NCBI RefSeq assembly: GCF_000382265.1 | Contig: NZ_KB907975.1 | Coordinates: 186,001 to 250,000 of the forward strand | Reading direction: 5' to 3' | DNA: 64,000 nucleotides | DNA from: Yoonia vestfoldensis DSM 16212 | Lineage (GTDB): Bacteria; Pseudomonadota; Alphaproteobacteria; Rhodobacterales; Rhodobacteraceae | Shown here: positions 1 to 64,000 of the stretch, one piece after another | Numbering within the stretch: the first letter of the stretch is position 1 | How the letters are laid out: every line of letters starts with the position of its first letter | Translations under genes and position numbers: made by a program | Notes under the pieces: generated by a model | What the model saw: only the letters and a program-made list of their open reading frames with translations | The model's database searches: none | Told to the model about the DNA's origin: nothing

Positions 1-240
1 GACGGGCAAAAGGTGTTCGAATTATTTCGCACCCGTCTAGCGAAAAGCATCCTGATCGGTGTCGAATTCCTGATAGCGGCGGATATCATCGGCACCGTGA
101 TCGTCGCGCCGTCGATGGACAGTCTTGCTGTTCTGGCGCTGATCGTGCTGATCCGCACTTTCCTCAGTTTCAGTCTGGAGGTGGAAATCGAAGGCCGATG
201 GCCGTGGCAACGACACATTGACCGCCGCCCGGACAAGTGA
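1..240 (+). CDS. DUF1622 family membrane protein, 3' part
   Basis: The reading frame is open from the first base of the window and ends at 240, so the true start lies upstream; the GTG at 13 is in frame but is probably an internal valine. The visible 79 residues hold two hydrophobic segments (about residues 16-35 and 40-56) and a short charged tail, which matches the C-terminal half of the DUF1622 family of small inner-membrane proteins (usually about 110-120 residues). No biochemical function is known for the family. It is followed after 25 bp by the next gene on the same strand, so the two may be co-transcribed. The family call is from pattern recognition. Confidence 0.7.
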   Translation, partial: DGQKVFELFRTRLAKSILIGVEFLIAADIIGTVIVAPSMDSLAVLALIVLIRTFLSFSLEVEIEGRWPWQRHIDRRPDK

Positions 241-265
241 CGAACATATCCCGAAGGAGCAAACC

Positions 266-568
266 ATGCCACGTGGCGACAAATCCAAATATACCGACAA
301 GCAAAAGCGCAAGGCCGAACATATCGCCGAAAGCTACGAAGACCGCGGCGTCAGCCACGACGAAGCCGAAAGCCGGGCCTGGGCGACCGTCAACAAGGAT
401 GACGGCGGCGGCAACAAGAGCGGGTCCGGGCGCGGCACGCATACGGGAAACCCGGCCGCCACCAAAGGCGGCGAAAAGGGCGGCGCCGCATCTGCAGCCA
501 GGCCCGAGGAGGACCGCAAAGCCGCTGCTCGCAAAGCGGCGCAGACCCGCAAAAAGACACAAGATTGA
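266..568 (+). CDS. Small basic hydrophilic protein ('plasmid stabilization protein' type, KGG-like motif)
   Basis: This 100-residue protein starts at the ATG at 266, behind a GAAGGAG ribosome site at 252-258. An in-frame upstream start at 218 overlaps the previous gene and lacks a site. The N-terminal half (RGDKSKYTDKQKRKAEHI, then RAWATVNKDDGGG) matches a family commonly labelled 'plasmid stabilization protein' in proteobacteria, although nothing ties that label to plasmid maintenance here. The C-terminal half is Lys/Arg/Ala/Gly-rich and contains a TKGGEKGG stretch resembling the KGG motif of stress-induced proteins. It has no membrane segment or signal peptide. Its place in a run of stress-promoter genes makes a stress or nucleic-acid-binding role plausible, but this is inference. 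Confidence 0.75.
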   Translation: MPRGDKSKYTDKQKRKAEHIAESYEDRGVSHDEAESRAWATVNKDDGGGNKSGSGRGTHTGNPAATKGGEKGGAASAARPEEDRKAAARKAAQTRKKTQD

Positions 569-1058
569 CAGCACAGGTCGGCACTGCCGCCAAGTCCACA
601 GCCTGCGTGACAAACCCATGACCCATCACGCGGTGACGCTCCTCAAGCGGCCGAGTTCGGACGATCTTCACACCGGTGCTGCCGCGCGGCATCAGCGCGT
701 GGCAACTCTATCCGCAAAGATAATCGGGTCCCGCATGATCAAATCCGATTTTATCGGGAACAACCTTGGCAGATCGGTGTTGACACACTGAAGACCGGCA
801 CAGTCCCCGTCCGGTCCTTCTCGGTGACACATCCCTGCTTCCAGTCACCGGCAATACGCGGCGGCGTCGCCTGACCCCGCTCCCGTCCTCGTGACGCCGC
901 CGTCCCTCATCCCGAAAAAAATCGCGAAGACGGTCGTCAAACCGCCGGTCACGTTTCAGGCCGCCCTGTGACGATGAACGGCAGATGTTTTCGAGCGGAT
1001 CATTGTGCCGCAACCATCCTCCGGCCAAGGCTGGTTGCGGTTCCGTGCGCGCGGGCCG
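569..1058. other. 490-bp stretch without a convincing gene
   Basis: Open frames here have no ribosome site and look like chance frames. The only structured signal is an EcfG-type promoter match at 757-781 on the plus strand, followed by a short GACCGG/CCGGTC hairpin at about 792-817. A small RNA is possible but not shown. Confidence 0.4.
757..781 (+). promoter_or_regulatory. EcfG-type (general stress) promoter candidate, orphan
   Basis: GGAAC at 757-761, a 16-bp spacer, then TGTT at 778-781, close to the alphaproteobacterial EcfG consensus GGAAC-N16/17-CGTT. Predicted transcription would begin near 788 and run into sequence with no recognised gene. Confidence 0.4.
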
Positions 1059-1226
1059 TCAGTGATGATCGGGCGCGTCCTTTGCCAAGGTCGATTTGTT
1101 TTCGTCCTTGTGGGCTTCAGGATCGTGCAAACGGTCCTCGGTCTTCTTTTTGCTGACCATTGCCGCGATGATGACGGCGGCAAAGGTAAAAATCGACAGA
1201 GCCGCAAGAAAATATCCGGGTTCCAT
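1059..1226 (-). CDS. 55-residue single-span membrane protein
   Basis: This small gene runs from an ATG at 1226 to a TGA at 1059-1061. A strong AAAGGAGAC ribosome site (plus-strand 1231-1239) lies five bases upstream. The product begins MEPGYFLAALSIF, has one hydrophobic span at about residues 5-23, then KKK and a very hydrophilic, Asp/Glu/Lys/His-rich tail ending APDHH. That suggests an inner-membrane anchor with a cytoplasmic tail. An EcfG-type promoter sits at 1261-1285 on the same strand, leaving a leader of about 28 bases. I do not recognise the family. The ribosome site, promoter and membrane pattern together make it a likely real gene despite its size. Confidence 0.65.
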   Translation of the reverse strand: MEPGYFLAALSIFTFAAVIIAAMVSKKKTEDRLHDPEAHKDENKSTLAKDAPDHH

Positions 1227-1260
1227 GATGGTCTCCTTTTCGGTTCGGGTTCAGGAAATC

Positions 1261-1285
1261 AACAAGCGTCCCCAGCAAAGGTTCC
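1261..1285 (-). promoter_or_regulatory. EcfG-type promoter for the 55-residue membrane protein
   Basis: On the minus strand the site reads GGAAC, a 16-bp spacer and TGTT. The predicted start near 1254 lies about 28 bases before the ATG at 1226. It is back to back with the plus-strand candidate at 1314-1338. Confidence 0.55.
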
Positions 1286-1313
1286 GTCGCTGCAACCGCG
1301 ACATTCTGACAGC

Positions 1314-1338
1314 GGAACAATTGCCCGCGCGGGTGGTT
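1314..1338 (+). promoter_or_regulatory. EcfG-type promoter for the 95-residue protein
   Basis: GGAAC at 1314-1318, a 16-bp spacer and GGTT at 1335-1338. The first base of the -10 element differs from the CGTT consensus. The predicted start near 1345 lies about 48 bases before the ATG at 1393. Confidence 0.5.
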
Positions 1339-1392
1339 TTGCCTTCACAGGCACCCCGCCTTCACCGCGAACCACACAAACAGGAGAGACGC

Positions 1393-1680
1393 ATGAGCCA
1401 TTCAGAAGACAATATGGACCGCCAGGTCAAACGCCACAAAGGCCCGCTGGTCGGGTTCATCGCGATCATCGCCTTCGTTGCGGTTCTTCTCGTCTGGTGG
1501 TTAGGCGGCGAGGTGGAACAGGCACAAGACACGACTGCGCCAGGCGACGGCACAGCAACATCGGCGCCGGTGACTGGTCCGACGACGGACACGGCCGATG
1601 ACGGCGTGGCGACCGTGCCCGCGCAGAACCCCGCTGCGGAAAGCGCCGATGAACCGACCGCACCAGTCGTCGCAGATTGA
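1393..1680 (+). CDS. 95-residue membrane-anchored protein with acidic Thr/Ala/Pro-rich tail
   Basis: The ATG at 1393 is chosen because it follows an AGGAGAG ribosome site (1382-1388) at normal spacing; earlier in-frame starts would run through the promoter candidate. The first 18 residues are hydrophilic and basic (RQVKRHKGP), a single membrane span follows at about residues 19-40 ending VWWLGGEV, and the rest is low-complexity and rich in Thr, Ala, Pro, Asp and Glu. The topology suggests a cytoplasmic N-terminus and a disordered periplasmic tail. I do not recognise a family. The EcfG-type promoter upstream and the divergent 55-residue membrane protein suggest a stress-related envelope function. 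Confidence 0.7.
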   Translation: MSHSEDNMDRQVKRHKGPLVGFIAIIAFVAVLLVWWLGGEVEQAQDTTAPGDGTATSAPVTGPTTDTADDGVATVPAQNPAAESADEPTAPVVAD

Positions 1681-1865
1681 TGCAGGCCCCTGCCGGGACG
1701 GTCGCCGGATCGCCCGGTCGCTATTGGATGAGCGGCCATGATCTCTGCCAGCGCGCGGGCTGCTGGTTCACATTCACCTAGGTCCGTTGCGGGGATGACC
1801 CGCCGCTGTCGCGACAGTTCGGCACCATGTCGCCACGCCACAATCGGTTCCTTAGGGTCAGACAG

Positions 1866-1890
1866 GGAACATCCCCCTGCCCCCGTCGTT
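1866..1890 (+). promoter_or_regulatory. EcfG-type promoter, perfect consensus
   Basis: GGAAC at 1866-1870, a 16-bp spacer, then CGTT at 1887-1890. It lies inside the 398-bp gap 1681-2078, upstream of the PNPOx-like gene. The predicted leader of about 180 bases is long, so a second promoter or a leader element is possible. I saw nothing else in this gap. Confidence 0.6.
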
Positions 1891-2078
1891 GATGATCCAA
1901 GGACCGCAGCGACGGGATGGATGCAATGCCCTGCCGGCCAAGGATACTTGTGCCGCGCATGGGCCGCCCGCCGATGACGAAGGGCGTGCCAACCACGGTG
2001 CCGACCGGCACCCATGGCCCGGACCGTCGCTGCGGTGACCCTTGATAACAACCCAACGCAAGTCCAAGGAGGACGAAG

Positions 2079-2576
2079 ATGACAGATATCGACCGCGCAC
2101 GCACCGATCCCAAGGGAACAATCTGGAAAGAACTCGCGGCAGTTGAGGCCGGGATGCTGGGGATCACAGGCACCGGCCAGCACATGCAGCCGATGTCGCA
2201 TCATGTCGACGAAAAGGGCGGACAGCTGTGGTTTCTGACGACCCGCGACACCGATCTGGCCAAGGCGTTGCAGCCCGGCAGTGCGGCTCATTTCGTGATC
2301 ATATCCGACACCCATGATTTTTACGCCTGGATGACCGGCCCCATCGCGGAACAACAGAACAAGGACATCCTTGATACGCTTTGGACGAACACGGTCGCGG
2401 AGCTGTTCGTCGACGGCAAGGATGATCCGGCACTGATGCTGATCGCCCTCAAGCTGGAGGATGCTGCTCTCTGGTCGCTGCCCAAAGGCGGGTCGCATCA
2501 CGGTTGGCATGTGCCCGACAACAAAGACCGCGATCCGGCATCGCTTGGCGTTCGCAACCATGTGTCGTTCGGCTGA
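2079..2576 (+). CDS. Pyridoxamine 5'-phosphate oxidase-like protein (general stress protein 26 type)
   Basis: This 165-residue protein belongs to the PNPOx-like split-barrel flavin-binding family often called general stress protein 26. Members bind FMN or F420 and are mostly of unknown substrate. Typical segments are visible: a start-proximal helix (about 10-25), a QLWFLTTRDTDLAK strand-helix segment near residue 49, and an AWMTGPIA strand in the middle. A strong AAGGAGG ribosome site lies at 2067-2073 before the ATG at 2079. A perfect EcfG-type promoter is found upstream at 1866-1890. The gene is convergent with an SDR gene, with a hairpin between them. The true PdxH enzyme is longer and has different active-site motifs, so pyridoxal-phosphate synthesis is unlikely. 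Confidence 0.85.
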   Translation: MTDIDRARTDPKGTIWKELAAVEAGMLGITGTGQHMQPMSHHVDEKGGQLWFLTTRDTDLAKALQPGSAAHFVIISDTHDFYAWMTGPIAEQQNKDILDTLWTNTVAELFVDGKDDPALMLIALKLEDAALWSLPKGGSHHGWHVPDNKDRDPASLGVRNHVSFG

Positions 2577-2598
2577 CTTGCGCTGACACGATGGACAT

Positions 2599-2632
2599 GA
2601 CAGGGCCCGCGGCACAATCTGCGGGGCCTGTC
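2599..2632. terminator. Hairpin between convergent genes
   Basis: A 12-bp stem with one mismatch (arms 2599-2610 and 2621-2632, GACAGG... and ...CCTGTC) sits between two convergent genes. No T-run follows on the plus strand, so it may act as a shared weak terminator or 3' stabiliser. Confidence 0.45.
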
Positions 2633-2655
2633 GCGTGATGGCCGCTGATCAGCGG

Positions 2656-3594
2656 TCAGGTCATCGCGTTGCCGCAGGTGACCGCAATCGTCGCGCCAGA
2701 CACAGAGCGCGACATCGGGTCCGCCAGCATCACATAGGCCGATGCCAGTTCAACGGGCGGCGCGGGTCGCCTCATAGGATGACCGTCACCGCGTGCCGAC
2801 GCAGGCTCGCCGGCCGCACTGCCGGGGACCAGCGGGGGCCAGACCGGACCGGGGGCGACGCAATTCACCCGGATCGCCTTTTCCGAGAGGATGTGCGCAA
2901 GACTGCTGGTGAAACCCTGAATCGCGCCCTGCGCCGTCGCCGCGGCCAAAAGCGCCCCGCCGGACTCACCGGCAGTGATCGCGGCAGTGTTGATGATCGA
3001 TGCGCCTTCTTTCATATGCGGCACCGCAGCCTTGCACAGAGAGAACGTGCCATGGATCCTGAACGCAAAGGTCCGTTGCCATTCCTTGTCTGCGATACCG
3101 TCGAGATCATCGAAACGGTGCTGATGCGTGGCGTTGTTCACCAGAATGTCGATCCGACCGAATTCCTCGACCACGGCGGCGACGATGGCACGGCAATGCG
3201 CCGGATCAGAAATGTCGCCAGGCAGCAAAAGACACTGGCGGCCGGTATCGAGGATCAGGCGTTCGGTGTCCGTGGCGTCCCCGGTGTCGTTCAGATAGCT
3301 GATCGCGACATCAGCGCCTTCGCGGGCATAGGCGATGGCGACGGCGCGTCCGATGCCGCTGTCGCCGCCAGTGATCAGCGCGACGCGCCGTCGCAGCCGA
3401 CCCGTCCCTTTCCAGGGCATATCCTCGGTCTGTGCGGAATAGGGCGGGCGCGGATCGGATTGGGCGCTGTTCCCATCGTCCGGCCAGGCCTGCTGGTACT
3501 TGTCGATCACGTGTGGGTCGTTGCGGTGCAGGTTCTGGCTTTTCGTCATAGCATCGGCGCGCGGCGCGTCGGGGTTCACGGGGCGGGAGGACAT
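2656..3594 (-). CDS. SDR-family protein (YghA/GSP39 type) lacking the catalytic tetrad
   Basis: This 312-residue protein has the layout of the YghA/YdaD ('general stress protein 39') branch of short-chain dehydrogenases, with a 60-residue N-terminal extension before the Rossmann fold. The start at 3594 follows a GAAAGGAAG ribosome site. The dinucleotide motif ITGGDSGIGRA (about 74-84) and the NNA motif (about 153-155) are intact. All four catalytic positions differ from the family pattern: Asn to Arg179, Ser to Ala205, Tyr to Ala218 and Lys to Gln222, by eye alignment with the remembered E. coli YghA sequence. Normal oxidoreductase chemistry is therefore doubtful; a binding or regulatory role is possible. 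An EcfG-type promoter lies at 3631-3656, about 30 bases ahead. Confidence 0.85.
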   Translation of the reverse strand: MSSRPVNPDAPRADAMTKSQNLHRNDPHVIDKYQQAWPDDGNSAQSDPRPPYSAQTEDMPWKGTGRLRRRVALITGGDSGIGRAVAIAYAREGADVAISYLNDTGDATDTERLILDTGRQCLLLPGDISDPAHCRAIVAAVVEEFGRIDILVNNATHQHRFDDLDGIADKEWQRTFAFRIHGTFSLCKAAVPHMKEGASIINTAAITAGESGGALLAAATAQGAIQGFTSSLAHILSEKAIRVNCVAPGPVWPPLVPGSAAGEPASARGDGHPMRRPAPPVELASAYVMLADPMSRSVSGATIAVTCGNAMT

Positions 3595-3630
3595 CAGGCG
3601 GCTTCCTTTCGCGATTGCTGCTGCGGTTAC

Positions 3631-3656
3631 AACACCTCTGGTTGCACTCTTGTTCC
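3631..3656 (-). promoter_or_regulatory. EcfG-type promoter for the SDR gene
   Basis: On the minus strand the site reads GGAAC, a 17-bp spacer and TGTT. The predicted start near 3624 leaves a leader of about 30 bases before the SDR ATG at 3594. Confidence 0.55.
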
Positions 3657-3700
3657 CGGCTTGTCGCAAATATTGCATCGCGCGGGGTGTCGCATTGACC

Positions 3701-3725
3701 GGAACCGTGGTCTGATTAAAGCGTT
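3701..3725 (+). promoter_or_regulatory. EcfG-type promoter for exoD, perfect consensus
   Basis: GGAAC at 3701-3705, a 16-bp spacer, then CGTT at 3722-3725. The predicted start near 3732 lies about 42 bases before the ATG at 3774, and it argues against the earlier in-frame ATG at 3729. Confidence 0.65.
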
Positions 3726-3773
3726 AACATGAAGCTGCGGCACCGGGCTTGCGCCAAACGGGACAGAACACTG

Positions 3774-4370
3774 ATGAAGGCAGATGATGTCCAAGAGGAC
3801 GATCACAAGCTCGGGCACCTTGTCGCGCGGATGCGCGATGCCGCCAAGCAAGACACGGTCGCCATCAAAGACGTGATGGCCGCCATCGGTGGGCGCGGCA
3901 TCATTCCGTTTTTGCTGGTGCCTGCATTGCTGACCATGTCACCCTTGTCGGGCATCCCCGGGTTCTCTGCGACAAGCGGTGTGATCATTGCGATCGTGTC
4001 GGTTTACATGCTGCTCAACCGCGACAGTATCAGCTTGCCCGACTGGATCGAGCGTCGGTCGGTCAGCGGACAGCGGCTCGACAAGGCGCTGGCGAAAATC
4101 GAACCCATGGTGAACTGGATCGACCGCCATACGCGGCGGCGGTGGCATTTGTTGTTCAACAGGCCGATCATCTGGGTGCCGCAGGGGCTGTGCCTTGCTT
4201 CTGGGCTGGTGATGCCGCTGCTGGAATTCATCCCGTTCACATCGTCGATCGTTGCTACGGGCGTCTTCTTGCTGGCGCTGTCGCTGTTGGTGCGGGATGG
4301 ACGCTTGTTCATCATCGCATTGCTGCCCTATGCCGCCGTGATCGCCATCGCCGTGTCACGCCTGATCTGA
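3774..4370 (+). CDS. exoD: Exopolysaccharide synthesis protein ExoD
   Basis: This 198-residue membrane protein matches the ExoD family. Rhizobial members affect exopolysaccharide production and alkaline tolerance; the mechanism is unknown. Family features include a hydrophilic N-terminus (about 1-40), a glycine-rich turn with GGRGIIPFLLVPAL near residue 50, and four or five hydrophobic segments up to the C-terminus. The ATG at 3774 is preferred over the one at 3729 because the EcfG-type promoter at 3701-3725 would begin transcription between them. The divergent neighbour is the SDR gene, whose own EcfG-type promoter lies back to back with this one. Control by the general stress response is inferred from the promoter only. 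Confidence 0.85.
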   Translation: MKADDVQEDDHKLGHLVARMRDAAKQDTVAIKDVMAAIGGRGIIPFLLVPALLTMSPLSGIPGFSATSGVIIAIVSVYMLLNRDSISLPDWIERRSVSGQRLDKALAKIEPMVNWIDRHTRRRWHLLFNRPIIWVPQGLCLASGLVMPLLEFIPFTSSIVATGVFLLALSLLVRDGRLFIIALLPYAAVIAIAVSRLI

Positions 4371-4499
4371 CGCGAGACCCAGACGGTTTGCCCAGCAACC
4401 AAGCGCGCACCGGGTGTTCCAAAATACGCACCCCACCACGGGTTGCGGGGTATCAATTGGGTCCGGCAAAGACTGCGCCCGTGCCGCCCGGGTCCGCCT

Positions 4500-4820
4500 T
4501 CAGCCGCAGTAGGTCGTCAGCACCGCAGGCAACATCGTCCAGACCGCTGCAATGACCCCGACCCATCCCGACGCGCGGCCAACGAAATTGACGAAAACCG
4601 AGGCGGATGAAAACCGGTCCTGATACAACGCCCACAGCAAGACGACCTGCACCAGGATTGCAAGGACATAGGCGGTGACCAGCAGCACACGCGCCAGCGA
4701 CAGGCCAAAGACCGTGCCGTCGACCGCGAAACCGCAGATGACCCCGTGCAGGCCATAGACGGCACTGAACGCGGCCAGCCAGACCAGCGGGGCGATCAGG
4801 ATGCGCACAAGGTCCTTCAT
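4500..4820 (-). CDS. Small membrane subunit of the heme-copper oxidase operon
   Basis: This 106-residue protein has three hydrophobic segments (about 7-30, 42-66 and 84-102). Its ATG overlaps the stop of the subunit I+III gene (ATGA, 4817-4820), which indicates translational coupling. Small three-span proteins at this position are usually subunit IV-like partners of heme-copper oxidases (CyoD or CtaF-like). I see no sequence motif that decides between those families. It is the last gene of the minus-strand oxidase operon. Nothing resembling a strong terminator was seen in the 130 bp after it. Confidence 0.7.
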   Translation of the reverse strand: MKDLVRILIAPLVWLAAFSAVYGLHGVICGFAVDGTVFGLSLARVLLVTAYVLAILVQVVLLWALYQDRFSSASVFVNFVGRASGWVGVIAAVWTMLPAVLTTYCG

Positions 4821-7300
4821 AGCGACAGTCCCGACAGGTGCCCGACCAGCAGGACCAGCGATCCGATGACGGCAACATAATCGCCCCACAGGCTGACCAC
4901 CGCGAATTCCGACCGGCGTGCGGGGGACGTGTAGCCTTGCCAGACCCGCGCGATCAGATGGCCGGTCATCAGCACGATCAGCACGGCATGGAACAGGCCA
5001 TAGCTGCCCAGCACGAACAATGTCGCGGCATAGGCGTGGTCCACGGGCGGCGGTGCGCGCCACAGCATGACGGCACAGCAGGCCCCGAACACCACCGCGC
5101 CGGTCAGTGCGATGCCCAGCGCAGGCAGGGTCGCGCGGGCGTTGCGCACCGCTGCCATCGCGACCCGCAGCGCAAGTGCTGTGCCCAGCGCCGCCGCGAC
5201 ACCAACGCCAAGTTCGATGAAGGACGGCTCGAACCGGACCAACGGCGGCCAGCCGGGGGCGACGGTCCATAGAAACGCGAAACCGAACAGCAGGCAGCCG
5301 AACAGGGTGGCATTGGCGAACATCAAGAACAGCGACCCCCACCAGCCCGGCGACCGGTCGGTGGCACTTGCATGCGGCAGGATAACCCCCTGCCCCACGT
5401 GCTGCGCGCCCAGATCATCCCTGCGCCCCAGCATCCAGACCCAGCGCAGCGCCAGACCCGCGACGCCGACCATCCCGATGGGAACCATCCAATAGGTTTT
5501 CAGCAAAAGCCCCAGAAAGAAAATGCCCGTCACCGCCGACATCAGGATCGGCAGGCGGGTATTGGCAGGATAGATCACATGCGCCTCGGGGCGGCCTGTG
5601 GCTGCATCGACCATCAGCGTCTCGCGCCAGTCCGCGCGGGGGGTGCCCAGATAGCCATGGCCTTGGGCCAGCCTGACGGGCAGCGCAGGGTTGTCGGCCA
5701 GCGGATGGCGGCTGTCGACATGCGGCAGGCTGGCAAAGTTATAGGACGGCGGCGGGGTCATCATCGCCCAGTCCAGCGTGCCCGCCTGCCAGGGGTTGCG
5801 CCTGATCTTGCGCGACGACAAGACATGCAGGATCACGTCCAGCAGGACCATCGCGATCCCGATGGACAGAACGAAACTGCCGACGGACGAAATCAGGTTG
5901 ATCAGGGTCCAGCCATCCTCGGGCGTGTAGGTGTCGATCCGGCGGCGCTGGCCCAGCAGGCCGACCCAATGCATCGCGAAAAACGTGACGTGAAAGCCCA
6001 CGAAGATGAGCCAGAACGCGAATTCGCCCAAGCGAAAGAACCGCTTGCGCCCCGAGACATGCGGCAGCCAGTAATAGATGCCCGCAAAGACCGGAAAGAC
6101 GAACCCGCCGAACAGCACGTAATGCAGATGGGCAGTGATAAAGGCCGTGTCATGGACCTGCCAGTTGAACGGCACCATCGCCACCATGACGCCGGTCAGG
6201 CCGCCGATCACGAAGGTCGCGAAAAACCCCATGATGTGCAGCATCGGCAAATGCAGTTCCGGCCGCCCTTTCCACATCGTGCCAATCCACGCAAAAAGCT
6301 GCACCGCCGTCGGCACCGCGACCAGCGTGGACGCTGCCGAAAAGAACGCCAGCCCCATATGCGGGATGCCGGTCGTGAACATGTGATGCACCCAGAGCCC
6401 GAAGGACAGGAAGGCAAGCGCGACAATCGCCGCCACGATCCAGCCATAGCCGATCAGCGTTGTGCGGCACATCACCGGCAGGACGGTGGACACGATGCCA
6501 GCGGCGGGCAGAAAGATGATATAGACCTCCGGATGCCCGAACAGCCAGAACAGGTGCTGCCACAGCAGGCTGTCACCGCCCAGTTCGACCTGAAAGAACG
6601 GAAAGCCGAAAGCGCGTTCGACCTCCAGCAGGATCGAGCCAAGGATCAGCGGCGGAAACCCCGTCAGGATCATCAGCGCCGTGACCAGCGCATACCACGC
6701 AAAGATCGGCATTTTCGCCAGCGTCATGCCGGGCGCGCGGAATTTCAGGATCGACACGCAAATCTCGGCCGCCGCCGCGATGGCCGAAATCTCGACAAAG
6801 GTGATCCCGATCAGCCAGAAATCGGTGTTGATCCCCGGCGAATAGATCGCATTGGACAGGGGCGTGTACATGAACCAGCCGCTGTCAGGCGCGATCCCCA
6901 GCAGCATCGCCACCAGCAGCATCGACCCGCCGAACACGTAACACCAATAGCCGTAGGCCGTCAGGCGCGGAAAGGCGAGATCGCGGGTGCCAAGGATCTT
7001 GGGCAAAAGATAGATCGCCAGCCCCTCGAACGCGGGGATCGCGAAGAGGAACATCATGATGGTCCCGTGCATCGTGAAGATCTGGTTATAGATATCCGGC
7101 CCCGCAAAGGCCGAATCCGGCGTCGCGAGCTGCGCGCGGATCAGCATCGCAAGGATGCCGCCGATAATGAAAAAGAAGAACGAGGTGACAAGGAACATCC
7201 GCCCCAGATCGGTGTGGTTCACGGTGGAAAACCAGCCCCGGAAACCCCGCTCTGACGCCCAGATTGCATCGAGCCTGCGATGGCGTGTGACGACGTTCAC
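4817..7300 (-). CDS. Heme-copper oxidase subunit I+III fusion (CtaD-CtaE type)
   Basis: This 827-residue protein fuses subunit I (about 1-560) with subunit III (about 640-827). Subunit I carries the low-spin heme His in TMHGTIMMF (His78), the CuB/Tyr motif FGHPEVYII of A-type oxidases, the CuB pair in WVHHMF, and the heme-ligand pair in TAHLHYVL. Subunit III shows the expected hydrophobic helices, ending GHLSGLSL. The start is a GTG at 7300, overlapping the subunit II stop, behind an AGGAGA site; upstream in-frame codons belong to subunit II. It reduces O2 to water in the inner membrane. The electron donor is uncertain because subunit II lacks CuA. Of the E. coli CyoB quinone-site residues, only the Gln (NQIFTMHG) is clearly retained. 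Confidence 0.93.
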   Translation of the reverse strand: MNVVTRHRRLDAIWASERGFRGWFSTVNHTDLGRMFLVTSFFFFIIGGILAMLIRAQLATPDSAFAGPDIYNQIFTMHGTIMMFLFAIPAFEGLAIYLLPKILGTRDLAFPRLTAYGYWCYVFGGSMLLVAMLLGIAPDSGWFMYTPLSNAIYSPGINTDFWLIGITFVEISAIAAAAEICVSILKFRAPGMTLAKMPIFAWYALVTALMILTGFPPLILGSILLEVERAFGFPFFQVELGGDSLLWQHLFWLFGHPEVYIIFLPAAGIVSTVLPVMCRTTLIGYGWIVAAIVALAFLSFGLWVHHMFTTGIPHMGLAFFSAASTLVAVPTAVQLFAWIGTMWKGRPELHLPMLHIMGFFATFVIGGLTGVMVAMVPFNWQVHDTAFITAHLHYVLFGGFVFPVFAGIYYWLPHVSGRKRFFRLGEFAFWLIFVGFHVTFFAMHWVGLLGQRRRIDTYTPEDGWTLINLISSVGSFVLSIGIAMVLLDVILHVLSSRKIRRNPWQAGTLDWAMMTPPPSYNFASLPHVDSRHPLADNPALPVRLAQGHGYLGTPRADWRETLMVDAATGRPEAHVIYPANTRLPILMSAVTGIFFLGLLLKTYWMVPIGMVGVAGLALRWVWMLGRRDDLGAQHVGQGVILPHASATDRSPGWWGSLFLMFANATLFGCLLFGFAFLWTVAPGWPPLVRFEPSFIELGVGVAAALGTALALRVAMAAVRNARATLPALGIALTGAVVFGACCAVMLWRAPPPVDHAYAATLFVLGSYGLFHAVLIVLMTGHLIARVWQGYTSPARRSEFAVVSLWGDYVAVIGSLVLLVGHLSGLSL

Positions 7301-7983
7301 TCGGTCTCTCCTGCAATAAAATCGGCCCATCCGGCCGCGTCATGGGCCCTGACGGTGAACCCGAAATCGGCATAGTTTTCGCCGCTGAATTCCGCGCTCA
7401 GCCCCTGATAATCGCCCGGCGCATCCGCCTCGATCCGCAGCACGTTGGAACGGCCGGGAATGGCGTCGAGCTTGCCCGCCAAGCGCGGGACCCAGAAACT
7501 GTGGATCACATCGGCTGTGGTGATGGAAACGTCCACAGGTTGGCCTGCGGGAATGTGCAGGATATCCTCGGTCACGCGGCCTGGCGCATCGGCATAGCTG
7601 AAGGTCCAGACCCAGCGCTGGCCCTGCGCACTGACCTGCACAACAGTGACGTCGTCGCGCGGCAACAGCCGCTCGCCGATGACCAGCCCGAAACCTAGCA
7701 GAACCGCCAGCACGACCATCGGGAAAGCAAGGCCAAGAGCGATGATCCAGACCCGCACCTGCCCGCGCTCGTCAGCGGCCACGTCCGGACTGCGCCGCAC
7801 GAAAGCCAGCACCACCAAGGCCATGACCAGCATGAAAATTAGGACCGCCCCGACCAGCATCGCCCACCACAGATCGGCGATCACACGGGCGGCGGGACCG
7901 GCTGTTTGCAGCGTCGATGTCGCACCATCGCAACCATTCAGCGCCAAAAGCGTTGTGGCAAGGATCACCCCCCGAGGAGCCAA
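7297..7983 (-). CDS. Heme-copper oxidase subunit II without CuA ligands (lipoprotein)
   Basis: With a TTG start at 7983 this is a 228-residue lipoprotein (lipobox LNGC, Cys18) with two membrane spans (about 36-62 and 78-102) and a periplasmic cupredoxin domain. The domain keeps the HSFWVP motif (His161), but the CuA loop reads LSAEFSGENYADF. The two Cys are Ser196 and Ser200, the His is Tyr204 and the Met is Phe207. The same loss defines CyoA of bo3 quinol oxidases, so electrons probably do not enter through CuA from cytochrome c; quinol is the natural alternative. The start is uncertain (a GTG at 7968 is possible). Its 5' end lies head to head with DUF2231. Its stop overlaps the start of subunit I+III. 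Confidence 0.88.
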   Translation of the reverse strand: MAPRGVILATTLLALNGCDGATSTLQTAGPAARVIADLWWAMLVGAVLIFMLVMALVVLAFVRRSPDVAADERGQVRVWIIALGLAFPMVVLAVLLGFGLVIGERLLPRDDVTVVQVSAQGQRWVWTFSYADAPGRVTEDILHIPAGQPVDVSITTADVIHSFWVPRLAGKLDAIPGRSNVLRIEADAPGDYQGLSAEFSGENYADFGFTVRAHDAAGWADFIAGETE

Positions 7984-7989
7984 TGACCC

Positions 7990-8508
7990 ATGCCTGAAGA
8001 CAAAGTCGAAACCGAAGCGGACGAATTGATCGACCCGATCGGCGCATTGCCGGATTTCAACAAGACGGAATCGCGGATCGCGCTTGCAGGCCACCCGATC
8101 CACGCGATGAGCGTTGCCTTTCCCGTCGCGCTGACCTTCTGCACTTTCGGCGCGGATGTGTTCTATTGGCTGACGGGCGATATCTTCTGGGCGCGAGCCG
8201 CGGTCTGGGCGGCGGGCACTGGGTTTTTGCTGGGCATGGTCGCGGGCATCTCGGGGACAGCCGAATTGCTGCTCGTTTCGGGCATCCGCGCCCGCGCACC
8301 CGCGTGGACGCATTTCATCATCGCGGTCACGCTGCTGGCCGCACTGGGGGCGAATTGGGGTCACCGGCTGTCTGGCTACGAGACGGCCGTGCTGCCCTAC
8401 GGCATCCTGCTGTCGGGGCTGTGCGTGCTGATGGTGATGTTCACAGGTTGGCATGGCGGCAAGCTCGTCTTTGACTATCAACTGGGCACATCGAAGGGGA
8501 AATCGTAG
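7990..8508 (+). CDS. DUF2231 family membrane protein
   Basis: This 172-residue protein carries the DUF2231 signature AGHPIHAMSVAFPVAL (about residue 32) and four predicted membrane spans. Family members often occur beside oxidases and are thought to bind heme or act in redox processes, but this is not established. The ATG at 7990 is preceded by GAGGAG at 7973-7978, which lies inside the coding start of the divergent subunit II gene. The promoters of the two genes must therefore lie within or across each other's 5' ends. Its 3' end overlaps the convergent CopD/HemJ-like gene by 31 bp. Confidence 0.85.
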   Translation: MPEDKVETEADELIDPIGALPDFNKTESRIALAGHPIHAMSVAFPVALTFCTFGADVFYWLTGDIFWARAAVWAAGTGFLLGMVAGISGTAELLLVSGIRARAPAWTHFIIAVTLLAALGANWGHRLSGYETAVLPYGILLSGLCVLMVMFTGWHGGKLVFDYQLGTSKGKS

Positions 8509-8987
8509 CCGCGCGGCTCAAGCAGCCAGTCCGGCATCACAAGCCAGTCCGCCGCAGGCTTGGCCAGCACCAGACACAGGATCGCAATGACCGCCAGCAG
8601 CACACCCCCTGTCGGGATCACCGGGGATGGTGGCGTGTGTTCGGTCGGCTCCTCGGCGGTCAGCACAAGGATGTGCCCGATCCACGCGTGCAAGGCGACC
8701 AGTATGGCGACAAAGACCATCTTGGCGTAAAACCACGGCACGAAAACCTCGCGCAGAAAGATCAGCCAGGTCCCCGCGATCACCGCGACAACCGCCGCAG
8801 GTGTCACGCAAAGCGTATAGGTGATGTGCGCCGCGCGCCGTATATGGATGTAATCATCGACGCCAATCGCCGGTTCATGCCGCGCCAGCATCACCGGCAG
8901 GATCAGCAGGCCGCTGCACCAGATCAGCAGTGCCGCGATATGGACCGACTTGAAAATCGGGACCAGCGTCATGAGCCACTCTACCAC
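8478..8987 (-). CDS. CopD/HemJ-like four-span membrane protein
   Basis: This 169-residue protein has four hydrophobic segments. Conserved histidines appear near the first (KSVHIAALLIWCSGLLILP) and third (KMVFVAILVALHAWIGHIL) spans, the layout of the CopD/HemJ superfamily (copper-resistance or protoporphyrinogen-oxidase-like proteins). Position in an operon with ctaG next to an oxidase suggests a part in heme or copper supply to that enzyme, by inference. A GTG start at 8987 overlaps the ctaG stop by seven bases; an ATG at 8972 is an alternative. The 3' end overlaps DUF2231 on the other strand. Confidence 0.7.
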   Translation of the reverse strand: MVEWLMTLVPIFKSVHIAALLIWCSGLLILPVMLARHEPAIGVDDYIHIRRAAHITYTLCVTPAAVVAVIAGTWLIFLREVFVPWFYAKMVFVAILVALHAWIGHILVLTAEEPTEHTPPSPVIPTGGVLLAVIAILCLVLAKPAADWLVMPDWLLEPRGYDFPFDVPS

Positions 8988-9682
8988 GACAGATCACCCC
9001 GCAGCCGTGTCCAGCTTTGGCGCGCCATGACAACGGCCGCCACCGCATAGGGCAGGCCCGCAGGCACCCACATGATCAGCCCGCCCAGTTGCTGGTCGCG
9101 CAGCGGGCTCATGCCCCAGTCGAACGGGGCAACAGCATGGACATCGTAAAGCGCCGAGGGTGCAAAGGTCAGGATCGCGCCCAACAGCCCCATCTGGCCA
9201 AAGTTGGCGATGATATAGACCAGTTGCAGCACCGGCGCGCCGTCGCGGGCGAACACCACCCGCCAAAACCAGACAGCACTTGCCAGCAGCGAAATCTGCA
9301 TCACCCAATAGACCGCGACATGCGACAGCGCCGCGTCATAGGCCGCAGGCAGGTGCCAGCCCCAGAGCACCGCCGTCGCAACACCAAACGACAACCCCGG
9401 ACCGGACCGGAACCTGCCGCGAAAGACCCAGCCCAGCAGGGGGGCGGCCACCGCGACCAGCAACACATGATGCACGACCCGCGCCGAAAACAATGCGGCA
9501 GACAGCGCGCAGAGCGGCGAGACAAAGGCCACAACCAGCACGAAAACCGCCGCAATCCCCGCAGGATTGCGCCGCAACAGCCAGGCCATCACGGCCAAAG
9601 CCACCAGCAGCGGCGGATCAAAGTTCCAGCTTGTCCATAGCTGATCGGGAAGCGGCGGCGGGCCGCAATAAATCCTGTCCAT
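8981..9682 (-). CDS. ctaG: Cytochrome oxidase assembly factor, caa3_CtaG type
   Basis: This 233-residue polytopic protein matches the caa3_CtaG family (about seven spans), which is needed for assembly of some terminal oxidases and is distinct from the Cox11-type CtaG copper chaperone. Family-like features are VVHHVLLVAVAAPLL, a WGWHLPAAYD segment and a C-terminal LGGLIMWVPAGLPY motif. The ATG at 9682 follows GAGAGG at a normal distance. A perfect EcfG-type promoter at 9738-9762 precedes it with a leader of about 49 bases, so ctaG and the overlapping CopD/HemJ-like gene probably form a stress-induced operon. Confidence 0.87.
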   Translation of the reverse strand: MDRIYCGPPPLPDQLWTSWNFDPPLLVALAVMAWLLRRNPAGIAAVFVLVVAFVSPLCALSAALFSARVVHHVLLVAVAAPLLGWVFRGRFRSGPGLSFGVATAVLWGWHLPAAYDAALSHVAVYWVMQISLLASAVWFWRVVFARDGAPVLQLVYIIANFGQMGLLGAILTFAPSALYDVHAVAPFDWGMSPLRDQQLGGLIMWVPAGLPYAVAAVVMARQSWTRLRGDLSW

Positions 9683-9737
9683 GGAAAAGCCTCTCGTCTG
9701 CGGTGCAGGGCTGTTCTTCAAGCCCCTTGCGACTTTG

Positions 9738-9762
9738 AACGCCCCGGTCAGGTGATTGTTCC
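9738..9762 (-). promoter_or_regulatory. EcfG-type promoter for ctaG, perfect consensus
   Basis: On the minus strand the site reads GGAAC, a 16-bp spacer and CGTT. The predicted start near 9731 lies about 49 bases before the ctaG ATG. The 9683-9919 gap holds nothing else that I recognise. Confidence 0.65.
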
Positions 9763-9919
9763 ACGCGCGTTCAGCAACCACGCGGCGCAGGCGGCGTTGT
9801 TGCCGCGTCCGCGACATGAAGTCCTTGATGACCCAGCAGGCCGTCGGTGGCCCGAATGTCGTCGCGCAAGACGTGGACCAGACCGTCAGTGAAGCCGCCA
9901 CAGCTGGGGCGCGCTTTTC

Positions 9920-10423
9920 CTAGTTCTGCAAATCATCGCTCTGGCCGGTCCCGCGTGGGACGCGCGGCGCAACGATTGGCATCACCGCAAGGATAACCAG
10001 AACGACCGCTGTCGACAGGATCGCCGTCGCCTCGAGGCCCAGCCCGCAGATAATGCCGATACCAGCGGTCGCCCAGATGCTTGCCGCCGTCGTCAGCCCC
10101 TCGACCTGATGGCGCGACGACCGCACGATGATGGCGCCCGCGCCCAGAAAACCGATGCCCTGAACGATGCCTTGCAGGACGCGTGACATGTCCTCGATCG
10201 GCATGCCGGCCTGCATCGGGCCGATGACGAACAGCGTCGCACCCACCGCGACGAGCATATGCGTCCGCACGCCCGCGCTGCGCGCCTTGCGCTCACGCTC
10301 ATAGCCCAGAATGCCGCCGAGGATCGCGGCAAGCAAAAGGCGCAGAGTGATGATGGTGATCGTGGCGACATCCGGCAGGTCAGAAAATTCGCCGATGATG
10401 GCCGTCCAGATTTCGTGCAGCAT
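9920..10423 (-). CDS. MgtC/SapB family inner-membrane protein
   Basis: This 167-residue protein has the MgtC/SapB N-terminal domain. It shows four or five spans, the LGYERERKARSAGVRTHMLV segment near residue 40, and GIGFLGAGAII near residue 88. MgtC proteins help survival in low magnesium or inside hosts, and some restrain the F-type ATP synthase; the long C-terminal ACT-like domain of Salmonella MgtC is absent. An EcfG-type promoter match at 10464-10488 leaves a leader of about 34 bases, which would place it in the general stress response rather than under Mg2+ control. That assignment is inferred. Confidence 0.9.
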   Translation of the reverse strand: MLHEIWTAIIGEFSDLPDVATITIITLRLLLAAILGGILGYERERKARSAGVRTHMLVAVGATLFVIGPMQAGMPIEDMSRVLQGIVQGIGFLGAGAIIVRSSRHQVEGLTTAASIWATAGIGIICGLGLEATAILSTAVVLVILAVMPIVAPRVPRGTGQSDDLQN

Positions 10424-10463
10424 TCTTCTGTCTCATTGATTTTTGCCAAGGTGGCCTCGATCT

Positions 10464-10488
10464 AACCCGACACAGGCGTTCGGGTTCC
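10464..10488 (-). promoter_or_regulatory. EcfG-type promoter for mgtC-like gene
   Basis: On the minus strand the site reads GGAAC, a 16-bp spacer and GGTT (one deviation from CGTT). The predicted start near 10457 lies about 34 bases before the ATG at 10423. Confidence 0.5.
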
Positions 10489-10586
10489 CTCCGGGCCGAC
10501 CCAGACTCGGCTCGCGCCGCCGGTGTGCTGGCAATCTAGGCAGGTCATGCGAGATCAGCGTGACGCGGGCGATTGCGCTGTATGGC

Positions 10587-11831
10587 CTAGTCAAAGCGCA
10601 GGCGCATCATCGCATAGATCGTCAACAGCCCACAGACCGCTGCGGCAAAAAGATAGGGCGTGTGAAGCGCTTCGTTCCGCCCCAGTACGGGCGTCAAGAC
10701 TGTGACCAATACGCCCGCGCCCATGGCTCCGAACGGCATCGCACCCCAGCCAAAGAACCTGTAGACCGCGTTCACGCGGCCCAGCAGATGGTCGGGGATG
10801 AGCCGCTGACGGTAACTGACCGTCACAACGTTCCATAACATGCCTGCCGCCGCTTCGAAGAACAACGCAAGGGCGACCATGAATGCCGATCCGAAAAGGC
10901 CGATCATCAGATTCACCATGATGAACCCGACAAGTGCCACCAAAAGGCTGCGCCGCATCCCCAATCGTTTCGCGACGGTCGGCGCAACAAGCCCGCCAAC
11001 CACTCCGCCCATCGCACCGAAGGTCAGCAGCAGGCCGTATCCAGTCGCGGAGAGGCCCAGCACCTCTTGGGCGTAAAGCACCAGAATGGTCAGGCCGCCA
11101 ATAAACACAGCGTTGATGGCCCCCAGCATGATCGCCAGTCGCAGGATCACGGGATTGTGCCGCATCCATCCCAACCCCTCGCGCAGCGCTGCCCAGAAAG
11201 GCACCGCAACCACGGCACCGCGCGACGGCAACGCGATCATCCAGATCAGGACGGCGGACAGCGCATAGATCGACGCATCGACCCCGAAAGGCCACAGCAC
11301 CGATGCTGCGATTAGCAGTCCCGCAAGGGGCGGCCCGATGAACTGGCCGGTGATCTGTTCGGCGCTCCACATCTGGCCGTTCGCGCGTTCCAGATCGGCG
11401 TGGGCGACGATGGACGGCAGGATTGTCTGGGCCGCATTGTCGCGCACCACCTCGGTCGAGCCGAACAGGAAGGCGATCAGGATCAGCGACAGGATCACGG
11501 TCGTCCCTGCGCCTTCCGGCAAGGGCAAGCCGGTCTGCGCCATCACCATCAGCACGATAAAAAGCATCAGGACCATCCGCATCAGATCGGCGCGCATCAT
11601 CAGCAAGCGCCGGTCGGCGCGGTCGGTCCAGACGCCCGCAGGCAAGGCGAACAAGAGCCAAGGCAGTCTTTGCGCCGTGGCGACCGCTGCAATCAGCAGC
11701 GGGTCTCTTGTCAACAAGGTCGCAAGCCAGGGCAGCGCGACCATCGCGATCCCATCGCCGAGGTTAGACATCGCGCTGGCCGACAGCAGCAGGCGGTAAT
11801 CACGGTTGGTGCGGACCAAAGCGCGGGCCAT
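10587..11831 (-). CDS. MFS transporter, EntS/MdtH-like
   Basis: This roughly 414-residue protein has about 12 membrane spans and matches major facilitator drug/siderophore exporters (MFS_3, EntS-like). The conserved loop between helices 2 and 3 reads AGVWTDRADRR, and a related LVAPTVAKRLGMRR loop occurs in the second half. Substrate cannot be inferred. The ATG at 11831 is chosen; a TTG at 11846 is also in frame, and neither has a strong ribosome site. It is transcribed alone on the minus strand, 164 bp upstream of mgtC. Confidence 0.85.
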   Translation of the reverse strand: MARALVRTNRDYRLLLSASAMSNLGDGIAMVALPWLATLLTRDPLLIAAVATAQRLPWLLFALPAGVWTDRADRRLLMMRADLMRMVLMLFIVLMVMAQTGLPLPEGAGTTVILSLILIAFLFGSTEVVRDNAAQTILPSIVAHADLERANGQMWSAEQITGQFIGPPLAGLLIAASVLWPFGVDASIYALSAVLIWMIALPSRGAVVAVPFWAALREGLGWMRHNPVILRLAIMLGAINAVFIGGLTILVLYAQEVLGLSATGYGLLLTFGAMGGVVGGLVAPTVAKRLGMRRSLLVALVGFIMVNLMIGLFGSAFMVALALFFEAAAGMLWNVVTVSYRQRLIPDHLLGRVNAVYRFFGWGAMPFGAMGAGVLVTVLTPVLGRNEALHTPYLFAAAVCGLLTIYAMMRLRFD

Positions 11832-11903
11832 GCTGTAAACTTTCAAACACGTCTTATCGCCGCAGCCTAGCCGCGCGCGTGCCTGTGAGCAATGCAGACC
11901 GCC

Positions 11904-12317
11904 TCAGGTTGCAAAGACACCACTTTCCGCGGCGAACCCCTTGATCTCAATCGGGTTGCCGGACGGGTCGCGGAAGAACATCGTCCATTGCTCGCCCGGC
12001 TCGCCCTTGAACCGCACCGAGGGGGCGAGGATGAAATCGGTCTGCCGTTCTTCCAGACGGCCCGCAAGCTGCGTCCAGTCCTCCAGCGGCAGCACGACAC
12101 CGAAATGCGGCATCGGCACCATGTGATCGCCCACCTTGCCGGTCGGGGCATTGGCAAAAGGTTCGCCCAGATGCAGGCTCAACTGATGGCCATAAAAATC
12201 GAAATCGACCCAAGTGTCGGTGGACCGGCCTTCGACGGCGCCCAGCGCGCCAGTGTAGAATGCGCGCGCCTCGTCCAGATCGGTGACGTGATAAGCGAAA
12301 TGAAATGGCACGGGCAT
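11904..12317 (-). CDS. VOC (glyoxalase/bleomycin resistance) family protein
   Basis: This 137-residue protein is a single VOC module pair. It begins HFAYHVTDLDEARAFYTG and ends with FRDPSGNPIEIKGF, the standard N- and C-terminal signatures of the family, with putative metal ligands His9 and the Glu of NPIEIK. Members range from dioxygenases to antibiotic-binding proteins, so the substrate is unknown. The ATG at 12317 follows AAGGAGA at good spacing. It is 72 bp upstream of the MFS gene on the same strand and may be loosely co-transcribed with it. Confidence 0.85.
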   Translation of the reverse strand: MPVPFHFAYHVTDLDEARAFYTGALGAVEGRSTDTWVDFDFYGHQLSLHLGEPFANAPTGKVGDHMVPMPHFGVVLPLEDWTQLAGRLEERQTDFILAPSVRFKGEPGEQWTMFFRDPSGNPIEIKGFAAESGVFAT

Positions 12318-12526
12318 TGGCGTCTCCTTGACTGATATGCGGGTGATCTACACCTTGCGTTGCGCGAATTCAAAGCGGGAAACGTGGCATCATTGCGCCG
12401 CGCGCCTTAATTCTTCTTTACGGACAGCGAAACCGGATTGATGTTTCCTGAGGTTGCATGCAGCCTGTCCACGTCAGCATTTTTGCTGTCGGCGCTGCCC
12501 ATCTCTGACGTTGAACTGGTCTCTCG

Positions 12527-13273
12527 ATGCTTGATTTCCTGCTGTCGCCCGCCGTGGTCCCTTTTTCGATCGCCTTGGGCCTGCTGGCGGGGCTGCTCGT
12601 GCTGGAAATCGTGGCTCTTCTGCTCGGGGGCAGTGTACTGGGCAGCGGCGGCGAGGATCTCGATCTTGACGCGCCCGCCGGTTTCGACCCCGCTTTCGAC
12701 CTTGGCGATCTGCCGGATCTGGACAAGATCGACACAGGCGGCATCGATCCCGCCGATCTTGATCTTGGACAAGGCGACACGCTGGCCCCGGCTGATCCTG
12801 GAACAGGGCTTGCGGGGGCTTTGGGCATCGGCAAGGTGCAGTTTCTGATCTGGCTTGCAGCATTGCTGGCGGGGTTCGGGCTGTCGGGCTATACGCTGCA
12901 AAGCGTGACGAACACGAGCATCGGCGCGCCGCTGCCTGCACTGATCGCCGTGCTGCCTGCGGGCCTGATCGGCCTGTGGTTCGCCCGTGCCTATGGCGGG
13001 TTGCTGGCGCGGCTTATCCCGAAAACGGAAACCTCGGTGCGGTCCGATGCGATGTTGAACCGGCGTCACGGCGTGGTCAGCCAAGGCACCGCGCGGCGCA
13101 ACGCGCCCGCCGAGGTCCGCGTGCTGGATAGCTACGGCAATTTCCATTTCATCCGCGCCGAACCGCTTGACGCCAACGACGAAATCCCCGCCGGGACCGA
13201 CGTGCTGGTGCTGCGCGTAAGGCTTGGCCCTGAACGCGGCAAATTCCGTATCGTGGCGCTCAGCCAAATCTAA
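12527..13273 (+). CDS. yqiJ: YqiJ-like OB-fold membrane protein
   Basis: This 248-residue protein resembles YqiJ (DUF1449), the NfeD-like partner of the flotillin YqiK. It has an N-terminal membrane span (about 10-33), an Asp/Leu-rich linker with repeated DLDL and DIDP-like segments, two more spans (about 102-150), and a C-terminal OB-fold region from about 175. YqiJ-flotillin pairs organise membrane microdomains in enterobacteria. The flotillin gene follows directly but is interrupted (see 13312-14994). The start at 12527 has only a weak ribosome site. Confidence 0.8.
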   Translation: MLDFLLSPAVVPFSIALGLLAGLLVLEIVALLLGGSVLGSGGEDLDLDAPAGFDPAFDLGDLPDLDKIDTGGIDPADLDLGQGDTLAPADPGTGLAGALGIGKVQFLIWLAALLAGFGLSGYTLQSVTNTSIGAPLPALIAVLPAGLIGLWFARAYGGLLARLIPKTETSVRSDAMLNRRHGVVSQGTARRNAPAEVRVLDSYGNFHFIRAEPLDANDEIPAGTDVLVLRVRLGPERGKFRIVALSQI

Positions 13274-13275
13274 CT

Positions 13276-13286
13276 CCCCCCCCCCC
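13276..13286 (+). repeat. Poly-C tract (11 C)
   Basis: A run of 11 C lies between the yqiJ-like stop (13273) and the flotillin ribosome site (AAAAGG at 13298-13303). Such tracts are prone to slippage. It is intergenic, so it cannot shift a reading frame, but it could alter leader spacing. Confidence 0.8.
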
Positions 13287-13311
13287 GCTGCTCTCTGAAA
13301 AGGATTTCGAC

Positions 13312-13503
13312 ATGCCTCTCAACGAATTTCTGGTCATCATCGGCGTCATTCTGGGCCTTCTGGTCTTGACCGCCCTGATCATCGCCCGCCTGTACCGGCG
13401 CACGACGCGCGAAATCGCGCTCGTCAAGACAGGCTCGGGCGGCAAGCGGATCATCATGGATGGCGGCACGATCGTCATTCCGCTGCTGCACGAAGTCCGG
13501 TAG
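13312..13503 (+). pseudogene. Flotillin N-terminal fragment (ends at in-frame TAG)
   Basis: This 63-codon fragment carries the flotillin/YqiK membrane hairpin (about 8-26) and the first strands of the SPFH domain (SGGKRIIMDGGTIVIPLLHE). It stops at TAG (13501-13503). The very next in-frame codons continue the family sequence (VNMKTLRLEV) into the 13510-14994 frame. No base is missing, so a single change at one codon (for example CAG to TAG) explains the break. If the stop is real, the membrane anchor is separated from the rest of flotillin. Confidence 0.7.
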
Positions 13504-13509
13504 GTCAAC

Positions 13510-14994
13510 ATGAAGACGCTGCGCCTTGAGGTCACCCGCAACGGCGAGGCCGCGATGATCACGCGCGACCGGATGCGTGTCGATGTGGGGGTGGAATTCT
13601 ACGTCTCGGTCATGGCCAACGAAGAAGGCATCAGCCGCGCCGCACAGACCCTGGGCGAACGCACCTTCCACATCGACCAGCTGCGCGAGATGATCGAAGG
13701 CAAGCTGATCGACGGTCTGCGCGCGGTGGCGGCCCAGCTGACGATGGATGAATTGCACGAAAGCCGTGCCGAATTCGTCCAGCAGGTGCAAAGTGCCGTC
13801 AGCGAGGATTTGCTGAAAAACGGTCTGATGCTGGAATCGGTGTCGCTGACGGCGCTTGACCAGACCCCTTTCGCGGCGCTGGATGAAAACAACGCCTTCA
13901 ACGCGGTCGGGATGCGCAAGCTGGCCGAGGTGATCGCGAAATCCAAGATGGAACGCGCCGAGATCGAGGCGCAGGCCGATGTGAATGTCCGCCGCTCGGC
14001 CATGAACGCCGAACGCACCAAAATGGAAATCGACCGCGACGAACAGACCGCCCGCATCGCCCGCGAGGCCGAGGTCGCCACCTTGCGCGCGGCGCAGGAA
14101 TCCGAGATCGCGCAGCGCCGTGCGGATGCCCAGCGCGAAATCGAACGCGCCCGCATCGCGCAGGATGAATCGATCCGCAGCGCCGAAATCGCCCGCGACC
14201 AGTCGGTCCGCGCCGCCGAGATCAACCGCGACCGCGCACTGGAAGTGGCCGAACAGGAACGCCAGATCATCGTCGCCGAAAAGTCCGAAAAGGAAAGCCA
14301 GGCGCGCGCCAGCGCCGACCGCGCCCGCGCCGAAGCCGCCGAAGCCTCCGAGGCGATCATCACCGCCCGCGCCGTCGCCGAGGCCGAGCGGATCAAGCAG
14401 ATCGCGCTGATCGAGGCCGCGCGCGAGGCCGAACGCGAGGCGACCAAGATCAGGCTTGCCGCCGCTGCCGAACGCGCCGCCGCCGAAGACCGCGCGAATG
14501 CCCGTCTGGAAGAAGCCCGCGCCGAGGCAGAGTCGATCAAGATCCGCGCCGAGGCGATCAAGGCCGAACTTTTGGCGCAGGCCGAAGGCAATCAGGCACT
14601 TGCGGGTGCCGAAAACGTGCTCAGCGACGAGATCGTCAAGATGCGCATCGAACTGGCGCGTCTGCAGGCCCTGCCGGGCATCGTGGCCGAAATGGTCAAG
14701 CCCGCAGAAAAGATCGACACGATCCGCATCCACCAGATTTCGGGCCTGAATGGCAACGGGTCGGGCAATGGGTCAGGCGGGTCCGACAAACCGCCCGTCA
14801 ATCAGGCGCTCGATTCCATCATGGGCATGGCCGTGCAACTGCCCGCCCTGCGCAAGATCGGCGAGGAACTGGGCATTTCCATGGACAGCGTGACCGGCGT
14901 GCTGGACAGCGCCGCCACGACGCCGCCATTAGACAAGGCCGCGCCCGACCTGCCTGCGGGCGAGGCTGCGCCAAAAACCAAAGACAAGGCATAA
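13510..14994 (+). CDS. Flotillin SPFH and coiled-coil region (YqiK-like), cut off from its N-terminus
   Basis: This 494-residue frame contains most of the SPFH domain (about 1-165, with RDRMRVDVGVEFYVSV), a long Ala/Glu/Arg-rich coiled coil (about 140-370), and the flotillin C-terminal segment PAEKIDTIRIHQISG followed by a Gly/Asn/Ser linker. It lies in the same phase as the 13312-13503 fragment, separated only by TAG GTC AAC. No ribosome site precedes its first ATG, so independent translation is doubtful. It would depend on readthrough, reinitiation, or the stop being a sequencing error. Flotillins form membrane microdomain scaffolds. The downstream gene begins 9 bp later and may share the transcript. 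Confidence 0.75.
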   Translation: MKTLRLEVTRNGEAAMITRDRMRVDVGVEFYVSVMANEEGISRAAQTLGERTFHIDQLREMIEGKLIDGLRAVAAQLTMDELHESRAEFVQQVQSAVSEDLLKNGLMLESVSLTALDQTPFAALDENNAFNAVGMRKLAEVIAKSKMERAEIEAQADVNVRRSAMNAERTKMEIDRDEQTARIAREAEVATLRAAQESEIAQRRADAQREIERARIAQDESIRSAEIARDQSVRAAEINRDRALEVAEQERQIIVAEKSEKESQARASADRARAEAAEASEAIITARAVAEAERIKQIALIEAAREAEREATKIRLAAAAERAAAEDRANARLEEARAEAESIKIRAEAIKAELLAQAEGNQALAGAENVLSDEIVKMRIELARLQALPGIVAEMVKPAEKIDTIRIHQISGLNGNGSGNGSGGSDKPPVNQALDSIMGMAVQLPALRKIGEELGISMDSVTGVLDSAATTPPLDKAAPDLPAGEAAPKTKDKA

Positions 14995-15003
14995 CAACGC
15001 GGC

Positions 15004-15744
15004 ATGGCGCAGCCTTGGGCATGGATCGGCGGCGCAACCTCGCTTGGGTTGATTGCAGCGGGTCTCTGGCTTGGTACGATCGAGCAAGAGACCCCGGCGA
15101 TCGGCCCTGCCGACGTGCCACCACCGACGGCGACACCCGCGCCCGCGCCGCCCGCCGCACCTGAACCCGCTGTTACGCCAGAGCCGGAACCTGTCGTCTC
15201 GGAACCGGCCCCGCCGCCTGTCGTGCCTTTGGCGGGCGGGGTCTGGCTTTATGCCCCGGATGCGGGTCTGTCCGCCGAGGGTGCCGAGGATGCGATGCGA
15301 CTGGTCGCGCAAGTCTCCTGGCAGGCGAAGCATTTTGGCGCGGTGGCCATCCCCCGCGCCTTTCCGGACTCTCAATATGTGATCGAAGGATACGGCGAAC
15401 TGGCGCAGGCCGAAAACCACGCGCTGAACATCTGTGCGCAAACGGAAAGAGATTGCATCATCCTTGCCTGGCTGGTCCCGCCAGATTGGGATGGCACCTT
15501 TGAAGGCACGCTGAACGCCCGCCAGAAAAGCCTGTTCCATGCGTTCACCGCTGACCGGACAGGCAGATTTCTGGCCTTTGCAAGCTCGCCCGAAGGCGCC
15601 GCAGGGCACGGCGCTGGCGCAAGTCCTGATGAGGCCGCAGAGGCCGCGATGCTGGCTTGCAGGCTGATGCAACACCGCCAGTGGCAGGGACATCCGCGCA
15701 GGCGTGGCTGCGCCGTTATGGCGACACGGCAGGTAGACCCCTAG
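15004..15744 (+). CDS. Secreted/anchored protein with two DUF4189-like repeats
   Basis: This 246-residue protein has an N-terminal hydrophobic segment (about 5-24) that acts as a signal or anchor, then a Pro/Ala/Glu linker (about 32-75), then two similar modules. The first includes AENHALNICAQTERDCIILA and the second AEAAMLACRL followed by GCAVMAT. Each has the Ala-rich helix, Cys and second Cys of DUF4189-type modules, so each probably forms one disulfide in the periplasm. The function is unknown. It follows flotillin by 9 bp and is probably in the same operon. The family assignment is by motif pattern only. Confidence 0.65.
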   Translation: MAQPWAWIGGATSLGLIAAGLWLGTIEQETPAIGPADVPPPTATPAPAPPAAPEPAVTPEPEPVVSEPAPPPVVPLAGGVWLYAPDAGLSAEGAEDAMRLVAQVSWQAKHFGAVAIPRAFPDSQYVIEGYGELAQAENHALNICAQTERDCIILAWLVPPDWDGTFEGTLNARQKSLFHAFTADRTGRFLAFASSPEGAAGHGAGASPDEAAEAAMLACRLMQHRQWQGHPRRRGCAVMATRQVDP

Positions 15745-15894
15745 AACAGCTGTCCCAGCGCATGGGCAGGCAGCGGACATTCACCCCGTTGCCTGCGCGA
15801 CTGCAGCGCGCGCGTTCTTTTCACACGCCGCGATGTTGTGGGCTTGCCGCTTTGCCCCTAAACCTCTGTCAAGTAATCCACAGGGAGAGAGACA

Positions 15895-17187
15895 ATGACG
15901 GACACCCCCACCTACGGTTTCGACACGTTGCAGGTCCATGCGGGCGCACGGCCCGATCCTGCAACCGGCGCGCGGCAGGTGCCGATCTACCAGACCACCG
16001 CCTATGTGTTCCGCGATGCCGAACATGCAGCCGCGCTCTTCAACCTACAGGAGGTCGGCTATATCTATTCGCGCCTGACCAACCCCACGGTTGCGGCCTT
16101 GCAGGAACGCATCGCCACGCTCGAAGGCGGTGTGGGCGGTGTGTGCTGTTCGTCGGGTCACGCGGCCCAGATCATGGCGCTGTTTCCGCTGATGCAGCCC
16201 GGGCGCAATATCGTGGCCTCCAGCCGGCTTTATGGCGGCACGGTCACACAGTTCAGCCAGACGATCAAACGTTTCGGCTGGTCGGCCAAATTCGTCGATT
16301 TCGATGACCATGCCGCTGTCGCCGCCGCCATCGACGACGACACCCGTGCGGTGTTCTGCGAAGCCATCGCCAATCCCGGCGGGCATATCACCGATCTTGA
16401 CGCGATTTCCGCGATCTCGGATGCGGCGGGTATCCCGCTGATCGTGGATAACACGACGGCGACGCCCTATCTTTGCCGCCCGATCGAACATGGCGCGACG
16501 CTGGTCGTGCATTCGACGACGAAATACCTGACCGGCAATGGAACAGTCACCGGCGGCTGCATCGTCGACAGCGGCAAGTTCGACTGGCGCGCGAATGACA
16601 AGTTCCCGTCGCTGTCGCAGCCCGAACCCGCCTATCACGGGCTGACCTTTGCCGAAACCTTCGGCCCGCTTGCCTATACTTTCCACGGCATCGCCATCGG
16701 TCTGCGCGATCTGGGCATGACGATGAACCCGCAAGCCGCACATTACACGCTGATGGGGATCGAAACGCTGTCCTTGCGCATGGACCGCCATGTGCAGAAC
16801 GCGCAGACCATCGCCAAATGGCTGGAGGCCGATCCCCGCGTGGATTACGTCACCTACGCGGGCCTCGACAGTTCGCCCTATGCGCATCTGGTGCCCAAGA
16901 TCTGCCCCAAGGGTGCGGGGGCTTTGTTCACCATCGCCGTCAAGGGCGGCTATGACGCCTGCGTCAAGCTGGTCGATAGTCTGGAGATATTCAGCCATGT
17001 GGCTAACCTTGGGGACACACGCTCGCTCGTGATCCATTCGGCCAGCACGACGCACCGGCAGTTGACGCCAGAGCAGCAAAAGGCCGCGGGGGCAGGCCCG
17101 AACATCGTGCGGCTGTCCATCGGGATCGAAGATGCCAAAGACCTGATCGCCGATCTGGATCAGGCTTTGGCCAAGGCGGTCGGTTGA
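15895..17187 (+). CDS. metY: O-acetylhomoserine sulfhydrylase / aminocarboxypropyltransferase
   Basis: This 430-residue PLP enzyme of the Cys/Met metabolism family has the length and insertions of O-acetylhomoserine (thiol)-lyase rather than the shorter cystathionine enzymes. The PLP lysine lies in VVHSTTKYLTGNG. The SRLTNPTVAALQERIA segment near residue 59 and the SGHAAQ segment match the family. It makes homocysteine from O-acetylhomoserine and sulfide in methionine synthesis. GGGAGAG lies upstream of the ATG at 15895. I looked for a SAM-II riboswitch in 15745-15894 and did not see its conserved core. A strong terminator follows at 17195-17227. Confidence 0.93.
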   Translation: MTDTPTYGFDTLQVHAGARPDPATGARQVPIYQTTAYVFRDAEHAAALFNLQEVGYIYSRLTNPTVAALQERIATLEGGVGGVCCSSGHAAQIMALFPLMQPGRNIVASSRLYGGTVTQFSQTIKRFGWSAKFVDFDDHAAVAAAIDDDTRAVFCEAIANPGGHITDLDAISAISDAAGIPLIVDNTTATPYLCRPIEHGATLVVHSTTKYLTGNGTVTGGCIVDSGKFDWRANDKFPSLSQPEPAYHGLTFAETFGPLAYTFHGIAIGLRDLGMTMNPQAAHYTLMGIETLSLRMDRHVQNAQTIAKWLEADPRVDYVTYAGLDSSPYAHLVPKICPKGAGALFTIAVKGGYDACVKLVDSLEIFSHVANLGDTRSLVIHSASTTHRQLTPEQQKAAGAGPNIVRLSIGIEDAKDLIADLDQALAKAVG

Positions 17188-17194
17188 CACCGCG

Positions 17195-17227
17195 TCCCGC
17201 CCAAGCCCTTGGCCTGGGCGGGATTTT
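17195..17227 (+). terminator. Rho-independent terminator of metY
   Basis: Arms TCCCGCCCA (17195-17203) and TGGGCGGGA (17215-17223) form a 9-bp perfect stem followed by TTTT at 17224-17227, seven bases after the metY stop. Confidence 0.85.
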
Positions 17228-17293
17228 GCTATAGGGTTCTGGCATGGACGCAAAGGCGTTCAGATGCGACCTACAACCTGCTAGACGCGGCTT

Positions 17294-19681
17294 ATGACAA
17301 TCAATTTCGCTCTTTCGCTTTCCCTTGCAGGCATTGATCTGCTGCAACGTATCGACAGCGGCTGGCGGCGTGTCGGCACGGCGTCGCTGCTGTCCACCGA
17401 CATTGCGGCGGAACTGGCCGATCTGCGCGCCAAAGGGCAGGCGCTCGCGCCGGACGGATTTCACACCAAGCTCGTGATCCCCATGGAACAGGTGAAATAC
17501 CTGACCATCGAGACCGCGCAAACGACGCTGGCCGACATCACCGCAGCGCTGGACGGTGCGACGCCCTATGCGCTGGATGAACTGGCGATTGATTTCGAAC
17601 GGTCCGGCGGGCGCACCCACATTGCCGCCGTTGCGCGCGAGACCCTGCGCGAGGCCGAGGATTTCGCCCATGCGCATGGGTTCAATCCGATAGCCTTTGT
17701 CGCGGTGCCCGACCCTGTGACCTTTGGTCAGGAAATATTCTTCGGGCCCACCTCTGTGGCGTCCCGCATCCTCGGGCCAGGCGTCACCGTGGCGCGCGAC
17801 AGCGTGCCGGTCACGCTTGTCGGCACGCGGATCAAGTCGCATCTGCTCGTGCTCGACCCGTCCGAAAGCGTCGCGCCCGCCCTATCGGCAAAGCCGCAAG
17901 CGCCCCTTTGCGACCGGATCATCGCGGAATATCACGCACCCCGCGCGCCCGACCCTGTGGCGGCTGTCATCATGCGGATGGTGCTGGGGACGGCAACGCC
18001 TTCCGCGCCCGCGCATCTGGACCCGATCATTGCCGAACATCACCTGCCCGCGACACAAACCGAAGTTCCGCTGATCGCCGTTCCGGCCCCCGGATCGCCC
18101 AAGCCTCTGGTGCTGGGTGGCGTCATGGCGGTCCAGCCAAAGGCCATCGCCGCCGGCCCTGCCCGGTCCTTTGCCGTGCCGGGTGCGATTGCGGCAAGCC
18201 TTGTCGCCTTGGGCTTTTTCTGGTGGATGCAATCGGGGCCCGTGACCGTCACGACACCCGCGTCTGCCGTGCAGACACAAGCCACTGCCGAAACGACACC
18301 CGCCCCGGCTGTCATCGACATCGCCATCGCGTCGCCCCGGCAACGCCAGTTCGAAAACGACCTGCCAGCCAGCGACACGGCTGTGACCGCCAGCGTAGCG
18401 CCAGTGCCCTTGACCAGCGCCAATGTTGACAGCCCGATCATCGCCGTAGACCCTGCACCGGCTGCCGCAACGCCGACCGAGACCGCAGCGTCAGGCGGCG
18501 TGCTGAGCGCCGATGCCGCCGAGGCCGCCTATGCCGCGACAGGCGTCTGGCAGCGCCCGCCGCGTTTTGTCGATCTGCCGCCGAATATCGCAACCGACGA
18601 TGTGATCTGGCCCGTCAGTAGTGCCGCCCCCGACCGCATGACCGTCCCCGCGCTGCCATCGCTTGAAGTGCTTGCGACGGATCTGGGATTTGTCCCGCTC
18701 GCGGACCCTCCGGCGGCCGATGCGGTGTTCGACCTTGATGAAGACGGCTTCGTGCGGGCCACCCCCGAAGGCGCGCTGACCCCAGATGGCGCCGTGGTTT
18801 ATGCCGGACTGCCCGATCTGCCCTTCCGCGCAAGGCCCGTCACGGCTGCGGATGAAACCGCCGTGGCCGAGGATGAGGTCCTGCCGATAGACCCGCCGGT
18901 CGCGACTGCCGAGGCGGACGCTGCATCAACCCAGACAGCCGTCGATGATCCACTGGTTGATGTCGTCGTGATCCCCGGACGCCCGCCCGTCGTGCCGCCG
19001 CTGCGGCCCGATCTTGCCGCGGACACGGCATCTGTCGATGACGCCACACCTGGCGGTGTTTCGCTGGCGGGATTGCAGGCCGGTGCAGGCGGACCGGACG
19101 CGGCACTTGACCTTGCGCCGCCGCCCGGTGCGATCCGACCACAGGCCCGGCCCGCGCTTCCGGCTTTCGCAAACAACGCAAACGAGGTCACAGCCGTGTT
19201 GGGTGGCATCGCCTTGGCAGAGCCGGACCCGCGCATGACGGCATCTGCATTCGCGGTTGCCACATCGTTGCGCCCGACCAGCAGGCCCGTCAATTTTGAT
19301 CGCGTCGTCGCATCGGTCCGCAATCGCCAACAGGCAGCGCCAGCGCCAGCCGCCGTGGCCGCAGCGCCAGCGGCACCTGCCCCACAGCCGCAAGTGCAGG
19401 CCGCAGCGCCCGTCGCCCCACAGAATTACGAGCCTGTGCCGGGTGGCGTCGCACGCGCCGCGACACAGGAAAGCGCGATTAGGCTGCGTGATATCAACCT
19501 GATCGGTGTCTTTGGCCAGCCAAGCGCACGGCGCGCGCTGGTCCGGCTTGGCAACGGGCAGTTGATCCGGGTGCAGGTCGGCAGCGAGCTTGACGGCGGG
19601 CAGGTCACGGCGATCGGGGAAAGCGCGCTCAACTATGTCAAGCGCGGCACGACCTACGCGTTGCAGATCCCGCAGGGTTAA
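17294..19681 (+). CDS. Orphan membrane protein with GspL/PilM-like head and PilP/GspC-like tail
   Basis: This 795-residue protein has three parts. Residues about 1-190 look like the actin-like cytoplasmic domain of GspL/PilM-type proteins (alternating strands, HTKLVIPMEQVKYLTIE). One membrane span lies at about 296-314 (AASLVALGFFWWM). A long Ala/Pro/Asp/Val-rich periplasmic region follows, ending in a compact domain at about 730-795 (INLIGVFGQP, then VRLGNGQLIRVQVGSEL) that resembles PilP/GspC homology regions. Such Ala-rich proteins are sometimes misnamed 'translation initiation factor 2'. No other pilus or secretion genes are nearby. The domain assignments come from pattern similarity and are tentative. 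It converges with hppD, overlapping by four bases. Confidence 0.6.
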   Translation: MTINFALSLSLAGIDLLQRIDSGWRRVGTASLLSTDIAAELADLRAKGQALAPDGFHTKLVIPMEQVKYLTIETAQTTLADITAALDGATPYALDELAIDFERSGGRTHIAAVARETLREAEDFAHAHGFNPIAFVAVPDPVTFGQEIFFGPTSVASRILGPGVTVARDSVPVTLVGTRIKSHLLVLDPSESVAPALSAKPQAPLCDRIIAEYHAPRAPDPVAAVIMRMVLGTATPSAPAHLDPIIAEHHLPATQTEVPLIAVPAPGSPKPLVLGGVMAVQPKAIAAGPARSFAVPGAIAASLVALGFFWWMQSGPVTVTTPASAVQTQATAETTPAPAVIDIAIASPRQRQFENDLPASDTAVTASVAPVPLTSANVDSPIIAVDPAPAAATPTETAASGGVLSADAAEAAYAATGVWQRPPRFVDLPPNIATDDVIWPVSSAAPDRMTVPALPSLEVLATDLGFVPLADPPAADAVFDLDEDGFVRATPEGALTPDGAVVYAGLPDLPFRARPVTAADETAVAEDEVLPIDPPVATAEADAASTQTAVDDPLVDVVVIPGRPPVVPPLRPDLAADTASVDDATPGGVSLAGLQAGAGGPDAALDLAPPPGAIRPQARPALPAFANNANEVTAVLGGIALAEPDPRMTASAFAVATSLRPTSRPVNFDRVVASVRNRQQAAPAPAAVAAAPAAPAPQPQVQAAAPVAPQNYEPVPGGVARAATQESAIRLRDINLIGVFGQPSARRALVRLGNGQLIRVQVGSELDGGQVTAIGESALNYVKRGTTYALQIPQG

Positions 19682-20772
19682 CTGGCCTTCAGAACACCGC
19701 GTGCGATCTGGTCAGCCTCGATGCTTTCGAACAGCGCTTTGAAGTTGCCTTCGCCAAAGCCGTCATCGCCCTTGCGCTGGATGAATTCGAAAAAGATGGG
19801 CCCGATCACCGTCTTGCTGAAGATTTGCAGCAGGATGCGGGTTTCGCCGCCGTCCACCACGCCTTCGCCGTCGATCAGGATGCCGTGTTTCATCATCCGG
19901 TCCAGCGGTTCGTCATGGCCGACCACGCGGGTCTTGCTCAACTCATAATAAGCGGCGGGGGGTTTGGGCATAAACCTGATCCCTTGTTCCGCAATCGCAT
20001 CGGTCGCGTCGTAAAGATCCTGCGCGCCGACCGCGATATGCTGGATGCCTTCGCCGTTATAACGCCGCAGGTATTCGACGATCTGCCCCGTCTCGCCGCG
20101 ATCCTCGTTGATGGGGATGCGGATGCGCCCGCAGGGGGACGTCAGCGCGCGCGACAACAGCCCCGTGAATTTGCCCGCGATATCGAAAAACCGGATTTCG
20201 CGGAAGTTGAACAGATCGCCGTAAAAAGCGAACCATTTGTCCATGTTCCCCTTGTGGACGTTATGCGTCAGATGGTCGAGGTAGTAGAACCCCACGCCCG
20301 CCGGATGAGCATCCGCAACCCAGTCGAATTCCGCGTTGTAGGGGTTGATGTCGTAATACTGGTCGATGAAATAAATCAGGCTGCCGCCGATGCCGACGAT
20401 CGCGGGCACATCCATGGTCTTGCCAGCCCCATCATAAGGGGTCGCGCCTTTGCTGACCGCATGGTCATAGGCATGCTGCGCATCGACAACGCGCCAGCCC
20501 ATCGACGGGGCGCAGGGCCCGTGTTCTTCGATGAACGCCGCCGCATGGCTGCCGGGTTCCATGTTCAGGATATAGGTGATGTCGCCTTGCTGCCACAGCT
20601 CGATGGCCTTGGTCTTGTGCGTGGCCGTGTGCTGATAGCCCATCTTGGCGAAAAGATCGCGCAGTACCAGCGGTTCGGGATGCGCGAATTCGACAAAGGC
20701 GAAACCGTCCGTGCCTGCGGGGTTTGCGGCGCTGATCACGGCCTTGGGGGCGTTGTGCGGGAAAGGGCCCAT
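19678..20772 (-). CDS. hppD: 4-hydroxyphenylpyruvate dioxygenase
   Basis: This 364-residue enzyme converts 4-hydroxyphenylpyruvate to homogentisate in tyrosine breakdown. The three Fe(II) ligands of the C-terminal VOC domain are visible in context: His in LDHLTHNV, His in GIQHIAVG and Glu in IFFEFIQR. The C-terminal helix GFGEGNFKALFESIE is typical. The ATG at 20772 is chosen over the one at 20778 because AAGGAG then lies at the proper 8-base distance. The divergent Lrp/AsnC-type gene is likely its regulator. No homogentisate 1,2-dioxygenase gene is in the window. Confidence 0.95.
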   Translation of the reverse strand: MGPFPHNAPKAVISAANPAGTDGFAFVEFAHPEPLVLRDLFAKMGYQHTATHKTKAIELWQQGDITYILNMEPGSHAAAFIEEHGPCAPSMGWRVVDAQHAYDHAVSKGATPYDGAGKTMDVPAIVGIGGSLIYFIDQYYDINPYNAEFDWVADAHPAGVGFYYLDHLTHNVHKGNMDKWFAFYGDLFNFREIRFFDIAGKFTGLLSRALTSPCGRIRIPINEDRGETGQIVEYLRRYNGEGIQHIAVGAQDLYDATDAIAEQGIRFMPKPPAAYYELSKTRVVGHDEPLDRMMKHGILIDGEGVVDGGETRILLQIFSKTVIGPIFFEFIQRKGDDGFGEGNFKALFESIEADQIARGVLKAS

Positions 20773-20903
20773 GTGCATGTCTCCTTGCTGGTTTCCACAA
20801 GTGTACCGCAACGAACCTGCGGTTTTGCGCCAAGGTCATGGACTTTTGGCCGTATTCATGCGGATATGGTGCATCTTTTGCCACCATGACGCGGGAATCA
20901 CGC

Positions 20904-21362
20904 ATGACACTCGACCCTGCCGACCTGAAACTCCTGGCCGCGCTGCAACGCGATTCAACGCTGACGGCGCAAGATCTGGGCGATGCGCTGAACATGTCGC
21001 CCTCGCAGGCCGGACGCAGGCGGCAACGGCTGGAGGCCGAAGGTTATATCGCGGGTTATCGCGCGACCCTGAACCCCGAAATGCTGGGCCTTGCGGTCGA
21101 GGCGTTCATGCAGGTCGTCATGGCCACCCATACTGAACAGAACGCGCGCGACTTCGTGCGCATGACCCGCACACGCCCCGAAATCGTCGGTGCTTGGACC
21201 CTGACGGGCGAGGCGGATTATCTTTTGCGCATCTATTGCGCCAATCTGGCCGCGCTGAACACGCTGGTGCAGCAGGTGTTGCTGCCGCATCCCGCCGTCA
21301 GCCGCGTGCAGAGCCAGATCGTGATGGAGCGCGTCAAGCCCGACGCGCCCCTGCCGGTTTAA
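20904..21362 (+). CDS. Lrp/AsnC family transcriptional regulator
   Basis: This 152-residue protein has the N-terminal winged helix of Lrp/AsnC regulators ([11 protein letters not shown], then the recognition helix [17 protein letters not shown]) and a C-terminal ligand-binding RAM/ACT-like domain ([17 protein letters not shown]). The ATG at 20904 is chosen for the GGAA-type site before it; an ATG at 20886 is also possible. It is divergent from hppD with about 130 bp between, the usual layout for an Lrp-type regulator acting on the tyrosine pathway gene. The ligand is probably an aromatic amino acid or derivative, by inference. Confidence 0.88.
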
Positions 21363-22369
21363 CCCGCTGCCACACCGGCCTCGGCAAAGGTCGCCATCCC
21401 GGAATGGCAGGCGACGGCGCCTTGCAGGATGGTGATCGCCAGCGCCGCACCCGAGCCTTCGCCCAGGCGCAGGCCCAGCGACAACAGGGGCTGTTTGCCC
21501 AAGGCATCGAGCAAGTTTTGATGCGCGCCTTCGACGCTTAGATGCCCCGCGACAGCGTGGTCGAGGGCGGTGGGGTGCAGCTTGTGCAATACACCCGCCG
21601 CTGCCGAACAGATGAACCCGTCAAGGATCACGGGAATCCGGTGCGCCCGTGCGGCGGCCATCGCACCCGCCATCGCCGCAATCTCGCGCCCGCCGAGGCA
21701 GCGCAGCGCCTCCAGCGTGTCACTGGTGTCGTGCAAGGCCAGCCCCGCATCGACCGCCGCCACCTTGCGCGCAAGGCCCGCGTCATCGACGCCGGTGCCC
21801 CGCCCCGCCCAATCGGCCCCCGTGCCGCCGAACAAGGCCGCTGCAAGGGCGGCCGCCGATGTGGTGTTGCCGATCCCCATTTCGCCTGTGACCAGCAGAT
21901 CGGACTGCGGGTCGACCGCGTTCCAGCCTGTTTGCAAGGCGCTGACCAGCTCAGCTTCCGTCATCGCTGGGGCCTTGGTGAAATCGGCCGTGGGAGTGTC
22001 GAGCGACAGCGCATGCACATCCATCCGCGCACCTGCCGCCTTGGACAGCTGGTTGATCGCCGCCCCGCCATGTTCGAAATTCGCGACCATCTGCACGGTC
22101 ACTTCCGGCGGAAAGGCCGATACGCCCTGCGCGCAGACACCATGGTTGCCCGCAAAGATGATGACTTGCGGGGCGCGGATTGTGGGGCGCGGGTCATTGC
22201 GCCAGCCTGCGTACCAGATCGCCAGATCCTCCAATCGCCCCAAGGCCCCCTGCGGTTTGGTCAACTGGCCGTTGCGGTCGGTCGCACCGGCGATGGCATT
22301 GGCGTCGGGGGCGGTCAGATCGGCAAAGATCGCGCGGAAATCGGCAAGGGTGGTGAAAGGGGCGGTCAT
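21359..22369 (-). CDS. cobT: Nicotinate-nucleotide--dimethylbenzimidazole phosphoribosyltransferase
   Basis: This 336-residue enzyme activates dimethylbenzimidazole to alpha-ribazole phosphate for the lower ligand of cobalamin. Family motifs include [32 protein letters not shown] and the C-terminal [12 protein letters not shown] with the catalytic Glu. The ATG at 22369 follows GAGGAC at suitable spacing. It is divergent from cobS, 50 bp away, so both ends of nucleotide-loop assembly are controlled from one short intergenic region; that gap is too short for a cobalamin riboswitch. Its 3' end overlaps the Lrp gene stop. Confidence 0.95.
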
Positions 22370-22419
22370 CAGGTCCTCGTTGCGTAACATGTCCCGACTG
22401 TCTAACGATCACGCCAGAG

Positions 22420-23208
22420 ATGAAAAGAGCCGCAAGGGGCAAACCGTTGACCAATCCCGACAATCGCCTTTTTGCCGCGATCGACCTGCCCGCCGCTTTG
22501 GGACTTTTGACGCGGTTGCCGGTGCCGGTCGATGGTGCTGCGGCGACGGCACGGGGTGCTGCGGCGGTCTGGGCCTATCCACTGGCAGGCGTTGTCGTGG
22601 GTGGGTTGCAGGCGCTGGCGATGGGGGGACTGCTCTGGCTTGGCGTGCCTGCCGCGATCACGGCGGCGCTGGTGCTGGCACTGGCGGTCACCCTGACGGG
22701 CGCGATGCACGAGGACGGGCTGGCCGACAGTATCGACGGTCTTTGGGGCGGCTGGGACAAGGCCCGCAGGTTGGCGATCATGAAGGACAGCCATATCGGC
22801 ACTTACGGCGTAATCGCGCTGGTGCTGACGCTGGGGCTGCGCTGGACGGCGCTAGGGCTTATCGCGGGTGCCGGGGACTTTGCGCTGGTGCTGGTCGTCG
22901 TCGCGGCGGTCAGCCGTGCGGCAATGGTGGGCGTCATGGCCGCCCTGCCCCATGCGCGTGATGGCGGGTTGAGCCATGCGGTCGGGCGGCCTGCACCGCG
23001 CGTCGCATGGGTGGCTGTCGGCATCGGCGCGGGTCTGGCGCTGATCACGGGCCACGTGGGGCTGGTGATGGTGGCAACGGTGATCGCTGTGCTTTGGGTG
23101 GTGATCGCGCGGGCCAAGATCGGTGGTCAGACAGGCGATATCCTTGGCGCGACACAGCAACTGGTCGAGGTCGCGCTGCTGATCGCGGTCGTCTCGGCGC
23201 TGGATTAA
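22420..23208 (+). CDS. cobS: Adenosylcobinamide-GDP ribazoletransferase
   Basis: This 262-residue polytopic membrane enzyme (CobS/CobV) joins alpha-ribazole (phosphate) to adenosylcobinamide-GDP, the last steps of cobalamin assembly. The conserved early motif LGLLTRLPVPV and the acidic motif HEDGLADSIDGLWGG, which binds Mg2+, are present, followed by several hydrophobic helices. The ATG at 22420 is given; a TTG at 22447 has a better ribosome site (AAGGGG) and would remove nine residues. It is divergent from cobT and its stop overlaps the convergent FG-GAP gene by four bases. Confidence 0.93.
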   Translation: MKRAARGKPLTNPDNRLFAAIDLPAALGLLTRLPVPVDGAAATARGAAAVWAYPLAGVVVGGLQALAMGGLLWLGVPAAITAALVLALAVTLTGAMHEDGLADSIDGLWGGWDKARRLAIMKDSHIGTYGVIALVLTLGLRWTALGLIAGAGDFALVLVVVAAVSRAAMVGVMAALPHARDGGLSHAVGRPAPRVAWVAVGIGAGLALITGHVGLVMVATVIAVLWVVIARAKIGGQTGDILGATQQLVEVALLIAVVSALD

Positions 23209-23932
23209 TCGGGCAACGGATCGCAGCGCAGGGCTGTGGCGAAACTGGCTCTATCGTCGTGTTGCCCGATATCGGTCTGCTGCAAGCTGCCATCCTGCAA
23301 TCGTGTCGCGATGATTCTTGACCAATCGGCATTCGCGGTGATGATTTCCGGTCCTTGCCCGCAATCGCGGATGCCTCCGGCGATGTCGGTCTCTCCGATG
23401 CGGTGGTTGGTCAGGCCGGGGGTGCGGGCGATTTCGCGCAAGGACCACGCCCCGCCCTCCTGCCTCACACGCACCACGACCAGTTCGCGCGCCAGATGCG
23501 GCCGGTCGACATAGGCGGCCTCCATCGCGCCGTCACCGTCCAGATCGGCGGCACCGGCCACCGCCATCCAGCGGAACCGCGTGCCGATATGCGGACCGGC
23601 GACCAGCGGCACCAAGGCCCCGTCGCGCAGGCCCCAGACCGCCATCTGCGCGCCAAGGTTTTCGTGGCTTTGGACAACGATCACCTCGGGCGCACCATCG
23701 CCGTTCAGATCAACGACACGGGGGCTTGTGTCCTCGAACACCATCGGCGCGGGCCAGCGCGCAGAAAGCCGCGTGCCGTCCGACAGCGTGACTTGCAGCG
23801 TGTCATGCTCGCTCGGGTCACCAAGAACACCGTGCGGATAGCGGTCGGTCGGGCCGGTCAGCCGCGCATCACTGATGGACTGCGCCTGCGCCAGCCCCGG
23901 AAAAACCACCAAGGCCAGCAGGCAGGCGCGCA

Positions 23933-23933
<1 letters not shown>
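23205..23933 (-). CDS. Exported FG-GAP/VCBS-repeat protein
   Basis: This 242-residue protein begins with a signal peptide (cleavage likely after AQA, residue 18). It contains two clear calcium-binding FG-GAP-type motifs, DLNGDGAPEVIV and DLDGDGAMEAAY, the core of integrin-like beta-propeller blades. A single pair of Cys (IRDCGQG and ALRCDPL) could form a disulfide. The function is unknown. Its ATG overlaps the ferredoxin stop by one base (TGATG), so it is translationally coupled to that gene. Confidence 0.8.
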
Positions 23934-24298
<365 letters not shown>

Positions 24299-24345
24299 CT
24301 AAATCACCGTTTGGGTCGGTGCCAGCGCAAAACGGCCACAACGAC

Positions 24346-24373
24346 AAAGGGCGGCCCAGAAGGACCGCCCTTT
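24346..24373 (-). terminator. Terminator after the Do-family protease gene
   Basis: AAAGGGCGG and CCGCCCTTT arms (24346-24354, 24365-24373) form a strong hairpin with flanking A/T, 21 bp after the protease stop at 24394. Confidence 0.8.
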
Positions 24374-24393
24374 CCCTCAAGAAAAGATGCCGC

Positions 24394-25863
24394 TTATTCC
24401 TGTTCCAGCACCAGCGCCACGAACCGTGGGTCGCCCCCGCGCCGGACGAGCATCAGGATCGACGTGCGCCCCGCTTCGGTGGCAAGGTCGATCTGTTCCT
24501 GCAGATCGGCGACCGAGCCGACAGGCTGACGTGACGCTTCGGTGATCACGTCGCCTTCGATCAGGCCCTTGGACGCCGCATCGGACTCGGGCGCGATCGC
24601 TGTGATGACAAGGCCCGCGTCGACATTCAGCGAAAATTGTTCCGTCAGTTCAGGGGTGATGGGTGACAGGGTCAGACCCAGAACTTCGTCAGGTTCGGCG
24701 GCGGGCGCCTCTGGCGCAGCGGCGGGGAAAGCCACAGCTTCGGAGGTTTCACGACGTCCGAGCACGACCGTCAATTGCGCCATTTCACCATCACGCAACA
24801 CCTCGACGGGGACTTCCTTGCCGACGGGCGAATTGCCGACGATGCGCACCAGTTCGCGGGTATCCTCGATCTCGATCCCGTCAAACATCAGGATGACGTC
24901 GCCAGACAACATCCCCGAATTTTCGGCGGGTCCAGCAGGCACATCCGTCACCAGCGCGCCACGCGCCCCGTCCAGCCCGTCAATCGCCGAAACCATATCA
25001 GGCGTGACGTCCTGAATGCGAACGCCCAGCCAACCACGGCGGGTCTCGCCGAATTCGATCAGCTGATCGACCACATTGGTGACGACTTCGGACGACATCG
25101 CAAAGCCGATACCGATGGACCCACCCGTGGGCGACAGGATCGCCGTGTTCACGCCGATGACCTGACCGTCCATGTTGAACAGCGGGCCGCCGGAATTGCC
25201 CCGGTTGATCGCGGCATCGGTCTGGATATAATCGTCATAGGTGCCGGAAAGCGCACGGTTGCGTGCCGAAACGATCCCGACCGAGACCGAAAAGCCCTGC
25301 CCCAGCGGGTTCCCCATCGCCATCACCCAGTCACCGACGCGGGCGCCCACGCCGTTGCTGTCACCGAAAGCAACGAACGGCAGATCGGTCGCATCGACCT
25401 TGAGCACGGCGATATCGGTGTTTGGGTCAGTGCCGATCAATTCGGCTGGCAATTCCACGCCGGAAAAGAATTCGATCAGGATTTCGTCCGCACCTTCGAT
25501 GACGTGGTTGTTGGTCACGATGAACCCATCAGACGAGATGACGAACCCCGACCCGAGGGCCGAGGACCTTTGTGGTCCGCCACCGGGGCCATTGTTGAAG
25601 AAATCCTCGAAGGGCGAGCCTTCGGGCACCACACCGCGTGGCATGGTGCGTTCTGCAACCGTCGTGCTGGTCGTGATGTTAACGACAGAGGGGCTGACCA
25701 GTTCGGCCAGATCGGCAAAGCTCGGCGGTCGGTCCTGTGACAGGGCAGCGGTGGCCTGCATGACAACGAAAGACAAGGCCAGCAGAATCGCGCTGACGAA
25801 TGCGGTCGTCAACCGGCGCATCTGATGGAGGTCTTTCTGAATAGCAACTGCCTTGGCTTTCAC
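24394..25863 (-). CDS. Do-family periplasmic serine protease (DegP/DegQ/MucD type)
   Basis: This 489-residue HtrA protease has an N-terminal signal/anchor segment (about 16-42). The trypsin-like domain carries the triad His in TNNHVIEG, Asp in DPNTDIAVLKV and Ser in RGNSGGPLF. Two PDZ domains follow (about 275-365 and 385-485). It degrades or refolds misfolded envelope proteins. The start is a GTG at 25863 with AAGGAG upstream. It lies downstream of hflKC but is separated from it by a terminator at 25983-26010, so it has its own promoter. HflKC and a periplasmic protease are often neighbours in alphaproteobacteria. Confidence 0.94.
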   Translation of the reverse strand: MKAKAVAIQKDLHQMRRLTTAFVSAILLALSFVVMQATAALSQDRPPSFADLAELVSPSVVNITTSTTVAERTMPRGVVPEGSPFEDFFNNGPGGGPQRSSALGSGFVISSDGFIVTNNHVIEGADEILIEFFSGVELPAELIGTDPNTDIAVLKVDATDLPFVAFGDSNGVGARVGDWVMAMGNPLGQGFSVSVGIVSARNRALSGTYDDYIQTDAAINRGNSGGPLFNMDGQVIGVNTAILSPTGGSIGIGFAMSSEVVTNVVDQLIEFGETRRGWLGVRIQDVTPDMVSAIDGLDGARGALVTDVPAGPAENSGMLSGDVILMFDGIEIEDTRELVRIVGNSPVGKEVPVEVLRDGEMAQLTVVLGRRETSEAVAFPAAAPEAPAAEPDEVLGLTLSPITPELTEQFSLNVDAGLVITAIAPESDAASKGLIEGDVITEASRQPVGSVADLQEQIDLATEAGRTSILMLVRRGGDPRFVALVLEQE

Positions 25864-25982
25864 GGATCATCTCCTTGAGGATTGGGTGGGCCGCAACCGC
25901 AGCCCGGCATGATGTCTGTATCCAAGCTAGCGTACCCGTTCAGCAACGCAATCCCCCTCACCTGCAAGTGATAGCCAACAAA

Positions 25983-26010
25983 AAAAGGCCAGCCCAAAGG
26001 CTGGCCTTTT
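25983..26010 (-). terminator. Terminator of the hflK-hflC operon
   Basis: AAAAGGCCAGCC and GGCTGGCCTTTT arms (25983-25994, 25999-26010) form a 12-bp perfect stem with a 4-base loop and a T-run, 24 bp after the hflC stop. Confidence 0.9.
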
Positions 26011-26033
26011 CGTTGTGTGTATTTGTCCGCAGA

Positions 26034-26987
26034 TCAGCGCAGCGCGGCTTCGTCCTCGACCGGCGGCAAGACCTGCAGCGCAGCCCCCGTTTCGCCGTTC
26101 CCCGTCGACCGCAGCGATTCCGCACCTTGTGCGGACCGCAGATAGTTGAAGAACTCGCTTTCAGGCGACATCACCATCATCGTGTTCCCCCCCTGCAGCG
26201 CCCGCTGGTAGGCCGTCATCGAGCGATAGAATTCAAAGAATTCCGGGTCTTCGCCAAAGGCTGTCGCAAAGATTTCGTTGCGCAGCGCGTCGGCCTCACC
26301 CTGGATGACCTGGGCTTCGCGTTCCGCCTCGGACACAAGCTCGATCACGGTACGGTCGGCCTGCGCCTGAATCCGCTGGGCCGCTTCACGACCGCGCGCG
26401 ATTTCATCGGCGGCTTCACGTTCGCGTTCGGCCTTCATCCGCTCATACGTCGCGTTGAGGTTGGATTCCGGCAGGTCCGTCCGTTTCAGACGCACATCAA
26501 GCACCTGAAGACCCAAGGCGCGGGCTTCGGTGATCGCGCCATTGCGGATGCGCAGCATCAGCGCCGCACGATCGGTGGACAGGATGTCGTTGGATGACAC
26601 AGACCCCAACACTTCACGTGTGCCGGCCCGCAGGATGCTGTCCAGACGCTGGGAGGCAGCGGCAAGGCCACCGGCACCGACGGCGCGACGGAACTGTTCG
26701 ACATCTTCGATGCGGAACCGCGCAAAGGCATCGACCACCAGACGGCGATCATCGGCCGGGGTGACTTCGATCGGATCAAGGTCGCGGCTGAGAATACGGT
26801 CGTCGTATTTCACCACTTCCTGGATCAGCGGGATCTTGAACCCGATGCCGGGTTCTTCCTTGACGGTCACGATCTGGCCGAATTGCAGCACCAGCGCCTT
26901 TTCGCGTTCATCCACGATAAAGATCGACGAGACGCCCAGCACGATGATGACCACGAATGCGGGAATGAGAAGAGCAGTTTTCCGCAT
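26034..26987 (-). CDS. hflC: Protease modulator HflC
   Basis: This 317-residue SPFH protein has one N-terminal membrane span (about 5-25), the opening DEREKALVLQFGQI, and a long charged helix (ATYERMKAEREREA). It is shorter than HflK and has the HflC-specific KRTDLPESN motif. HflK and HflC form a large periplasmic cage around FtsH and limit its proteolysis. Its ATG overlaps the hflK stop by one base (TGATG), so the two are coupled and made in similar amounts. A strong terminator follows. Confidence 0.95.
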   Translation of the reverse strand: MRKTALLIPAFVVIIVLGVSSIFIVDEREKALVLQFGQIVTVKEEPGIGFKIPLIQEVVKYDDRILSRDLDPIEVTPADDRRLVVDAFARFRIEDVEQFRRAVGAGGLAAASQRLDSILRAGTREVLGSVSSNDILSTDRAALMLRIRNGAITEARALGLQVLDVRLKRTDLPESNLNATYERMKAEREREAADEIARGREAAQRIQAQADRTVIELVSEAEREAQVIQGEADALRNEIFATAFGEDPEFFEFYRSMTAYQRALQGGNTMMVMSPESEFFNYLRSAQGAESLRSTGNGETGAALQVLPPVEDEAALR

Positions 26988-28138
26988 CAGTTGTTACCTC
27001 CTGTCGCGACGGGTGTGCGCCGCATTTCGTTCAGCGGCAGGTAAGGTACGACGCCCTGACTGCCTGCGGCGCTTTCGTCCATCATGATGATGTCGACGTC
27101 GCCCAGCACACCTTCGAGCGTTTCAAGATAGATCCGCTTGCGCGTCACGTCTGGTGCCTGAATGTATTCCGCAAGAATGGCCGAGAACCGACTTGCTTCA
27201 CCCAGCGCTTCGTTGACGACGCGGGCCCGATAGCCTTCGGCCTGTTCAAGCACCTGTGCCGACTGACCGCGTGCTTCGGCGACAACGCGGTTTGCGTAGG
27301 CGTCAGCGACGTTCTGCAAACGGTCGCGTTCCTGCCGCGCATCCTGCACCTGACGGAAGGCCGCGATGACGGGTTCGGGCGGATCTGCCTTGTCAAAGTT
27401 GACACGGATGACGTTCACACCGGAATTGAAGCTGTCCAGCGACGCTTGGATATCATCACGCAGACGGTCTGCAATCGCACCACGGTCCCGGTTCAGAATT
27501 GGGGCCAGTTCGGATTGCGAGATAATCTCGCGCATTGCGGATTCCGACACGGCCGCGATGGTCTGAGGCGGATCGGCAAGGCTGAACAGGTACATCTGCG
27601 GGTCGATGATGTTCCATACGATCTGGAAATCAATATCGACGATATTCTCGTCGCCGGTCAGCATCAGGCCGGGATCGCGGCGGGTTGCGCTGGCGCCGAC
27701 GTCGATCGTGCGTTCGGTCGATACCGCCAGCACCTCACGGGTGATGACAGGCCAGGGCGCAAAGTTCAGGCCGGGCTCTCCGGTCTGGTGATAGCTGCCC
27801 AGAAACAATTCGACGGACCGTTCTTCGGGCCGGACTGTGTAGAACGAGGCGAACAGCCACAGGGCCACAAGCGCGAGGATACCAAGCCCCACCGTCCCGC
27901 GGGTCAGTTGCGGTCCTTGACCGCCGCCTTCGCCGCCGGGCCCACGCGGCCCGCCGCGACCGCCGCCGCCCATCAGGACGCGCAATTGCTCGCGGCCCTT
28001 GTTCACCAATTCATCAATTTCGGGGATATTGGGTCCGTCATTGCCGGGCCTGCGGCCACCGCCGCGATTGCGGTCGTCGTCGCCGTTCCCGCCCTTGTTG
28101 CCGCCACCGCCCCACGGGCCTCCTGAATTTCCTGCCAT
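26987..28138 (-). CDS. hflK: FtsH protease activity modulator HflK
   Basis: This 383-residue SPFH protein begins with the typical Gly/Asn/Arg-rich cytoplasmic tail (MAGNSGGPWGGGG). It has one membrane span (about 85-105), then the SPFH domain (YTVRPEERSVELFLG) and the helix with NVADAYANRVVAEARG. The ATG at 28138 follows GGAAAGGAAG; the longer in-frame extension lacks family similarity. It is the first gene of the hflKC operon, 77 bp downstream of glutathione reductase on the same strand, so read-through from rpiA-gor is possible. Confidence 0.95.
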   Translation of the reverse strand: MAGNSGGPWGGGGNKGGNGDDDRNRGGGRRPGNDGPNIPEIDELVNKGREQLRVLMGGGGRGGPRGPGGEGGGQGPQLTRGTVGLGILALVALWLFASFYTVRPEERSVELFLGSYHQTGEPGLNFAPWPVITREVLAVSTERTIDVGASATRRDPGLMLTGDENIVDIDFQIVWNIIDPQMYLFSLADPPQTIAAVSESAMREIISQSELAPILNRDRGAIADRLRDDIQASLDSFNSGVNVIRVNFDKADPPEPVIAAFRQVQDARQERDRLQNVADAYANRVVAEARGQSAQVLEQAEGYRARVVNEALGEASRFSAILAEYIQAPDVTRKRIYLETLEGVLGDVDIIMMDESAAGSQGVVPYLPLNEMRRTPVATGGNN

Positions 28139-28215
28139 CGTTTCCCTATGCTTCCTTTCCGTCTTACCCGGCGTGCCGGATGCTCGTTCGACATGTGTGT
28201 CCTTCCGGCGCGAAT

Positions 28216-29652
28216 TCAAGCGCTGCGGACGGGGTCCTTCATCGTCACAAGTTCTTCCGCCATTGTTGGATGAACAGCGACAGTGCGGTCAAAGTCCTCT
28301 TTTGTCGCGCCCATCCTGATCGCGATTGCGGCAAGCTGGATCATTTCGCCCGCGTGGTCTGCGACGATATGACAGCCCAGAACCTTGCGGGTTTCACGGC
28401 TGACGACCAGTTTCATCATGACACGATCCGTCCGACCCGCAAAGGCATGGTTCATCGGCTTGAACGAGGTGCAATAAATCTCGACCGGCTCGATCTCGCG
28501 TGCTGCTTCTTCGGTCAGGCCGATCGTGCCCATTTCGGGCTGGGTAAAGATGGCCGACGGGATCAGGTCGTGATCGACCTTGGTCGGGTTGCCCTTGAAG
28601 ACGGTTTCGACAAAGGCCATGCCTTCGCGGATCGCGACAGGGGTCAGCTGCACGCGGTTCGTCACGTCACCGATCGCGTAGATGGATGGCACGCCGGTCT
28701 GGCTGTAATCATCGACCAATATTTCCCCGCGCCGCCCGATCTGGACGCCCGCATCCTGCAGCCCCATGTTTTCGGTATTGGGTGCGCGACCGGTGGCGAA
28801 CATCACCTGATCGAAGATGGCTTCTTTGCCATTGGTGGCCTTGACCCAGATCCCCTTTGACGGCCTGCCGGACGGGACCGACACAGGCTTGCCTTCTTCG
28901 ACCGGCGCGCTCATCCCGTCGTCCTGAAGATCGTCGTCCGTCGCGGCGCGCATTTCGACGATGTTCGTTCCCAGATGCAGATTGACGCCTTTTTCGCGCA
29001 TCCCTTCGGCGACAAGACCGCGCGCCTCGTCATCAAAGCCACGCAGGATCTGTGCGCCGCGATAGAATTGCGTCACCTTCACGCCTAGCCCGTTCAGGAT
29101 GCCCGCGAATTCCGACGCGATATAGCCACCGCCGATGATCAGGATCGACTTTGGCAGGTCATCGAGCAGAAAGACGTCATTCGAGGTGATCCCAAGTTCC
29201 GCCCCCGGAATGTCAGGCACGACAGGCCGACCGCCCGTCGCGATCAGGATATGTTTCGCCGTCACCGTCCGGCCCGTGGACAGCGCGACGGTGTGCGCAT
29301 CCTCGAGGCTGGCGCGCGCATCGCAGATTTCGACACCGGAAGTGTCCAGCAATTTGCGATAGATGCCTTCCAGCCGGTCGAGTTCCTTGTGCAGATGCGT
29401 GCGGAACTTTGGCCAGTCGAACGGCCCGTCGGTGACGTCCCAGCCGTAGGCGCGGGCATCGTCGAACATCTCGGCATAGGTCGAAGCGAAAACCATCAGT
29501 TTCTTGGGCACGCAGCCACGGATGACGCAGGTGCCGCCCATGCGGAATTCTTCGGCCAGGGCCACCTTGGCGCCTGTCGCCGCGGCCACGCGCGCCGCCC
29601 TGACACCGCCGGAGCCGCCGCCGATGACGAAAAGATCATAGTCAAAAGTCAT
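28216..29652 (-). CDS. gor: Glutathione-disulfide reductase
   Basis: This 478-residue flavoenzyme reduces GSSG with NADPH. It has the FAD motif VIGGGSGGVRAAR at the N-terminus, the redox pair in GGTCVIRGCVPKK (Cys42, Cys47), the NAD(P)-binding IIGGGYIASEFAG, and the C-terminal catalytic HPTMAEE. A segment at about 236-266, rich in Asp, Glu, Ser and Pro, is longer than I expect for this loop in bacterial glutathione reductases and may be a lineage insertion. It follows rpiA after 26 bp and is probably in the same operon. Confidence 0.94.
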   Translation of the reverse strand: MTFDYDLFVIGGGSGGVRAARVAAATGAKVALAEEFRMGGTCVIRGCVPKKLMVFASTYAEMFDDARAYGWDVTDGPFDWPKFRTHLHKELDRLEGIYRKLLDTSGVEICDARASLEDAHTVALSTGRTVTAKHILIATGGRPVVPDIPGAELGITSNDVFLLDDLPKSILIIGGGYIASEFAGILNGLGVKVTQFYRGAQILRGFDDEARGLVAEGMREKGVNLHLGTNIVEMRAATDDDLQDDGMSAPVEEGKPVSVPSGRPSKGIWVKATNGKEAIFDQVMFATGRAPNTENMGLQDAGVQIGRRGEILVDDYSQTGVPSIYAIGDVTNRVQLTPVAIREGMAFVETVFKGNPTKVDHDLIPSAIFTQPEMGTIGLTEEAAREIEPVEIYCTSFKPMNHAFAGRTDRVMMKLVVSRETRKVLGCHIVADHAGEMIQLAAIAIRMGATKEDFDRTVAVHPTMAEELVTMKDPVRSA

Positions 29653-29678
29653 ATCAAGTCCTTGGGTCGGTGCAGGGG

Positions 29679-30467
29679 TCAGGTCGCCAGATCGGCGAAC
29701 AGGTTGTCATCGTCCTGCACATCGAACTGCATCACGTCGCTGGTGTCGTTAGTGATGTCGCGTACTTCTACCTTGCCACTGCCGTGACCCACGATCACAA
29801 CATCGCAGATGTCGATAAACAATCCGTTTTCCACCACGCCGGGGATCTGGTTCAGCACCATCGCCAACTGACGCGGATTGCCGATCCGCCGCAGGTGCAG
29901 ATCGAGGATGAAATTGCCTTCGTCGGTGACATAGGGCGCATCGCCCTGCATCCGCTGGATCACGTCGCGGCCAAGCACATCGGCGCCGATCAGCGTTTCC
30001 TCGATCAGGCCGCGCGTGGTCTGCATCCCGAAAGGCAGCACCTCGACCGGCAGGGGAAAGGCCCCCAATGTGGCCACCTTCTTGGAGGCATCCGCGATCA
30101 CGATCATCCGGTCGCTGGCGGTCGCCACGATCTTTTCGCGCAGATGCGCGCCGCCGCCGCCTTTGATCAGGTTCAGATTGTCGTCATATTCGTCGGTGCC
30201 GTCGATGGTCAGATCCAGCCATTTCGCCTCGTCCAGCGTGATGATCTCGATCCCCACATCGCGGGCCAGTTTCGCGGTGCGTGTCGATGTCGGCACGCCC
30301 TTGATCTGCAAGCCGTGGTCGCGCACCAATTCGCCCAGACATTGCACCAGCCACGCGGCGGTGGACCCCGTGCCCAGACCGACCTTCATGCCCGATTGCA
30401 CATATTCGGTCGCCTGTTTGGCCGCGACGAATTTGGCGGTGTCGATGGGGGACAGTTCGATGGTCAT
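29679..30467 (-). CDS. rpiA: Ribose-5-phosphate isomerase A
   Basis: This 262-residue enzyme interconverts ribose 5-phosphate and ribulose 5-phosphate. Family motifs are GLGTGSTAAW, DGTDEYDDNLNLIKGGGGA with the catalytic acid, and REKIVA. The ATG at 30467 lies behind GGAGG at ideal spacing, and upstream extensions are non-homologous. The C-terminus (after about 225) is extended by an acidic tail. Pairing rpiA with gor links pentose-phosphate flux (NADPH) to glutathione reduction. Confidence 0.95.
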   Translation of the reverse strand: MTIELSPIDTAKFVAAKQATEYVQSGMKVGLGTGSTAAWLVQCLGELVRDHGLQIKGVPTSTRTAKLARDVGIEIITLDEAKWLDLTIDGTDEYDDNLNLIKGGGGAHLREKIVATASDRMIVIADASKKVATLGAFPLPVEVLPFGMQTTRGLIEETLIGADVLGRDVIQRMQGDAPYVTDEGNFILDLHLRRIGNPRQLAMVLNQIPGVVENGLFIDICDVVIVGHGSGKVEVRDITNDTSDVMQFDVQDDDNLFADLAT

Positions 30468-30628
30468 GGCACGCCTCCGGTTTTGTTGCGCTCTTATAAG
30501 CAGTTTGCCGCCGGGGTGCGAGACCACAAATGCCCCGCTGCCGCAACCCGCAGGGCGGCTGTCGCTTTTGGGGGATGGGCCGCGCGCGAAAACCGCTAGC
30601 AAGATGCGACCTCAGCAAAGGTGCCGCG

Positions 30629-32002
30629 ATGTTCCTGTCCGTCTTCGATATGTTCAAGGTCGGCATCGGGCCGTCATCATCCCATACGATCGGCCCGATG
30701 GTCGCGGCCGCACGGTTTCTGGACCATCTGCGCGCCTTGCCCTTCCGTGTGACGGGGCTGCGTGCGTCGCTGCATGGCTCGCTGGCCTTTACGGGCGTCG
30801 GCCATGCGACGGACCGCGCGGTGATCCTTGGGCTCGCAGGCATGCGCGCGGATGATTACGACGCGACACGGGCCGAGGCCGAGCTTGCCCGCATCAAGGC
30901 AGAGCACACCATCGCCCCAGAAGGTCTGGGCGTGCTGCGGTTCGATCCCTCCGCCGATCTACTGTTCGATTACGGCCCCGCCCTGCCCGGCCATGCCAAT
31001 GGGCTGATCCTGTCGGGCACCGATGCGCAGGGCGACGTGATCACGCAAGTAACCTATTATTCCATCGGCGGCGGTTTTGTTCTGACGGCGGATGAACTGG
31101 CCGCAGGGCGCGACACCGACGCTGGCCCCGCCGTCCCCTATCCGTTCCGCACCGCGGCCGAGATGTTGCAGATGGCGCAGGCAAGCGGGCTGAGCATCGC
31201 CGCGATGAAACGCGCCAACGAGTTGACACGCATATCCGCCGCCGATCTCGACCGTGGCCTTGCGCGGATCTGGGAGGTGATGACCGCCTGCATCGACCGT
31301 GGGCTGGCGACCGACGGTATCCTGCCAGGGGGATTGTCTGTGCGCAGGCGGGCAAAGGGGATCTATGCCGCGCTGATGGCCGAACGCGGGCTGAACATGA
31401 CCGCACCCCATACGATCAATGATTACATGTCCACCTATGCGATGGCCGTGAACGAGGAAAACGCCGCCGGCGGGCAGGTCGTGACTGCCCCCACCAATGG
31501 CGCCGCCGGTGTCGTGCCTGCGACGATCCGCTATTGGCTCGACCATGTGCCGGGGGCAGCGCCGTCCCGCGTCGGGGATTTCCTGCTGACGGCGGCGGCG
31601 GTGGGCGGGCTGATCAAGACCAATGCCTCGATTTCGGGTGCGGAATGCGGCTGTCAGGCCGAAGTCGGCAGCGCCGCCGCGATGGCCGCCGCAGGGCTGG
31701 CGGCCGTGCTGGGGGGAACGCCGGAACAGGTGGAAAACGCGGCTGAAATCGCGCTGGAGCATCACCTCGGAATGACCTGCGATCCGGTCAAGGGGCTGGT
31801 GCAGGTGCCCTGCATCGAACGCAACGGGCTGGGGGCCATCAAGGCGGTGTCGGCGGCGTCACTGGCGCTGCGCGGCGATGGCCAGCATCTGGTCGCACTC
31901 GATGTCGCGATCGAAACGATGCGCCAGACAGGGGCCGATATGAGCGTGAAATACAAGGAAACGGCGCTGGGTGGGCTGGCCGTGAATGTCCCCAATTGCT
32001 AG
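30629..32002 (+). CDS. sdaA: L-serine dehydratase (ammonia-lyase), single-chain Fe-S type
   Basis: This 457-residue enzyme deaminates L-serine to pyruvate using a [4Fe-4S] cluster. The N-terminal beta domain starts [19 protein letters not shown] and the alpha domain follows. Probable cluster cysteines lie in [12 protein letters not shown] and in [19 protein letters not shown]. The ATG at 30629 follows CAAAGG, and the sequence upstream of it is not family-like. It is divergent from rpiA with about 160 bp between. Gene name sdaA versus sdaB cannot be decided. Confidence 0.94.
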
Positions 32003-32089
32003 GCAATCGGGGAGGCGCGCCGCGCGGGGATATTTCGGCTCGGAAGATGATCCGTTGTCTTGCCAGCGGACGCGGGCTAGCCTGAGGGC

Positions 32090-32995
32090 ATGACCACTGA
32101 CCGGCCTTTTCTGGGCGTCCTTTTGATGCTGGCCTTTTGCGTGCTGGCCCCTTTGGGCGACAGCATGGCCAAGCTTCTGGGCGGGGTCGTGGCGCTGGGG
32201 GTGCTGGTGTTCGCGCGCTTTGCCGTGCAGGCGGTGATGCTTGTCCCGCTGGTCTGGGCAGGCGGGCAAAGCCTGCGGCTGCCGCGCGGTTTGCTGGGGC
32301 TGACACTGCTGCGCACGGCATTGCATATCACGGGGATCGGGCTGATGTTTTCGGCGCTGCGTTATCTGCCTTTGGCCGACGCGCTGGCAATTGCCTTTGT
32401 CATGCCCTTCATCATGCTGATCCTCGGCCATTTCTTCATGGGCGAGGAGGTCGGCCGCCAGCGCATGGCGGCCTGTGCAGTGGGGTTTATCGGCACGCTT
32501 TTGGTGATCCAGCCCAATTTCGTCGATGTCGGCGCGCCCGCGCTGCTGCCTTTGGGCGTCGCACTGGTATTTGCACTGTTCATGATGGTGACGCGCCGCG
32601 TGGCGCGCGCGCTTGATCCGATCCGGTTGCAGGCGATCAGCGGGGTGCAGGCGGTGCTTTTGCTGGGGCCTGTGCTGCTGCTGATGCCCGCCACACGCGG
32701 CGATGTCGCACTGGACGCGACGGGCTGGGGGTTGCTGCTGGCCTTGCGCGTGATCGGCACGCTGGCGCATCTGTTCATGACATGGAGCCTGCGGTTCGCA
32801 CCCGCCTCGACACTCGCGCCGATGCAATATCTGGAGATTCCGATTGGCACCGCCTTTGGCTGGCTGATCTTTTCCGATCTGCCCAACGGGCTGGCCGCTG
32901 TCGGGATATGTGTCACCGTGGCGGCGGGGCTCTACATCATCCTGCGCGAACGTCGCCTGTCACGACAGCATGCAGATGCGCCTGCGGCAGTGTGA
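32090..32995 (+). CDS. EamA/DMT-superfamily transporter
   Basis: This 301-residue protein has about ten hydrophobic segments arranged as two EamA repeats (each about 130 residues, with FARFAVQAV and later ALRVIGTLAHLFM). Members export amino acids, nucleobases or other metabolites; the substrate cannot be told from sequence. Its 3' end overlaps the convergent thiamine pyrophosphokinase gene by 59 bp. It is on the same strand as the serine dehydratase, 87 bp downstream, and possibly co-expressed. Confidence 0.88.
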   Translation: MTTDRPFLGVLLMLAFCVLAPLGDSMAKLLGGVVALGVLVFARFAVQAVMLVPLVWAGGQSLRLPRGLLGLTLLRTALHITGIGLMFSALRYLPLADALAIAFVMPFIMLILGHFFMGEEVGRQRMAACAVGFIGTLLVIQPNFVDVGAPALLPLGVALVFALFMMVTRRVARALDPIRLQAISGVQAVLLLGPVLLLMPATRGDVALDATGWGLLLALRVIGTLAHLFMTWSLRFAPASTLAPMQYLEIPIGTAFGWLIFSDLPNGLAAVGICVTVAAGLYIILRERRLSRQHADAPAAV

Positions 32996-33608
32996 CCAGA
33001 AGCGGGCCCTGTGCTGTGATCCGCACCGTGCCGCCTGTCGCCATATTCGACGCGCTGGTGCGTCCGACAGGATGCAGCGCCCAATCGCTGAAGGGCCATG
33101 CCACACCAGATACCGACGCCCGCACATCGCCCAGCGGCATCAGCGACACCCGCGTGCCTGCGGGCAGGTGGATGGTGCTGTCGCCCTGCGGCGCCAGATA
33201 GGAGACATCATCGGCATCGACCAGCAACACCGGCCTGCCGGGGATCCGCGCCATCACATTGAGCACAGCGAGCGTGTGATCCAACCTGCCACCGGTAAAG
33301 CCCAGCGCGATGATCTGTGGCGCGTCCACCCGCGACAGGGCCTTTTCAAAATCGGTCGTTTCCTGTTCGGGGATATGCCACAGACAGTCGGAAAATGTGG
33401 CGCGGGCCTGTGCTGTCAGGCTGTCGAGATCGCCGATCACGGCGAGCGGCGCAACCGCGCGCGCCAGCAGGTGATCCGCACCGCCATCCACGCCGACAAA
33501 GCCTTCCACGAAGGGCGCAACGGCGGCAAAGACCGCATCCGACACCGGCGCGCCTCCGACAAGACAGATTGCCCTGTTGCTGGAAACAATACTTTGATGC
33601 ATCATCAT
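32937..33608 (-). CDS. Thiamine pyrophosphokinase
   Basis: This 223-residue enzyme makes thiamine diphosphate from thiamine and ATP. Motifs of the family are present: VDGGADHLLA, VIGDLDSL with the acidic metal-binding residues, QETTDFEKAL, and GFTGGRLDHTL. Three tandem ATG codons (33608, 33605, 33602) make the exact start uncertain. No TPP riboswitch was seen. The 3' end overlaps the EamA gene on the other strand. Confidence 0.9.
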   Translation of the reverse strand: MMMHQSIVSSNRAICLVGGAPVSDAVFAAVAPFVEGFVGVDGGADHLLARAVAPLAVIGDLDSLTAQARATFSDCLWHIPEQETTDFEKALSRVDAPQIIALGFTGGRLDHTLAVLNVMARIPGRPVLLVDADDVSYLAPQGDSTIHLPAGTRVSLMPLGDVRASVSGVAWPFSDWALHPVGRTSASNMATGGTVRITAQGPLLVTLPQAHLHAVVTGDVRAG

Positions 33609-33739
33609 ATTCGGCCCAATTCACAAACATTCCCCAAAACGGTCACATTCTGATCCCCAAAGCAGGGACAATGTGATAGGAACACATCTCCGCTGCATGC
33701 TGTCGGACACCTGCGGACCAACGACGAAAGACCACGCCA

Positions 33740-35503
33740 ATGACCGATAAGACCCAGATCCTTGATGTCACATATGGCACGTTCTCCTGCCGTCTAGAAG
33801 GTTTCGACGACAGCGTTGAGACGATGAAGCTGGTGGTCGGGTATTTCCACGAACTCGCCGGGCATGACCGCTTCCTGAACACTGCGCTGATTGCGCCGGA
33901 CATGGACACGCTGGCCCGCTTGACGGGCGATCAGTCGGACGGCGACGTCGACGCAGAGATGGACGACGGCAAGCTGAGCCTGCGCCTGCGCGAGACCGCC
34001 GACACCACCAACGAGCGCCGGACGCCACTGCGGCTGACACCGGAACCGGCTGCCGAGGCCGAGACCTATGATGATGACGCCGATGAAGTTGAGGACATCG
34101 CTGATCCTGATATCGCCGACATCGCCGCCGATGAAGACGACGAGCGACCACTTTATGCCGAAAGCGTTTCGGCGAAACTTGATCGTATTCGCGCCGTTGT
34201 AGGCCGCGGGCATGTGCCCGAAACAACCGACAACTATTCCGAAGACCTCACCGAGGAAGACGCGATTGCGCCGCGCAGCGGCGTCAACCCCCTGGCCCAG
34301 CGTCTGGCGGAGCTGGCCAAGCGTAATTCGGATCTTGCCGCAATCGAAGCAGGGATCGCACCTGCGCCGTTGTCTGCGGCCGAGCCTGACGAAACCGAAA
34401 ACTGGGACGAGGCCGATTTCGAGGATGAGCAGGACCTCGCCGATCTGGCGGCGCTTGATGGCGAGGAGGCCGAGGATCTTGTCGCACCAACCGATCTGGA
34501 AAGCGATGACGACATGACGGACGCGGTCGCTGAGGCCGCAGCAGAGGCAGAGGCAGAAGCCGAAGCCGACGAGACCCCGATGGTCCTGACCAATCCCGAA
34601 ACCGCGCTGCTGGACGCAGATGACTACGAGGATGAGGACGACGAGGACCTGCATCTGGCCAATCTGGTCGCGGATGACGATCTGGACCTGCATGAAGAGG
34701 TCGCCGAGGTCGAGCGCGAAATCGAGGATCGCAACAGACGCCATGAATTGTCGCGCACCGCCGATGCTGCCGTCAGCCGAATTCTGTCGCATACCGATGC
34801 CGAACTGAACCAGCCCGAACGCCGTCGCCAACAGGACGCCTTTGCGCAGCTCAAGGCAGCCGTCGCCGCAACCGAGGCCGCGCGCCAATTGGGCGACGAT
34901 GGCGGCCCGAAACGGCGCCCGAGCGAGGTGTATCGTCACGATCTGGGCGAATTCGAGGCCGAGGACGACATCGAGGACGTGCGGGCCGATCAGGACGAGA
35001 CCGACGATATTGCGGAAATCGACGAACCGTCCGCGCCCGACGCAGCCGCACAAGACACGCGCGCAGACACAACGCCTCCGGCATCGGCCCGGCCCGCTGC
35101 CACCTTGCGCCTGGTTGCTTCACAGCGTGCGGATGAACCAGCCCAGGCGGTAGACCCGGCATCCCAGCGCCTGCGCCAGATCGCGGCCAAGGTGGATACA
35201 GCCGGTGCGCGTGTGGTCGGTTTTGCCGAATTCGCCGACGACCATGCCGCCACCGACCTCGAGGACATGATCGAAGCGGGGGCGGCCTATATCACCTTTC
35301 TGCTTGCCGAGGACGATTTCTCGCGGCCTCAGGTGATGAAACTGGTGCAGACCCTGACCGAGGACGAGATTTCCCGCGAAGACGGGCTGCGGTGTTTCGG
35401 TCGCTTGCTACGGCAGAACCGGATCATCAAGCTGGATAACGGCCGCTTTCAGGTGGCACCCGGCACCCGGTTCCGGCCTGACGACCTGACAGCGCGCGGC
35501 TGA
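33740..35503 (+). CDS. Large acidic protein of unknown function
   Basis: This 587-residue protein is strongly acidic. A compact N-terminal domain of about 75 residues (TYGTFSCRLEGFDDSVETM) is followed by a long Asp/Glu/Ala-rich, probably disordered middle (about 75-460) with a few helical patches (PLAQRLAELAKRNSDLAAIE, ELNQPERRRQQDAF). A globular C-terminal domain lies at about 485-587 (VGFAEFADD, then a helical region, then RFQVAPGTRFRPDD). There is no signal peptide or membrane span. I have seen similar roseobacter proteins annotated only as hypothetical. It is transcribed alone. Confidence 0.8.
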   Translation: MTDKTQILDVTYGTFSCRLEGFDDSVETMKLVVGYFHELAGHDRFLNTALIAPDMDTLARLTGDQSDGDVDAEMDDGKLSLRLRETADTTNERRTPLRLTPEPAAEAETYDDDADEVEDIADPDIADIAADEDDERPLYAESVSAKLDRIRAVVGRGHVPETTDNYSEDLTEEDAIAPRSGVNPLAQRLAELAKRNSDLAAIEAGIAPAPLSAAEPDETENWDEADFEDEQDLADLAALDGEEAEDLVAPTDLESDDDMTDAVAEAAAEAEAEAEADETPMVLTNPETALLDADDYEDEDDEDLHLANLVADDDLDLHEEVAEVEREIEDRNRRHELSRTADAAVSRILSHTDAELNQPERRRQQDAFAQLKAAVAATEAARQLGDDGGPKRRPSEVYRHDLGEFEAEDDIEDVRADQDETDDIAEIDEPSAPDAAAQDTRADTTPPASARPAATLRLVASQRADEPAQAVDPASQRLRQIAAKVDTAGARVVGFAEFADDHAATDLEDMIEAGAAYITFLLAEDDFSRPQVMKLVQTLTEDEISREDGLRCFGRLLRQNRIIKLDNGRFQVAPGTRFRPDDLTARG

Positions 35504-35609
35504 TGCCGCGGGCTCGCCGCCAAGGCGCGGTGGGGTCCTTTTTCAATGACAATGCTGTCGCGCACCACCGAGGCCTGACGCGGATGACAGCGCGGTGCGT
35601 GGATGATTG

Positions 35610-36338
35610 TTACGCAAAACGCTTTTGCAATTCGCTGTAAGGGCAGACGTCGTCTTCAAAAGGCACGTGGCGGCGGCGAAATCTTGTTCCCGCAACAGCC
35701 TCTGGCTGGCCGATCCGGTCCATGCGGAAGTGACGAAAACCCTCGCGCTTGAGGTCCCATCCGACAAGATACCAAAGCGGCGGCAGGATAAGGATGGCCT
35801 GCGGTTCGACCTCGCGCTGCGTCTGCTTACCCGTCGCATCGCGATAATCAAAGCGGATGAATGTGCGGTCAAGAAAAGCTGTTTCGAAAGCCGGTAGCAG
35901 GTCGCGGTCCATCGTGCCCATGTCCGACAGGTTCTGACTTGGCGAAAGCTGACCGATGTGCAGACAGCCGAGAAAGGCGCGCAAGTCTTTCACCTTGTCG
36001 GCAGGCAGCGATTTTTCGATCTTGGCCAGCCCGGCATCCGCAAGTTCCGAGAACGGCAGGTTACCAGCCGCGCGCATGGCGGCAACGCTGATCAGCAAGG
36101 CGAAAACTTCAGGCACAGAGAGCTTGGCCGTCGTTTGCATCGACTGCGGATCGAGCTGAAGCCCGCCACCCCGACCGACGTCGGAGTGGATCACATAGCC
36201 CTGGTCCCGCAGCGCAATGATGTCACGCAACACGGTGCGGCGCGAGGTGCCGACCTCTTGCGCCAACCTGTTGATCGTCGATGTCCCATTGCGGCGGAGC
36301 GTGCGCACGATGGCGTCTTGTCTGAGGCGAACATTCAT
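35610..36338 (-). CDS. HTH/WYL-domain transcriptional regulator
   Basis: This 242-residue regulator has an N-terminal winged helix (INRLAQEVGTSRRTVLRDI, about 23-41) and a WYL domain (about 145-230; the characteristic motif appears as LWYLVGWDL). WYL domains bind ligands such as nucleic acids or small molecules. It is divergent from the RidA-family gene, and a perfect inverted repeat GTGCCA-N5-TGGCAC lies between them at 36360-36376, 22 bp from its own ATG. It probably regulates both genes, although binding is inferred. Confidence 0.9.
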   Translation of the reverse strand: MNVRLRQDAIVRTLRRNGTSTINRLAQEVGTSRRTVLRDIIALRDQGYVIHSDVGRGGGLQLDPQSMQTTAKLSVPEVFALLISVAAMRAAGNLPFSELADAGLAKIEKSLPADKVKDLRAFLGCLHIGQLSPSQNLSDMGTMDRDLLPAFETAFLDRTFIRFDYRDATGKQTQREVEPQAILILPPLWYLVGWDLKREGFRHFRMDRIGQPEAVAGTRFRRRHVPFEDDVCPYSELQKRFA

Positions 36339-36359
36339 GGACTCACCTTACCATGAAAG

Positions 36360-36376
36360 GTGCCATATTTTGGCAC
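36360..36376. promoter_or_regulatory. Perfect inverted repeat, likely operator of the WYL regulator
   Basis: GTGCCA (36360-36365), a 5-bp AT spacer, then TGGCAC (36371-36376) is a fully symmetric site. It lies in the 87-bp gap between the divergent WYL regulator and RidA-family genes, where a repressor would block both promoters. Confidence 0.6.
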
Positions 36377-36425
36377 TTTTTCGATCTACACGGTTTTCAG
36401 GAACACAAAACAGGAGACTTTCAAT

Positions 36426-36821
36426 ATGGAACGGAAAGCTGTGAACCCTTGGGATTGGTCGGTCAAGCTGGGCTACAATCAGGCAGAGATCATCAGCGGG
36501 GCGACCCGTCAGGTGATCTGCGCGGGCCAAACCAGCGTGGACAGTGACGGGACACCACAACATCCCGACGACATGCGTGGCCAGATCGGCGTTGCGCTCG
36601 ACAATCTCGAGGCGGTTCTGAAGGCCGCGGGCATGGACCTGAGCAATGTCGTGAGGCTCGGCGTTTATGCAACCGACGTCGATGAAGCGCTCAAAAACTT
36701 TGATCTGCTGGGCATGCGGTTCGGTGCGCATCGGGTGGCCCCGCCGATGACCCTCCTGGGGGTGACACGTCTCGCGGCGCCCGGACTGCTGTTCGAGATT
36801 GAGGCGACGGCGATGGCCTGA
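36426..36821 (+). CDS. RidA/YjgF family protein
   Basis: This 131-residue protein belongs to the RidA superfamily of enamine/imine deaminases (PVNPWDW-like opening, VICAGQTSVDSDG, the central DNLEAVLKAAGMDL helix). The classical RidA Arg that binds the substrate carboxylate is expected in a C-terminal R-x-EIE context; here that region reads APGLLFEIEATA without an obvious Arg next to it, so it may belong to a non-deaminating subgroup. AGGAGA at 36412-36417 selects the ATG at 36426. It is probably controlled by the divergent WYL regulator. Confidence 0.85.
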   Translation: MERKAVNPWDWSVKLGYNQAEIISGATRQVICAGQTSVDSDGTPQHPDDMRGQIGVALDNLEAVLKAAGMDLSNVVRLGVYATDVDEALKNFDLLGMRFGAHRVAPPMTLLGVTRLAAPGLLFEIEATAMA

Positions 36822-36905
36822 CAAACAACAAGCAGCCGTTTGCCGTATAGTCCTTCGTGGCCCGCGCCAATGGACGAAAAAGGCCAGCGCGGGAGTCTGT
36901 CTTGG

Positions 36906-37139
36906 CTAGTTGCGGTCGCGGGGTTCGGGGTCGGGCTGGCCGATCCCCTTGAACACCCATTTCAGTGGAAACGCCCACCCGATCCCAAGTGCGACATAGA
37001 CGACAAGCTCGATCCACAACGGCAAGCGGATCGCATCGGTCATCATGTTGCTCATGATCGTGACGGCAAAGACGATATAGACAGGCAGGCCGATCACCAG
37101 CACGAAAAGGGCAAGTCGTTTGCGGTTCTTGTAGGTCAT
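36906..37139 (-). CDS. DUF2842 family membrane protein
   Basis: This 77-residue protein has two membrane spans (about 9-31 and 41-63) and ends with a charged tail (KGIGQPDPEPRDRN). The sequence MTYKNRKRLALFVLVIGLP and the WAFPLKWV segment match DUF2842, an uncharacterised family of small alphaproteobacterial membrane proteins. It lies five bases after the purA stop, so it is co-transcribed with purA. Confidence 0.85.
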   Translation of the reverse strand: MTYKNRKRLALFVLVIGLPVYIVFAVTIMSNMMTDAIRLPLWIELVVYVALGIGWAFPLKWVFKGIGQPDPEPRDRN

Positions 37140-37144
37140 CGGCC

Positions 37145-38437
37145 TCAGTCAGCGAAAGGATCTGTCACGAGGATCGTGTCCTCGCGTTCGGGTGAAGTGG
37201 AAACTAGGGCGACCGGGCAATCGATCAACTCTTCGATGCGGCGGACGTATTTGATCGCCTGCGCGGGCAGGTCGGCCCAGGACCGCGCGCCTTCGGTGGA
37301 TTGCGACCAACCTTCGATTTCCTCGTAGATCGGGGTGCAGCGCGCCTGTTGGTCGGCGGCGGTGGGCAGATAGTCCAGCCGTTCGCCGTCCAGATCGTAG
37401 CCCACGCAGATTTTCAGCACGTCGAAACCGTCCAGCACATCGAGTTTGGTCAGCGCAATGCCGTTGACGCCCGACGTCGCACAGGTCTGGCGCAGCAGGC
37501 AGGCATCGAACCAGCCGCAACGGCGCTTGCGCCCGGTGGTGGTGCCGAATTCGTGGCCGCGTGTGCCAAGGCGTTCGCCGTCGGCATCCAGCAGTTCGGT
37601 CGGGAACGGGCCTTCGCCGACGCGGGTGGTATAGGCCTTGACGATGCCCAGCACGAAATCAATTGCGCCCGGCCCCATGCCGACGCCCGTCGCCGCCTGC
37701 CCTGCGATCACGTTCGACGACGTGACATAGGGATAGGTGCCGAAATCGATGTCGAGCAGCGCGCCTTGCGCCCCTTCGAACAGGATGCGTTTGCCCGCCT
37801 TGCGCTTTTCGTTGAGCACCTTCCAGACGGGCTTGGCGTAGGGCAGCAGCTTCGGCGCGATCTCACGCAGCTGCTGCAACACGCCGTCGCGGTCGATCGG
37901 GTCGAGGCCGAGCCCACGGCGCAGCGCATCGTGATGCACTAGCGCGCGATCAAGCCGCAGTTCCAGCGTCGCATCATCCGCAAGATCGGCGACGCGGATC
38001 ACGCGGCGGCCGACCTTGTCCTCATAGCACGGGCCGATGCCGCGCCCCGTCGTGCCGATCTTGGCGACGGAATTGTGGTTTTCGCGGGCGCGGTCGAGTT
38101 CGCCGTGGAAAGGCAGGATCAGCGGGGTGTTTTCGGCCACCATCAGCGTCTCGGGCGTAATTTCGACGCCTTGGGCGCGCAGAGTCTCAATTTCCTTGAG
38201 CAGATGCCACGGGTCGAGCACCACGCCGTTGCCGATCACACTCAGCTTGCCCGCGCGCACCACACCCGAAGGCAGTGCATGCAGCTTGTAGACCGTCCCG
38301 TCGATGACAAGCGTGTGGCCTGCATTGTGTCCGCCCTGAAAGCGGGCGATGACATCGGCCCGTTCGGACAGCCAGTCCACAATCTTGCCTTTGCCTTCAT
38401 CGCCCCACTGGGCACCGACGACCACCACATTTGCCAT
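37145..38437 (-). CDS. purA: Adenylosuccinate synthetase
   Basis: This 430-residue enzyme condenses IMP and aspartate with GTP hydrolysis in AMP synthesis. The N-terminal P-loop [11 protein letters not shown], the HNAGHTLV loop, the [18 protein letters not shown] loop and the C-terminal STSPERED are all present. The ATG at 38437 follows AAAGGAC; the longer in-frame extension lacks family sequence. It is divergent from the DUF6524 gene, and DUF2842 follows it immediately. Confidence 0.97.
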
Positions 38438-38571
38438 AGAACTGTCCTTTCGTGACCCGACGCCTCCTATAGCGATGCGGGCGCAGGCGCGAAACCGGAA
38501 AGTTGCGCCGTAGCGCTGGACAGCGCCCCACGCGGGCGGCATGGTCTGGGCGGACAAAGGAAAGGCCGACA

Positions 38572-38970
38572 ATGGGTTTCATCATCCGCTGGATCTTCGC
38601 GTTCGGCCTGCTCGCACTGACCTACAACCCGACCGAGTGGAACTTCGTCCGCTGGGGCATGACGCACTACGACACGCAACTGCCGCTGACGGTTCTGGCA
38701 GGGCTGATCCTGCTGGTGGGCTACATCATCTATCTGCGCGCGACGCTGCGATCGATCGGGGTGTTCGGGATGGTGCTGATTACCGCCGTCGTCGGCACGA
38801 CCATCTGGGTGCTGTTCGATCAGGGGCTGATCAGCCTGTCTGACCCGACCGTGAACACGTGGCTCGCCATCCTGACCCTGTCGCTGGTGCTGGCCATCGG
38901 GCTGAGCTGGTCCATCGTGCGGCGCAAGCTGAGCGGCCAGGCCGATGTCGATGATGTGGATGAACCGTGA
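38572..38970 (+). CDS. DUF6524-type four-span membrane protein
   Basis: This 132-residue protein has four hydrophobic segments (about 4-18, 36-53, 61-80 and 91-111). The motif [12 protein letters not shown] between the first two resembles a conserved signature of the uncharacterised DUF6524 family. The tail is acidic (DVDDVDEP). The ATG at 38572 follows AAAGGAAAGG. It is divergent from purA. The function is unknown. Confidence 0.8.
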
Positions 38971-39064
38971 CTCCCTGCCGACGCTGTGAAAAGACAACAG
39001 GGGTTGCGGGGGGCGCTGTCTGCTTTTAGATACGCGCCAGTGCGCAAGCCCCGAAAGGCAAGAA

Positions 39065-39415
39065 ATGGAAAACGTCGTCCTCATCATCCACCTGATCCTG
39101 GCGCTCAGCCTGATCGGTACCGTTCTGTTGCAGCGGTCCGAAGGTGGTGGCTTGGGGATGGGCGGCGGTGGCGGCACGGCGAACAGCCGCCCGCCTGCGT
39201 CGGCGATCAGCAAATTCACATGGATGCTGGCCGTGGCTTTCATCGCGACCTCGATCACCCTGACCTTGATCGCGGCTGGCAACACGGCGGGATCATCGGT
39301 GGCTGACCGCGTCGGCGGTGCGGACCTGAGCGCGCCTGTCTCGGTCCCCGACCTTGGCGAAAGCCTGTTGCCGCCGTCTCCGGCGGAAGAACCCTTGCTG
39401 CCAGCGGGCGACTGA
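39065..39415 (+). CDS. secG: Preprotein translocase subunit SecG
   Basis: This 116-residue inner-membrane protein has the two SecG spans (about 3-21 and 53-72) flanking the family motif LLQRSEGGGLGMGGGG. The C-terminal tail is Pro/Ser/Glu-rich and longer than in E. coli, as is common in alphaproteobacteria. SecG assists SecYE and SecA in protein export. The pyrG gene follows on the same strand, an arrangement frequent in this group. Confidence 0.95.
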   Translation: MENVVLIIHLILALSLIGTVLLQRSEGGGLGMGGGGGTANSRPPASAISKFTWMLAVAFIATSITLTLIAAGNTAGSSVADRVGGADLSAPVSVPDLGESLLPPSPAEEPLLPAGD

Positions 39416-39573
39416 CCACAAGACATGGCTGGCCTGCAACGGTCGGCAACATGATCTTGCGTCACGAGGTTGCGTAACCGCACCGAATCCACTATGGGTC
39501 AAACCCCGTGATGATGCGATTTTAACGGGTCGCTTTCCCACTTATTCTGGACTTTTCACGGGGGCAGCCGCCT

Positions 39574-41217
39574 ATGGCACGTTACATTTTCATCACTGGC
39601 GGCGTTGTGTCTTCCTTGGGCAAGGGGCTGGCCTCGGCCGCCCTTGGGGCGCTGTTGCAGGCGCGCGGGTTCTCGGTCCGGCTGCGCAAGCTGGACCCTT
39701 ACCTGAACGTCGATCCGGGCACGATGTCGCCGTTCGAACATGGCGAGGTGTTCGTCACCGATGATGGGGCGGAAACCGATCTCGACCTTGGCCATTACGA
39801 ACGCTTTACCGGCGTGCCTGCGCGAAAGACGGATTCGGTCAGTTCGGGGCGCATCTATTCCACTGTTCTCGAAAAGGAACGGCGTGGCGACTATCTGGGC
39901 AAGACGATCCAGGTCGTCCCGCACGTCACCAACGAGATCAAGGAATTCCTGAAGATCGGCGAAGACGAGGTCGATTTCATGCTCTGCGAGATCGGCGGCA
40001 CAGTCGGCGATATCGAGGGCCTGCCGTTCTTCGAAGCGATCCGCCAATTTTCACATGATAAGAAGCGCGGTCAATGCATCTTCATGCACCTGACGCTGCT
40101 GCCCTATCTGGCCGCCAGCGGCGAATTGAAGACCAAGCCGACCCAACACAGCGTCAAGGAACTGCAATCCATCGGGATCGCGCCCGACATCCTTGTCTGC
40201 CGATCCGAACATCCGATCCCCGAAAAGGAACGCGAAAAAATCGCGCTGTTCTGCAACGTGCGGAAGGAAGCTGTCGTCGCGGCCTATGATCTGAAATCGA
40301 TCTACGAGGCCCCGCTCGCCTATCACGAACAGGGGCTGGACCAAGCGGTGCTGGATGCCTTCGACATCTCCCCCGCCCCTGCCCCGAACCTCGCGATGTG
40401 GCATGACGTCCACGACCGCATCCACAACCCCGAAGGCCATGTGAAAGTCGCTATCGTCGGGAAATATACCCAGTTGGAAGACGCCTATAAATCCATCGCC
40501 GAGGCCCTGACCCATGGCGGCATGGCCAACCGCGTCAAGGTCAAGATCGAATGGGTCGATGCGGAATTGTTCGACCGTGAGGACGCCGCACCCTATCTGG
40601 AAGGCTACCACGCCATTCTGGTCCCCGGCGGCTTTGGCGAACGCGGTACCGAGGGCAAGATCAAGGCGGCGCAATTCGCCCGCGAAAAGAACATCCCCTA
40701 TCTGGGCATTTGCCTTGGCATGCAAATGGCCGTGATCGAGGCCGCGCGCAACGTGGCCGGCCTGTCCAAGGCAGGTTCCGAGGAATTCGACCACGAGGCA
40801 GGCGGCAAGCGCTTCGAACCTGTGGTCTATCACCTCAAGGAATGGGTGCAGGGCAACCATACCGTCGCGCGCAAGGCCGATGACGACAAAGGTGGCACGA
40901 TGCGCCTCGGTGCCTATACCGCCAGTCTGAAGGACGGCTCGAAGGTCGCAGAGATATATGGCACCACCACGATCGAGGAACGCCACCGCCACCGTTACGA
41001 GGTGGACACAAAATACCGCGAGCGGCTCGAAAACGCAGGGCTGATGTTCTCGGGCATGTCCCCTGACGGCAAACTGCCCGAGATCGTGGAATGGAAAGGC
41101 CATCCGTGGTTCATCGGCGTGCAGTTCCACCCCGAGTTGAAGTCGAAACCCTTTGCGCCGCACCCGCTGTTTGCAGATTTCGTGCGCGCGGCGGTGGAGA
41201 TGTCGCGGTTGGTGTGA
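39574..41217 (+). CDS. pyrG: CTP synthase
   Basis: This 547-residue enzyme aminates UTP to CTP using glutamine. The N-terminal synthetase domain starts [17 protein letters not shown] and holds [15 protein letters not shown]. The class I amidotransferase domain has the nucleophile in LGICLGMQ (about residue 385) and His/Glu in QFHPEL near the C-terminus. The length is normal. No attenuator-like element was recognised in the 158 bp after secG. Confidence 0.98.
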
Positions 41218-41224
41218 GGAGCAC

Positions 41225-41866
41225 CTACTGCGAGTTCACCGAAGCCAGTGCCGCATCCCTGTAGCATTGCGGCATCGAAATGGTCTCTGGCCTTGCTTCG
41301 GGGGACATGCGCACCTCACCATACCGATAGGTCAGTTCCCTTGCTGCGCGGGCGGACGATGCATATTCCTGTAGCGTGATGACAGGCTCCCACCGGCCTT
41401 GGTTGCGGATCAACTGATCCAGTCGGCCCAAAGCGCCCGACGCAAGGCAGATGTTCACGCTGTCAGTGCAATGCATGGCGCAACTGTTCAAGATTGGCTG
41501 AAGGTCATAGGACCGTCCGGCATCTTCAAAGATAAATGATCCCAGAGTGTCAAGGTCGGCGTCGCTGATGATTAAGTCGGCGCGCGACCCGCGCCAGAAG
41601 GCGGACCTGACCATATCAATAAAGCGCTGTAGGTCTTGGTCGGGTGGGGGCAGCAACTCTTGGTTAGCGTCCTGTGCAAAAGAGAACATGACCGAGGCTA
41701 TCCGTAAAGCTGCCCACTCGCCATCTGCCAGCGCATGCAAAAAGCTGTCTCGTTCTTGCGCAGTCCACGGCATCCCGTCCCAACTGGCGATCAGCGCGTC
41801 GCGCCTCTCCGGATCATTTAAATGAGGATAGTAGATCATAGCCTGATCAGTCAGACGGACCCCCAC
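41225..41866 (-). CDS. Unknown protein; probably the C-terminal half of a frameshifted exported protein
   Basis: This frame of up to 213 residues (GTG at 41866, or ATG at 41839) has no signal peptide. It contains four Cys (SCAMHCTDSVNICL region and MPQCYRDA) of a type more usual in exported proteins. Its 5' end overlaps the stop of the upstream signal-peptide-bearing gene. Adding one G to the GGGGG run at about 41864-41868 would join the two frames without a stop. It may therefore be the second half of one periplasmic protein of about 400 residues, or a separate coupled gene. I do not recognise either half. Confidence 0.6.
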   Translation of the reverse strand: MGVRLTDQAMIYYPHLNDPERRDALIASWDGMPWTAQERDSFLHALADGEWAALRIASVMFSFAQDANQELLPPPDQDLQRFIDMVRSAFWRGSRADLIISDADLDTLGSFIFEDAGRSYDLQPILNSCAMHCTDSVNICLASGALGRLDQLIRNQGRWEPVITLQEYASSARAARELTYRYGEVRMSPEARPETISMPQCYRDAALASVNSQ

Positions 41867-42438
41867 ATATGTGACCGGATCGTCGGGTCATCCCCAAACT
41901 GGCTTTCGATGAATTTCATCGCCGGAATGTCGATCTCAGGTCGGGTTGAATGAAAGCCAGACAAGCCCCGCGTTTGGTCGATAAGCGGTTCAGTCAGCCC
42001 CGCATCCAGCAGCATTTGCGCGCCGGATATCCACTCTTCTGGCGTCGTCGCGTCTGTCATGCGTTGATGTGCCTCACCCAGGAGGTCGAGTGTCGCTGTG
42101 TCACGGTAAACACTGAGGGAAGAGACAGGTTGACCCTGATCAGGCAGCAGCAAAGCCCGCCGTTCTTCCCTGCTCATGTCCAGAAAATCGATATGCCCAA
42201 ACCTGCGATCAATCGTATTCACTAACCCCCTCGCCGCGGAGTTCCCCTCTGCTGCGATTGTTGCCAGCGCAACCAGTGCGTCAGTCGACTCCTCCGCATG
42301 CAGCCAGGCCAATGCGGCAGCACGCAGATCGGGATTAACCGCGCTCAGAGTTTGCTCTGCCTGAGCGACGAGGCTACAGATACCCAGCACGACGGCAGTC
42401 AAGAAAAGATATTTCTTAGATTGCACTCTTGATTCCAC
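41851..42438 (-). CDS. Exported protein of unknown function (possible N-terminal half of a frameshifted gene)
   Basis: This 195-residue protein starts with a signal peptide (about 1-27, cleavage likely after AQA) followed by helical, repeat-like sequence (ALAWLHAEESTDALVALATI, then AAEGNSAARGLVNTI) recalling HEAT or Sel1-type helical repeats. It ends abruptly at SHMWGSV where the next frame takes over. The short G-run at the junction and the lack of a signal peptide in the following frame suggest a frameshift. The function is unknown. Confidence 0.65.
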   Translation of the reverse strand: MESRVQSKKYLFLTAVVLGICSLVAQAEQTLSAVNPDLRAAALAWLHAEESTDALVALATIAAEGNSAARGLVNTIDRRFGHIDFLDMSREERRALLLPDQGQPVSSLSVYRDTATLDLLGEAHQRMTDATTPEEWISGAQMLLDAGLTEPLIDQTRGLSGFHSTRPEIDIPAMKFIESQFGDDPTIRSHMWGSV

Positions 42439-42672
42439 TGCAACTTCAAGTGTTGAGACCTACTGTGCCGTGCCGAGACCTTCGGTGCAATCAATACCGC
42501 GCAAACACGTCAGCCTTAACAATCCCACGCCTGACACCAAGAAGGCACGATACGCAACTTTTTTGAAGTCCCCAGCGCCGTCCGACCAACACTGCTATCA
42601 CCGCGTTCCTTTGTCGGGCGCTGGCAGGCGGCAGGAGGGGCGTGGCCGTCAGGGGTCACGCGCCTCTGGCCG

Positions 42673-43410
42673 TCAAAACCCGAACGACACCCGCCGTGTC
42701 ACCACAAGGCTGACGCTGGTCTGATCCTTGCGCTGCACAATAGGGCTGCCCGCGGCATCGCCTTGCAATTCCTCGTAGAGGACCCTGCCGACCACGCCCC
42801 AGTCGGGTGTCGCCTGATAGGTCAGGCTCGCGGCAAGTCCGGCACGGACCAAGCCTGCGCCCGCGTCGTATTGCGCGAAAGCACTGACGTTGCTTTCCGC
42901 CTCGGTCACACCGAAATAGGTTTGCGCATAATCTTCGCTGCCCCAAAGCGCGCGCGGACCGGCGCGCAATTCCCATTGCGACCCCAGCGGCTGGATGAAA
43001 TCGATCCCGAAATCTGCAACCACGCTGTCATGCCCGCCAAATCCGTTGCGCAGATTGGCGAAGGCGTCGAAATTCTGGCCGACGTACCGCAGCCCGCCGC
43101 CCAATTCGATGGCGGCGTCGATATCGGTCAATCCCTGCAATTCGCTGTGATCCACCGCCTCTCGCGCGGCGATATAGCGCAACGAACCACCAAAGCTGAA
43201 CCCGGCCCCCGCGCCACTGCCCACCGACAGTCCGTTGAAATCCAGCTGATCAAGCGCAAAACTGCCGGTCGGCCCAACATCGTTGCTGTCGGCGCCGAAA
43301 TAGGACGGAGCCGATTGCACGCCAAGGCCGATGGTCAACCCGATCTCGTTTTCGGATTGCGCCAAGGCCAAAGTGGGACAGCACAGGGCCACGATGAAAA
43401 TGCCACGCAT
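42673..43410 (-). CDS. MipA/OmpV family outer-membrane protein
   Basis: This 245-residue protein has a signal peptide (cleavage after ALA, residue 17), alternating hydrophobic strands, and the family-type opening GLGVQSAPSYFGAD. It ends with the terminal aromatic of outer-membrane barrels (RRVSFGF). MipA/OmpV proteins are barrels; E. coli MipA scaffolds a murein synthase/hydrolase pair. It is transcribed alone; the upstream gap to rlmJ (43411-43529) and the downstream 234-bp gap (42439-42672) show nothing recognisable. Confidence 0.87.
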   Translation of the reverse strand: MRGIFIVALCCPTLALAQSENEIGLTIGLGVQSAPSYFGADSNDVGPTGSFALDQLDFNGLSVGSGAGAGFSFGGSLRYIAAREAVDHSELQGLTDIDAAIELGGGLRYVGQNFDAFANLRNGFGGHDSVVADFGIDFIQPLGSQWELRAGPRALWGSEDYAQTYFGVTEAESNVSAFAQYDAGAGLVRAGLAASLTYQATPDWGVVGRVLYEELQGDAAGSPIVQRKDQTSVSLVVTRRVSFGF

Positions 43411-43529
43411 AGTTTACCTTTCGTAAATGCCTCATCCTCGGATAAACGACCCAAGCCCAGAGGCGAGCGGCTTGGCACGACCATCACACAAGGATAGGCA
43501 CGGATCAGCCCAAGCAAAGGTTTCATGTC

Positions 43530-44318
43530 ATGCTGTCCTATCAACATGCGTATCACGCCGGCAACCTCGCAGATGTGCAAAAACACAGCCTGCTTGCGTG
43601 GATGCTCGATTATCTGACCCAAAAGGACAAACCCCTGTCCTATCTGGAAACCCATGCCGGACGCGGGCTTTATGATCTGACCGATGACGCCGCCGTCAAA
43701 ACCGGCGAGGCGGCGAAGGGGATCGCCGTCGCCGCCGACTGGTTCGCGCCGGATCATCCTTACCGGGCCGTGCTCGGACGTATCCGGGCGAAATATGGCA
43801 CGCAGGCCTATCCCGGATCACCATTGGTTGCCGCGGAAATGCTGCGCCCGGTGGACAGCATCCATCTGGCCGAACTGCACCCGCAGGAATACGCGGCCCT
43901 TGCCATCACGATGGCGCCATATGGCGGCGTGTTCCGCCAGCGCGACGGATTCGAGATGGCGCTGTCGCTGTCCCCGCCAGATCCGCGCCGGGGGCTGATG
44001 CTGGTCGATCCCAGTTTCGAGGTGAAGGCGGATTACGACACGATCCCACCACTTCTGGCCAAGGTGCATCGCAAATGGGGCGTGGGCGTTCTGGTGCTGT
44101 GGTATCCGGTCCTGACCGATGGTCCGCACAAGCCGATGCTGCGCGCCTTGCAGGACGCATTCCCCGAAGGATTCCGGCATGAAGTGACATTTCCCCCGGC
44201 CCGCCCGGGGCATCGCATGGTCGGCTCTGGCCTCTTCGTGGTGAACCCGCCGTACGGGCTCCAGCACGAGGCCGCGCGCCTGTCAGCGATGTTCCGCCAG
44301 CACCTCATGCAGAATTGA
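43530..44318 (+). CDS. rlmJ: 23S rRNA (adenine(2030)-N(6))-methyltransferase RlmJ
   Basis: This 262-residue protein matches RlmJ, which methylates A2030 of 23S rRNA. It has the starting motif MLSYQHAYHAGNLADVQKH and LETHAGRGLYDL. The catalytic motif IV is DPSFE at about 160 where E. coli has DPPYE; the Pro to Ser change in the catalytic loop is unusual but may be tolerated. It ends with GSGLFVVNPPYG. It precedes the TerB-like gene by 37 bp on the same strand. Confidence 0.93.
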   Translation: MLSYQHAYHAGNLADVQKHSLLAWMLDYLTQKDKPLSYLETHAGRGLYDLTDDAAVKTGEAAKGIAVAADWFAPDHPYRAVLGRIRAKYGTQAYPGSPLVAAEMLRPVDSIHLAELHPQEYAALAITMAPYGGVFRQRDGFEMALSLSPPDPRRGLMLVDPSFEVKADYDTIPPLLAKVHRKWGVGVLVLWYPVLTDGPHKPMLRALQDAFPEGFRHEVTFPPARPGHRMVGSGLFVVNPPYGLQHEAARLSAMFRQHLMQN

Positions 44319-44355
44319 TGTTTGTTCCGGCAGCAAAACGTCTTATGTAATTGCC

Positions 44356-44793
44356 ATGTTTGCAGACCTGATCAGGCGTATGACCGCCCCCGCCCCGCAG
44401 CCCCTGTCCGACCCCGATGCGCGTGTGGCGCTCGGCGCGCTTCTGGTGCGTATCGCGCGCACGGACGGCAGGTACGATCCATCCGAAAAGGCCCAGATCG
44501 ACCGGACCATGATGTCCCGCTATGCCTTGACCGAGGCAGAGGCCGCGACGCTGCGCGCCGATTGCGAGGCGCTGGAGGCGGAAGCCCCCGACACCGTCCG
44601 TTTTACCCGTGCAATCAAGGATGCCGTGGCCTACGAACAGCGCCTGTCCGTGATTGAGGCTTTGTGGCGGGTCGTCATGGCCGACGGCGTGCGCGACGAA
44701 CACGAGGACAGCATGATGCGGATGACCGCGTCCTTGCTGGGGATCACCGATCAGGACAGCAATGCGGCACGGCTGCGCGTCACGCCATCATGA
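44356..44793 (+). CDS. TerB-like domain protein
   Basis: This 145-residue all-helical protein matches the TerB/DjlA-like domain: LGALLVRIARTDGRYDPSEK near residue 27 and the second VVMADGVRDEHED near 105. Both have the acidic metal-binding pattern of this family. TerB-type domains are metal-sensing modules of tellurite or membrane-associated stress systems. Many roseobacters carry this short stand-alone form. Its stop overlaps the next start (ATGA), so it is translationally coupled to the PhnD-like protein. Confidence 0.82.
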   Translation: MFADLIRRMTAPAPQPLSDPDARVALGALLVRIARTDGRYDPSEKAQIDRTMMSRYALTEAEAATLRADCEALEAEAPDTVRFTRAIKDAVAYEQRLSVIEALWRVVMADGVRDEHEDSMMRMTASLLGITDQDSNAARLRVTPS

Positions 44794-45548
44794 TCGCCAG
44801 CCTGCCGATGTACCTGCGCCCTGCCAACATGGCGGCGCATCACGCCCTCTGGGCGCTGATCCGCGTTGGCCTGCGCGACCACGGCCTGCCTGCGCCTGAC
44901 GCCTTGGACGAGAACATCGATTTCGAGGCAAGCTGGGCGCATCCCGATCTGGTGCTGGGCCAGATCTGCAACCTGCCCTATCGTGCGCAGTTCCGCGACC
45001 ATGTGACACCGATTGCCGCAATGGATTACGGCCTGCCCGGCTGCACGCCGGGGTATTACAATTCGGTTTTCATCGTGCATCGGGACAGCGCCATATCGGA
45101 CCTGCGCCATCTGCGCGGTCGCCACATGGCCGCCAGCGCCCTTCTTTCGCAATCGGGCTATGGAGCGGCGCAGCAATGGGCGGCGGATCAGGGGTTCCTG
45201 TTTGCCGCCCCGCTGGTCACCGGCAGCCATGCCGCCAGCATCAAGGCTGTGGCGACGGGTGCTGCCGATTTCGCGGCCATCGACGCGCAGACATGGTGGA
45301 TGGCCCAGCAGGACGATCCGCTGACGGGACAGGTCAAGGTCATCGGCACCACGCCCGCCAGCCCCTGCATGACGCTGATCACCCGTGCGGGGCAGGATGC
45401 CGCACCTTATCTGGCCGCGATCACCGCCGCTGTCGCGTCCCTGCCCGAAAGTCACCGCCAGACACTTGGCCTGCGCGGCGTCATGCCGCTTTCGCCGGAT
45501 GCCTATGATATCCCCCTGCCGCCCGAACCCGAGGCGGTTTTGGCCTGA
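44790..45548 (+). CDS. PhnD/SsuA-like solute-binding-fold protein without signal peptide
   Basis: This 252-residue protein matches the phosphate/phosphonate-binding-like family (PhnD type). The opening is IASLPMYLRPANMAAHHALW, the middle holds GYYNSVFIVHRDSAISDLRHL, and there is a hinge-like SGSHAASIKAVATGAADFAAID region. It has no N-terminal signal peptide or lipobox, which is unusual for a transport binding protein and suggests a cytoplasmic role or a sensor domain. The ATG at 44790 overlaps the TerB stop by four bases. An ABC transporter operon begins 84 bp later but belongs to a different class. Confidence 0.78.
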   Translation: MIASLPMYLRPANMAAHHALWALIRVGLRDHGLPAPDALDENIDFEASWAHPDLVLGQICNLPYRAQFRDHVTPIAAMDYGLPGCTPGYYNSVFIVHRDSAISDLRHLRGRHMAASALLSQSGYGAAQQWAADQGFLFAAPLVTGSHAASIKAVATGAADFAAIDAQTWWMAQQDDPLTGQVKVIGTTPASPCMTLITRAGQDAAPYLAAITAAVASLPESHRQTLGLRGVMPLSPDAYDIPLPPEPEAVLA

Positions 45549-45632
45549 CGTATCGTCAACCTTCACCAAACCGTTGCAAACGGCGCGAAAAGCGGGCCTA
45601 ATCGGAGGCGGAACAACAAAAGAAGCCCGAAC

Positions 45633-46406
45633 GTGTCCAACAGCGTCCCTGTGATCGAGATTCGCGACCTGCATAAATCCTATGGGTCGCTCGAAGTGCT
45701 GAAGGGCGTCGACATCACAGCCCCCGCTGGTCACGTCGTATCGCTGATCGGGTCGTCGGGGTCGGGCAAATCCACCTTGCTGCGTTGCGCCAACCTGCTG
45801 GAGGACAGCCAGCAAGGCGATGTGATCTTTTGTGGCGAGGCGGTGACCTGGAAAGGCACGGGCCTGAACCGCCGCCCCGGCGATCACGCGCAGATGATCC
45901 GCATCCGCACGAACCTGTCGATGGTGTTCCAGCAGTTCAATCTCTGGGCGCATATGACGATTCTGCAGAATGTGATGGAAGCGCCTGTCACCGTTCTCAA
46001 ACGCCCCAAGGCCGAGGTCGAGGCATCGGCGCGCGCCTATCTGGACAAGGTCGGAATCGGCGACAAATGCGACGCCTATCCGGCACAGCTGTCGGGTGGC
46101 CAGCAACAGCGCGCGGCGATTGCACGCGCGCTCTGCATGGAACCCAAGGCGCTGCTGTTCGACGAACCCACCAGCGCGCTTGATCCCGAACTCGAACAAG
46201 AGGTGGTTCGCGTGATCAAGGATCTGGCCACCGAAGGGCGCACCATGATCATCGTCACGCATGACATGCGCCTTGCGGCCGATGTCAGCGACCATGTCGT
46301 GTTCCTGCATCAGGGCCGCATCGAAGAACAAGGCGCGCCTGACGCGCTTTTCGCCAATCCGACAACGGAAAGACTGCGCGGATTTCTGTCCGCAACAGTC
46401 GCATAA
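45633..46406 (+). CDS. PAAT-type ABC transporter ATPase
   Basis: This 257-residue ATPase belongs to the polar amino acid transporter family (HisP/GlnQ type). Walker A is GSSGSGKST, the Q-loop VFQQFNLW, the signature LSGGQQQRA, Walker B LLFDEPTSALD, and the switch His THDM. The start is a GTG at 45633. It is the first gene of a continuous operon through 53622, so its substrate is probably the amine processed by the downstream enzymes. Confidence 0.93.
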   Translation: MSNSVPVIEIRDLHKSYGSLEVLKGVDITAPAGHVVSLIGSSGSGKSTLLRCANLLEDSQQGDVIFCGEAVTWKGTGLNRRPGDHAQMIRIRTNLSMVFQQFNLWAHMTILQNVMEAPVTVLKRPKAEVEASARAYLDKVGIGDKCDAYPAQLSGGQQQRAAIARALCMEPKALLFDEPTSALDPELEQEVVRVIKDLATEGRTMIIVTHDMRLAADVSDHVVFLHQGRIEEQGAPDALFANPTTERLRGFLSATVA

Positions 46407-46423
46407 TCATCAACGGGAGAAGT

Positions 46424-47146
46424 ATGATGAACAAACTGATCGTTACAACTGCAACCATGGCCCTTCTGGGCGGCATGGCGATGGCGCAAGACGTGGTGCG
46501 TCTGGGCACCGAGGGCGCCTATCCTCCATACAACTTCATCAACGACGCAGGCGAAGTCGACGGGTTCGAGCGCGAACTGGGTGACGAGCTTTGCGCGCGC
46601 GCCGAACTGAACTGCACATGGGTCACCAACGACTGGGACAGCATCATTCCGAACCTCGTGTCCGGCAACTATGATGCGATTATCGCGGGCATGTCGATCA
46701 CCGAAGAGCGCCGCGAAGTCATCGACTTTTCCGACCCCTACACCCAGCCCGATCCATCCGCCTTCCTTGCCTTGGCCGAGGTTGATCTGGACAACGCCGT
46801 GATCGCCGCACAATCCGGCACCATCCAGGCCAGCTATGTCACGGGCATGGCCGGTGCGACGCTGCTGGAATTCGCAACCCCGGATGAGACCATCTCGGCC
46901 GTCCGCAATGGCGAGGCGGATGCCGTTCTGGCCGACAAGGCGTTTCTTGAACCCATCGCGGAATCCGATGCCGAATTGTCCTTTGTCGGTGACGACGTGC
47001 TGATCGGTGGCGGTATCGGTCTGGGCGTGCGCCAGTCGGACACCGAACTGCGCGACACCTTCAGCGCGGCGATCCAGTCCATGAAGGACGATGGCAGCCT
47101 GAACGAACTGATCACCAAATGGCTGCCCGGCTCGGCCACGTTCTAA
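46424..47146 (+). CDS. Periplasmic binding protein of the PAAT transporter
   Basis: This 240-residue protein has a signal peptide (about 1-22, ending MAMAQ) and the family 3 solute-binding fold (LGTEGAYPPYNFIND; DAIIAGMSITEERREVIDFS). The Asp/Glu-rich pocket pattern and the Asp of NDWDSIIP suit a cationic or amine ligand, but this is inference. GGGAGA precedes the ATG pair at 46424/46427. A GC-rich hairpin follows at 47156-47177, as often seen after binding-protein genes. Confidence 0.9.
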   Translation: MMNKLIVTTATMALLGGMAMAQDVVRLGTEGAYPPYNFINDAGEVDGFERELGDELCARAELNCTWVTNDWDSIIPNLVSGNYDAIIAGMSITEERREVIDFSDPYTQPDPSAFLALAEVDLDNAVIAAQSGTIQASYVTGMAGATLLEFATPDETISAVRNGEADAVLADKAFLEPIAESDAELSFVGDDVLIGGGIGLGVRQSDTELRDTFSAAIQSMKDDGSLNELITKWLPGSATF

Positions 47147-47155
47147 ACGACCTGC

Positions 47156-47177
47156 GCCCCGGCCATTGCGCCGGGGC
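47156..47177 (+). promoter_or_regulatory. Intercistronic hairpin after the binding-protein gene
   Basis: An 8-bp stem, GCCCCGGC (47156-47163) with GCCGGGGC (47170-47177), and a 6-base loop, with no T-run. It probably stabilises the upstream message or partially terminates, giving more binding protein than permease. Confidence 0.55.
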
Positions 47178-47234
47178 CTCACCCCCAGATAGTGCGGTCC
47201 CGCCATTTTCAGCTTTTGCACAGATCCTGCGACA

Positions 47235-48089
47235 TTGGAGACATTCCAATGGTTTGCCTGCTACCTCACGACTGGCAAGCATATGGAGATCTATTATGCT
47301 GTCGGCACCGTGCTATTGCTGCTGGCCCTGACTGCGCCCACCGCACTTGCCTTCGGATTTGCCGGTGCCGCCGCCGCGCGCAGTGCCGTGGCCCCGCTGC
47401 GCTGGTTCGGCAAGACCTACATCGCCATCGTGCGCGGCGTGCCCGATATCGCGTTTTTTCTGTTTTTCGTCATCGCGCTGGATCAGGCGCTGGAATACGT
47501 CCGTCACCGGATCAAATGCCCCGACTGGGATCAGGCCGTCTGGCAAGGCAATGATTTCGTCGTCTGTCAGGCCGCCAAACTGCCTTTGGGCAATTCGCCG
47601 CAATGGGTGCATGACAGTTACGCTTTCCTTGTCGCCGCGCTGACCTTTGCCATCGTGTTCGGTGCTTTCGCCGCAAATGTCCTGTTCGGCGCGATGCGCG
47701 CCGTGCCGCGCGGCCAGCTGGAGACCGCCGAAGCCTATGGCATGAGCCAGCGCCAGACGTTCTGGCGGGTGCTGGTGCCGCAGATGTGGGTCTATGCGCT
47801 GCCCGGCCTGTCGAACCTGTGGATGGTGCTGATCAAGGCCACGCCGCTCTTGTTCCTTTTGGGCATTCAGGACATCGTCTATTGGGCGCGCGAACTGGGC
47901 GGCGCGGCCCAGCCCCGGTTCACCGATTATCCGCACCCCGACTGGCGGCAATGGTATTTCTTGGCGCTGCTGATCTTCTATCTTTGCTTTACCAAAGTGT
48001 CCGAGGTCGTGCTGGACCGTATCATGGCGCGGCTGACATTCGGGCAGGCTACCGCCGCAGGCGAAGCCCAGCGCAAGGCGGCCGCATGA
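47235..48089 (+). CDS. PAAT ABC transporter permease 1
   Basis: This 284-residue permease (HisQ/HisM family) has about five spans and the ATPase-contact loop AEAYGMSQRQTFWRVLVPQ. Between the first two cytoplasmic loops it carries a Cys-containing insert of about 40 residues (KCPDWDQAVW, then VVCQAAKLP), longer than in typical HisQ proteins and probably periplasmic. A TTG start at 47235 is given; an ATG at 47283 is possible. Its stop overlaps the next gene's ATG by four bases. Confidence 0.88.
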   Translation: METFQWFACYLTTGKHMEIYYAVGTVLLLLALTAPTALAFGFAGAAAARSAVAPLRWFGKTYIAIVRGVPDIAFFLFFVIALDQALEYVRHRIKCPDWDQAVWQGNDFVVCQAAKLPLGNSPQWVHDSYAFLVAALTFAIVFGAFAANVLFGAMRAVPRGQLETAEAYGMSQRQTFWRVLVPQMWVYALPGLSNLWMVLIKATPLLFLLGIQDIVYWARELGGAAQPRFTDYPHPDWRQWYFLALLIFYLCFTKVSEVVLDRIMARLTFGQATAAGEAQRKAAA

Positions 48090-48892
48090 GCTGTTGGGAA
48101 ACGATCCTCGATTACGGGCTGCGCAGTCAGGGGCTAGGCGAACGGCTGCTGCCACAGCGCGACTTTACGCTCTGCCAGCAATTCACGCTGATCGGGTCGG
48201 GCATGATCTGGAATATCTATTTCGGTGTCGTGGCGCTCTGCACCGGCTTTTTCCTTGCGACCGCCGTAGCCGTCGGCAAGGCGTCGCGCAACGTGGTGAT
48301 CCGCAAGGCATCGGGGTGGTTCATCTTCCTGTTCCGCGGATCGCCGTTGTTCATCCAGTTCTTTTTCGCATATTTCCTGTTTCTCAGCCTCAAGGGCCTG
48401 TCGCCATTCTTTGACCCGTTTACATCCGCCTGGCTGGGCGCGCTGGTCGTGTTGTTCCTGAACACCGCCGCCTATTCGGGCGAGATTTTCTATGGCGCTC
48501 TGCAATCCATCCCCAAAGGCGATCTGGAGGCTGCCGACGCTTACGGCCTGTCCGGCTGGGCGCGATTCCGGCGGATCACTTGGCCCACGATGCTGCGCCT
48601 TGCCTGGCCCGCCTATACGAACGAGGCGATTTTTCTGTTCCACGCGACGACGCTGGTGTTCTTTTCGGGCTTTCCCGCGATCCAGCAACGCGGCGACGCG
48701 CTTTACTATGCACGGTATTTCGCGGACAAGACGTTCAACCCGTTCATCCCCTACCCCATTCTGGCGGGCTATTTCATCCTGCTGACGCTGGTCATCATCA
48801 GCATTTTCGGGCTGGTCAATGGCCGGTTGAACCGCCATCTTCCCCAGAACGTGCGCGCAAAGCTGCGTTTCAAACCACAGGTAATCAGATGA
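48086..48892 (+). CDS. PAAT ABC transporter permease 2
   Basis: This 268-residue permease pairs with the preceding one. It has about five spans and the loop ADAYGLSGWARFRRITWP. Its N-terminus (about 1-40, SCWETILDYG, then FTLCQQF) is longer than in HisM and contains two Cys. The ATG at 48086 overlaps the previous stop (ATGA), and its own stop overlaps the next start in the same way. This tight coupling supports assignment of transporter and enzymes to one pathway. Confidence 0.9.
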   Translation: MSCWETILDYGLRSQGLGERLLPQRDFTLCQQFTLIGSGMIWNIYFGVVALCTGFFLATAVAVGKASRNVVIRKASGWFIFLFRGSPLFIQFFFAYFLFLSLKGLSPFFDPFTSAWLGALVVLFLNTAAYSGEIFYGALQSIPKGDLEAADAYGLSGWARFRRITWPTMLRLAWPAYTNEAIFLFHATTLVFFSGFPAIQQRGDALYYARYFADKTFNPFIPYPILAGYFILLTLVIISIFGLVNGRLNRHLPQNVRAKLRFKPQVIR

Positions 48893-50220
48893 GCTGGATC
48901 GACGATCGTCCCGAGGTCCGCAACGTGCGTTGCGGGGCCGCAGACCTGAATGGTCAGGCAAGGGGCAAACGTGTGCCGCGCAAATTCGCGGCCAAGCTCG
49001 AAGAAGAGGGGACGCGGTTCCCGTTCTCAATCCTCAACCTCGATATCTGGGGCGAGGATGTGGAGGACAGCCCGCTGGTGTTCGAAGCAGGCGATCCCGA
49101 CGGCGTGCTGATGCCGACCGAGCGCGGCTATGTGCCGATGCCGTGGCTGAACAGCCCGTCCGCCCTGCTGCCGATGTGGATGTTCCACGAGGATGGCACG
49201 CCCTTTGCCGGCGATCCGCGGCAGGCGCTGGCGCGGGTGCTGGAAAAATACACGGCGCGCGGGCTGACGCCTGTGGTCGCCACGGAAATGGAATTCTATC
49301 TGGTCGATGACAGCGGCGACGGTATCCGCCAGCCCCGTTCACCACGGTCGGGCAAGCGCCGTCCGGGGGCGGAAATCCTGTCCTTGCGCGCGCTTGATGC
49401 CTTCGATGTATTCTTCAACGATCTTTATGACGCCTGCGACGCGATGAACATTCCCGCCGAGGCCGCGATTTCCGAGGTCGGGATGGGCCAGTTCGAGATC
49501 AACCTCGAACATGTCCCTGACGCGCTGAAGGCAGCCGATGATGCATGGCTGTTCAAGATGCTGGTGCGTGGTCTGGCCCGCAATCACGGGATGGCCGCGA
49601 GCTTTATGGCGAAACCTTACGAGGAATACGCCGGCAACGGGCTGCATACGCATTTCTCTGTCGTGGATGCGGACGGAAACAACCTGATGGCCAATGACAC
49701 GTTCGAAGGCACGCGCATCCTGCACAATGCCATCGCGGGTTGCCTGAAGGGGATCCCCGACCTTGCGCTGATCTTTGCCCCGCATGGCAATTCCTATGAA
49801 CGGCTGGTCCCCGAAAGCCACGCCCCGACGGGTGTGTGCTGGGCCTATGACAACCGGACCGCATCCGTGCGCGTGCCGGGCGGCAGTTTCAAGGCACGCC
49901 GCGTGGAACACCGCGTCGCGGGCGGCGATGTGAACCCCTATCTGTTCCTGGCCGGTGTGCTGGGGTCCGCCCTGATCGGGATCGAAGATGACCTGACACC
50001 GCCGCCACCGATTTTCGGCAATGCCTATGATCAGGATCTGGCCCAGATCCCCGACACATGGGCCGCCGCGATCGACGCCTTCGAGAACAGTCCGCTGGCG
50101 CGGCGCATTTTCGACGACACGCTGGTGGACAATTTCGTCATGACCAAGCGGCAGGAACTGCATTACTTCGCCGAATTGTCCGAGGAACAGCAATTGGAAC
50201 TCTACCTCGATACGGTCTGA
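48889..50220 (+). CDS. Glutamine synthetase family protein (PuuA-like), first copy
   Basis: This 443-residue protein has the glutamine synthetase catalytic fold: VATEMEFYLVD, GMGQFEINLEH, the GNGLHTHFSV ATP/metal motif, NSYERL and WAYDNRTASVRVPG. Its sequence and short N-terminus match gamma-glutamylpolyamine synthetase (PuuA) and relatives more than GlnA, which is about 470 residues. It probably ligates glutamate to an amine using ATP. The second, divergent copy at 50969 suggests two substrates or a heteromer. The ATG overlaps the permease stop by four bases. Confidence 0.88.
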   Translation: MSWIDDRPEVRNVRCGAADLNGQARGKRVPRKFAAKLEEEGTRFPFSILNLDIWGEDVEDSPLVFEAGDPDGVLMPTERGYVPMPWLNSPSALLPMWMFHEDGTPFAGDPRQALARVLEKYTARGLTPVVATEMEFYLVDDSGDGIRQPRSPRSGKRRPGAEILSLRALDAFDVFFNDLYDACDAMNIPAEAAISEVGMGQFEINLEHVPDALKAADDAWLFKMLVRGLARNHGMAASFMAKPYEEYAGNGLHTHFSVVDADGNNLMANDTFEGTRILHNAIAGCLKGIPDLALIFAPHGNSYERLVPESHAPTGVCWAYDNRTASVRVPGGSFKARRVEHRVAGGDVNPYLFLAGVLGSALIGIEDDLTPPPPIFGNAYDQDLAQIPDTWAAAIDAFENSPLARRIFDDTLVDNFVMTKRQELHYFAELSEEQQLELYLDTV

Positions 50221-50288
50221 CGGTCCCCGCTTGCGGCAATATCAACGGCAGGGTAGTTTAGCGGCGAAACCCAACACATGGTGAAAAC

Positions 50289-50972
50289 ATGAAAATCGGC
50301 ATCCTGCAAACAGGGCACGCGCCGGACGAATTACGCCCGACCACTGGCGATTTCAGCGATCTGTTCCAACGCCTTCTGGATGGCCATGACTTCACCTTCG
50401 TGGTCTACAACGTCGTGGACATGGATTTTCCTGCGGCGATCACAGATTGCGATGGCTGGCTGATCACGGGCTCCAAGCATGGCGCCTACGAGGATCATCC
50501 GTTCATTCCCCCGCTTGAGGCGCTGATCCGCGAGATTTATGCCGCCGGTATTCCGCTGGTTGGTGTGTGTTTCGGCCACCAGATCATCGCGCAGGCCTTG
50601 GGCGGCAAGGTGTCGAAATTCGAAGGTGGCTGGGCGGTCGGGCGGCAAAATTATCAGATCAACGGCCATGATTACGCGCTGAACGCGTGGCACCAGGATC
50701 AGGTCGTGACCTTGCCAAAAGACGCGACCGTCATCGGCAGCAACGACTTCTGCACCAATGCCGCACTGGTCTATGGCAACCGGATTTTCACCGTGCAGCC
50801 ACATCCTGAATTTGACACACAGGTCATCGACGGGCTGGTCACCTATCGGGGGCCCGGCAATGTGCCCGACGCGCAGTTGGCGCAGGTGCGCGACGATCTG
50901 GACAAGCCGGTCGACAGTGGCCGCCTTGCCACCCAGATCGCGCAGTTTTTCAAGGAAAGAGAGCTGGCATGA
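50289..50972 (+). CDS. Class I glutamine amidotransferase-like hydrolase (PuuD-like)
   Basis: This 227-residue protein has the class I amidotransferase triad: Cys94 in GVCFGHQII, His172 and Glu174 in VQPHPEF. In a PuuA/PuuB context such proteins act as gamma-glutamyl hydrolases, releasing glutamate from the oxidised gamma-glutamyl intermediate. However, it resembles the GMP-synthase-type stand-alone domain rather than the longer E. coli PuuD peptidase-C26 protein, so its exact reaction is inferred. Its stop overlaps the next gene by four bases. Confidence 0.88.
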   Translation: MKIGILQTGHAPDELRPTTGDFSDLFQRLLDGHDFTFVVYNVVDMDFPAAITDCDGWLITGSKHGAYEDHPFIPPLEALIREIYAAGIPLVGVCFGHQIIAQALGGKVSKFEGGWAVGRQNYQINGHDYALNAWHQDQVVTLPKDATVIGSNDFCTNAALVYGNRIFTVQPHPEFDTQVIDGLVTYRGPGNVPDAQLAQVRDDLDKPVDSGRLATQIAQFFKERELA

Positions 50973-52321
50973 GCTGGACAGACAAAATCCCCGCCGCTGC
51001 CATGGCCTATCTCGAAGCCAACCGGCTGGACGAGGTCGAATGCGTCATCGCCGACCTGCCGGGCATTGCGCGCGGCAAGGCTGTACCTGCGGGCAAATGG
51101 GAAAAGCAGACACATTTCCATCTGCCGAATTCGATTTTCTTCCAGACCATCACGGGTGACTGGGGCGAAGCATCGGGGCCGGACGGTTTTCTGGAACCCG
51201 ACATGATCCTGAAACCCGACCTGTCCACCGCGACCGCCGCCCCTTGGGCCGCCGATGGCACCTTGCAGGTGATCCACGACGCCTATGACCAGAAAGGCAA
51301 GCCTGTCGCCTTTTCGCCGCGCAACGTGCTGCGGCGCGTGGTGGACCTCTACAAGGCCGAAGGCTGGACGCCCGTCGTTGCCCCCGAGATGGAATTCTAT
51401 CTGGTCGGGCGCAATATCGACCCCGCCAAGGCGATTGAACCGATGATGGGCCGCACCGGACGCCCCGCCGCCGGACGGCAGGCCTATTCGATGACCGCCG
51501 TGGATGATTATGGCCCTGTCATCGACGACATATATGAATATGCCGAAATCCAGGGATTCGAGATCGACGGCATCGCGCAGGAAGGCGGCGCTGGCCAGCT
51601 AGAAATCAACCTGCGCCATGGCGACCCGATCAAGCTCGCCGACGAAGTGTTCTATTTCAAGCGCCTGATCCGCGAGGCCGCGCTGAAACACGATTGTTTC
51701 GCCACCTTCATGGCCAAACCGATCGAAGGCGAACCGGGCTCGGCCATGCATGTCCACCATTCGGTGATCGACGAAAAAGGGCGCAATATCTTTACCGGAC
51801 CGGGGGGCGGCGAAACCGACGCCTTCTTCCATTTCATTGGCGGCTTGCAGGAACATATGCCCAGCGCCATCGCGGTGATCGCACCCTATGTGAACAGCTA
51901 CCGCCGCTATGTGCCGGATTCGGCCGCGCCCGTGAACCTTGAATGGGGCCGCGACAACCGCACCACGGGCATCCGCATCCCGATTTCCGACCCCGGTGCG
52001 CGCCGGATCGAAAACCGCCTGCCGGGGATGGATTGCAACCCCTATCTGTGCATCGCTGCCTCGCTGGCCTGCGGCTATCTGGGGCTGAAGAACGAGATCC
52101 GGCCCGACAAGCGCTGGGTCGGGGAAGCCTACGAATCCGAATCCGAGATCGCGGGGTCTTTGTCCGACGCGCTTGATCTGTTTGACGAGGCCACGGAATT
52201 GCAGGCCGTGCTCGGGGTGGATTTCGCGCGCGTCTATTCCATCGTCAAGCGGCTGGAATACAAGGAATTCCTGCAGGTCATCAGCCCGTGGGAGCGTGAA
52301 CATCTGTTGCTGAACGTATGA
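50969..52321 (+). CDS. Glutamine synthetase family protein (PuuA-like), second copy
   Basis: This 450-residue protein shares the catalytic motifs of the first copy (VAPEMEFYLVG, GAGQLEINLRH, GSAMHVHHSV, NSYRRYVP, WGRDNRTTGIRIP). It has a different N-terminus (ECVIADLPGIARGKAVPAG) that matches the common PuuA/GlnA3-like opening. The two copies are clearly diverged and so are not a recent duplication. It probably glutamylates an amine. ATGA overlaps link it to its neighbours on both sides. Confidence 0.9.
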   Translation: MSWTDKIPAAAMAYLEANRLDEVECVIADLPGIARGKAVPAGKWEKQTHFHLPNSIFFQTITGDWGEASGPDGFLEPDMILKPDLSTATAAPWAADGTLQVIHDAYDQKGKPVAFSPRNVLRRVVDLYKAEGWTPVVAPEMEFYLVGRNIDPAKAIEPMMGRTGRPAAGRQAYSMTAVDDYGPVIDDIYEYAEIQGFEIDGIAQEGGAGQLEINLRHGDPIKLADEVFYFKRLIREAALKHDCFATFMAKPIEGEPGSAMHVHHSVIDEKGRNIFTGPGGGETDAFFHFIGGLQEHMPSAIAVIAPYVNSYRRYVPDSAAPVNLEWGRDNRTTGIRIPISDPGARRIENRLPGMDCNPYLCIAASLACGYLGLKNEIRPDKRWVGEAYESESEIAGSLSDALDLFDEATELQAVLGVDFARVYSIVKRLEYKEFLQVISPWEREHLLLNV

Positions 52322-53622
52322 ACCCGCTTTACCGAAACGACCGTCCCGGCCAGATGCCGAAAAGCTGGTATGTCGCCAGCACCGACCTGCCTGCGGAACG
52401 CCCTGCCCTTTTCGGGGAAACCGTGGCCGATGTCTGCGTGATCGGCGCGGGTTATACCGGCCTGTCAGCGGCGTGGCATCTGGCGCAAAAGGGGCTCGAT
52501 GTCGTCGTGCTGGATGCGCATCGTGCGGGCTTCGGCGCGTCGGGGCGCAACGGCGGTCAGGTCGGCACCGGCTTTAACGCCAGCCAGCAGAGCCTTGCAC
52601 GCAAACTGGGGGCGGGCAATGCCGCAGCCCTCTGGGCGCTGGCCGAGGAGGCCAAGGCCGATGTCCGCCAGACCTGTGCGGATCATATCCCCGAAGCGCA
52701 GTACAAGCCGGGTGTGGCACACGGCTATTATTCCGCGTCCGAGGCGCGCGATTATGACGCCGATGCCGAGTATTTGGCGCAGACCTATGGTTATGACCAG
52801 ATCGAAAAACTCAGCCCTGACGCGATGCGCGATCTGGTGAAATCGCCGCTCTACAAGGGCGGGTTGCTCGACATGGGCGCAGGCCATCTGCACCCGTTGC
52901 GCTATGCGCTGGGGCTGGCGCGGCTGGCCGAGGCGGCGGGCGCGCGGATCTATGACCGCTCCGAAGTTACTGGCATCGTCAATGGTGATCCCGCAGTCGT
53001 GCAGACAGGCCAAGGCCGGGTCAAGGCGCGGCATGTCATCATGGCGGGCAATGGCTATATGCCCAGTATCAACAGCGCTGTCGCGGCCAAGGTCATGCCG
53101 ATCAATTCGTTCGTTTGCGCGACGGAACCCTTGGGGGATCGCGCGCGCGACGTGCTTGCGCGCGATATCGCCGTGGCGGACAGCAAGTTCGTCGTGAATT
53201 ACTATCGCATGTCCGAGGATAACCGTTTCCTGTTCGGCGGGCGCGAAAGCTATTCAATCGGCTTTCCGCGTGACATCAGCACCGCACTGATCCAGCGGAT
53301 GACGAACCTGTTTCCCCAACTGGACGGGGTGAAGGTGGATTATGTCTGGGGCGGAACCCTTGGCATCACGATGACCCGCCTGCCCGCGATCCAGCGGGTC
53401 GCCCCCAATGTGCTGTCGGGCGCAGGCTTTTCGGGGCATGGTGTGGCGCTGTCGGGTCTGGCAGGCAAGGTAATGGCCGAGGCTGTGGCCGGCCAAGCAG
53501 ACCGTTTCGACACGCTTGCCGGTCTCAAGGTGCCCAGCTTTCCGGGCGGCCGCGCGTTTCGCGCACCTCTGCTGACGCTTGCGATGACATGGTACGCGCT
53601 GCGTGACAGGTTGGGGGTCTGA
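52318..53622 (+). CDS. FAD-dependent amine oxidoreductase (PuuB-like, DAO family)
   Basis: This 434-residue flavoprotein has the N-terminal FAD motif DVCVIGAGYTGLSAAWHL and the covalent/contact region GASGRNGGQVGTGF typical of the PuuB/DadA branch. A C-terminal FAD motif follows (LSGAGFSGHGVALSGLAGK). It would oxidise the gamma-glutamylated amine to an aldehyde with release of H2O2. The aldehyde dehydrogenase expected next in the pathway (PuuC) is not present downstream. It is the last gene of the operon and ends three bases before the convergent phaR gene. Confidence 0.9.
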   Translation: MNPLYRNDRPGQMPKSWYVASTDLPAERPALFGETVADVCVIGAGYTGLSAAWHLAQKGLDVVVLDAHRAGFGASGRNGGQVGTGFNASQQSLARKLGAGNAAALWALAEEAKADVRQTCADHIPEAQYKPGVAHGYYSASEARDYDADAEYLAQTYGYDQIEKLSPDAMRDLVKSPLYKGGLLDMGAGHLHPLRYALGLARLAEAAGARIYDRSEVTGIVNGDPAVVQTGQGRVKARHVIMAGNGYMPSINSAVAAKVMPINSFVCATEPLGDRARDVLARDIAVADSKFVVNYYRMSEDNRFLFGGRESYSIGFPRDISTALIQRMTNLFPQLDGVKVDYVWGGTLGITMTRLPAIQRVAPNVLSGAGFSGHGVALSGLAGKVMAEAVAGQADRFDTLAGLKVPSFPGGRAFRAPLLTLAMTWYALRDRLGV

Positions 53623-53625
53623 ACC

Positions 53626-54162
53626 CTATTTGTTAATCTTCGACAGCTTCTCCTGAAGCTCGGCAAGCTGGGTCTTTATCTCGTTCAACTCGTCGCCTTC
53701 CTTCGCAGGGCCGGAGCTGGCACCCACCAGACCGCCGGTCATCGCCTTGAAGAACGCGGCTTGCTGGGCGCGCATCGCATCGAAACCCGGCATCGCGGTC
53801 ATCGGGTTGGCCTTGGTCATGTTTTCCATGGCCTTGGACTGGCCTTCGCGCAGCATCTCGAAACTGGCGGCAAGGAATTGCGGCACCACAGACGCGGCCT
53901 GCGTGGTGTAGCTGCGCACCAGATCAGTCAGCACATCGACAGGCAGCACGCTTTCGCCGCGGCTTTCGTGTTCGGCGATGATCTGGAGAAGGTATTGCCG
54001 CGTCAGGTCGTCGCCGGATTTCAGATCGACGATCTGGACCTCGCGGCCTTCGCGGATGAACAGAGCGATGTCTTCGAGCGTGACGTAATCGCTGGTTTCG
54101 GTGTTATACAGGCGCCGGCTTGCGTAGCGCTTGATAAGCAGTGGTTTGTTGGTGTCAGCCAA
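53626..54162 (-). CDS. phaR: Polyhydroxyalkanoate synthesis repressor PhaR
   Basis: This 178-residue regulator has the PHB/PHA-accumulation DNA-binding domain LIKRYASRRLYNTETSDYV (about 8-26) and a following PHB_acc region, then a Glu/Lys helical tail. I choose the TTG at 54162 because GGGAGGG lies at a proper distance and the resulting N-terminus (MADTNKPLLI) matches the family; the ATG at 54183 lacks a ribosome site. PhaR senses PHB granules and represses phasin genes. A half-symmetric TGCACTGCA site at 54186-54194 lies just upstream and may serve autoregulation. Confidence 0.93.
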   Translation of the reverse strand: MADTNKPLLIKRYASRRLYNTETSDYVTLEDIALFIREGREVQIVDLKSGDDLTRQYLLQIIAEHESRGESVLPVDVLTDLVRSYTTQAASVVPQFLAASFEMLREGQSKAMENMTKANPMTAMPGFDAMRAQQAAFFKAMTGGLVGASSGPAKEGDELNEIKTQLAELQEKLSKINK

Positions 54163-54185
54163 GACGCGCCCTCCCCCGGACATGT

Positions 54186-54194
54186 TGCACTGCA
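54186..54194. promoter_or_regulatory. Possible PhaR site upstream of phaR
   Basis: TGCA-C-TGCA, a shorter form of the palindromes found near the phasin and phaC genes, about 25 bp upstream of the phaR TTG start. Confidence 0.4.
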
Positions 54195-54242
54195 GAGAAG
54201 CCTAGGCTGCGTCCGCAAAAAAGGAAAGCACTACCTCAAACG

Positions 54243-54272
54243 AAAAACGGCCCGCGTGATGCGGACCGTTTT
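54243..54272 (-). terminator. Terminator of the phasin gene
   Basis: Arms AAAACGG.CCGC and GCGG.CCGTTTT (54243-54254, 54260-54272) form a long hairpin with one mismatch, 42 bp after the phasin stop and with flanking T-runs on both strands. Confidence 0.8.
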
Positions 54273-54313
54273 CAGAACAAACCCCGAGGGAGGGCGGGGC
54301 CGTTCGTAAAGGC

Positions 54314-54760
54314 TTACTTGACGGTCGTTGCTTTTTTCGCAGCGGCGGTCACCTCGTTCGTCGCTTTCTTGGCAGCGGCGGTCATTTCTTCGGACATGTC
54401 CTTGCCAGCGGCCAGAACCAGTTCCATCGTCTGCGTCTGAACCTTTTTCGCGATCTCAGCGAAAGCGGCCATATGCTCGGCAGCGGATTCAGCGGATGCC
54501 GATGCGAAGTCGGTCATCGCTTTTGCATAATCAGCTGGTTCAGTCTTGGCGGAAGCCATCGACTGCAGCTTGCTCAGCGTGTCTTGCGTCCACTTTGCGG
54601 ACAGTTCGGTCGACTTGCCTGCAGCGTCGATGGCGACGGCGGACATTTTCTCGGCCAGAGCGGTCTGGTTCTTGAATGTGTCTTCCATTGCCTTTGTGTC
54701 GACTGGGAACGCGCCCATCATGTCTTTGAACACGGCGGTGAAATCTTGGGTCTTGGCCAT
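54314..54760 (-). CDS. phaP: Phasin (PHA granule-associated protein)
   Basis: This 148-residue, wholly helical, Ala/Lys-rich protein matches phasin_2-type granule proteins: a hydrophilic start (MAKTQDFTAVFKDMM), amphipathic helices (MTDFASASAESAAEHMAAF), and a C-terminal AAKKA repeat (KKATNEVTAAAKKATTVK). Phasins coat PHB granules and control their size and number. AAAGGA precedes the ATG. Its promoter region has two palindromic TGCTGCA-type sites (54821-54837, 54852-54862), consistent with PhaR repression. Confidence 0.93.
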   Translation of the reverse strand: MAKTQDFTAVFKDMMGAFPVDTKAMEDTFKNQTALAEKMSAVAIDAAGKSTELSAKWTQDTLSKLQSMASAKTEPADYAKAMTDFASASAESAAEHMAAFAEIAKKVQTQTMELVLAAGKDMSEEMTAAAKKATNEVTAAAKKATTVK

Positions 54761-54820
54761 TGGAGTAATCCTTTGAGTTTGCGGATCAACATCCGCTGTT
54801 TTCGTCTGACACCAATATGC

Positions 54821-54837
54821 ATGCTGCAGTGCAGCAT
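54821..54837. promoter_or_regulatory. PhaR operator candidate 1 (phasin promoter)
   Basis: ATGCTGCA-G-TGCAGCAT is a perfect 17-bp palindrome about 60 bp upstream of the phasin start. TGC-rich dyads of this form are the known type of PhaR target in related bacteria. Confidence 0.65.
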
Positions 54838-54851
54838 TTCAAGTCTTTTTT

Positions 54852-54862
54852 CTGCACTGCAG
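54852..54862. promoter_or_regulatory. PhaR operator candidate 2 (phasin promoter)
   Basis: CTGCA-C-TGCAG, an 11-bp palindrome 14 bp from the first site and separated from it by a T-rich stretch, which may hold the promoter. Confidence 0.55.
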
Positions 54863-54903
54863 CATGAAATTTTTGTAAAGCGGAAAAATCGCTTTGCGCT
54901 GGC

Positions 54904-56700
54904 TTACTTAGCGGAAACGTAGGTACCGGGTGCCGGGGCCAGAACCGGGTGATCGGCGTCGCCCGGCGTGCGGGCGGGCACCTTTTTGCCAGATTTCTGC
55001 GCCAGCCACGCATCCCAACGCGGCCACCATGACCCGTCATGGCGCACTGCTGTGTCGCGCCAATCCTCGACCGTCAGCCCCAGTTCCGGGTTGGTATAAT
55101 GCCCGTATTTATTCTTGCTGGGCGGATTGACGATGCCCGCGATATGACCGGATTCCGACAGGATAAAGGTCTTGTCCTTCGATCCCATCTTTTGCACGCC
55201 GGTATAGCTGCTTTTCCACGCGGCGATGTGGTCCGTCTCGCAGGCGATGGCGCAAAGCGGGACGGTCACGTCCTTGAGATGGACTGTGGTGCCGCAAATC
55301 TCGAACCCATCGGTGGCGAAACGGTCGTCCTGACACAGACCGCGCAGGTATTCGACGGCCATCTTGGCAGGCAGGTTGGTCCCGTCGCCGTTCCAGTACA
55401 GCAGATCGAAGGCAGGCGGCGCCTTGCCCATCATGTAGCTTTTGATGGCTGGGCCATAGATCAGGTCGTTGGACCGCAGATAGGAAAACGTCCGTGACAT
55501 GAAAAAGGAATCGAGGATTCCGTTCTGTGCGACTTCCGCCTCGATCCCGTCGACGAAATCGTCGTCAAGGAACACACCCACTTCGCCCCTGTCGGAGAAA
55601 TCGGTCAGCGTGGTGAACAAGGTCGCGGAGTTCACGGACGTATCCTTGCGTTGCTTCATTAGCGCCAGCGTCAGCGACAGCGTGGTGCCCGCGATGCAAT
55701 AGCCCACGGCGTTGATCTTTTTCACACCGCAGATCTTTTTCACCTCGGCCATGGCGGTCAGATAGCCGTCCTCGACATAGTCGGACATCGCGGTGTCGGC
55801 ATAGGACGCGTCGGGGTTCACCCACGAGACGACGAAAACCGTATGGCCCTGATCCACCGCCCATTTGATCAGACTGTTCTGCGGTTTCAGGTCCAGAATA
55901 TAGAATTTGTTGATCCATGGCGGAAAGATCAGCAGCGGGATGTCATGGACCGTGTCTGTGCTGGGCGCGTATTGGATCAGCTCAAACAGATGGTTGCGGA
56001 ACACGACCGACCCCGGCGTCGTCGCCAGATTCTCGCCCAGTTTGAACGCCTTTTTGTCGGCCAGCGTCACGACCAGATCGCCGTCGTTCGCTTCCAGGTC
56101 GGCGATCATGTTCTCCAGACCCGCGACAAGACTTTCGCCTTCGGTCTCGGCCGCGAGCGCCAGCGCTTCGGGGTTGGTCGGCAGAAAATTCGTTGGGCTG
56201 ATCATGTCGACAAGCTGCTGGCTGAAATAGCGCAGGCGCTTTTTCTCGCCGGCGTCCAGCGTGTCGATATCTTCGACCGCCTGCTGCACGGCAGCGGCGT
56301 TCATCAGGTATTGCTGCTTGATAAAGTTGAAATAGGGGTTGGTGTCCCAAAGCTCATGGCTGAAACGACGATCCTTGGGGGTGTCGTCGGTCGGTGGCGT
56401 CAGCTTGCCTTGGGCCAACAGGTGCTGGGCTTCGACATAATGCTTGACCGACTTGCCCCAAAATTCGAGCTGATGTTCGATCAGCTTGGCGGGATTCTGC
56501 ATCATTTCGGTCATATAGGCGCTGGCGGCCTTGACATAAAGTTCCTGGCTGGGTCCCTGCAAGGATGGTGCCACCTTGCGGGACTGGCCCATTACCTTCA
56601 ACAAACGCTGGGTCAGTTCTTCGACCCGCGCAAGATTTGCTTCCAGCTTGGCAACACCGTCGCCCATTTCTTTAGCAGAATCTAAATCGTTTGTTGTCAT
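54904..56700 (-). CDS. phaC: Class I poly(3-hydroxyalkanoate) synthase
   Basis: This 598-residue enzyme polymerises hydroxyacyl-CoA to PHA. The lipase-like box GYCIAG holds the nucleophile Cys335. The expected Asp and His lie in CETDHIAAW and ESGHIAG, and the N-terminal PhaC_N region (about 100-270) is present. The length fits class I. The ATG at 56700 is chosen by spacing from AGGCGA; upstream codons run into the operator. It is divergent from phaZ with a palindromic PhaR-type site between them. Confidence 0.97.
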   Translation of the reverse strand: MTTNDLDSAKEMGDGVAKLEANLARVEELTQRLLKVMGQSRKVAPSLQGPSQELYVKAASAYMTEMMQNPAKLIEHQLEFWGKSVKHYVEAQHLLAQGKLTPPTDDTPKDRRFSHELWDTNPYFNFIKQQYLMNAAAVQQAVEDIDTLDAGEKKRLRYFSQQLVDMISPTNFLPTNPEALALAAETEGESLVAGLENMIADLEANDGDLVVTLADKKAFKLGENLATTPGSVVFRNHLFELIQYAPSTDTVHDIPLLIFPPWINKFYILDLKPQNSLIKWAVDQGHTVFVVSWVNPDASYADTAMSDYVEDGYLTAMAEVKKICGVKKINAVGYCIAGTTLSLTLALMKQRKDTSVNSATLFTTLTDFSDRGEVGVFLDDDFVDGIEAEVAQNGILDSFFMSRTFSYLRSNDLIYGPAIKSYMMGKAPPAFDLLYWNGDGTNLPAKMAVEYLRGLCQDDRFATDGFEICGTTVHLKDVTVPLCAIACETDHIAAWKSSYTGVQKMGSKDKTFILSESGHIAGIVNPPSKNKYGHYTNPELGLTVEDWRDTAVRHDGSWWPRWDAWLAQKSGKKVPARTPGDADHPVLAPAPGTYVSAK

Positions 56701-56718
56701 GTTCATTCGCCTATGCGT

Positions 56719-56736
56719 ATGCTGCAAGTGCAGCAT
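56719..56736. promoter_or_regulatory. PhaR operator candidate 3 (phaC-phaZ divergent region)
   Basis: ATGCTGCA-AG-TGCAGCAT, an 18-bp perfect dyad in the 62-bp gap between phaC and phaZ. It nearly duplicates the phasin-promoter site with one extra centre base, and could regulate both genes. Confidence 0.65.
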
Positions 56737-56762
56737 GTGTGCGTGACCGATCGGAGCTTTCG

Positions 56763-58031
56763 ATGAAGTATATGATGACCTACGACCTTATGGAAAGCAC
56801 GCGGAATACCTATCAGTGGCTGGGGGCCAGTGCGCGCGCCTATGCATCCTATCCGATGATGTCCTGGGCCGCAAATCCTGGGATGGACTGGCTCAAGGCC
56901 TGGGGCGAAGTGACCGAGCGCACCTTTTCGCGGATGGTGGTCAAGCCCGACTGGAACCTGCCCCCGATTTCCGATGACAAGGGTAAGGACCACACGATCG
57001 TCATCAAGCGCGTGCTCGAACGCCCCTTTGGCGACCTCATTCATTTCTCGACACCGAAACGCAAGGCCAGCAAGCGCCGCGTGCTGGTTGTGGCCCCGAT
57101 GTCGGGCCATTATGCGACCCTGCTGCGCAAGACCGTGATCAGCCTTCTGCCCGATGCCGATGTCTATATCACCGACTGGCACAACGCCCGCGACATTCCC
57201 GTCAGCGCCGGCAAGTTCGATGTCGAGGATTACACGCTTTATCTGGTCGATTTCATGCGCGAGCTTGGCCCCGACACACATGTGATCGCCGTGTGCCAGC
57301 CCGTGCCGCTCGCGCTTGCCGCGACGGCCTATCTGGCGGCCGAGGACCCCAAGGCGCAGCCGCGGTCGCTGACCCTGATCGGCGGCCCTGTCGACCCCGA
57401 AGCGAACCACACCGAAGTCACCGATTTCGGCCGGTCCGTCACGATGGGCCAGCTCGAACAGACGATGATCCAGCGCGTGGGCTTCAAATATGCGGGCGTC
57501 GGGCGGATGGTCTATCCGGGGCTCTTGCAGCTTGCGTCCTTCATCTCGATGAACCTTGAGACGCATAGCAACGCCTTCCGCGACCAGATCATCAAGGCCG
57601 CCAAGGGCGAAGCGTCGGATTACGACAAGCACAACATGTTCTATGACGAATATCTGGCGGTCATGGACATGACGGCGGAATTCTATCTCTCGACAGTGGA
57701 ACGCATCTTCAAGAACCGCGAAATCGCGCTCAACAGCTTTACCGTCAACGGCAAGGCGGTCGATCTGGGCAAGATCACCACCGTCGCCGTCAAGATCGTC
57801 GAAGGCGAAAAAGACGATATCTCCGCCCCCGGCCAGTGCCTCGCGGCACTTCCTTTGCTGACAGGCCTGCCGGAGTCCAAGAAATTCGCGCATCTGGAAC
57901 CGGGCGCCGGGCATTACGGGATTTTCGCGGGCCGCAGCTGGCGGCACAACATCCGCCCGCTCGTGCTTGATTTCATCGACGCGAACTCCGGCGATACGGC
58001 GAAACCCGCCAACAAGAACGCCGCAGCCTGA
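56763..58031 (+). CDS. phaZ: Intracellular polyhydroxyalkanoate depolymerase
   Basis: This 422-residue protein matches intracellular PhaZ (PHB_depo_C family) rather than secreted depolymerases: no signal peptide, the nucleophile Cys178 in VIAVCQPVPLAL, and a C-terminal His region PGAGHYGIFAGRSW. It mobilises stored PHB to hydroxybutyrate. The ATG at 56763 leaves room for the promoter in the short gap to phaC. A PhaR-type palindrome in that gap suggests coordination of synthesis and breakdown. Confidence 0.95.
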   Translation: MKYMMTYDLMESTRNTYQWLGASARAYASYPMMSWAANPGMDWLKAWGEVTERTFSRMVVKPDWNLPPISDDKGKDHTIVIKRVLERPFGDLIHFSTPKRKASKRRVLVVAPMSGHYATLLRKTVISLLPDADVYITDWHNARDIPVSAGKFDVEDYTLYLVDFMRELGPDTHVIAVCQPVPLALAATAYLAAEDPKAQPRSLTLIGGPVDPEANHTEVTDFGRSVTMGQLEQTMIQRVGFKYAGVGRMVYPGLLQLASFISMNLETHSNAFRDQIIKAAKGEASDYDKHNMFYDEYLAVMDMTAEFYLSTVERIFKNREIALNSFTVNGKAVDLGKITTVAVKIVEGEKDDISAPGQCLAALPLLTGLPESKKFAHLEPGAGHYGIFAGRSWRHNIRPLVLDFIDANSGDTAKPANKNAAA

Positions 58032-58032
58032 T

Positions 58033-58752
58033 CTACATCCGCAGCATCAGCGGCGCTTTCATCCAAGCCCGCAGGGCCGCCGTCACTTGATCAGGCGCTT
58101 CGAGCGTGGGCATATAGCCTGCGTCCTCGATCACCTCCAGCGTGGCATAGGGGATCAGTTCGGCCATGAATTCCTGCCGTTTCAACGGATATTGTCCGTC
58201 ATGCCGCCCACAGATCACGAAGGCGGGCTGCTTGATCTGGCTGAGCGTCGATTGCTGGTCCTTGCGGCGCTGCATTGCACGCGACTGGCTGACATAGGCG
58301 GCAGGCCCCAGTGCCTCGCCCATCTGGCGCAGGTGGCGGACCAGCGCGACACGGTCGGTCGCGGGGGCCATCCATGTCGAATTGATCTCGTGCTGAAGGA
58401 CCTCGTGCCAGCGCCCGCCGCCTTTGGCCGCGATGATGTGGGGCTCGCGCGCGGCGGCTGTTTCGGGTGTTTCGGCCTGCGCACTGGTCGCGATCAGCGC
58501 GATGCGGGTCACACGGTCCGGCGCGCGGCGTAGGATTTCCAGCGCGACCATGCCGCCCATCCCCATGCCCGCCAGCGCGAATTTCGCAGGCGCCCATGTC
58601 AGGATCTGGGAGGCGATTTCTTCCATCCGCTCGCCCTGCGTCGTGGGCGCGAACATCACCGCGTAATCATTGCCAAGCTCAAGGATCTGCGGCCCGAACA
58701 CGCCCACATCGCACAGCATGGGGGGCACAAGGACGATCGGCTCTCGCGACAT
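58033..58752 (-). CDS. Alpha/beta-hydrolase-fold protein lacking nucleophile and catalytic His
   Basis: This 239-residue protein has the alpha/beta-hydrolase layout. The nucleophile elbow, normally G-x-S-x-G, reads AGMGMGGMVALE, so Ser is replaced by Gly. The position of the catalytic His near the C-terminus reads EDAGYMPTLEAP where GH-x-P is expected, so His is replaced by Tyr. The Asp region (CGRHDGQYP) is kept. Both replaced residues come from the translated sequence. A conventional hydrolase activity is unlikely. It converges with phaZ, two bases away, suggesting a PHA-related or non-catalytic role. Confidence 0.78.
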   Translation of the reverse strand: MSREPIVLVPPMLCDVGVFGPQILELGNDYAVMFAPTTQGERMEEIASQILTWAPAKFALAGMGMGGMVALEILRRAPDRVTRIALIATSAQAETPETAAAREPHIIAAKGGGRWHEVLQHEINSTWMAPATDRVALVRHLRQMGEALGPAAYVSQSRAMQRRKDQQSTLSQIKQPAFVICGRHDGQYPLKRQEFMAELIPYATLEVIEDAGYMPTLEAPDQVTAALRAWMKAPLMLRM

Positions 58753-58842
58753 TGAATTGATCCCTAGTGTTTCCGGCTCCGGCCCTTTTGGCCTGCAAGC
58801 CCGCCCATCACAAGGGCCATCGGCGCGGGACCGCCGAAGGCG

Positions 58843-59583
58843 TCAGAGGCGCGCGATCACTTCCGTGATACTGTCCGCGATCAAGGCAAGGCAGCGATCA
58901 TCGGAAAAGCGGTGGTCGGCCCCGTCCACCAGCGTCAGCCGCATGTCGGGCCCCTGCGCGTGATCCAGCAGGCGCAGCGCCACGGCCATGTCGACATCCT
59001 TGTCCGCCGTCCCTTGCAGGAACCGCACGGGGAATGGCAATGGCAGCGGCGCGCGCAGGACCAGATGGTCGCGCCCGTCCTCGATCAGGCGGCGGGTGAT
59101 GATATAGGGATCGCCATAATCGGATGGCAGCGCGATCTGTCCGTCGGCCATCAGCGCCGCGCGTTGGTCCTCACTTGCGCTTGCCCACATGCTGTCCTCG
59201 GTGAAATCGGGCGCGGCGGCGATGGTGACAAGACCTGCCAGACGCTCGGGCATGTAGCGCGCCAAAAGTAGCGAGATCCAGCCGCCCATGCTGGACCCGA
59301 CCAGAACGAGCGGTCCCGCGACCAGCCCGATGGCGGCCTGCGCATCCTCAAACCAGTCGCCGATGGCCCCGTCGGTGAATTCCCCGCCGCTTTCGCCGTG
59401 GCCGGAATAGTCGAACCGCAAAAACGCCCTGCCCTGCTGGCGTGCCCAGTCTTCCAGAAACACGGCCTTGGTGCCGCCCATGTCGGATTTGAACCCGCCA
59501 AGGAACACGACCGCAGGCCCTGTCCCGTCGGTCAGGTGATAGGCGATCTTGCGCCCTTGCGGGGTGATGAACGTGTCAGTCAT
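58843..59583 (-). CDS. Alpha/beta hydrolase
   Basis: This 246-residue protein has an intact triad: Ser in LVGSSMGGWISL (about residue 98), Asp in QGTADKDVDM and His in DGADHRFSDD. The fold and short lid resemble BAAT/esterase-like or palmitoyl-thioesterase-like hydrolases (an ABHD10-like pattern). The ATG at 59583 overlaps the MFS stop by eight bases, so it is coupled to that gene. The substrate is unknown. Confidence 0.87.
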   Translation of the reverse strand: MTDTFITPQGRKIAYHLTDGTGPAVVFLGGFKSDMGGTKAVFLEDWARQQGRAFLRFDYSGHGESGGEFTDGAIGDWFEDAQAAIGLVAGPLVLVGSSMGGWISLLLARYMPERLAGLVTIAAAPDFTEDSMWASASEDQRAALMADGQIALPSDYGDPYIITRRLIEDGRDHLVLRAPLPLPFPVRFLQGTADKDVDMAVALRLLDHAQGPDMRLTLVDGADHRFSDDRCLALIADSITEVIARL

Positions 59584-60844
59584 GTTGCACCTGTTCCAGT
59601 CCGGCAGCCAAAGTCGCCGCACCAAAACACATCACACCAAAGAGGCCAAGCACCAGCGGCACACTGACCGACGCGAGCCCCGCAAACACCGCCCCGCCCC
59701 CGATCAGGACCACCCCGATCAGCGTGTTGGGCAACGCTGTAAAGGCGGTGCGCTGGTCCTCATCAGCCATATCCACCAGATGCGTGCTGCGCCCCTGCCG
59801 CACCCCGTGATGCGCGATCATCAGCCCGAACAGCGCCACCGGCAGCACCAGCGGCGCGCCGGTCAGGCCCGCGAGATGCAGCCCGACCGTGCCCAGCAAC
59901 ACCGTGCCGCCCGCGCCACCCGCAAGGATCAACACCCACCGCGATGAGCGGTCCGACAACCGCCCCCAGACGAAAGACGACAAAAGCGACGCCAGCGCCG
60001 AGGCCAGCACCAAGGCCCCCAATGCGCCCAGCCCGCTTTCGCTGTCAAGCAGCACCAGATAGGGCGGCGCCAGTGCGGTCCCGACCAGCAGCGCGCGCGT
60101 CAGAATGAACCGGCGCAACTGCGGCTGCGTGCGCAACAGCCCGATGGTCGCACGTTTCACATCGGTCGGGGCGGGGTCCGACGGGGTCTCGTCCAGACCG
60201 AAGAACATGGCCCCCGCCGCCAGCCAGCACCCCGCCGCCAAAAAGATGGCGGCGATGACGATTGTGTAACGGTCGCCCCAGCCCGTCAAAAGCAGCAGCG
60301 CGAACAGGATCACCCCGACCGCCCCCGTGGAACTTGCCAGCCCCATCGCCGTGCCGCGCCGCGCGTTGCCGACGGTCTTGCCCAGCACATCCTTGTAACT
60401 GGCCGAACAGACCGACCGCGCCACGGCCAGCACCGCCAGCAAGCCGATGATGGCGGCCCCCGCGACCATGCCGTCCTGCGTCAACCCGACCAGCGCGATG
60501 CCCGCCGCTGCCAACCCCTGCACCACGGCCCCGCCGGCCCAGAAGTATTTGCGCAGTTTGCTCCGCGAAATCACCGGCGTGACCAGCAGTTGCGGCAGAA
60601 GCGCGCCCGCCTCGCGCACGGGGACCAAGAGCCCGACCCAGAACGCGCCCGCGCCCAGATGGGTCAAAAGCCAGCTCAGCACCAGTTTGGGGTCGATCAG
60701 CCCGTCGGCCAGTTTGCTGCCGCCCAGCGCCAGCACATGGCGCAGAAAATTGCGCGGTTCGGCCTTTTGCGCGGCTTCGGGCAGATCGGGGTCAGGATCT
60801 GTCTTGCGCGTCAGCGCGTTGAAAACAGCGGTGACATAGGACAA
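59576..60844 (-). CDS. MFS transporter
   Basis: This 422-residue protein has about 12 hydrophobic spans and an opening hydrophilic stretch of about 35 residues. Motifs include WGRLSDRSSRWVLILAGG, which is the second-half copy of the MFS loop motif. The substrate is unknown. It is translationally coupled to the downstream alpha/beta hydrolase, an arrangement that may mean export or import of the hydrolase substrate or product. Confidence 0.85.
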   Translation of the reverse strand: MSYVTAVFNALTRKTDPDPDLPEAAQKAEPRNFLRHVLALGGSKLADGLIDPKLVLSWLLTHLGAGAFWVGLLVPVREAGALLPQLLVTPVISRSKLRKYFWAGGAVVQGLAAAGIALVGLTQDGMVAGAAIIGLLAVLAVARSVCSASYKDVLGKTVGNARRGTAMGLASSTGAVGVILFALLLLTGWGDRYTIVIAAIFLAAGCWLAAGAMFFGLDETPSDPAPTDVKRATIGLLRTQPQLRRFILTRALLVGTALAPPYLVLLDSESGLGALGALVLASALASLLSSFVWGRLSDRSSRWVLILAGGAGGTVLLGTVGLHLAGLTGAPLVLPVALFGLMIAHHGVRQGRSTHLVDMADEDQRTAFTALPNTLIGVVLIGGGAVFAGLASVSVPLVLGLFGVMCFGAATLAAGLEQVQHD

Positions 60845-60900
60845 TGGCTTGCTCCCGCCGGACGGGAGGTCAGGCTTAAGGTGGCTAAAACAGGGTTGGG

Positions 60901-61146
60901 TCAGCCACCGACATAGACCGCTTTGCGCGGACGGTAAAAGATTTTCTGGTCATGCAAGCGGCCCAGCAATTCCTCGCCCGTGCGCTGGTCCTGTTCGATC
61001 ACGCGGATCGAGTCCATGTGGGCGGGGTTTTCCTCGGACAAGGCCAGCCGCATGCGCGACAATTCACGGCCCCGCGCGCGCAGGGCTTCTTCGATCAGGT
61101 CGACATCGGCGATGCTCAGATCGAACGTGCGGTTGTAACTTGGCAT
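60901..61146 (-). CDS. Small helical protein of 81 residues, unknown function
   Basis: This 81-residue protein begins MPSYNRTFDLSIADVDLIEEAL, contains predicted amphipathic helices with many Arg/Glu, and ends with IFYRPRKAVYVGG. I do not recognise a named family. A run of ten G lies directly 5' of the start on its strand (plus-strand C-run 61150-61159) and seems to act as its ribosome site. It lies upstream of, and on the opposite strand from, thrS. Confidence 0.7.
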   Translation of the reverse strand: MPSYNRTFDLSIADVDLIEEALRARGRELSRMRLALSEENPAHMDSIRVIEQDQRTGEELLGRLHDQKIFYRPRKAVYVGG

Positions 61147-61149
61147 GAT

Positions 61150-61159
61150 CCCCCCCCCC
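61150..61159 (-). repeat. Poly-G tract (10 G on the coding strand) at the ribosome site
   Basis: Ten consecutive G three bases before the ATG at 61146. Slippage would change the spacing between ribosome site and start codon. Confidence 0.75.
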
Positions 61160-61354
61160 TCTGCTGCGCGTTTCGTATCGGAAACTTAGGTCGGTTTTAG
61201 CGGGCAGGACGTCGCAGTCAACGTATATCTGTGCATACAAATCATGCGCCGGTTTCAATCAGCTTGACCATTCCGCGGCGCGGCGGCATCTAGGCCGCAC
61301 ATATCACCCGCAACCGGGCGTTCCGTGGGCGCCAAACCGACGAGGAGCTTGCCG

Positions 61355-63301
61355 ATGGCACAGATTTCCCTGACCTTTCCCGATGGCAACAGCCGGTCCT
61401 ATGCCGCAGGCATCACCGCTGCCGATGTCGCCAGCGACATTTCCCCTTCGCTGCGCAAAAAGGCGATTTCCGCCACCGTCAACGGCGCGCATTGGGACCT
61501 GCAATGGCCCATCGAGGCTGACGCAAAGATCGCCATCAACACGATGAAGGACGAAGCGCCAGCACTTGAACTCGTCCGCCACGACCTTGCGCATATCATG
61601 GCCCGCGCCGTGCAGGAAATCTGGCCCGATACTCAAGTCACCATCGGCCCCGTGATCAAGGACGGCTGGTATTACGATTTCGACCGCAAGGAACCCTTCA
61701 CGCCCGAGGACCTTGGTCTGATCGAAAAGAAGATGAAGGAGATCATCAACAAACGCGATGATGTCCGCACCGAAATCTGGGACCGCGCCCGGGCTGTCCA
61801 GTATTACACTGATCGTGGCGAGCCCTATAAGGTCGAACTGATCGAGGCCATCCCCGGTGATGAGCCGTTGCGCATGTATTGGCACGGCGACTGGCAGGAC
61901 CTGTGCCGTGGCCCGCATTTGCAGAATACCGGACAAGTGCCCGCCGACGCCTTCAAGCTGATGTCGATTGCGGGCGCCTATTGGCGCGGCGACAGCACCC
62001 GCCCGATGCTGCAACGCATATACGGCACCGCCTTTGCCAACAAGGGAGGTCTCAAGGACCACCTGCACCGGCTGGAAGAAGCCGCCAAACGCGACCACCG
62101 CAAATTGGGCCGCGAAATGGACCTGTTCCACATGCAGGAAGAAGCCCCCGGTCAGGTGTTCTGGCACCCCAACGGCTGGACGATCTATACGACCTTGCAG
62201 GACTACATGCGTCGCCGCCAGCGCGCGGGCGGCTATGTCGAGGTGAACACACCGCAGGTCGTCGACCGCAAGCTGTGGGAAAGATCGGGTCACTGGGACA
62301 AATATCAGGAAAACATGTTCATCGTCGAAGTGGACGAGGAACACGCACGCGAAAAGGCGGTCAATGCCCTGAAACCGATGAACTGCCCCTGTCACGTGCA
62401 GATCTTCAATCAGGGTCTGAAATCCTATCGCGACCTGCCGTTGCGGATGGCCGAATTCGGGTCTTGCGCGCGGTATGAACCCTCGGGCGCGCTGCACGGC
62501 ATCATGCGGGTGCGCGGCTTTACGCAGGATGACGGGCATATCTTCTGCCGCGAGGATCAGATCGAATCGGAGACCGCGCGATTCATCGCGTTTTTGTCAC
62601 AGGTCTATGCCGATCTTGGCTTTCACAACTGGACAATCAAACTGTCCACCCGCCCCGAACAACGGATCGGGTCGGACGCCACCTGGGATATGATGGAAGA
62701 GGCGTTGGGTGATGCCTGCCGTGCGGCGGGCTATGATTTCGAGATACTCGAAGGCGAAGGCGCGTTCTACGGGCCAAAACTTGAATTCACCCTGACCGAT
62801 GCGATTGGCCGGAACTGGCAATGCGGCACGCTCCAGGTGGACGCGAACCTGCCCGAGCGGCTGGAGGCCGAATACATCGGAATGGACGGCGAAAAACACC
62901 GCCCCGTCATGCTGCACCGCGCGACCTTGGGGTCGTTCGAGCGGTTCATCGGCATCCTGATCGAGGAACATGCCGGCAAGCTGCCGTTCTGGCTTGCCCC
63001 GCGTCAGGTGGTGGTGGCGACCATCGTGTCCGACGCCGATGACTACGCGCGTGAACTCGTCGCCGCGCTGACTGCCGCCGGCGTGCGCGCCGAGGCCGAC
63101 ACCCGCAACGAAAAGATCAACTACAAGGTCCGCGAACATTCCGTCGGCAAGGTGCCCGTCATCCTTGCCGTCGGTGCCCGTGAGGTCGAGGAACGCACGG
63201 CGACAGCGCGTCAGCTGGGCGAAAACCAGACCCGCGTCGTGACGATGGACGAAATCGTGGCGGAACTGAAAATCCGCGCGACGCCGCCTGACCTGCTTTA
63301 G
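61355..63301 (+). CDS. thrS: Threonyl-tRNA synthetase
   Basis: This 648-residue enzyme has the N-terminal TGS domain ([14 protein letters not shown]), the editing domain with HDLAHIMA and the second half [10 protein letters not shown], and the class II catalytic core with the zinc Cys in [12 protein letters not shown] and motif 2 ([19 protein letters not shown]). The C-terminal anticodon-binding domain ([18 protein letters not shown]) is present. The ATG at 61355 follows GAGGAG. The upstream gap 61160-61354 showed no leader element I could recognise. Confidence 0.98.
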
Positions 63302-63310
63302 GCGCGCACC

Positions 63311-63679
63311 CTAGAAGTGGGCCTTTTCCTCATCCGGCTTGCCCGCGGCAATCGCGAGCAGGCCGCCGAGGGCAGCAAAGCCGATGGGGAACATCGTGCC
63401 GACATTGAACCCAAAGGCCGTGTAGAAAAACCCAGCCGCCAGAACCATCAGAATGCCGCCCCAGAGCGCGCGGGTCTTGGCCATCGCCCCGCCCGCAATT
63501 GCAAGCAAAGGCGCGATGAAACTGGCAAACCGGATGAAACCGGGGTTTTCGAGAACACCGAAAATCTCGCCGACTTCGGCGCGGTTCTGGGATAATTCGG
63601 CGTAGCCATAGCCGAACATCCCGACGACGATCCCGATCAGCCCGGCGATCAGGCCCAATATGGCGGCAGCGTTGCGCAT
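63311..63679 (-). CDS. Small four-span membrane protein, unknown function
   Basis: This 122-residue protein has four hydrophobic segments (about 5-26, 48-66, 72-92 and 97-113) with Gly-rich packing (LGLIAGLIGIVVGMFGYGYAE) and a charged C-terminal tail (KPDEEKAHF). GGGAGA precedes the ATG at 63679. I do not recognise a named family. It converges with thrS with nine bases between stops and lies 44 bp downstream of the ArsC/Spx-like gene, probably in the same transcript. Confidence 0.75.
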   Translation of the reverse strand: MRNAAAILGLIAGLIGIVVGMFGYGYAELSQNRAEVGEIFGVLENPGFIRFASFIAPLLAIAGGAMAKTRALWGGILMVLAAGFFYTAFGFNVGTMFPIGFAALGGLLAIAAGKPDEEKAHF

Positions 63680-63723
63680 CGTCGTCTCCCTTGTTGTGTG
63701 ATGGTCAGATAGGCGCTGGCGTG

Positions 63724-64000
63724 TTAGCTGCCAAGGTGCTTCGCTTGCACGTCCGCTTTCCAGCCGATGGTCCAGCCGTCGTCGGTGGCGATCACTGGGC
63801 GTTTCATCAGCGTTGGATAGGCGGCCAGCAAGGCCGCGGTATCCTGCGCGCGGGCCTCTTCGGACAAGCCGCGCCATGTGGTCGAGGCGCGGTTGATCGC
63901 CGCATCGCCAAAGGCCATGACGATAGCCTGGATATCGTCATGATGCAGCCCGTCGGACCGCACGTCGATCACCTGCGGCGTGATGCCCTGCGCCTTGAGC
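63724..64000 (-). CDS. ArsC/Spx-like protein, 3' part (gene runs off the window)
   Basis: The frame is open to the last base of the window, so the N-terminus with the redox Cys motif is not visible. The visible 91 residues (LKAQGITPQVIDVRSDGL, then INRASTTWRGLSEEAR, then a KRPVIATDDGWTIGW turn) match the C-terminal two thirds of the ArsC/Spx/YffB thioredoxin-fold family. In that family KRP is the anion-binding turn. Whether it is an arsenate reductase or a YffB/Spx-like protein cannot be told. Confidence 0.85.
   Translation of the reverse strand, partial: LKAQGITPQVIDVRSDGLHHDDIQAIVMAFGDAAINRASTTWRGLSEEARAQDTAALLAAYPTLMKRPVIATDDGWTIGWKADVQAKHLGS

Follow-up and report, generated by a model that had tools for sequence, protein, structure and literature searches.

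We identified, at the start of a 64-kb window of the Yoonia vestfoldensis genome (the whole stretch of DNA that was analysed), a region that is very probably a general-stress-response island, patchy in its distribution and often rearranged, with a separate EcfG promoter at the head of most transcription units. The eight sites of the form GGAAC-N16/17-NGTT that delineate it are most likely EcfG promoters. The positions of these sites, their clustering and conservation, the presence of the cognate regulators, and a nucleotide-level constraint on a further site embedded in a coding region are known from the sequence.

A pattern scan recovered all eight sites at the coordinates and on the strands given by the original prediction. 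Three of them (1866, 3701 and 9738) end in a perfect CGTT and the remainder in TGTT or GGTT, so that each fits the consensus GGAAC-N16/17-CGTT or its published variants, and all eight are intergenic, as had been stated. The chance expectation put forward earlier, about 0.6 matches in 10.5 kb, is close to the approximately 0.47 given by dinucleotide shuffles of the window, which yield 2.84 matches per 64 kb (standard deviation 1.67, maximum 9 in 100 shuffles). The whole window holds 10 matches, eight of them in this cluster; the two others, 15514–15538 and 44970–44994 (both minus strand), lie within long open reading frames, on the opposite strand.

The genome as a whole contains 162 matches in 3,718,921 bases (3.72 Mb), the same density as the shuffle background. 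A genome-wide excess of the motif was rejected, with 344 matches for the pattern read backwards, and the version restricted to CGTT gives 55 matches versus 165 for its backwards-read control. Because the motif total is not raised, the case rests on clustering, position and conservation rather than on number. Over 20,000 simulations that scattered 162 sites at random, the fullest 9.73-kb interval never held more than 7, compared with 8 observed, and the fullest 11.6-kb interval never more than 8, compared with 11 observed; the proposed enrichment over the rest of the genome is therefore borne out, and equal density everywhere is not what we find. The cluster is larger than predicted, however. 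It comprises 11 exact sites in 11.6 kb, continuing left beyond the window to an outermost upstream site at position 184889 of contig C3, and in addition the embedded site at 7930.

Seven of the eight sites precede a gene, which largely agrees with the claim that they stand before start codons. A 55-amino-acid membrane protein (1059..1226, minus strand; an open reading frame with 82% identity in the same-genus relative G071) has its predicted EcfG promoter at 1261..1285 (minus), 34 nucleotides from the start codon, and a 95-amino-acid membrane protein (1393..1680, plus; an open reading frame with 62% identity in G071) has one at 1314..1338 (plus), at a distance of 54 nucleotides. Both promoters have counterparts in G071 with a core match of 8/8, and a Pfam search gave no match for either protein. 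The gene for a PNPOx-like protein (2079..2576, plus; Pyrid_ox_like, 3.6e-28) follows a predicted CGTT promoter at 1866..1890 (plus), with a similar counterpart in G071 (core 8/8), and here the leader is long (188 nucleotides); its orthologues adjoin the SDR gene in G071, G047 and G049. The SDR-family protein (2656..3591, minus; domain match) lies 39 nucleotides from a predicted promoter at 3631..3656 (minus), which has a counterpart in G071. Upstream sites accompany 13 of 17 SDR relatives, while four lack one in the stretch examined. The description of this protein as non-catalytic suits the window copy, from which the YxxxK dyad is missing, but does not extend beyond it, as the tyrosine is kept in all 17 relatives examined. 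For ExoD (up to 4370, plus; domain match, 7.2e-43), the predicted CGTT promoter at 3701..3725 (plus; G071 counterpart, core 8/8) ends only 3 nucleotides before the listed ATG at 3729, and for this reason we place the start, probably, at the ATG at 3774, 48 nucleotides from the site.

The remaining site, 757..781 (plus, with a TGTT -10 element), has no evident gene downstream and is possibly the promoter of a small RNA or a chance match. The RNA downstream of it (788–960) has a stable fold (z = -3.8), with no Rfam match, and blastn gave only an 18-nucleotide match (E 0.87) to the islands of three relatives. With the stable fold standing alone, the small RNA was set aside.

The right part of the region contains a heme-copper oxidase module. 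On the minus strand are a small cox4-like subunit (4500..4820; an open reading frame without a match in a Pfam search), found in 65 of the 80 CtaG loci that passed a filter of half coverage and enough flank; a long cox1 (4817..7300; CtaD, 7.4e-210), whose 827 amino acids from the given start point to fusion with a subunit III-like part; and cox2 (7297..7968; CoxB, 9.9e-40), which has a lipobox and a GTG start and scores 136.2 bits, below the 147.7-bit cut-off. A DUF2231 membrane protein (7990..8508, plus; 1.9e-35) is encoded antisense between cox2 and a gene for a HemJ/CopD-like membrane protein (8478..8987, minus; HemJ model far under its cut-off), with 22 nucleotides between its start and that of cox2 and an overlap with the 3' end of the hemJ-like gene. 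Next is CtaG (8981..9682, minus; Caa3_CtaG, 1.2e-28), 55 nucleotides from a predicted CGTT promoter at 9738..9762 (minus). Beyond the module, an MgtC-family protein (9920..10423, minus; 1.8e-37) has a predicted GGTT promoter at 10464..10488 (minus), 40 nucleotides upstream and with a counterpart in G071 (locus L126; core 8/8).

The ctaG site recurs in relatives: of 77 loci, 22 have a GGAAC site ahead of ctaG (shuffle mean 0.6, maximum 3; reversed-motif control 1/80), and the other 55 have none within 300 nucleotides. The cox2-cox1-cox4 genes show no GGAAC site of their own in the window scan, and there is none within 120 nucleotides of cox2 in 80 loci or before cox1 in 78. Minus-strand sites approximately 2.5 kb downstream of the ctaG start (loci L071, L073, L079, L091, L092, L105, L108 and L112) were set aside by inspection, as most of their spacers are near-identical and look like coding sequence under conservation.

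Rearranged islands with 10–17 sites in 11–20 kb occur in three relatives of the same genus, namely L120 (17 sites in 20 kb; reversed control 1), L122 (15 in 20 kb; reversed control 2) and L121 (10 in 11.4 kb; reversed control 2). Less dense are L124, with 4 sites in 6.6 kb (reversed 1), and L123 and L125, with 5 and 4 sites, respectively, in 20 kb each (reversed 0 in both). Nine of the 11 sites of the extended cluster have counterparts in G071, and across these nine G000–G071 promoter pairs the core positions are identical in 70 of 72 cases, versus 422 of 788 at other positions. Together with the upstream sites in part of the SDR and ctaG relatives from other genera, these counterparts show the motif conserved before orthologous genes. 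In L120, neither site 757 nor the outermost upstream site has a counterpart. CtaG is encoded in 6 of 56 same-genus genomes, the window genome included. A first set of 24 such genomes, with two weak 24% matches, had suggested that the island was confined to the window genome, which the genus-wide comparison overturned.

Within cox2 we found a further EcfG-type motif, GCAACC-N-CGTT (7930..7954, plus strand, with a 16-base spacer after GCAAC). It is not intergenic: it occupies the codons of the cox2 signal peptide and lipobox, 60 nucleotides before DUF2231, and looks like an antisense promoter for that gene. The motif is present in 64 of 80 loci (78 alphaproteobacterial and 2 gammaproteobacterial, kept from 384 confirmed stretches), counted as independent and uncorrected for shared ancestry, as in all our conservation tests. 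Fourteen of the 78 alphaproteobacterial loci lack the strict motif, three of these having CATT, and in a phylum-wide sample it occurs in just 3 of 6 alphaproteobacterial modules besides that of the window.

Lipobox coding could have produced such a motif as a by-product, as could another constraint on the nucleotides, such as RNA structure or the translation start of cox2 or DUF2231, since gene starts can be constrained by translation. The lipobox Gly-Cys is indeed encoded by GGTTGC. Near the 5' end of cox2, third bases of other codons likewise differ from the usage in the gene body, with two- to four-fold shifts in T or A. Because of this skew, the recoding null was repeated with local 5' codon usage. 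Synonymous recoding, however, yields the motif in a mean of only 0.32 of 80 loci with gene-body usage (maximum 3 in 2,000) and 0.87 of 80 with the usage of the cox2 5' region (maximum 5 in 2,000), which indicates constraint beyond coding; mere lipobox coding was rejected on both tests. The third codon base before the lipobox Cys is T in 69 of 80 loci (7.9 expected), and that of codon -8 is A in 69 of 80 (4.8 expected). Moreover, two separated blocks are fixed across loci while the bases between them vary, and the divergence of DUF2231 from cox2 is kept without the motif in both gammaproteobacterial loci and in 10 of 10 modules of other classes. GGAAC-type sites also occur at 6 of 12 alphaproteobacterial DUF2231 loci without a cox match, a sample of few genera counted without a reversed-motif control. 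We therefore consider the by-product explanation unlikely, and many alphaproteobacteria seem to preserve an embedded stress-type promoter. The presence of the general stress response was uninformative as a predictor of the motif, as every one of the 48 alphaproteobacterial genomes tested yields one or more matches to the PhyR/EcfG domain. At least two such matches accompany all 14 loci without the strict motif, so PhyR/EcfG presence does not predict it; L047, which carries the motif, has a single weak match (3.2e-12). Outside the alphaproteobacteria, EcfG was sought in the two gammaproteobacterial genomes, which have one match (L075, 5.3e-14) and none (L109).

The window genome encodes the cognate regulators at one locus: PhyR (NF006623, 1.5e-105; PDB 9by5, 2.3e-102), NepR (profile match, 6.4e-15), an EcfG-type sigma factor beside nepR and phyR (PDB 5uxx, 4.2e-53) and a HisKA_2/HWE kinase. 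This locus is contained in a second cluster, of seven sites on contig C1. The sites could instead belong to a different ECF sigma factor whose promoters have a similar AAC/GTT signature, as the AAC triplet is among the common features described for ECF -35 elements and the G071 island itself holds a second EcfG-like sigma factor, 51% identical to the EcfG of the window genome. We judge this improbable, and slightly more so than the by-product explanation of the embedded site: the consensus, the spacing and the -10 variants all agree with published EcfG promoters, a GGAAC-type motif also lies between phyR and nepR-ecfG in the window genome, and a second sigma factor of the EcfG group would itself be a general-stress sigma factor. 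That the eight sites are artefacts of chance or composition, read by eye from a short and relaxed pattern occurring at background rate across the genome, is highly improbable, as the clustering exceeds that of every random placement and the core is conserved within rearranged islands; chance is refuted for the cluster and possible for site 757 alone. The EcfG promoters first proposed are supported by motif variants, regulators and conservation, with the corrections that no gene is evident after site 757 and that cox2-cox1-cox4 lack a GGAAC site.

The region resembles the alphaproteobacterial general stress response (PhyR-NepR-EcfG; SigT, RpoE2) in its regulators and in promoters of the form GGAAC-N16/17-CGTT with variants. 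Reported EcfG regulon variants include the -10 elements TGTT, GGTT and CATT and the -35 element GCAAC (PMC7083833), the last from studies of sphingomonads rather than of the order of the window organism. In the Sphingopyxis granuli regulon described there, GGAAC and GCAAC are the two commonest -35 boxes, as here, and the -10 boxes CGTT, TGTT, GGTT and CATT are shared; its main text makes no mention of cytochrome, CtaG or oxidase. Comparable kinds of target have been reported in Sphingomonas melonis (general stress protein 26, a PRC-barrel protein and trehalose genes) and Rhizobium etli (a pyridoxine-phosphate oxidase). In contrast to the known response, the targets here gather in a single island where most units have a site in front of them; this island also takes in an oxidase module, and that of one relative carries the second EcfG-like sigma factor. 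The papers PMC5830050, PMC2912261, PMC6599016, PMC3892343, PMC3188799 and PMC9145763 were also drawn upon.

The arrangement of the oxidase module is highly conserved. In all 87 loci (84 distinct), DUF2231 runs antisense to the hemJ-like gene and their 3' ends overlap; cox2 lies on the hemJ-like strand in all 86 loci where it was found (83 distinct; L122 has no cox2), and the estimated starts of cox2 and DUF2231 are a median of 22 nucleotides apart, so that the antisense gene overlaps or nearly abuts both co-oriented neighbours. This is the layout of a noncontiguous operon. In the menE-menC-MW1733-ytkD-MW1731 operon of Staphylococcus aureus (PMC7154746), an opposing gene inside the operon likewise leads to overlapping transcripts; there the overlapping transcription was reported, whereas here it is predicted from the genes, and here the promoter of the inner gene looks like a stress-sigma type and lies within the codons of the next gene. 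Caa3_CtaG has been found near A1 oxidase genes in alphaproteobacteria (PMC6431628), in a report whose main text does not mention 'DUF'. DUF2231 was absent among the matches listed in our literature search, which likewise included no connection of EcfG with ctaG or DUF2231.

In the published general model, which we infer for the present organism, stress would lead the HisKA_2/HWE kinase to phosphorylate PhyR, which would then take up NepR and free EcfG. From the promoters and regulators we infer EcfG dependence, co-regulation and a physiological role of the island genes, with freed EcfG switching on the island units together. The predicted EcfG sites before ctaG (9738) and before DUF2231 (7930, antisense in cox2) suggest that the stress response acts directly on respiration. 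A more tentative proposal, which may well be wrong, is that the oxidase module forms a conserved noncontiguous operon, where EcfG-driven transcription of DUF2231 runs against the ctaG-hemJ-like-cox transcript and blocks or thins the expression of cox2-cox1, with EcfG raising ctaG in some lineages. If so, the general stress response would switch a terminal oxidase through transcriptional collision, and the opposing promoter would shape the codon choice of cox2 and even residues of its signal peptide.

General-stress regulons are usually catalogued by single genes, while here many targets appear grouped as an island. This island differs among close relatives, so that the response itself may be exchanged block by block. 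The embedded promoter would link stress control with respiration, and a promoter may dictate the codons and residues of its host gene. The DUF2231 family, for which Pfam names no function, can now be counted among candidate general-stress proteins.

All eight EcfG-type promoter motifs (GGAAC-N16/17-NGTT) of the original prediction, spread from 757 to 10488, were recovered by a motif search of the window, which added two matches at 15514 and 44970, both within long open reading frames. The consensus GGAAC-N16-CGTT appears in excerpts of two EcfG studies (PMC3892343; PMC7083833), the second of which also gives GCAAC and -10 variants. Genome-wide (3.72 Mb) there are 162 matches, a density equal to that of window shuffles. 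The predicted local enrichment holds, since none of 20,000 random placements of 162 sites put eight in 9.73 kb. Three more sites lie to the left of the window on the same contig (C3), at 184889, 185414 and 185836 (window -1111, -586 and -164), and together with the eight inside make 11 in 11.6 kb, a number that was likewise reached in 0 of 20,000 placements.

When a single mismatch to GGAAC or CGTT was allowed, a scan of -2500 to 11500 gave further candidates at -461, 2348, 7930 and 9774. The first of these, a TGAAC variant with CGTT at -461 to -437 (+), is possibly a further promoter; it lies a few tens of bases 5' of an orphan ORF of 76 amino acids, whose conservation in L120, a stretch from a relative (G071), is 83%. 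The site at 757 has no evident downstream gene (757-1058 (+)), and the RNA following the motif folds well (z = -3.8); it may be an EcfG-dependent sRNA promoter or a chance match. In both genomes the DUF1622 site (C3:185836-185860; L120 19228-19252 (-)) is just 8 nucleotides away from the first ATG, a spacing that points to a leaderless mRNA or to a start codon further downstream.

Judged from sequence, the predicted EcfG promoter island is real and conserved. Among 56 same-genus genomes, own included, SDR matches at 1e-40 were present in five and CtaG matches at 1e-20 in six. The relatives' stretches L120, L122 (G049) and L121 (G047) contain 17 sites in 20 kb, 15 in 20 kb and 10 in 11.4 kb, compared with 1, 2 and 2 occurrences of the reversed control motif. 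Site-poorer stretches are L124 (G020; 4 in 6.6 kb, reversed motif 1) and, from a genome of another family (G039), L123 and L125 (5 and 4 in 20 kb, reversed motif 0 in each).

The genes of the window are present in L120 in rearranged order, with identities of 80% (ctaG), 90% (DUF2231), 92% (cox1), 76% (ExoD), 68% (SDR and PNPOx), 62% (95-aa protein), 82% (55-aa protein) and 74% (DUF1622); mgtC of the same relative is 77% identical. L120 also has otsB/otsA and genes for a DUF892 and a PRC-barrel protein. For nine of the 11 sites, L120 has a matching site 5' of the same gene. Sites -1111 and 757 have none there, and the gene of -1111 was not found in that stretch. In the nine promoter pairs, which were selected for a site in both members, core positions are identical at 70/72, versus 422/788 elsewhere in the same promoter regions. 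Both core mismatches come from the ctaG pair, in which the relative has a spacer longer by one base. The L120 island also encodes a second EcfG-like sigma factor (17935-18495 (+)), which has an EcfG site of its own and is 51% identical to the EcfG of the window's genome.

A single NepR was found in the window's genome, on another contig, C1, with PhyR, an EcfG-type sigma factor and a HisKA_2/HWE kinase encoded around it. Seven sites form a second cluster here, including one pair that overlaps on opposite strands. Genes close to these sites are phyR, nepR-ecfG, a DUF883/holin-like pair (DUF883 scoring slightly below the threshold), a PLD-like gene and a small lipoprotein that, from its sequence type, we presume to be entericidin-like.

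More widely, the SDR is matched at 1e-80 in 11 of 394 family genomes, own included, and 13 of 17 relatives examined have an upstream site. Neither L132 nor L136 has a site upstream of SDR; the upstream stretch of L117 reaches the contig end, and in L139 a site overlaps the aligned start, whose position is unsure. The SDR of the window (2656-3591 (-)) has lost its YxxxK dyad, with AAATAQ replacing an AYATTK-like sequence. The Tyr is kept in 17/17 relatives and the Lys in 15/17 (Arg in two), and the loss looks peculiar to the window's genome.

For ctaG we took the best 80 of 384 loci. Of these, 77 extend far enough upstream, and 22 of the 77 have the motif within 300 bases (shuffle control: mean 0.6, maximum 3 in 200); a slightly different stretch gave 23/80 versus 1/80 for the reversed motif. 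Several other loci have the site 5' of a longer gene that lies upstream of ctaG and points the same way. L071, L090, L096, L097 and L101 share a recurring type of protein of 770-778 amino acids, with YxNATGGWGSLKGV near its start, whose gene follows an EcfG site some 2.4-2.6 kb upstream of ctaG. In L042, L045 and L056, GGAACCTTCC-type sites with CGTT precede a gene for 749-750 amino acids, by sequence presumably acyl-CoA dehydrogenase-like, and a similar site is found in the window's genome at G000:C7:161832.

The layout of the oxidase module (ctaG, HemJ/CopD-like gene, antisense DUF2231, cox2, cox1) was surveyed in 87 loci, seven more than the 80 used for ctaG; 84 are distinct (L126 equals L120, and L127 and L128 share coordinates with L042 and L045). 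In all 87, DUF2231 and the HemJ/CopD-like gene lie on opposite strands with overlapping 3' ends, usually by 30 nucleotides. We located cox2, always on the HemJ-like strand, in 86 loci (83 distinct); it was not found in L122. The estimated distance between the DUF2231 and cox2 starts has a median of 22 nucleotides (range 10-127), so most loci have no space for two ordinary divergent promoters.

The candidate at 7930-7954 (+), GCAACC-N-CGTT, lies inside cox2, 60 nucleotides 5' of DUF2231. EcfG-dependent genes with GCAACC sites are described in part of PMC6599016. The embedded element occurs within 120 nucleotides upstream of DUF2231 in 62/80 loci, 52 with GCAAC and CGTT, and at exactly -60 in 36 of the 62. 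Because it overlaps the lipobox, we examined coding as its cause. When codons were redrawn per locus from its own cox1 and cox2 usage (2,000 runs), the motif arose in 0.32 loci on average (maximum 3), against an actual 64 of the 80 loci, counted over a stretch that differs slightly. Third bases are most skewed at the motif: T before Cys in 69/80 (expected 7.9) and A at codon -8 in 69/80 (expected 4.8). Weaker T skews affect codons -13 to -11 (30, 24 and 26 versus 7 to 9 expected), -3 (27 versus 7.9) and -2 (21 versus 5.6). Since nearby codons are also skewed, recoding was repeated with pooled 5'-region usage, motif codons left out (2,000 runs), giving a mean of 0.87 and a maximum of 5. Lipobox coding is thus rejected as the sole cause.

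The strict motif is missing from 16/80 loci, two of them gammaproteobacterial by their titles, and present in 64/78 alphaproteobacterial loci. Three of the 14 alphaproteobacterial exceptions have CATT, a -10 box that an excerpt of PMC7083833 reports in an EcfG regulon. All 48 alphaproteobacterial genomes tested have at least one PhyR/EcfG-domain match, so presence of the stress response fails to explain the 14 losses.

A phylum-wide search found DUF2231 in 32/398 genomes, and 30 loci were examined. The embedded motif occurs in 0/10 loci of other classes in which cox2 and DUF2231 diverge no more than about 150 nucleotides apart, and is likewise absent from L163, where cox2 is farther away. Besides the window's, 3/6 alphaproteobacterial modules have the motif (one GCAAC, two GGAAC), though these six overlap the first set: L144 shares upstream sequence with L091, and L143 a 25-mer with L065 and L087. 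Among alphaproteobacterial DUF2231 loci without a cox match in the examined stretch, 6/12 show a GGAAC-type site close to the gene's start, but 11 of the 12 come from two genera. From such sites, DUF2231 itself looks like a general-stress target.

No published link of EcfG to ctaG or DUF2231 was found among the matches listed, in the portions of text they provide. An excerpt on Rhodobacter sphaeroides PhyR describes a narrower role in membrane stress (PMC5830050), and the extent of the stress response in the order is therefore uncertain. In the mechanism we propose, EcfG freed by stress would switch on the units of the island individually. It would transcribe ctaG in the window's lineage, and would transcribe DUF2231 in opposition to the cox genes.
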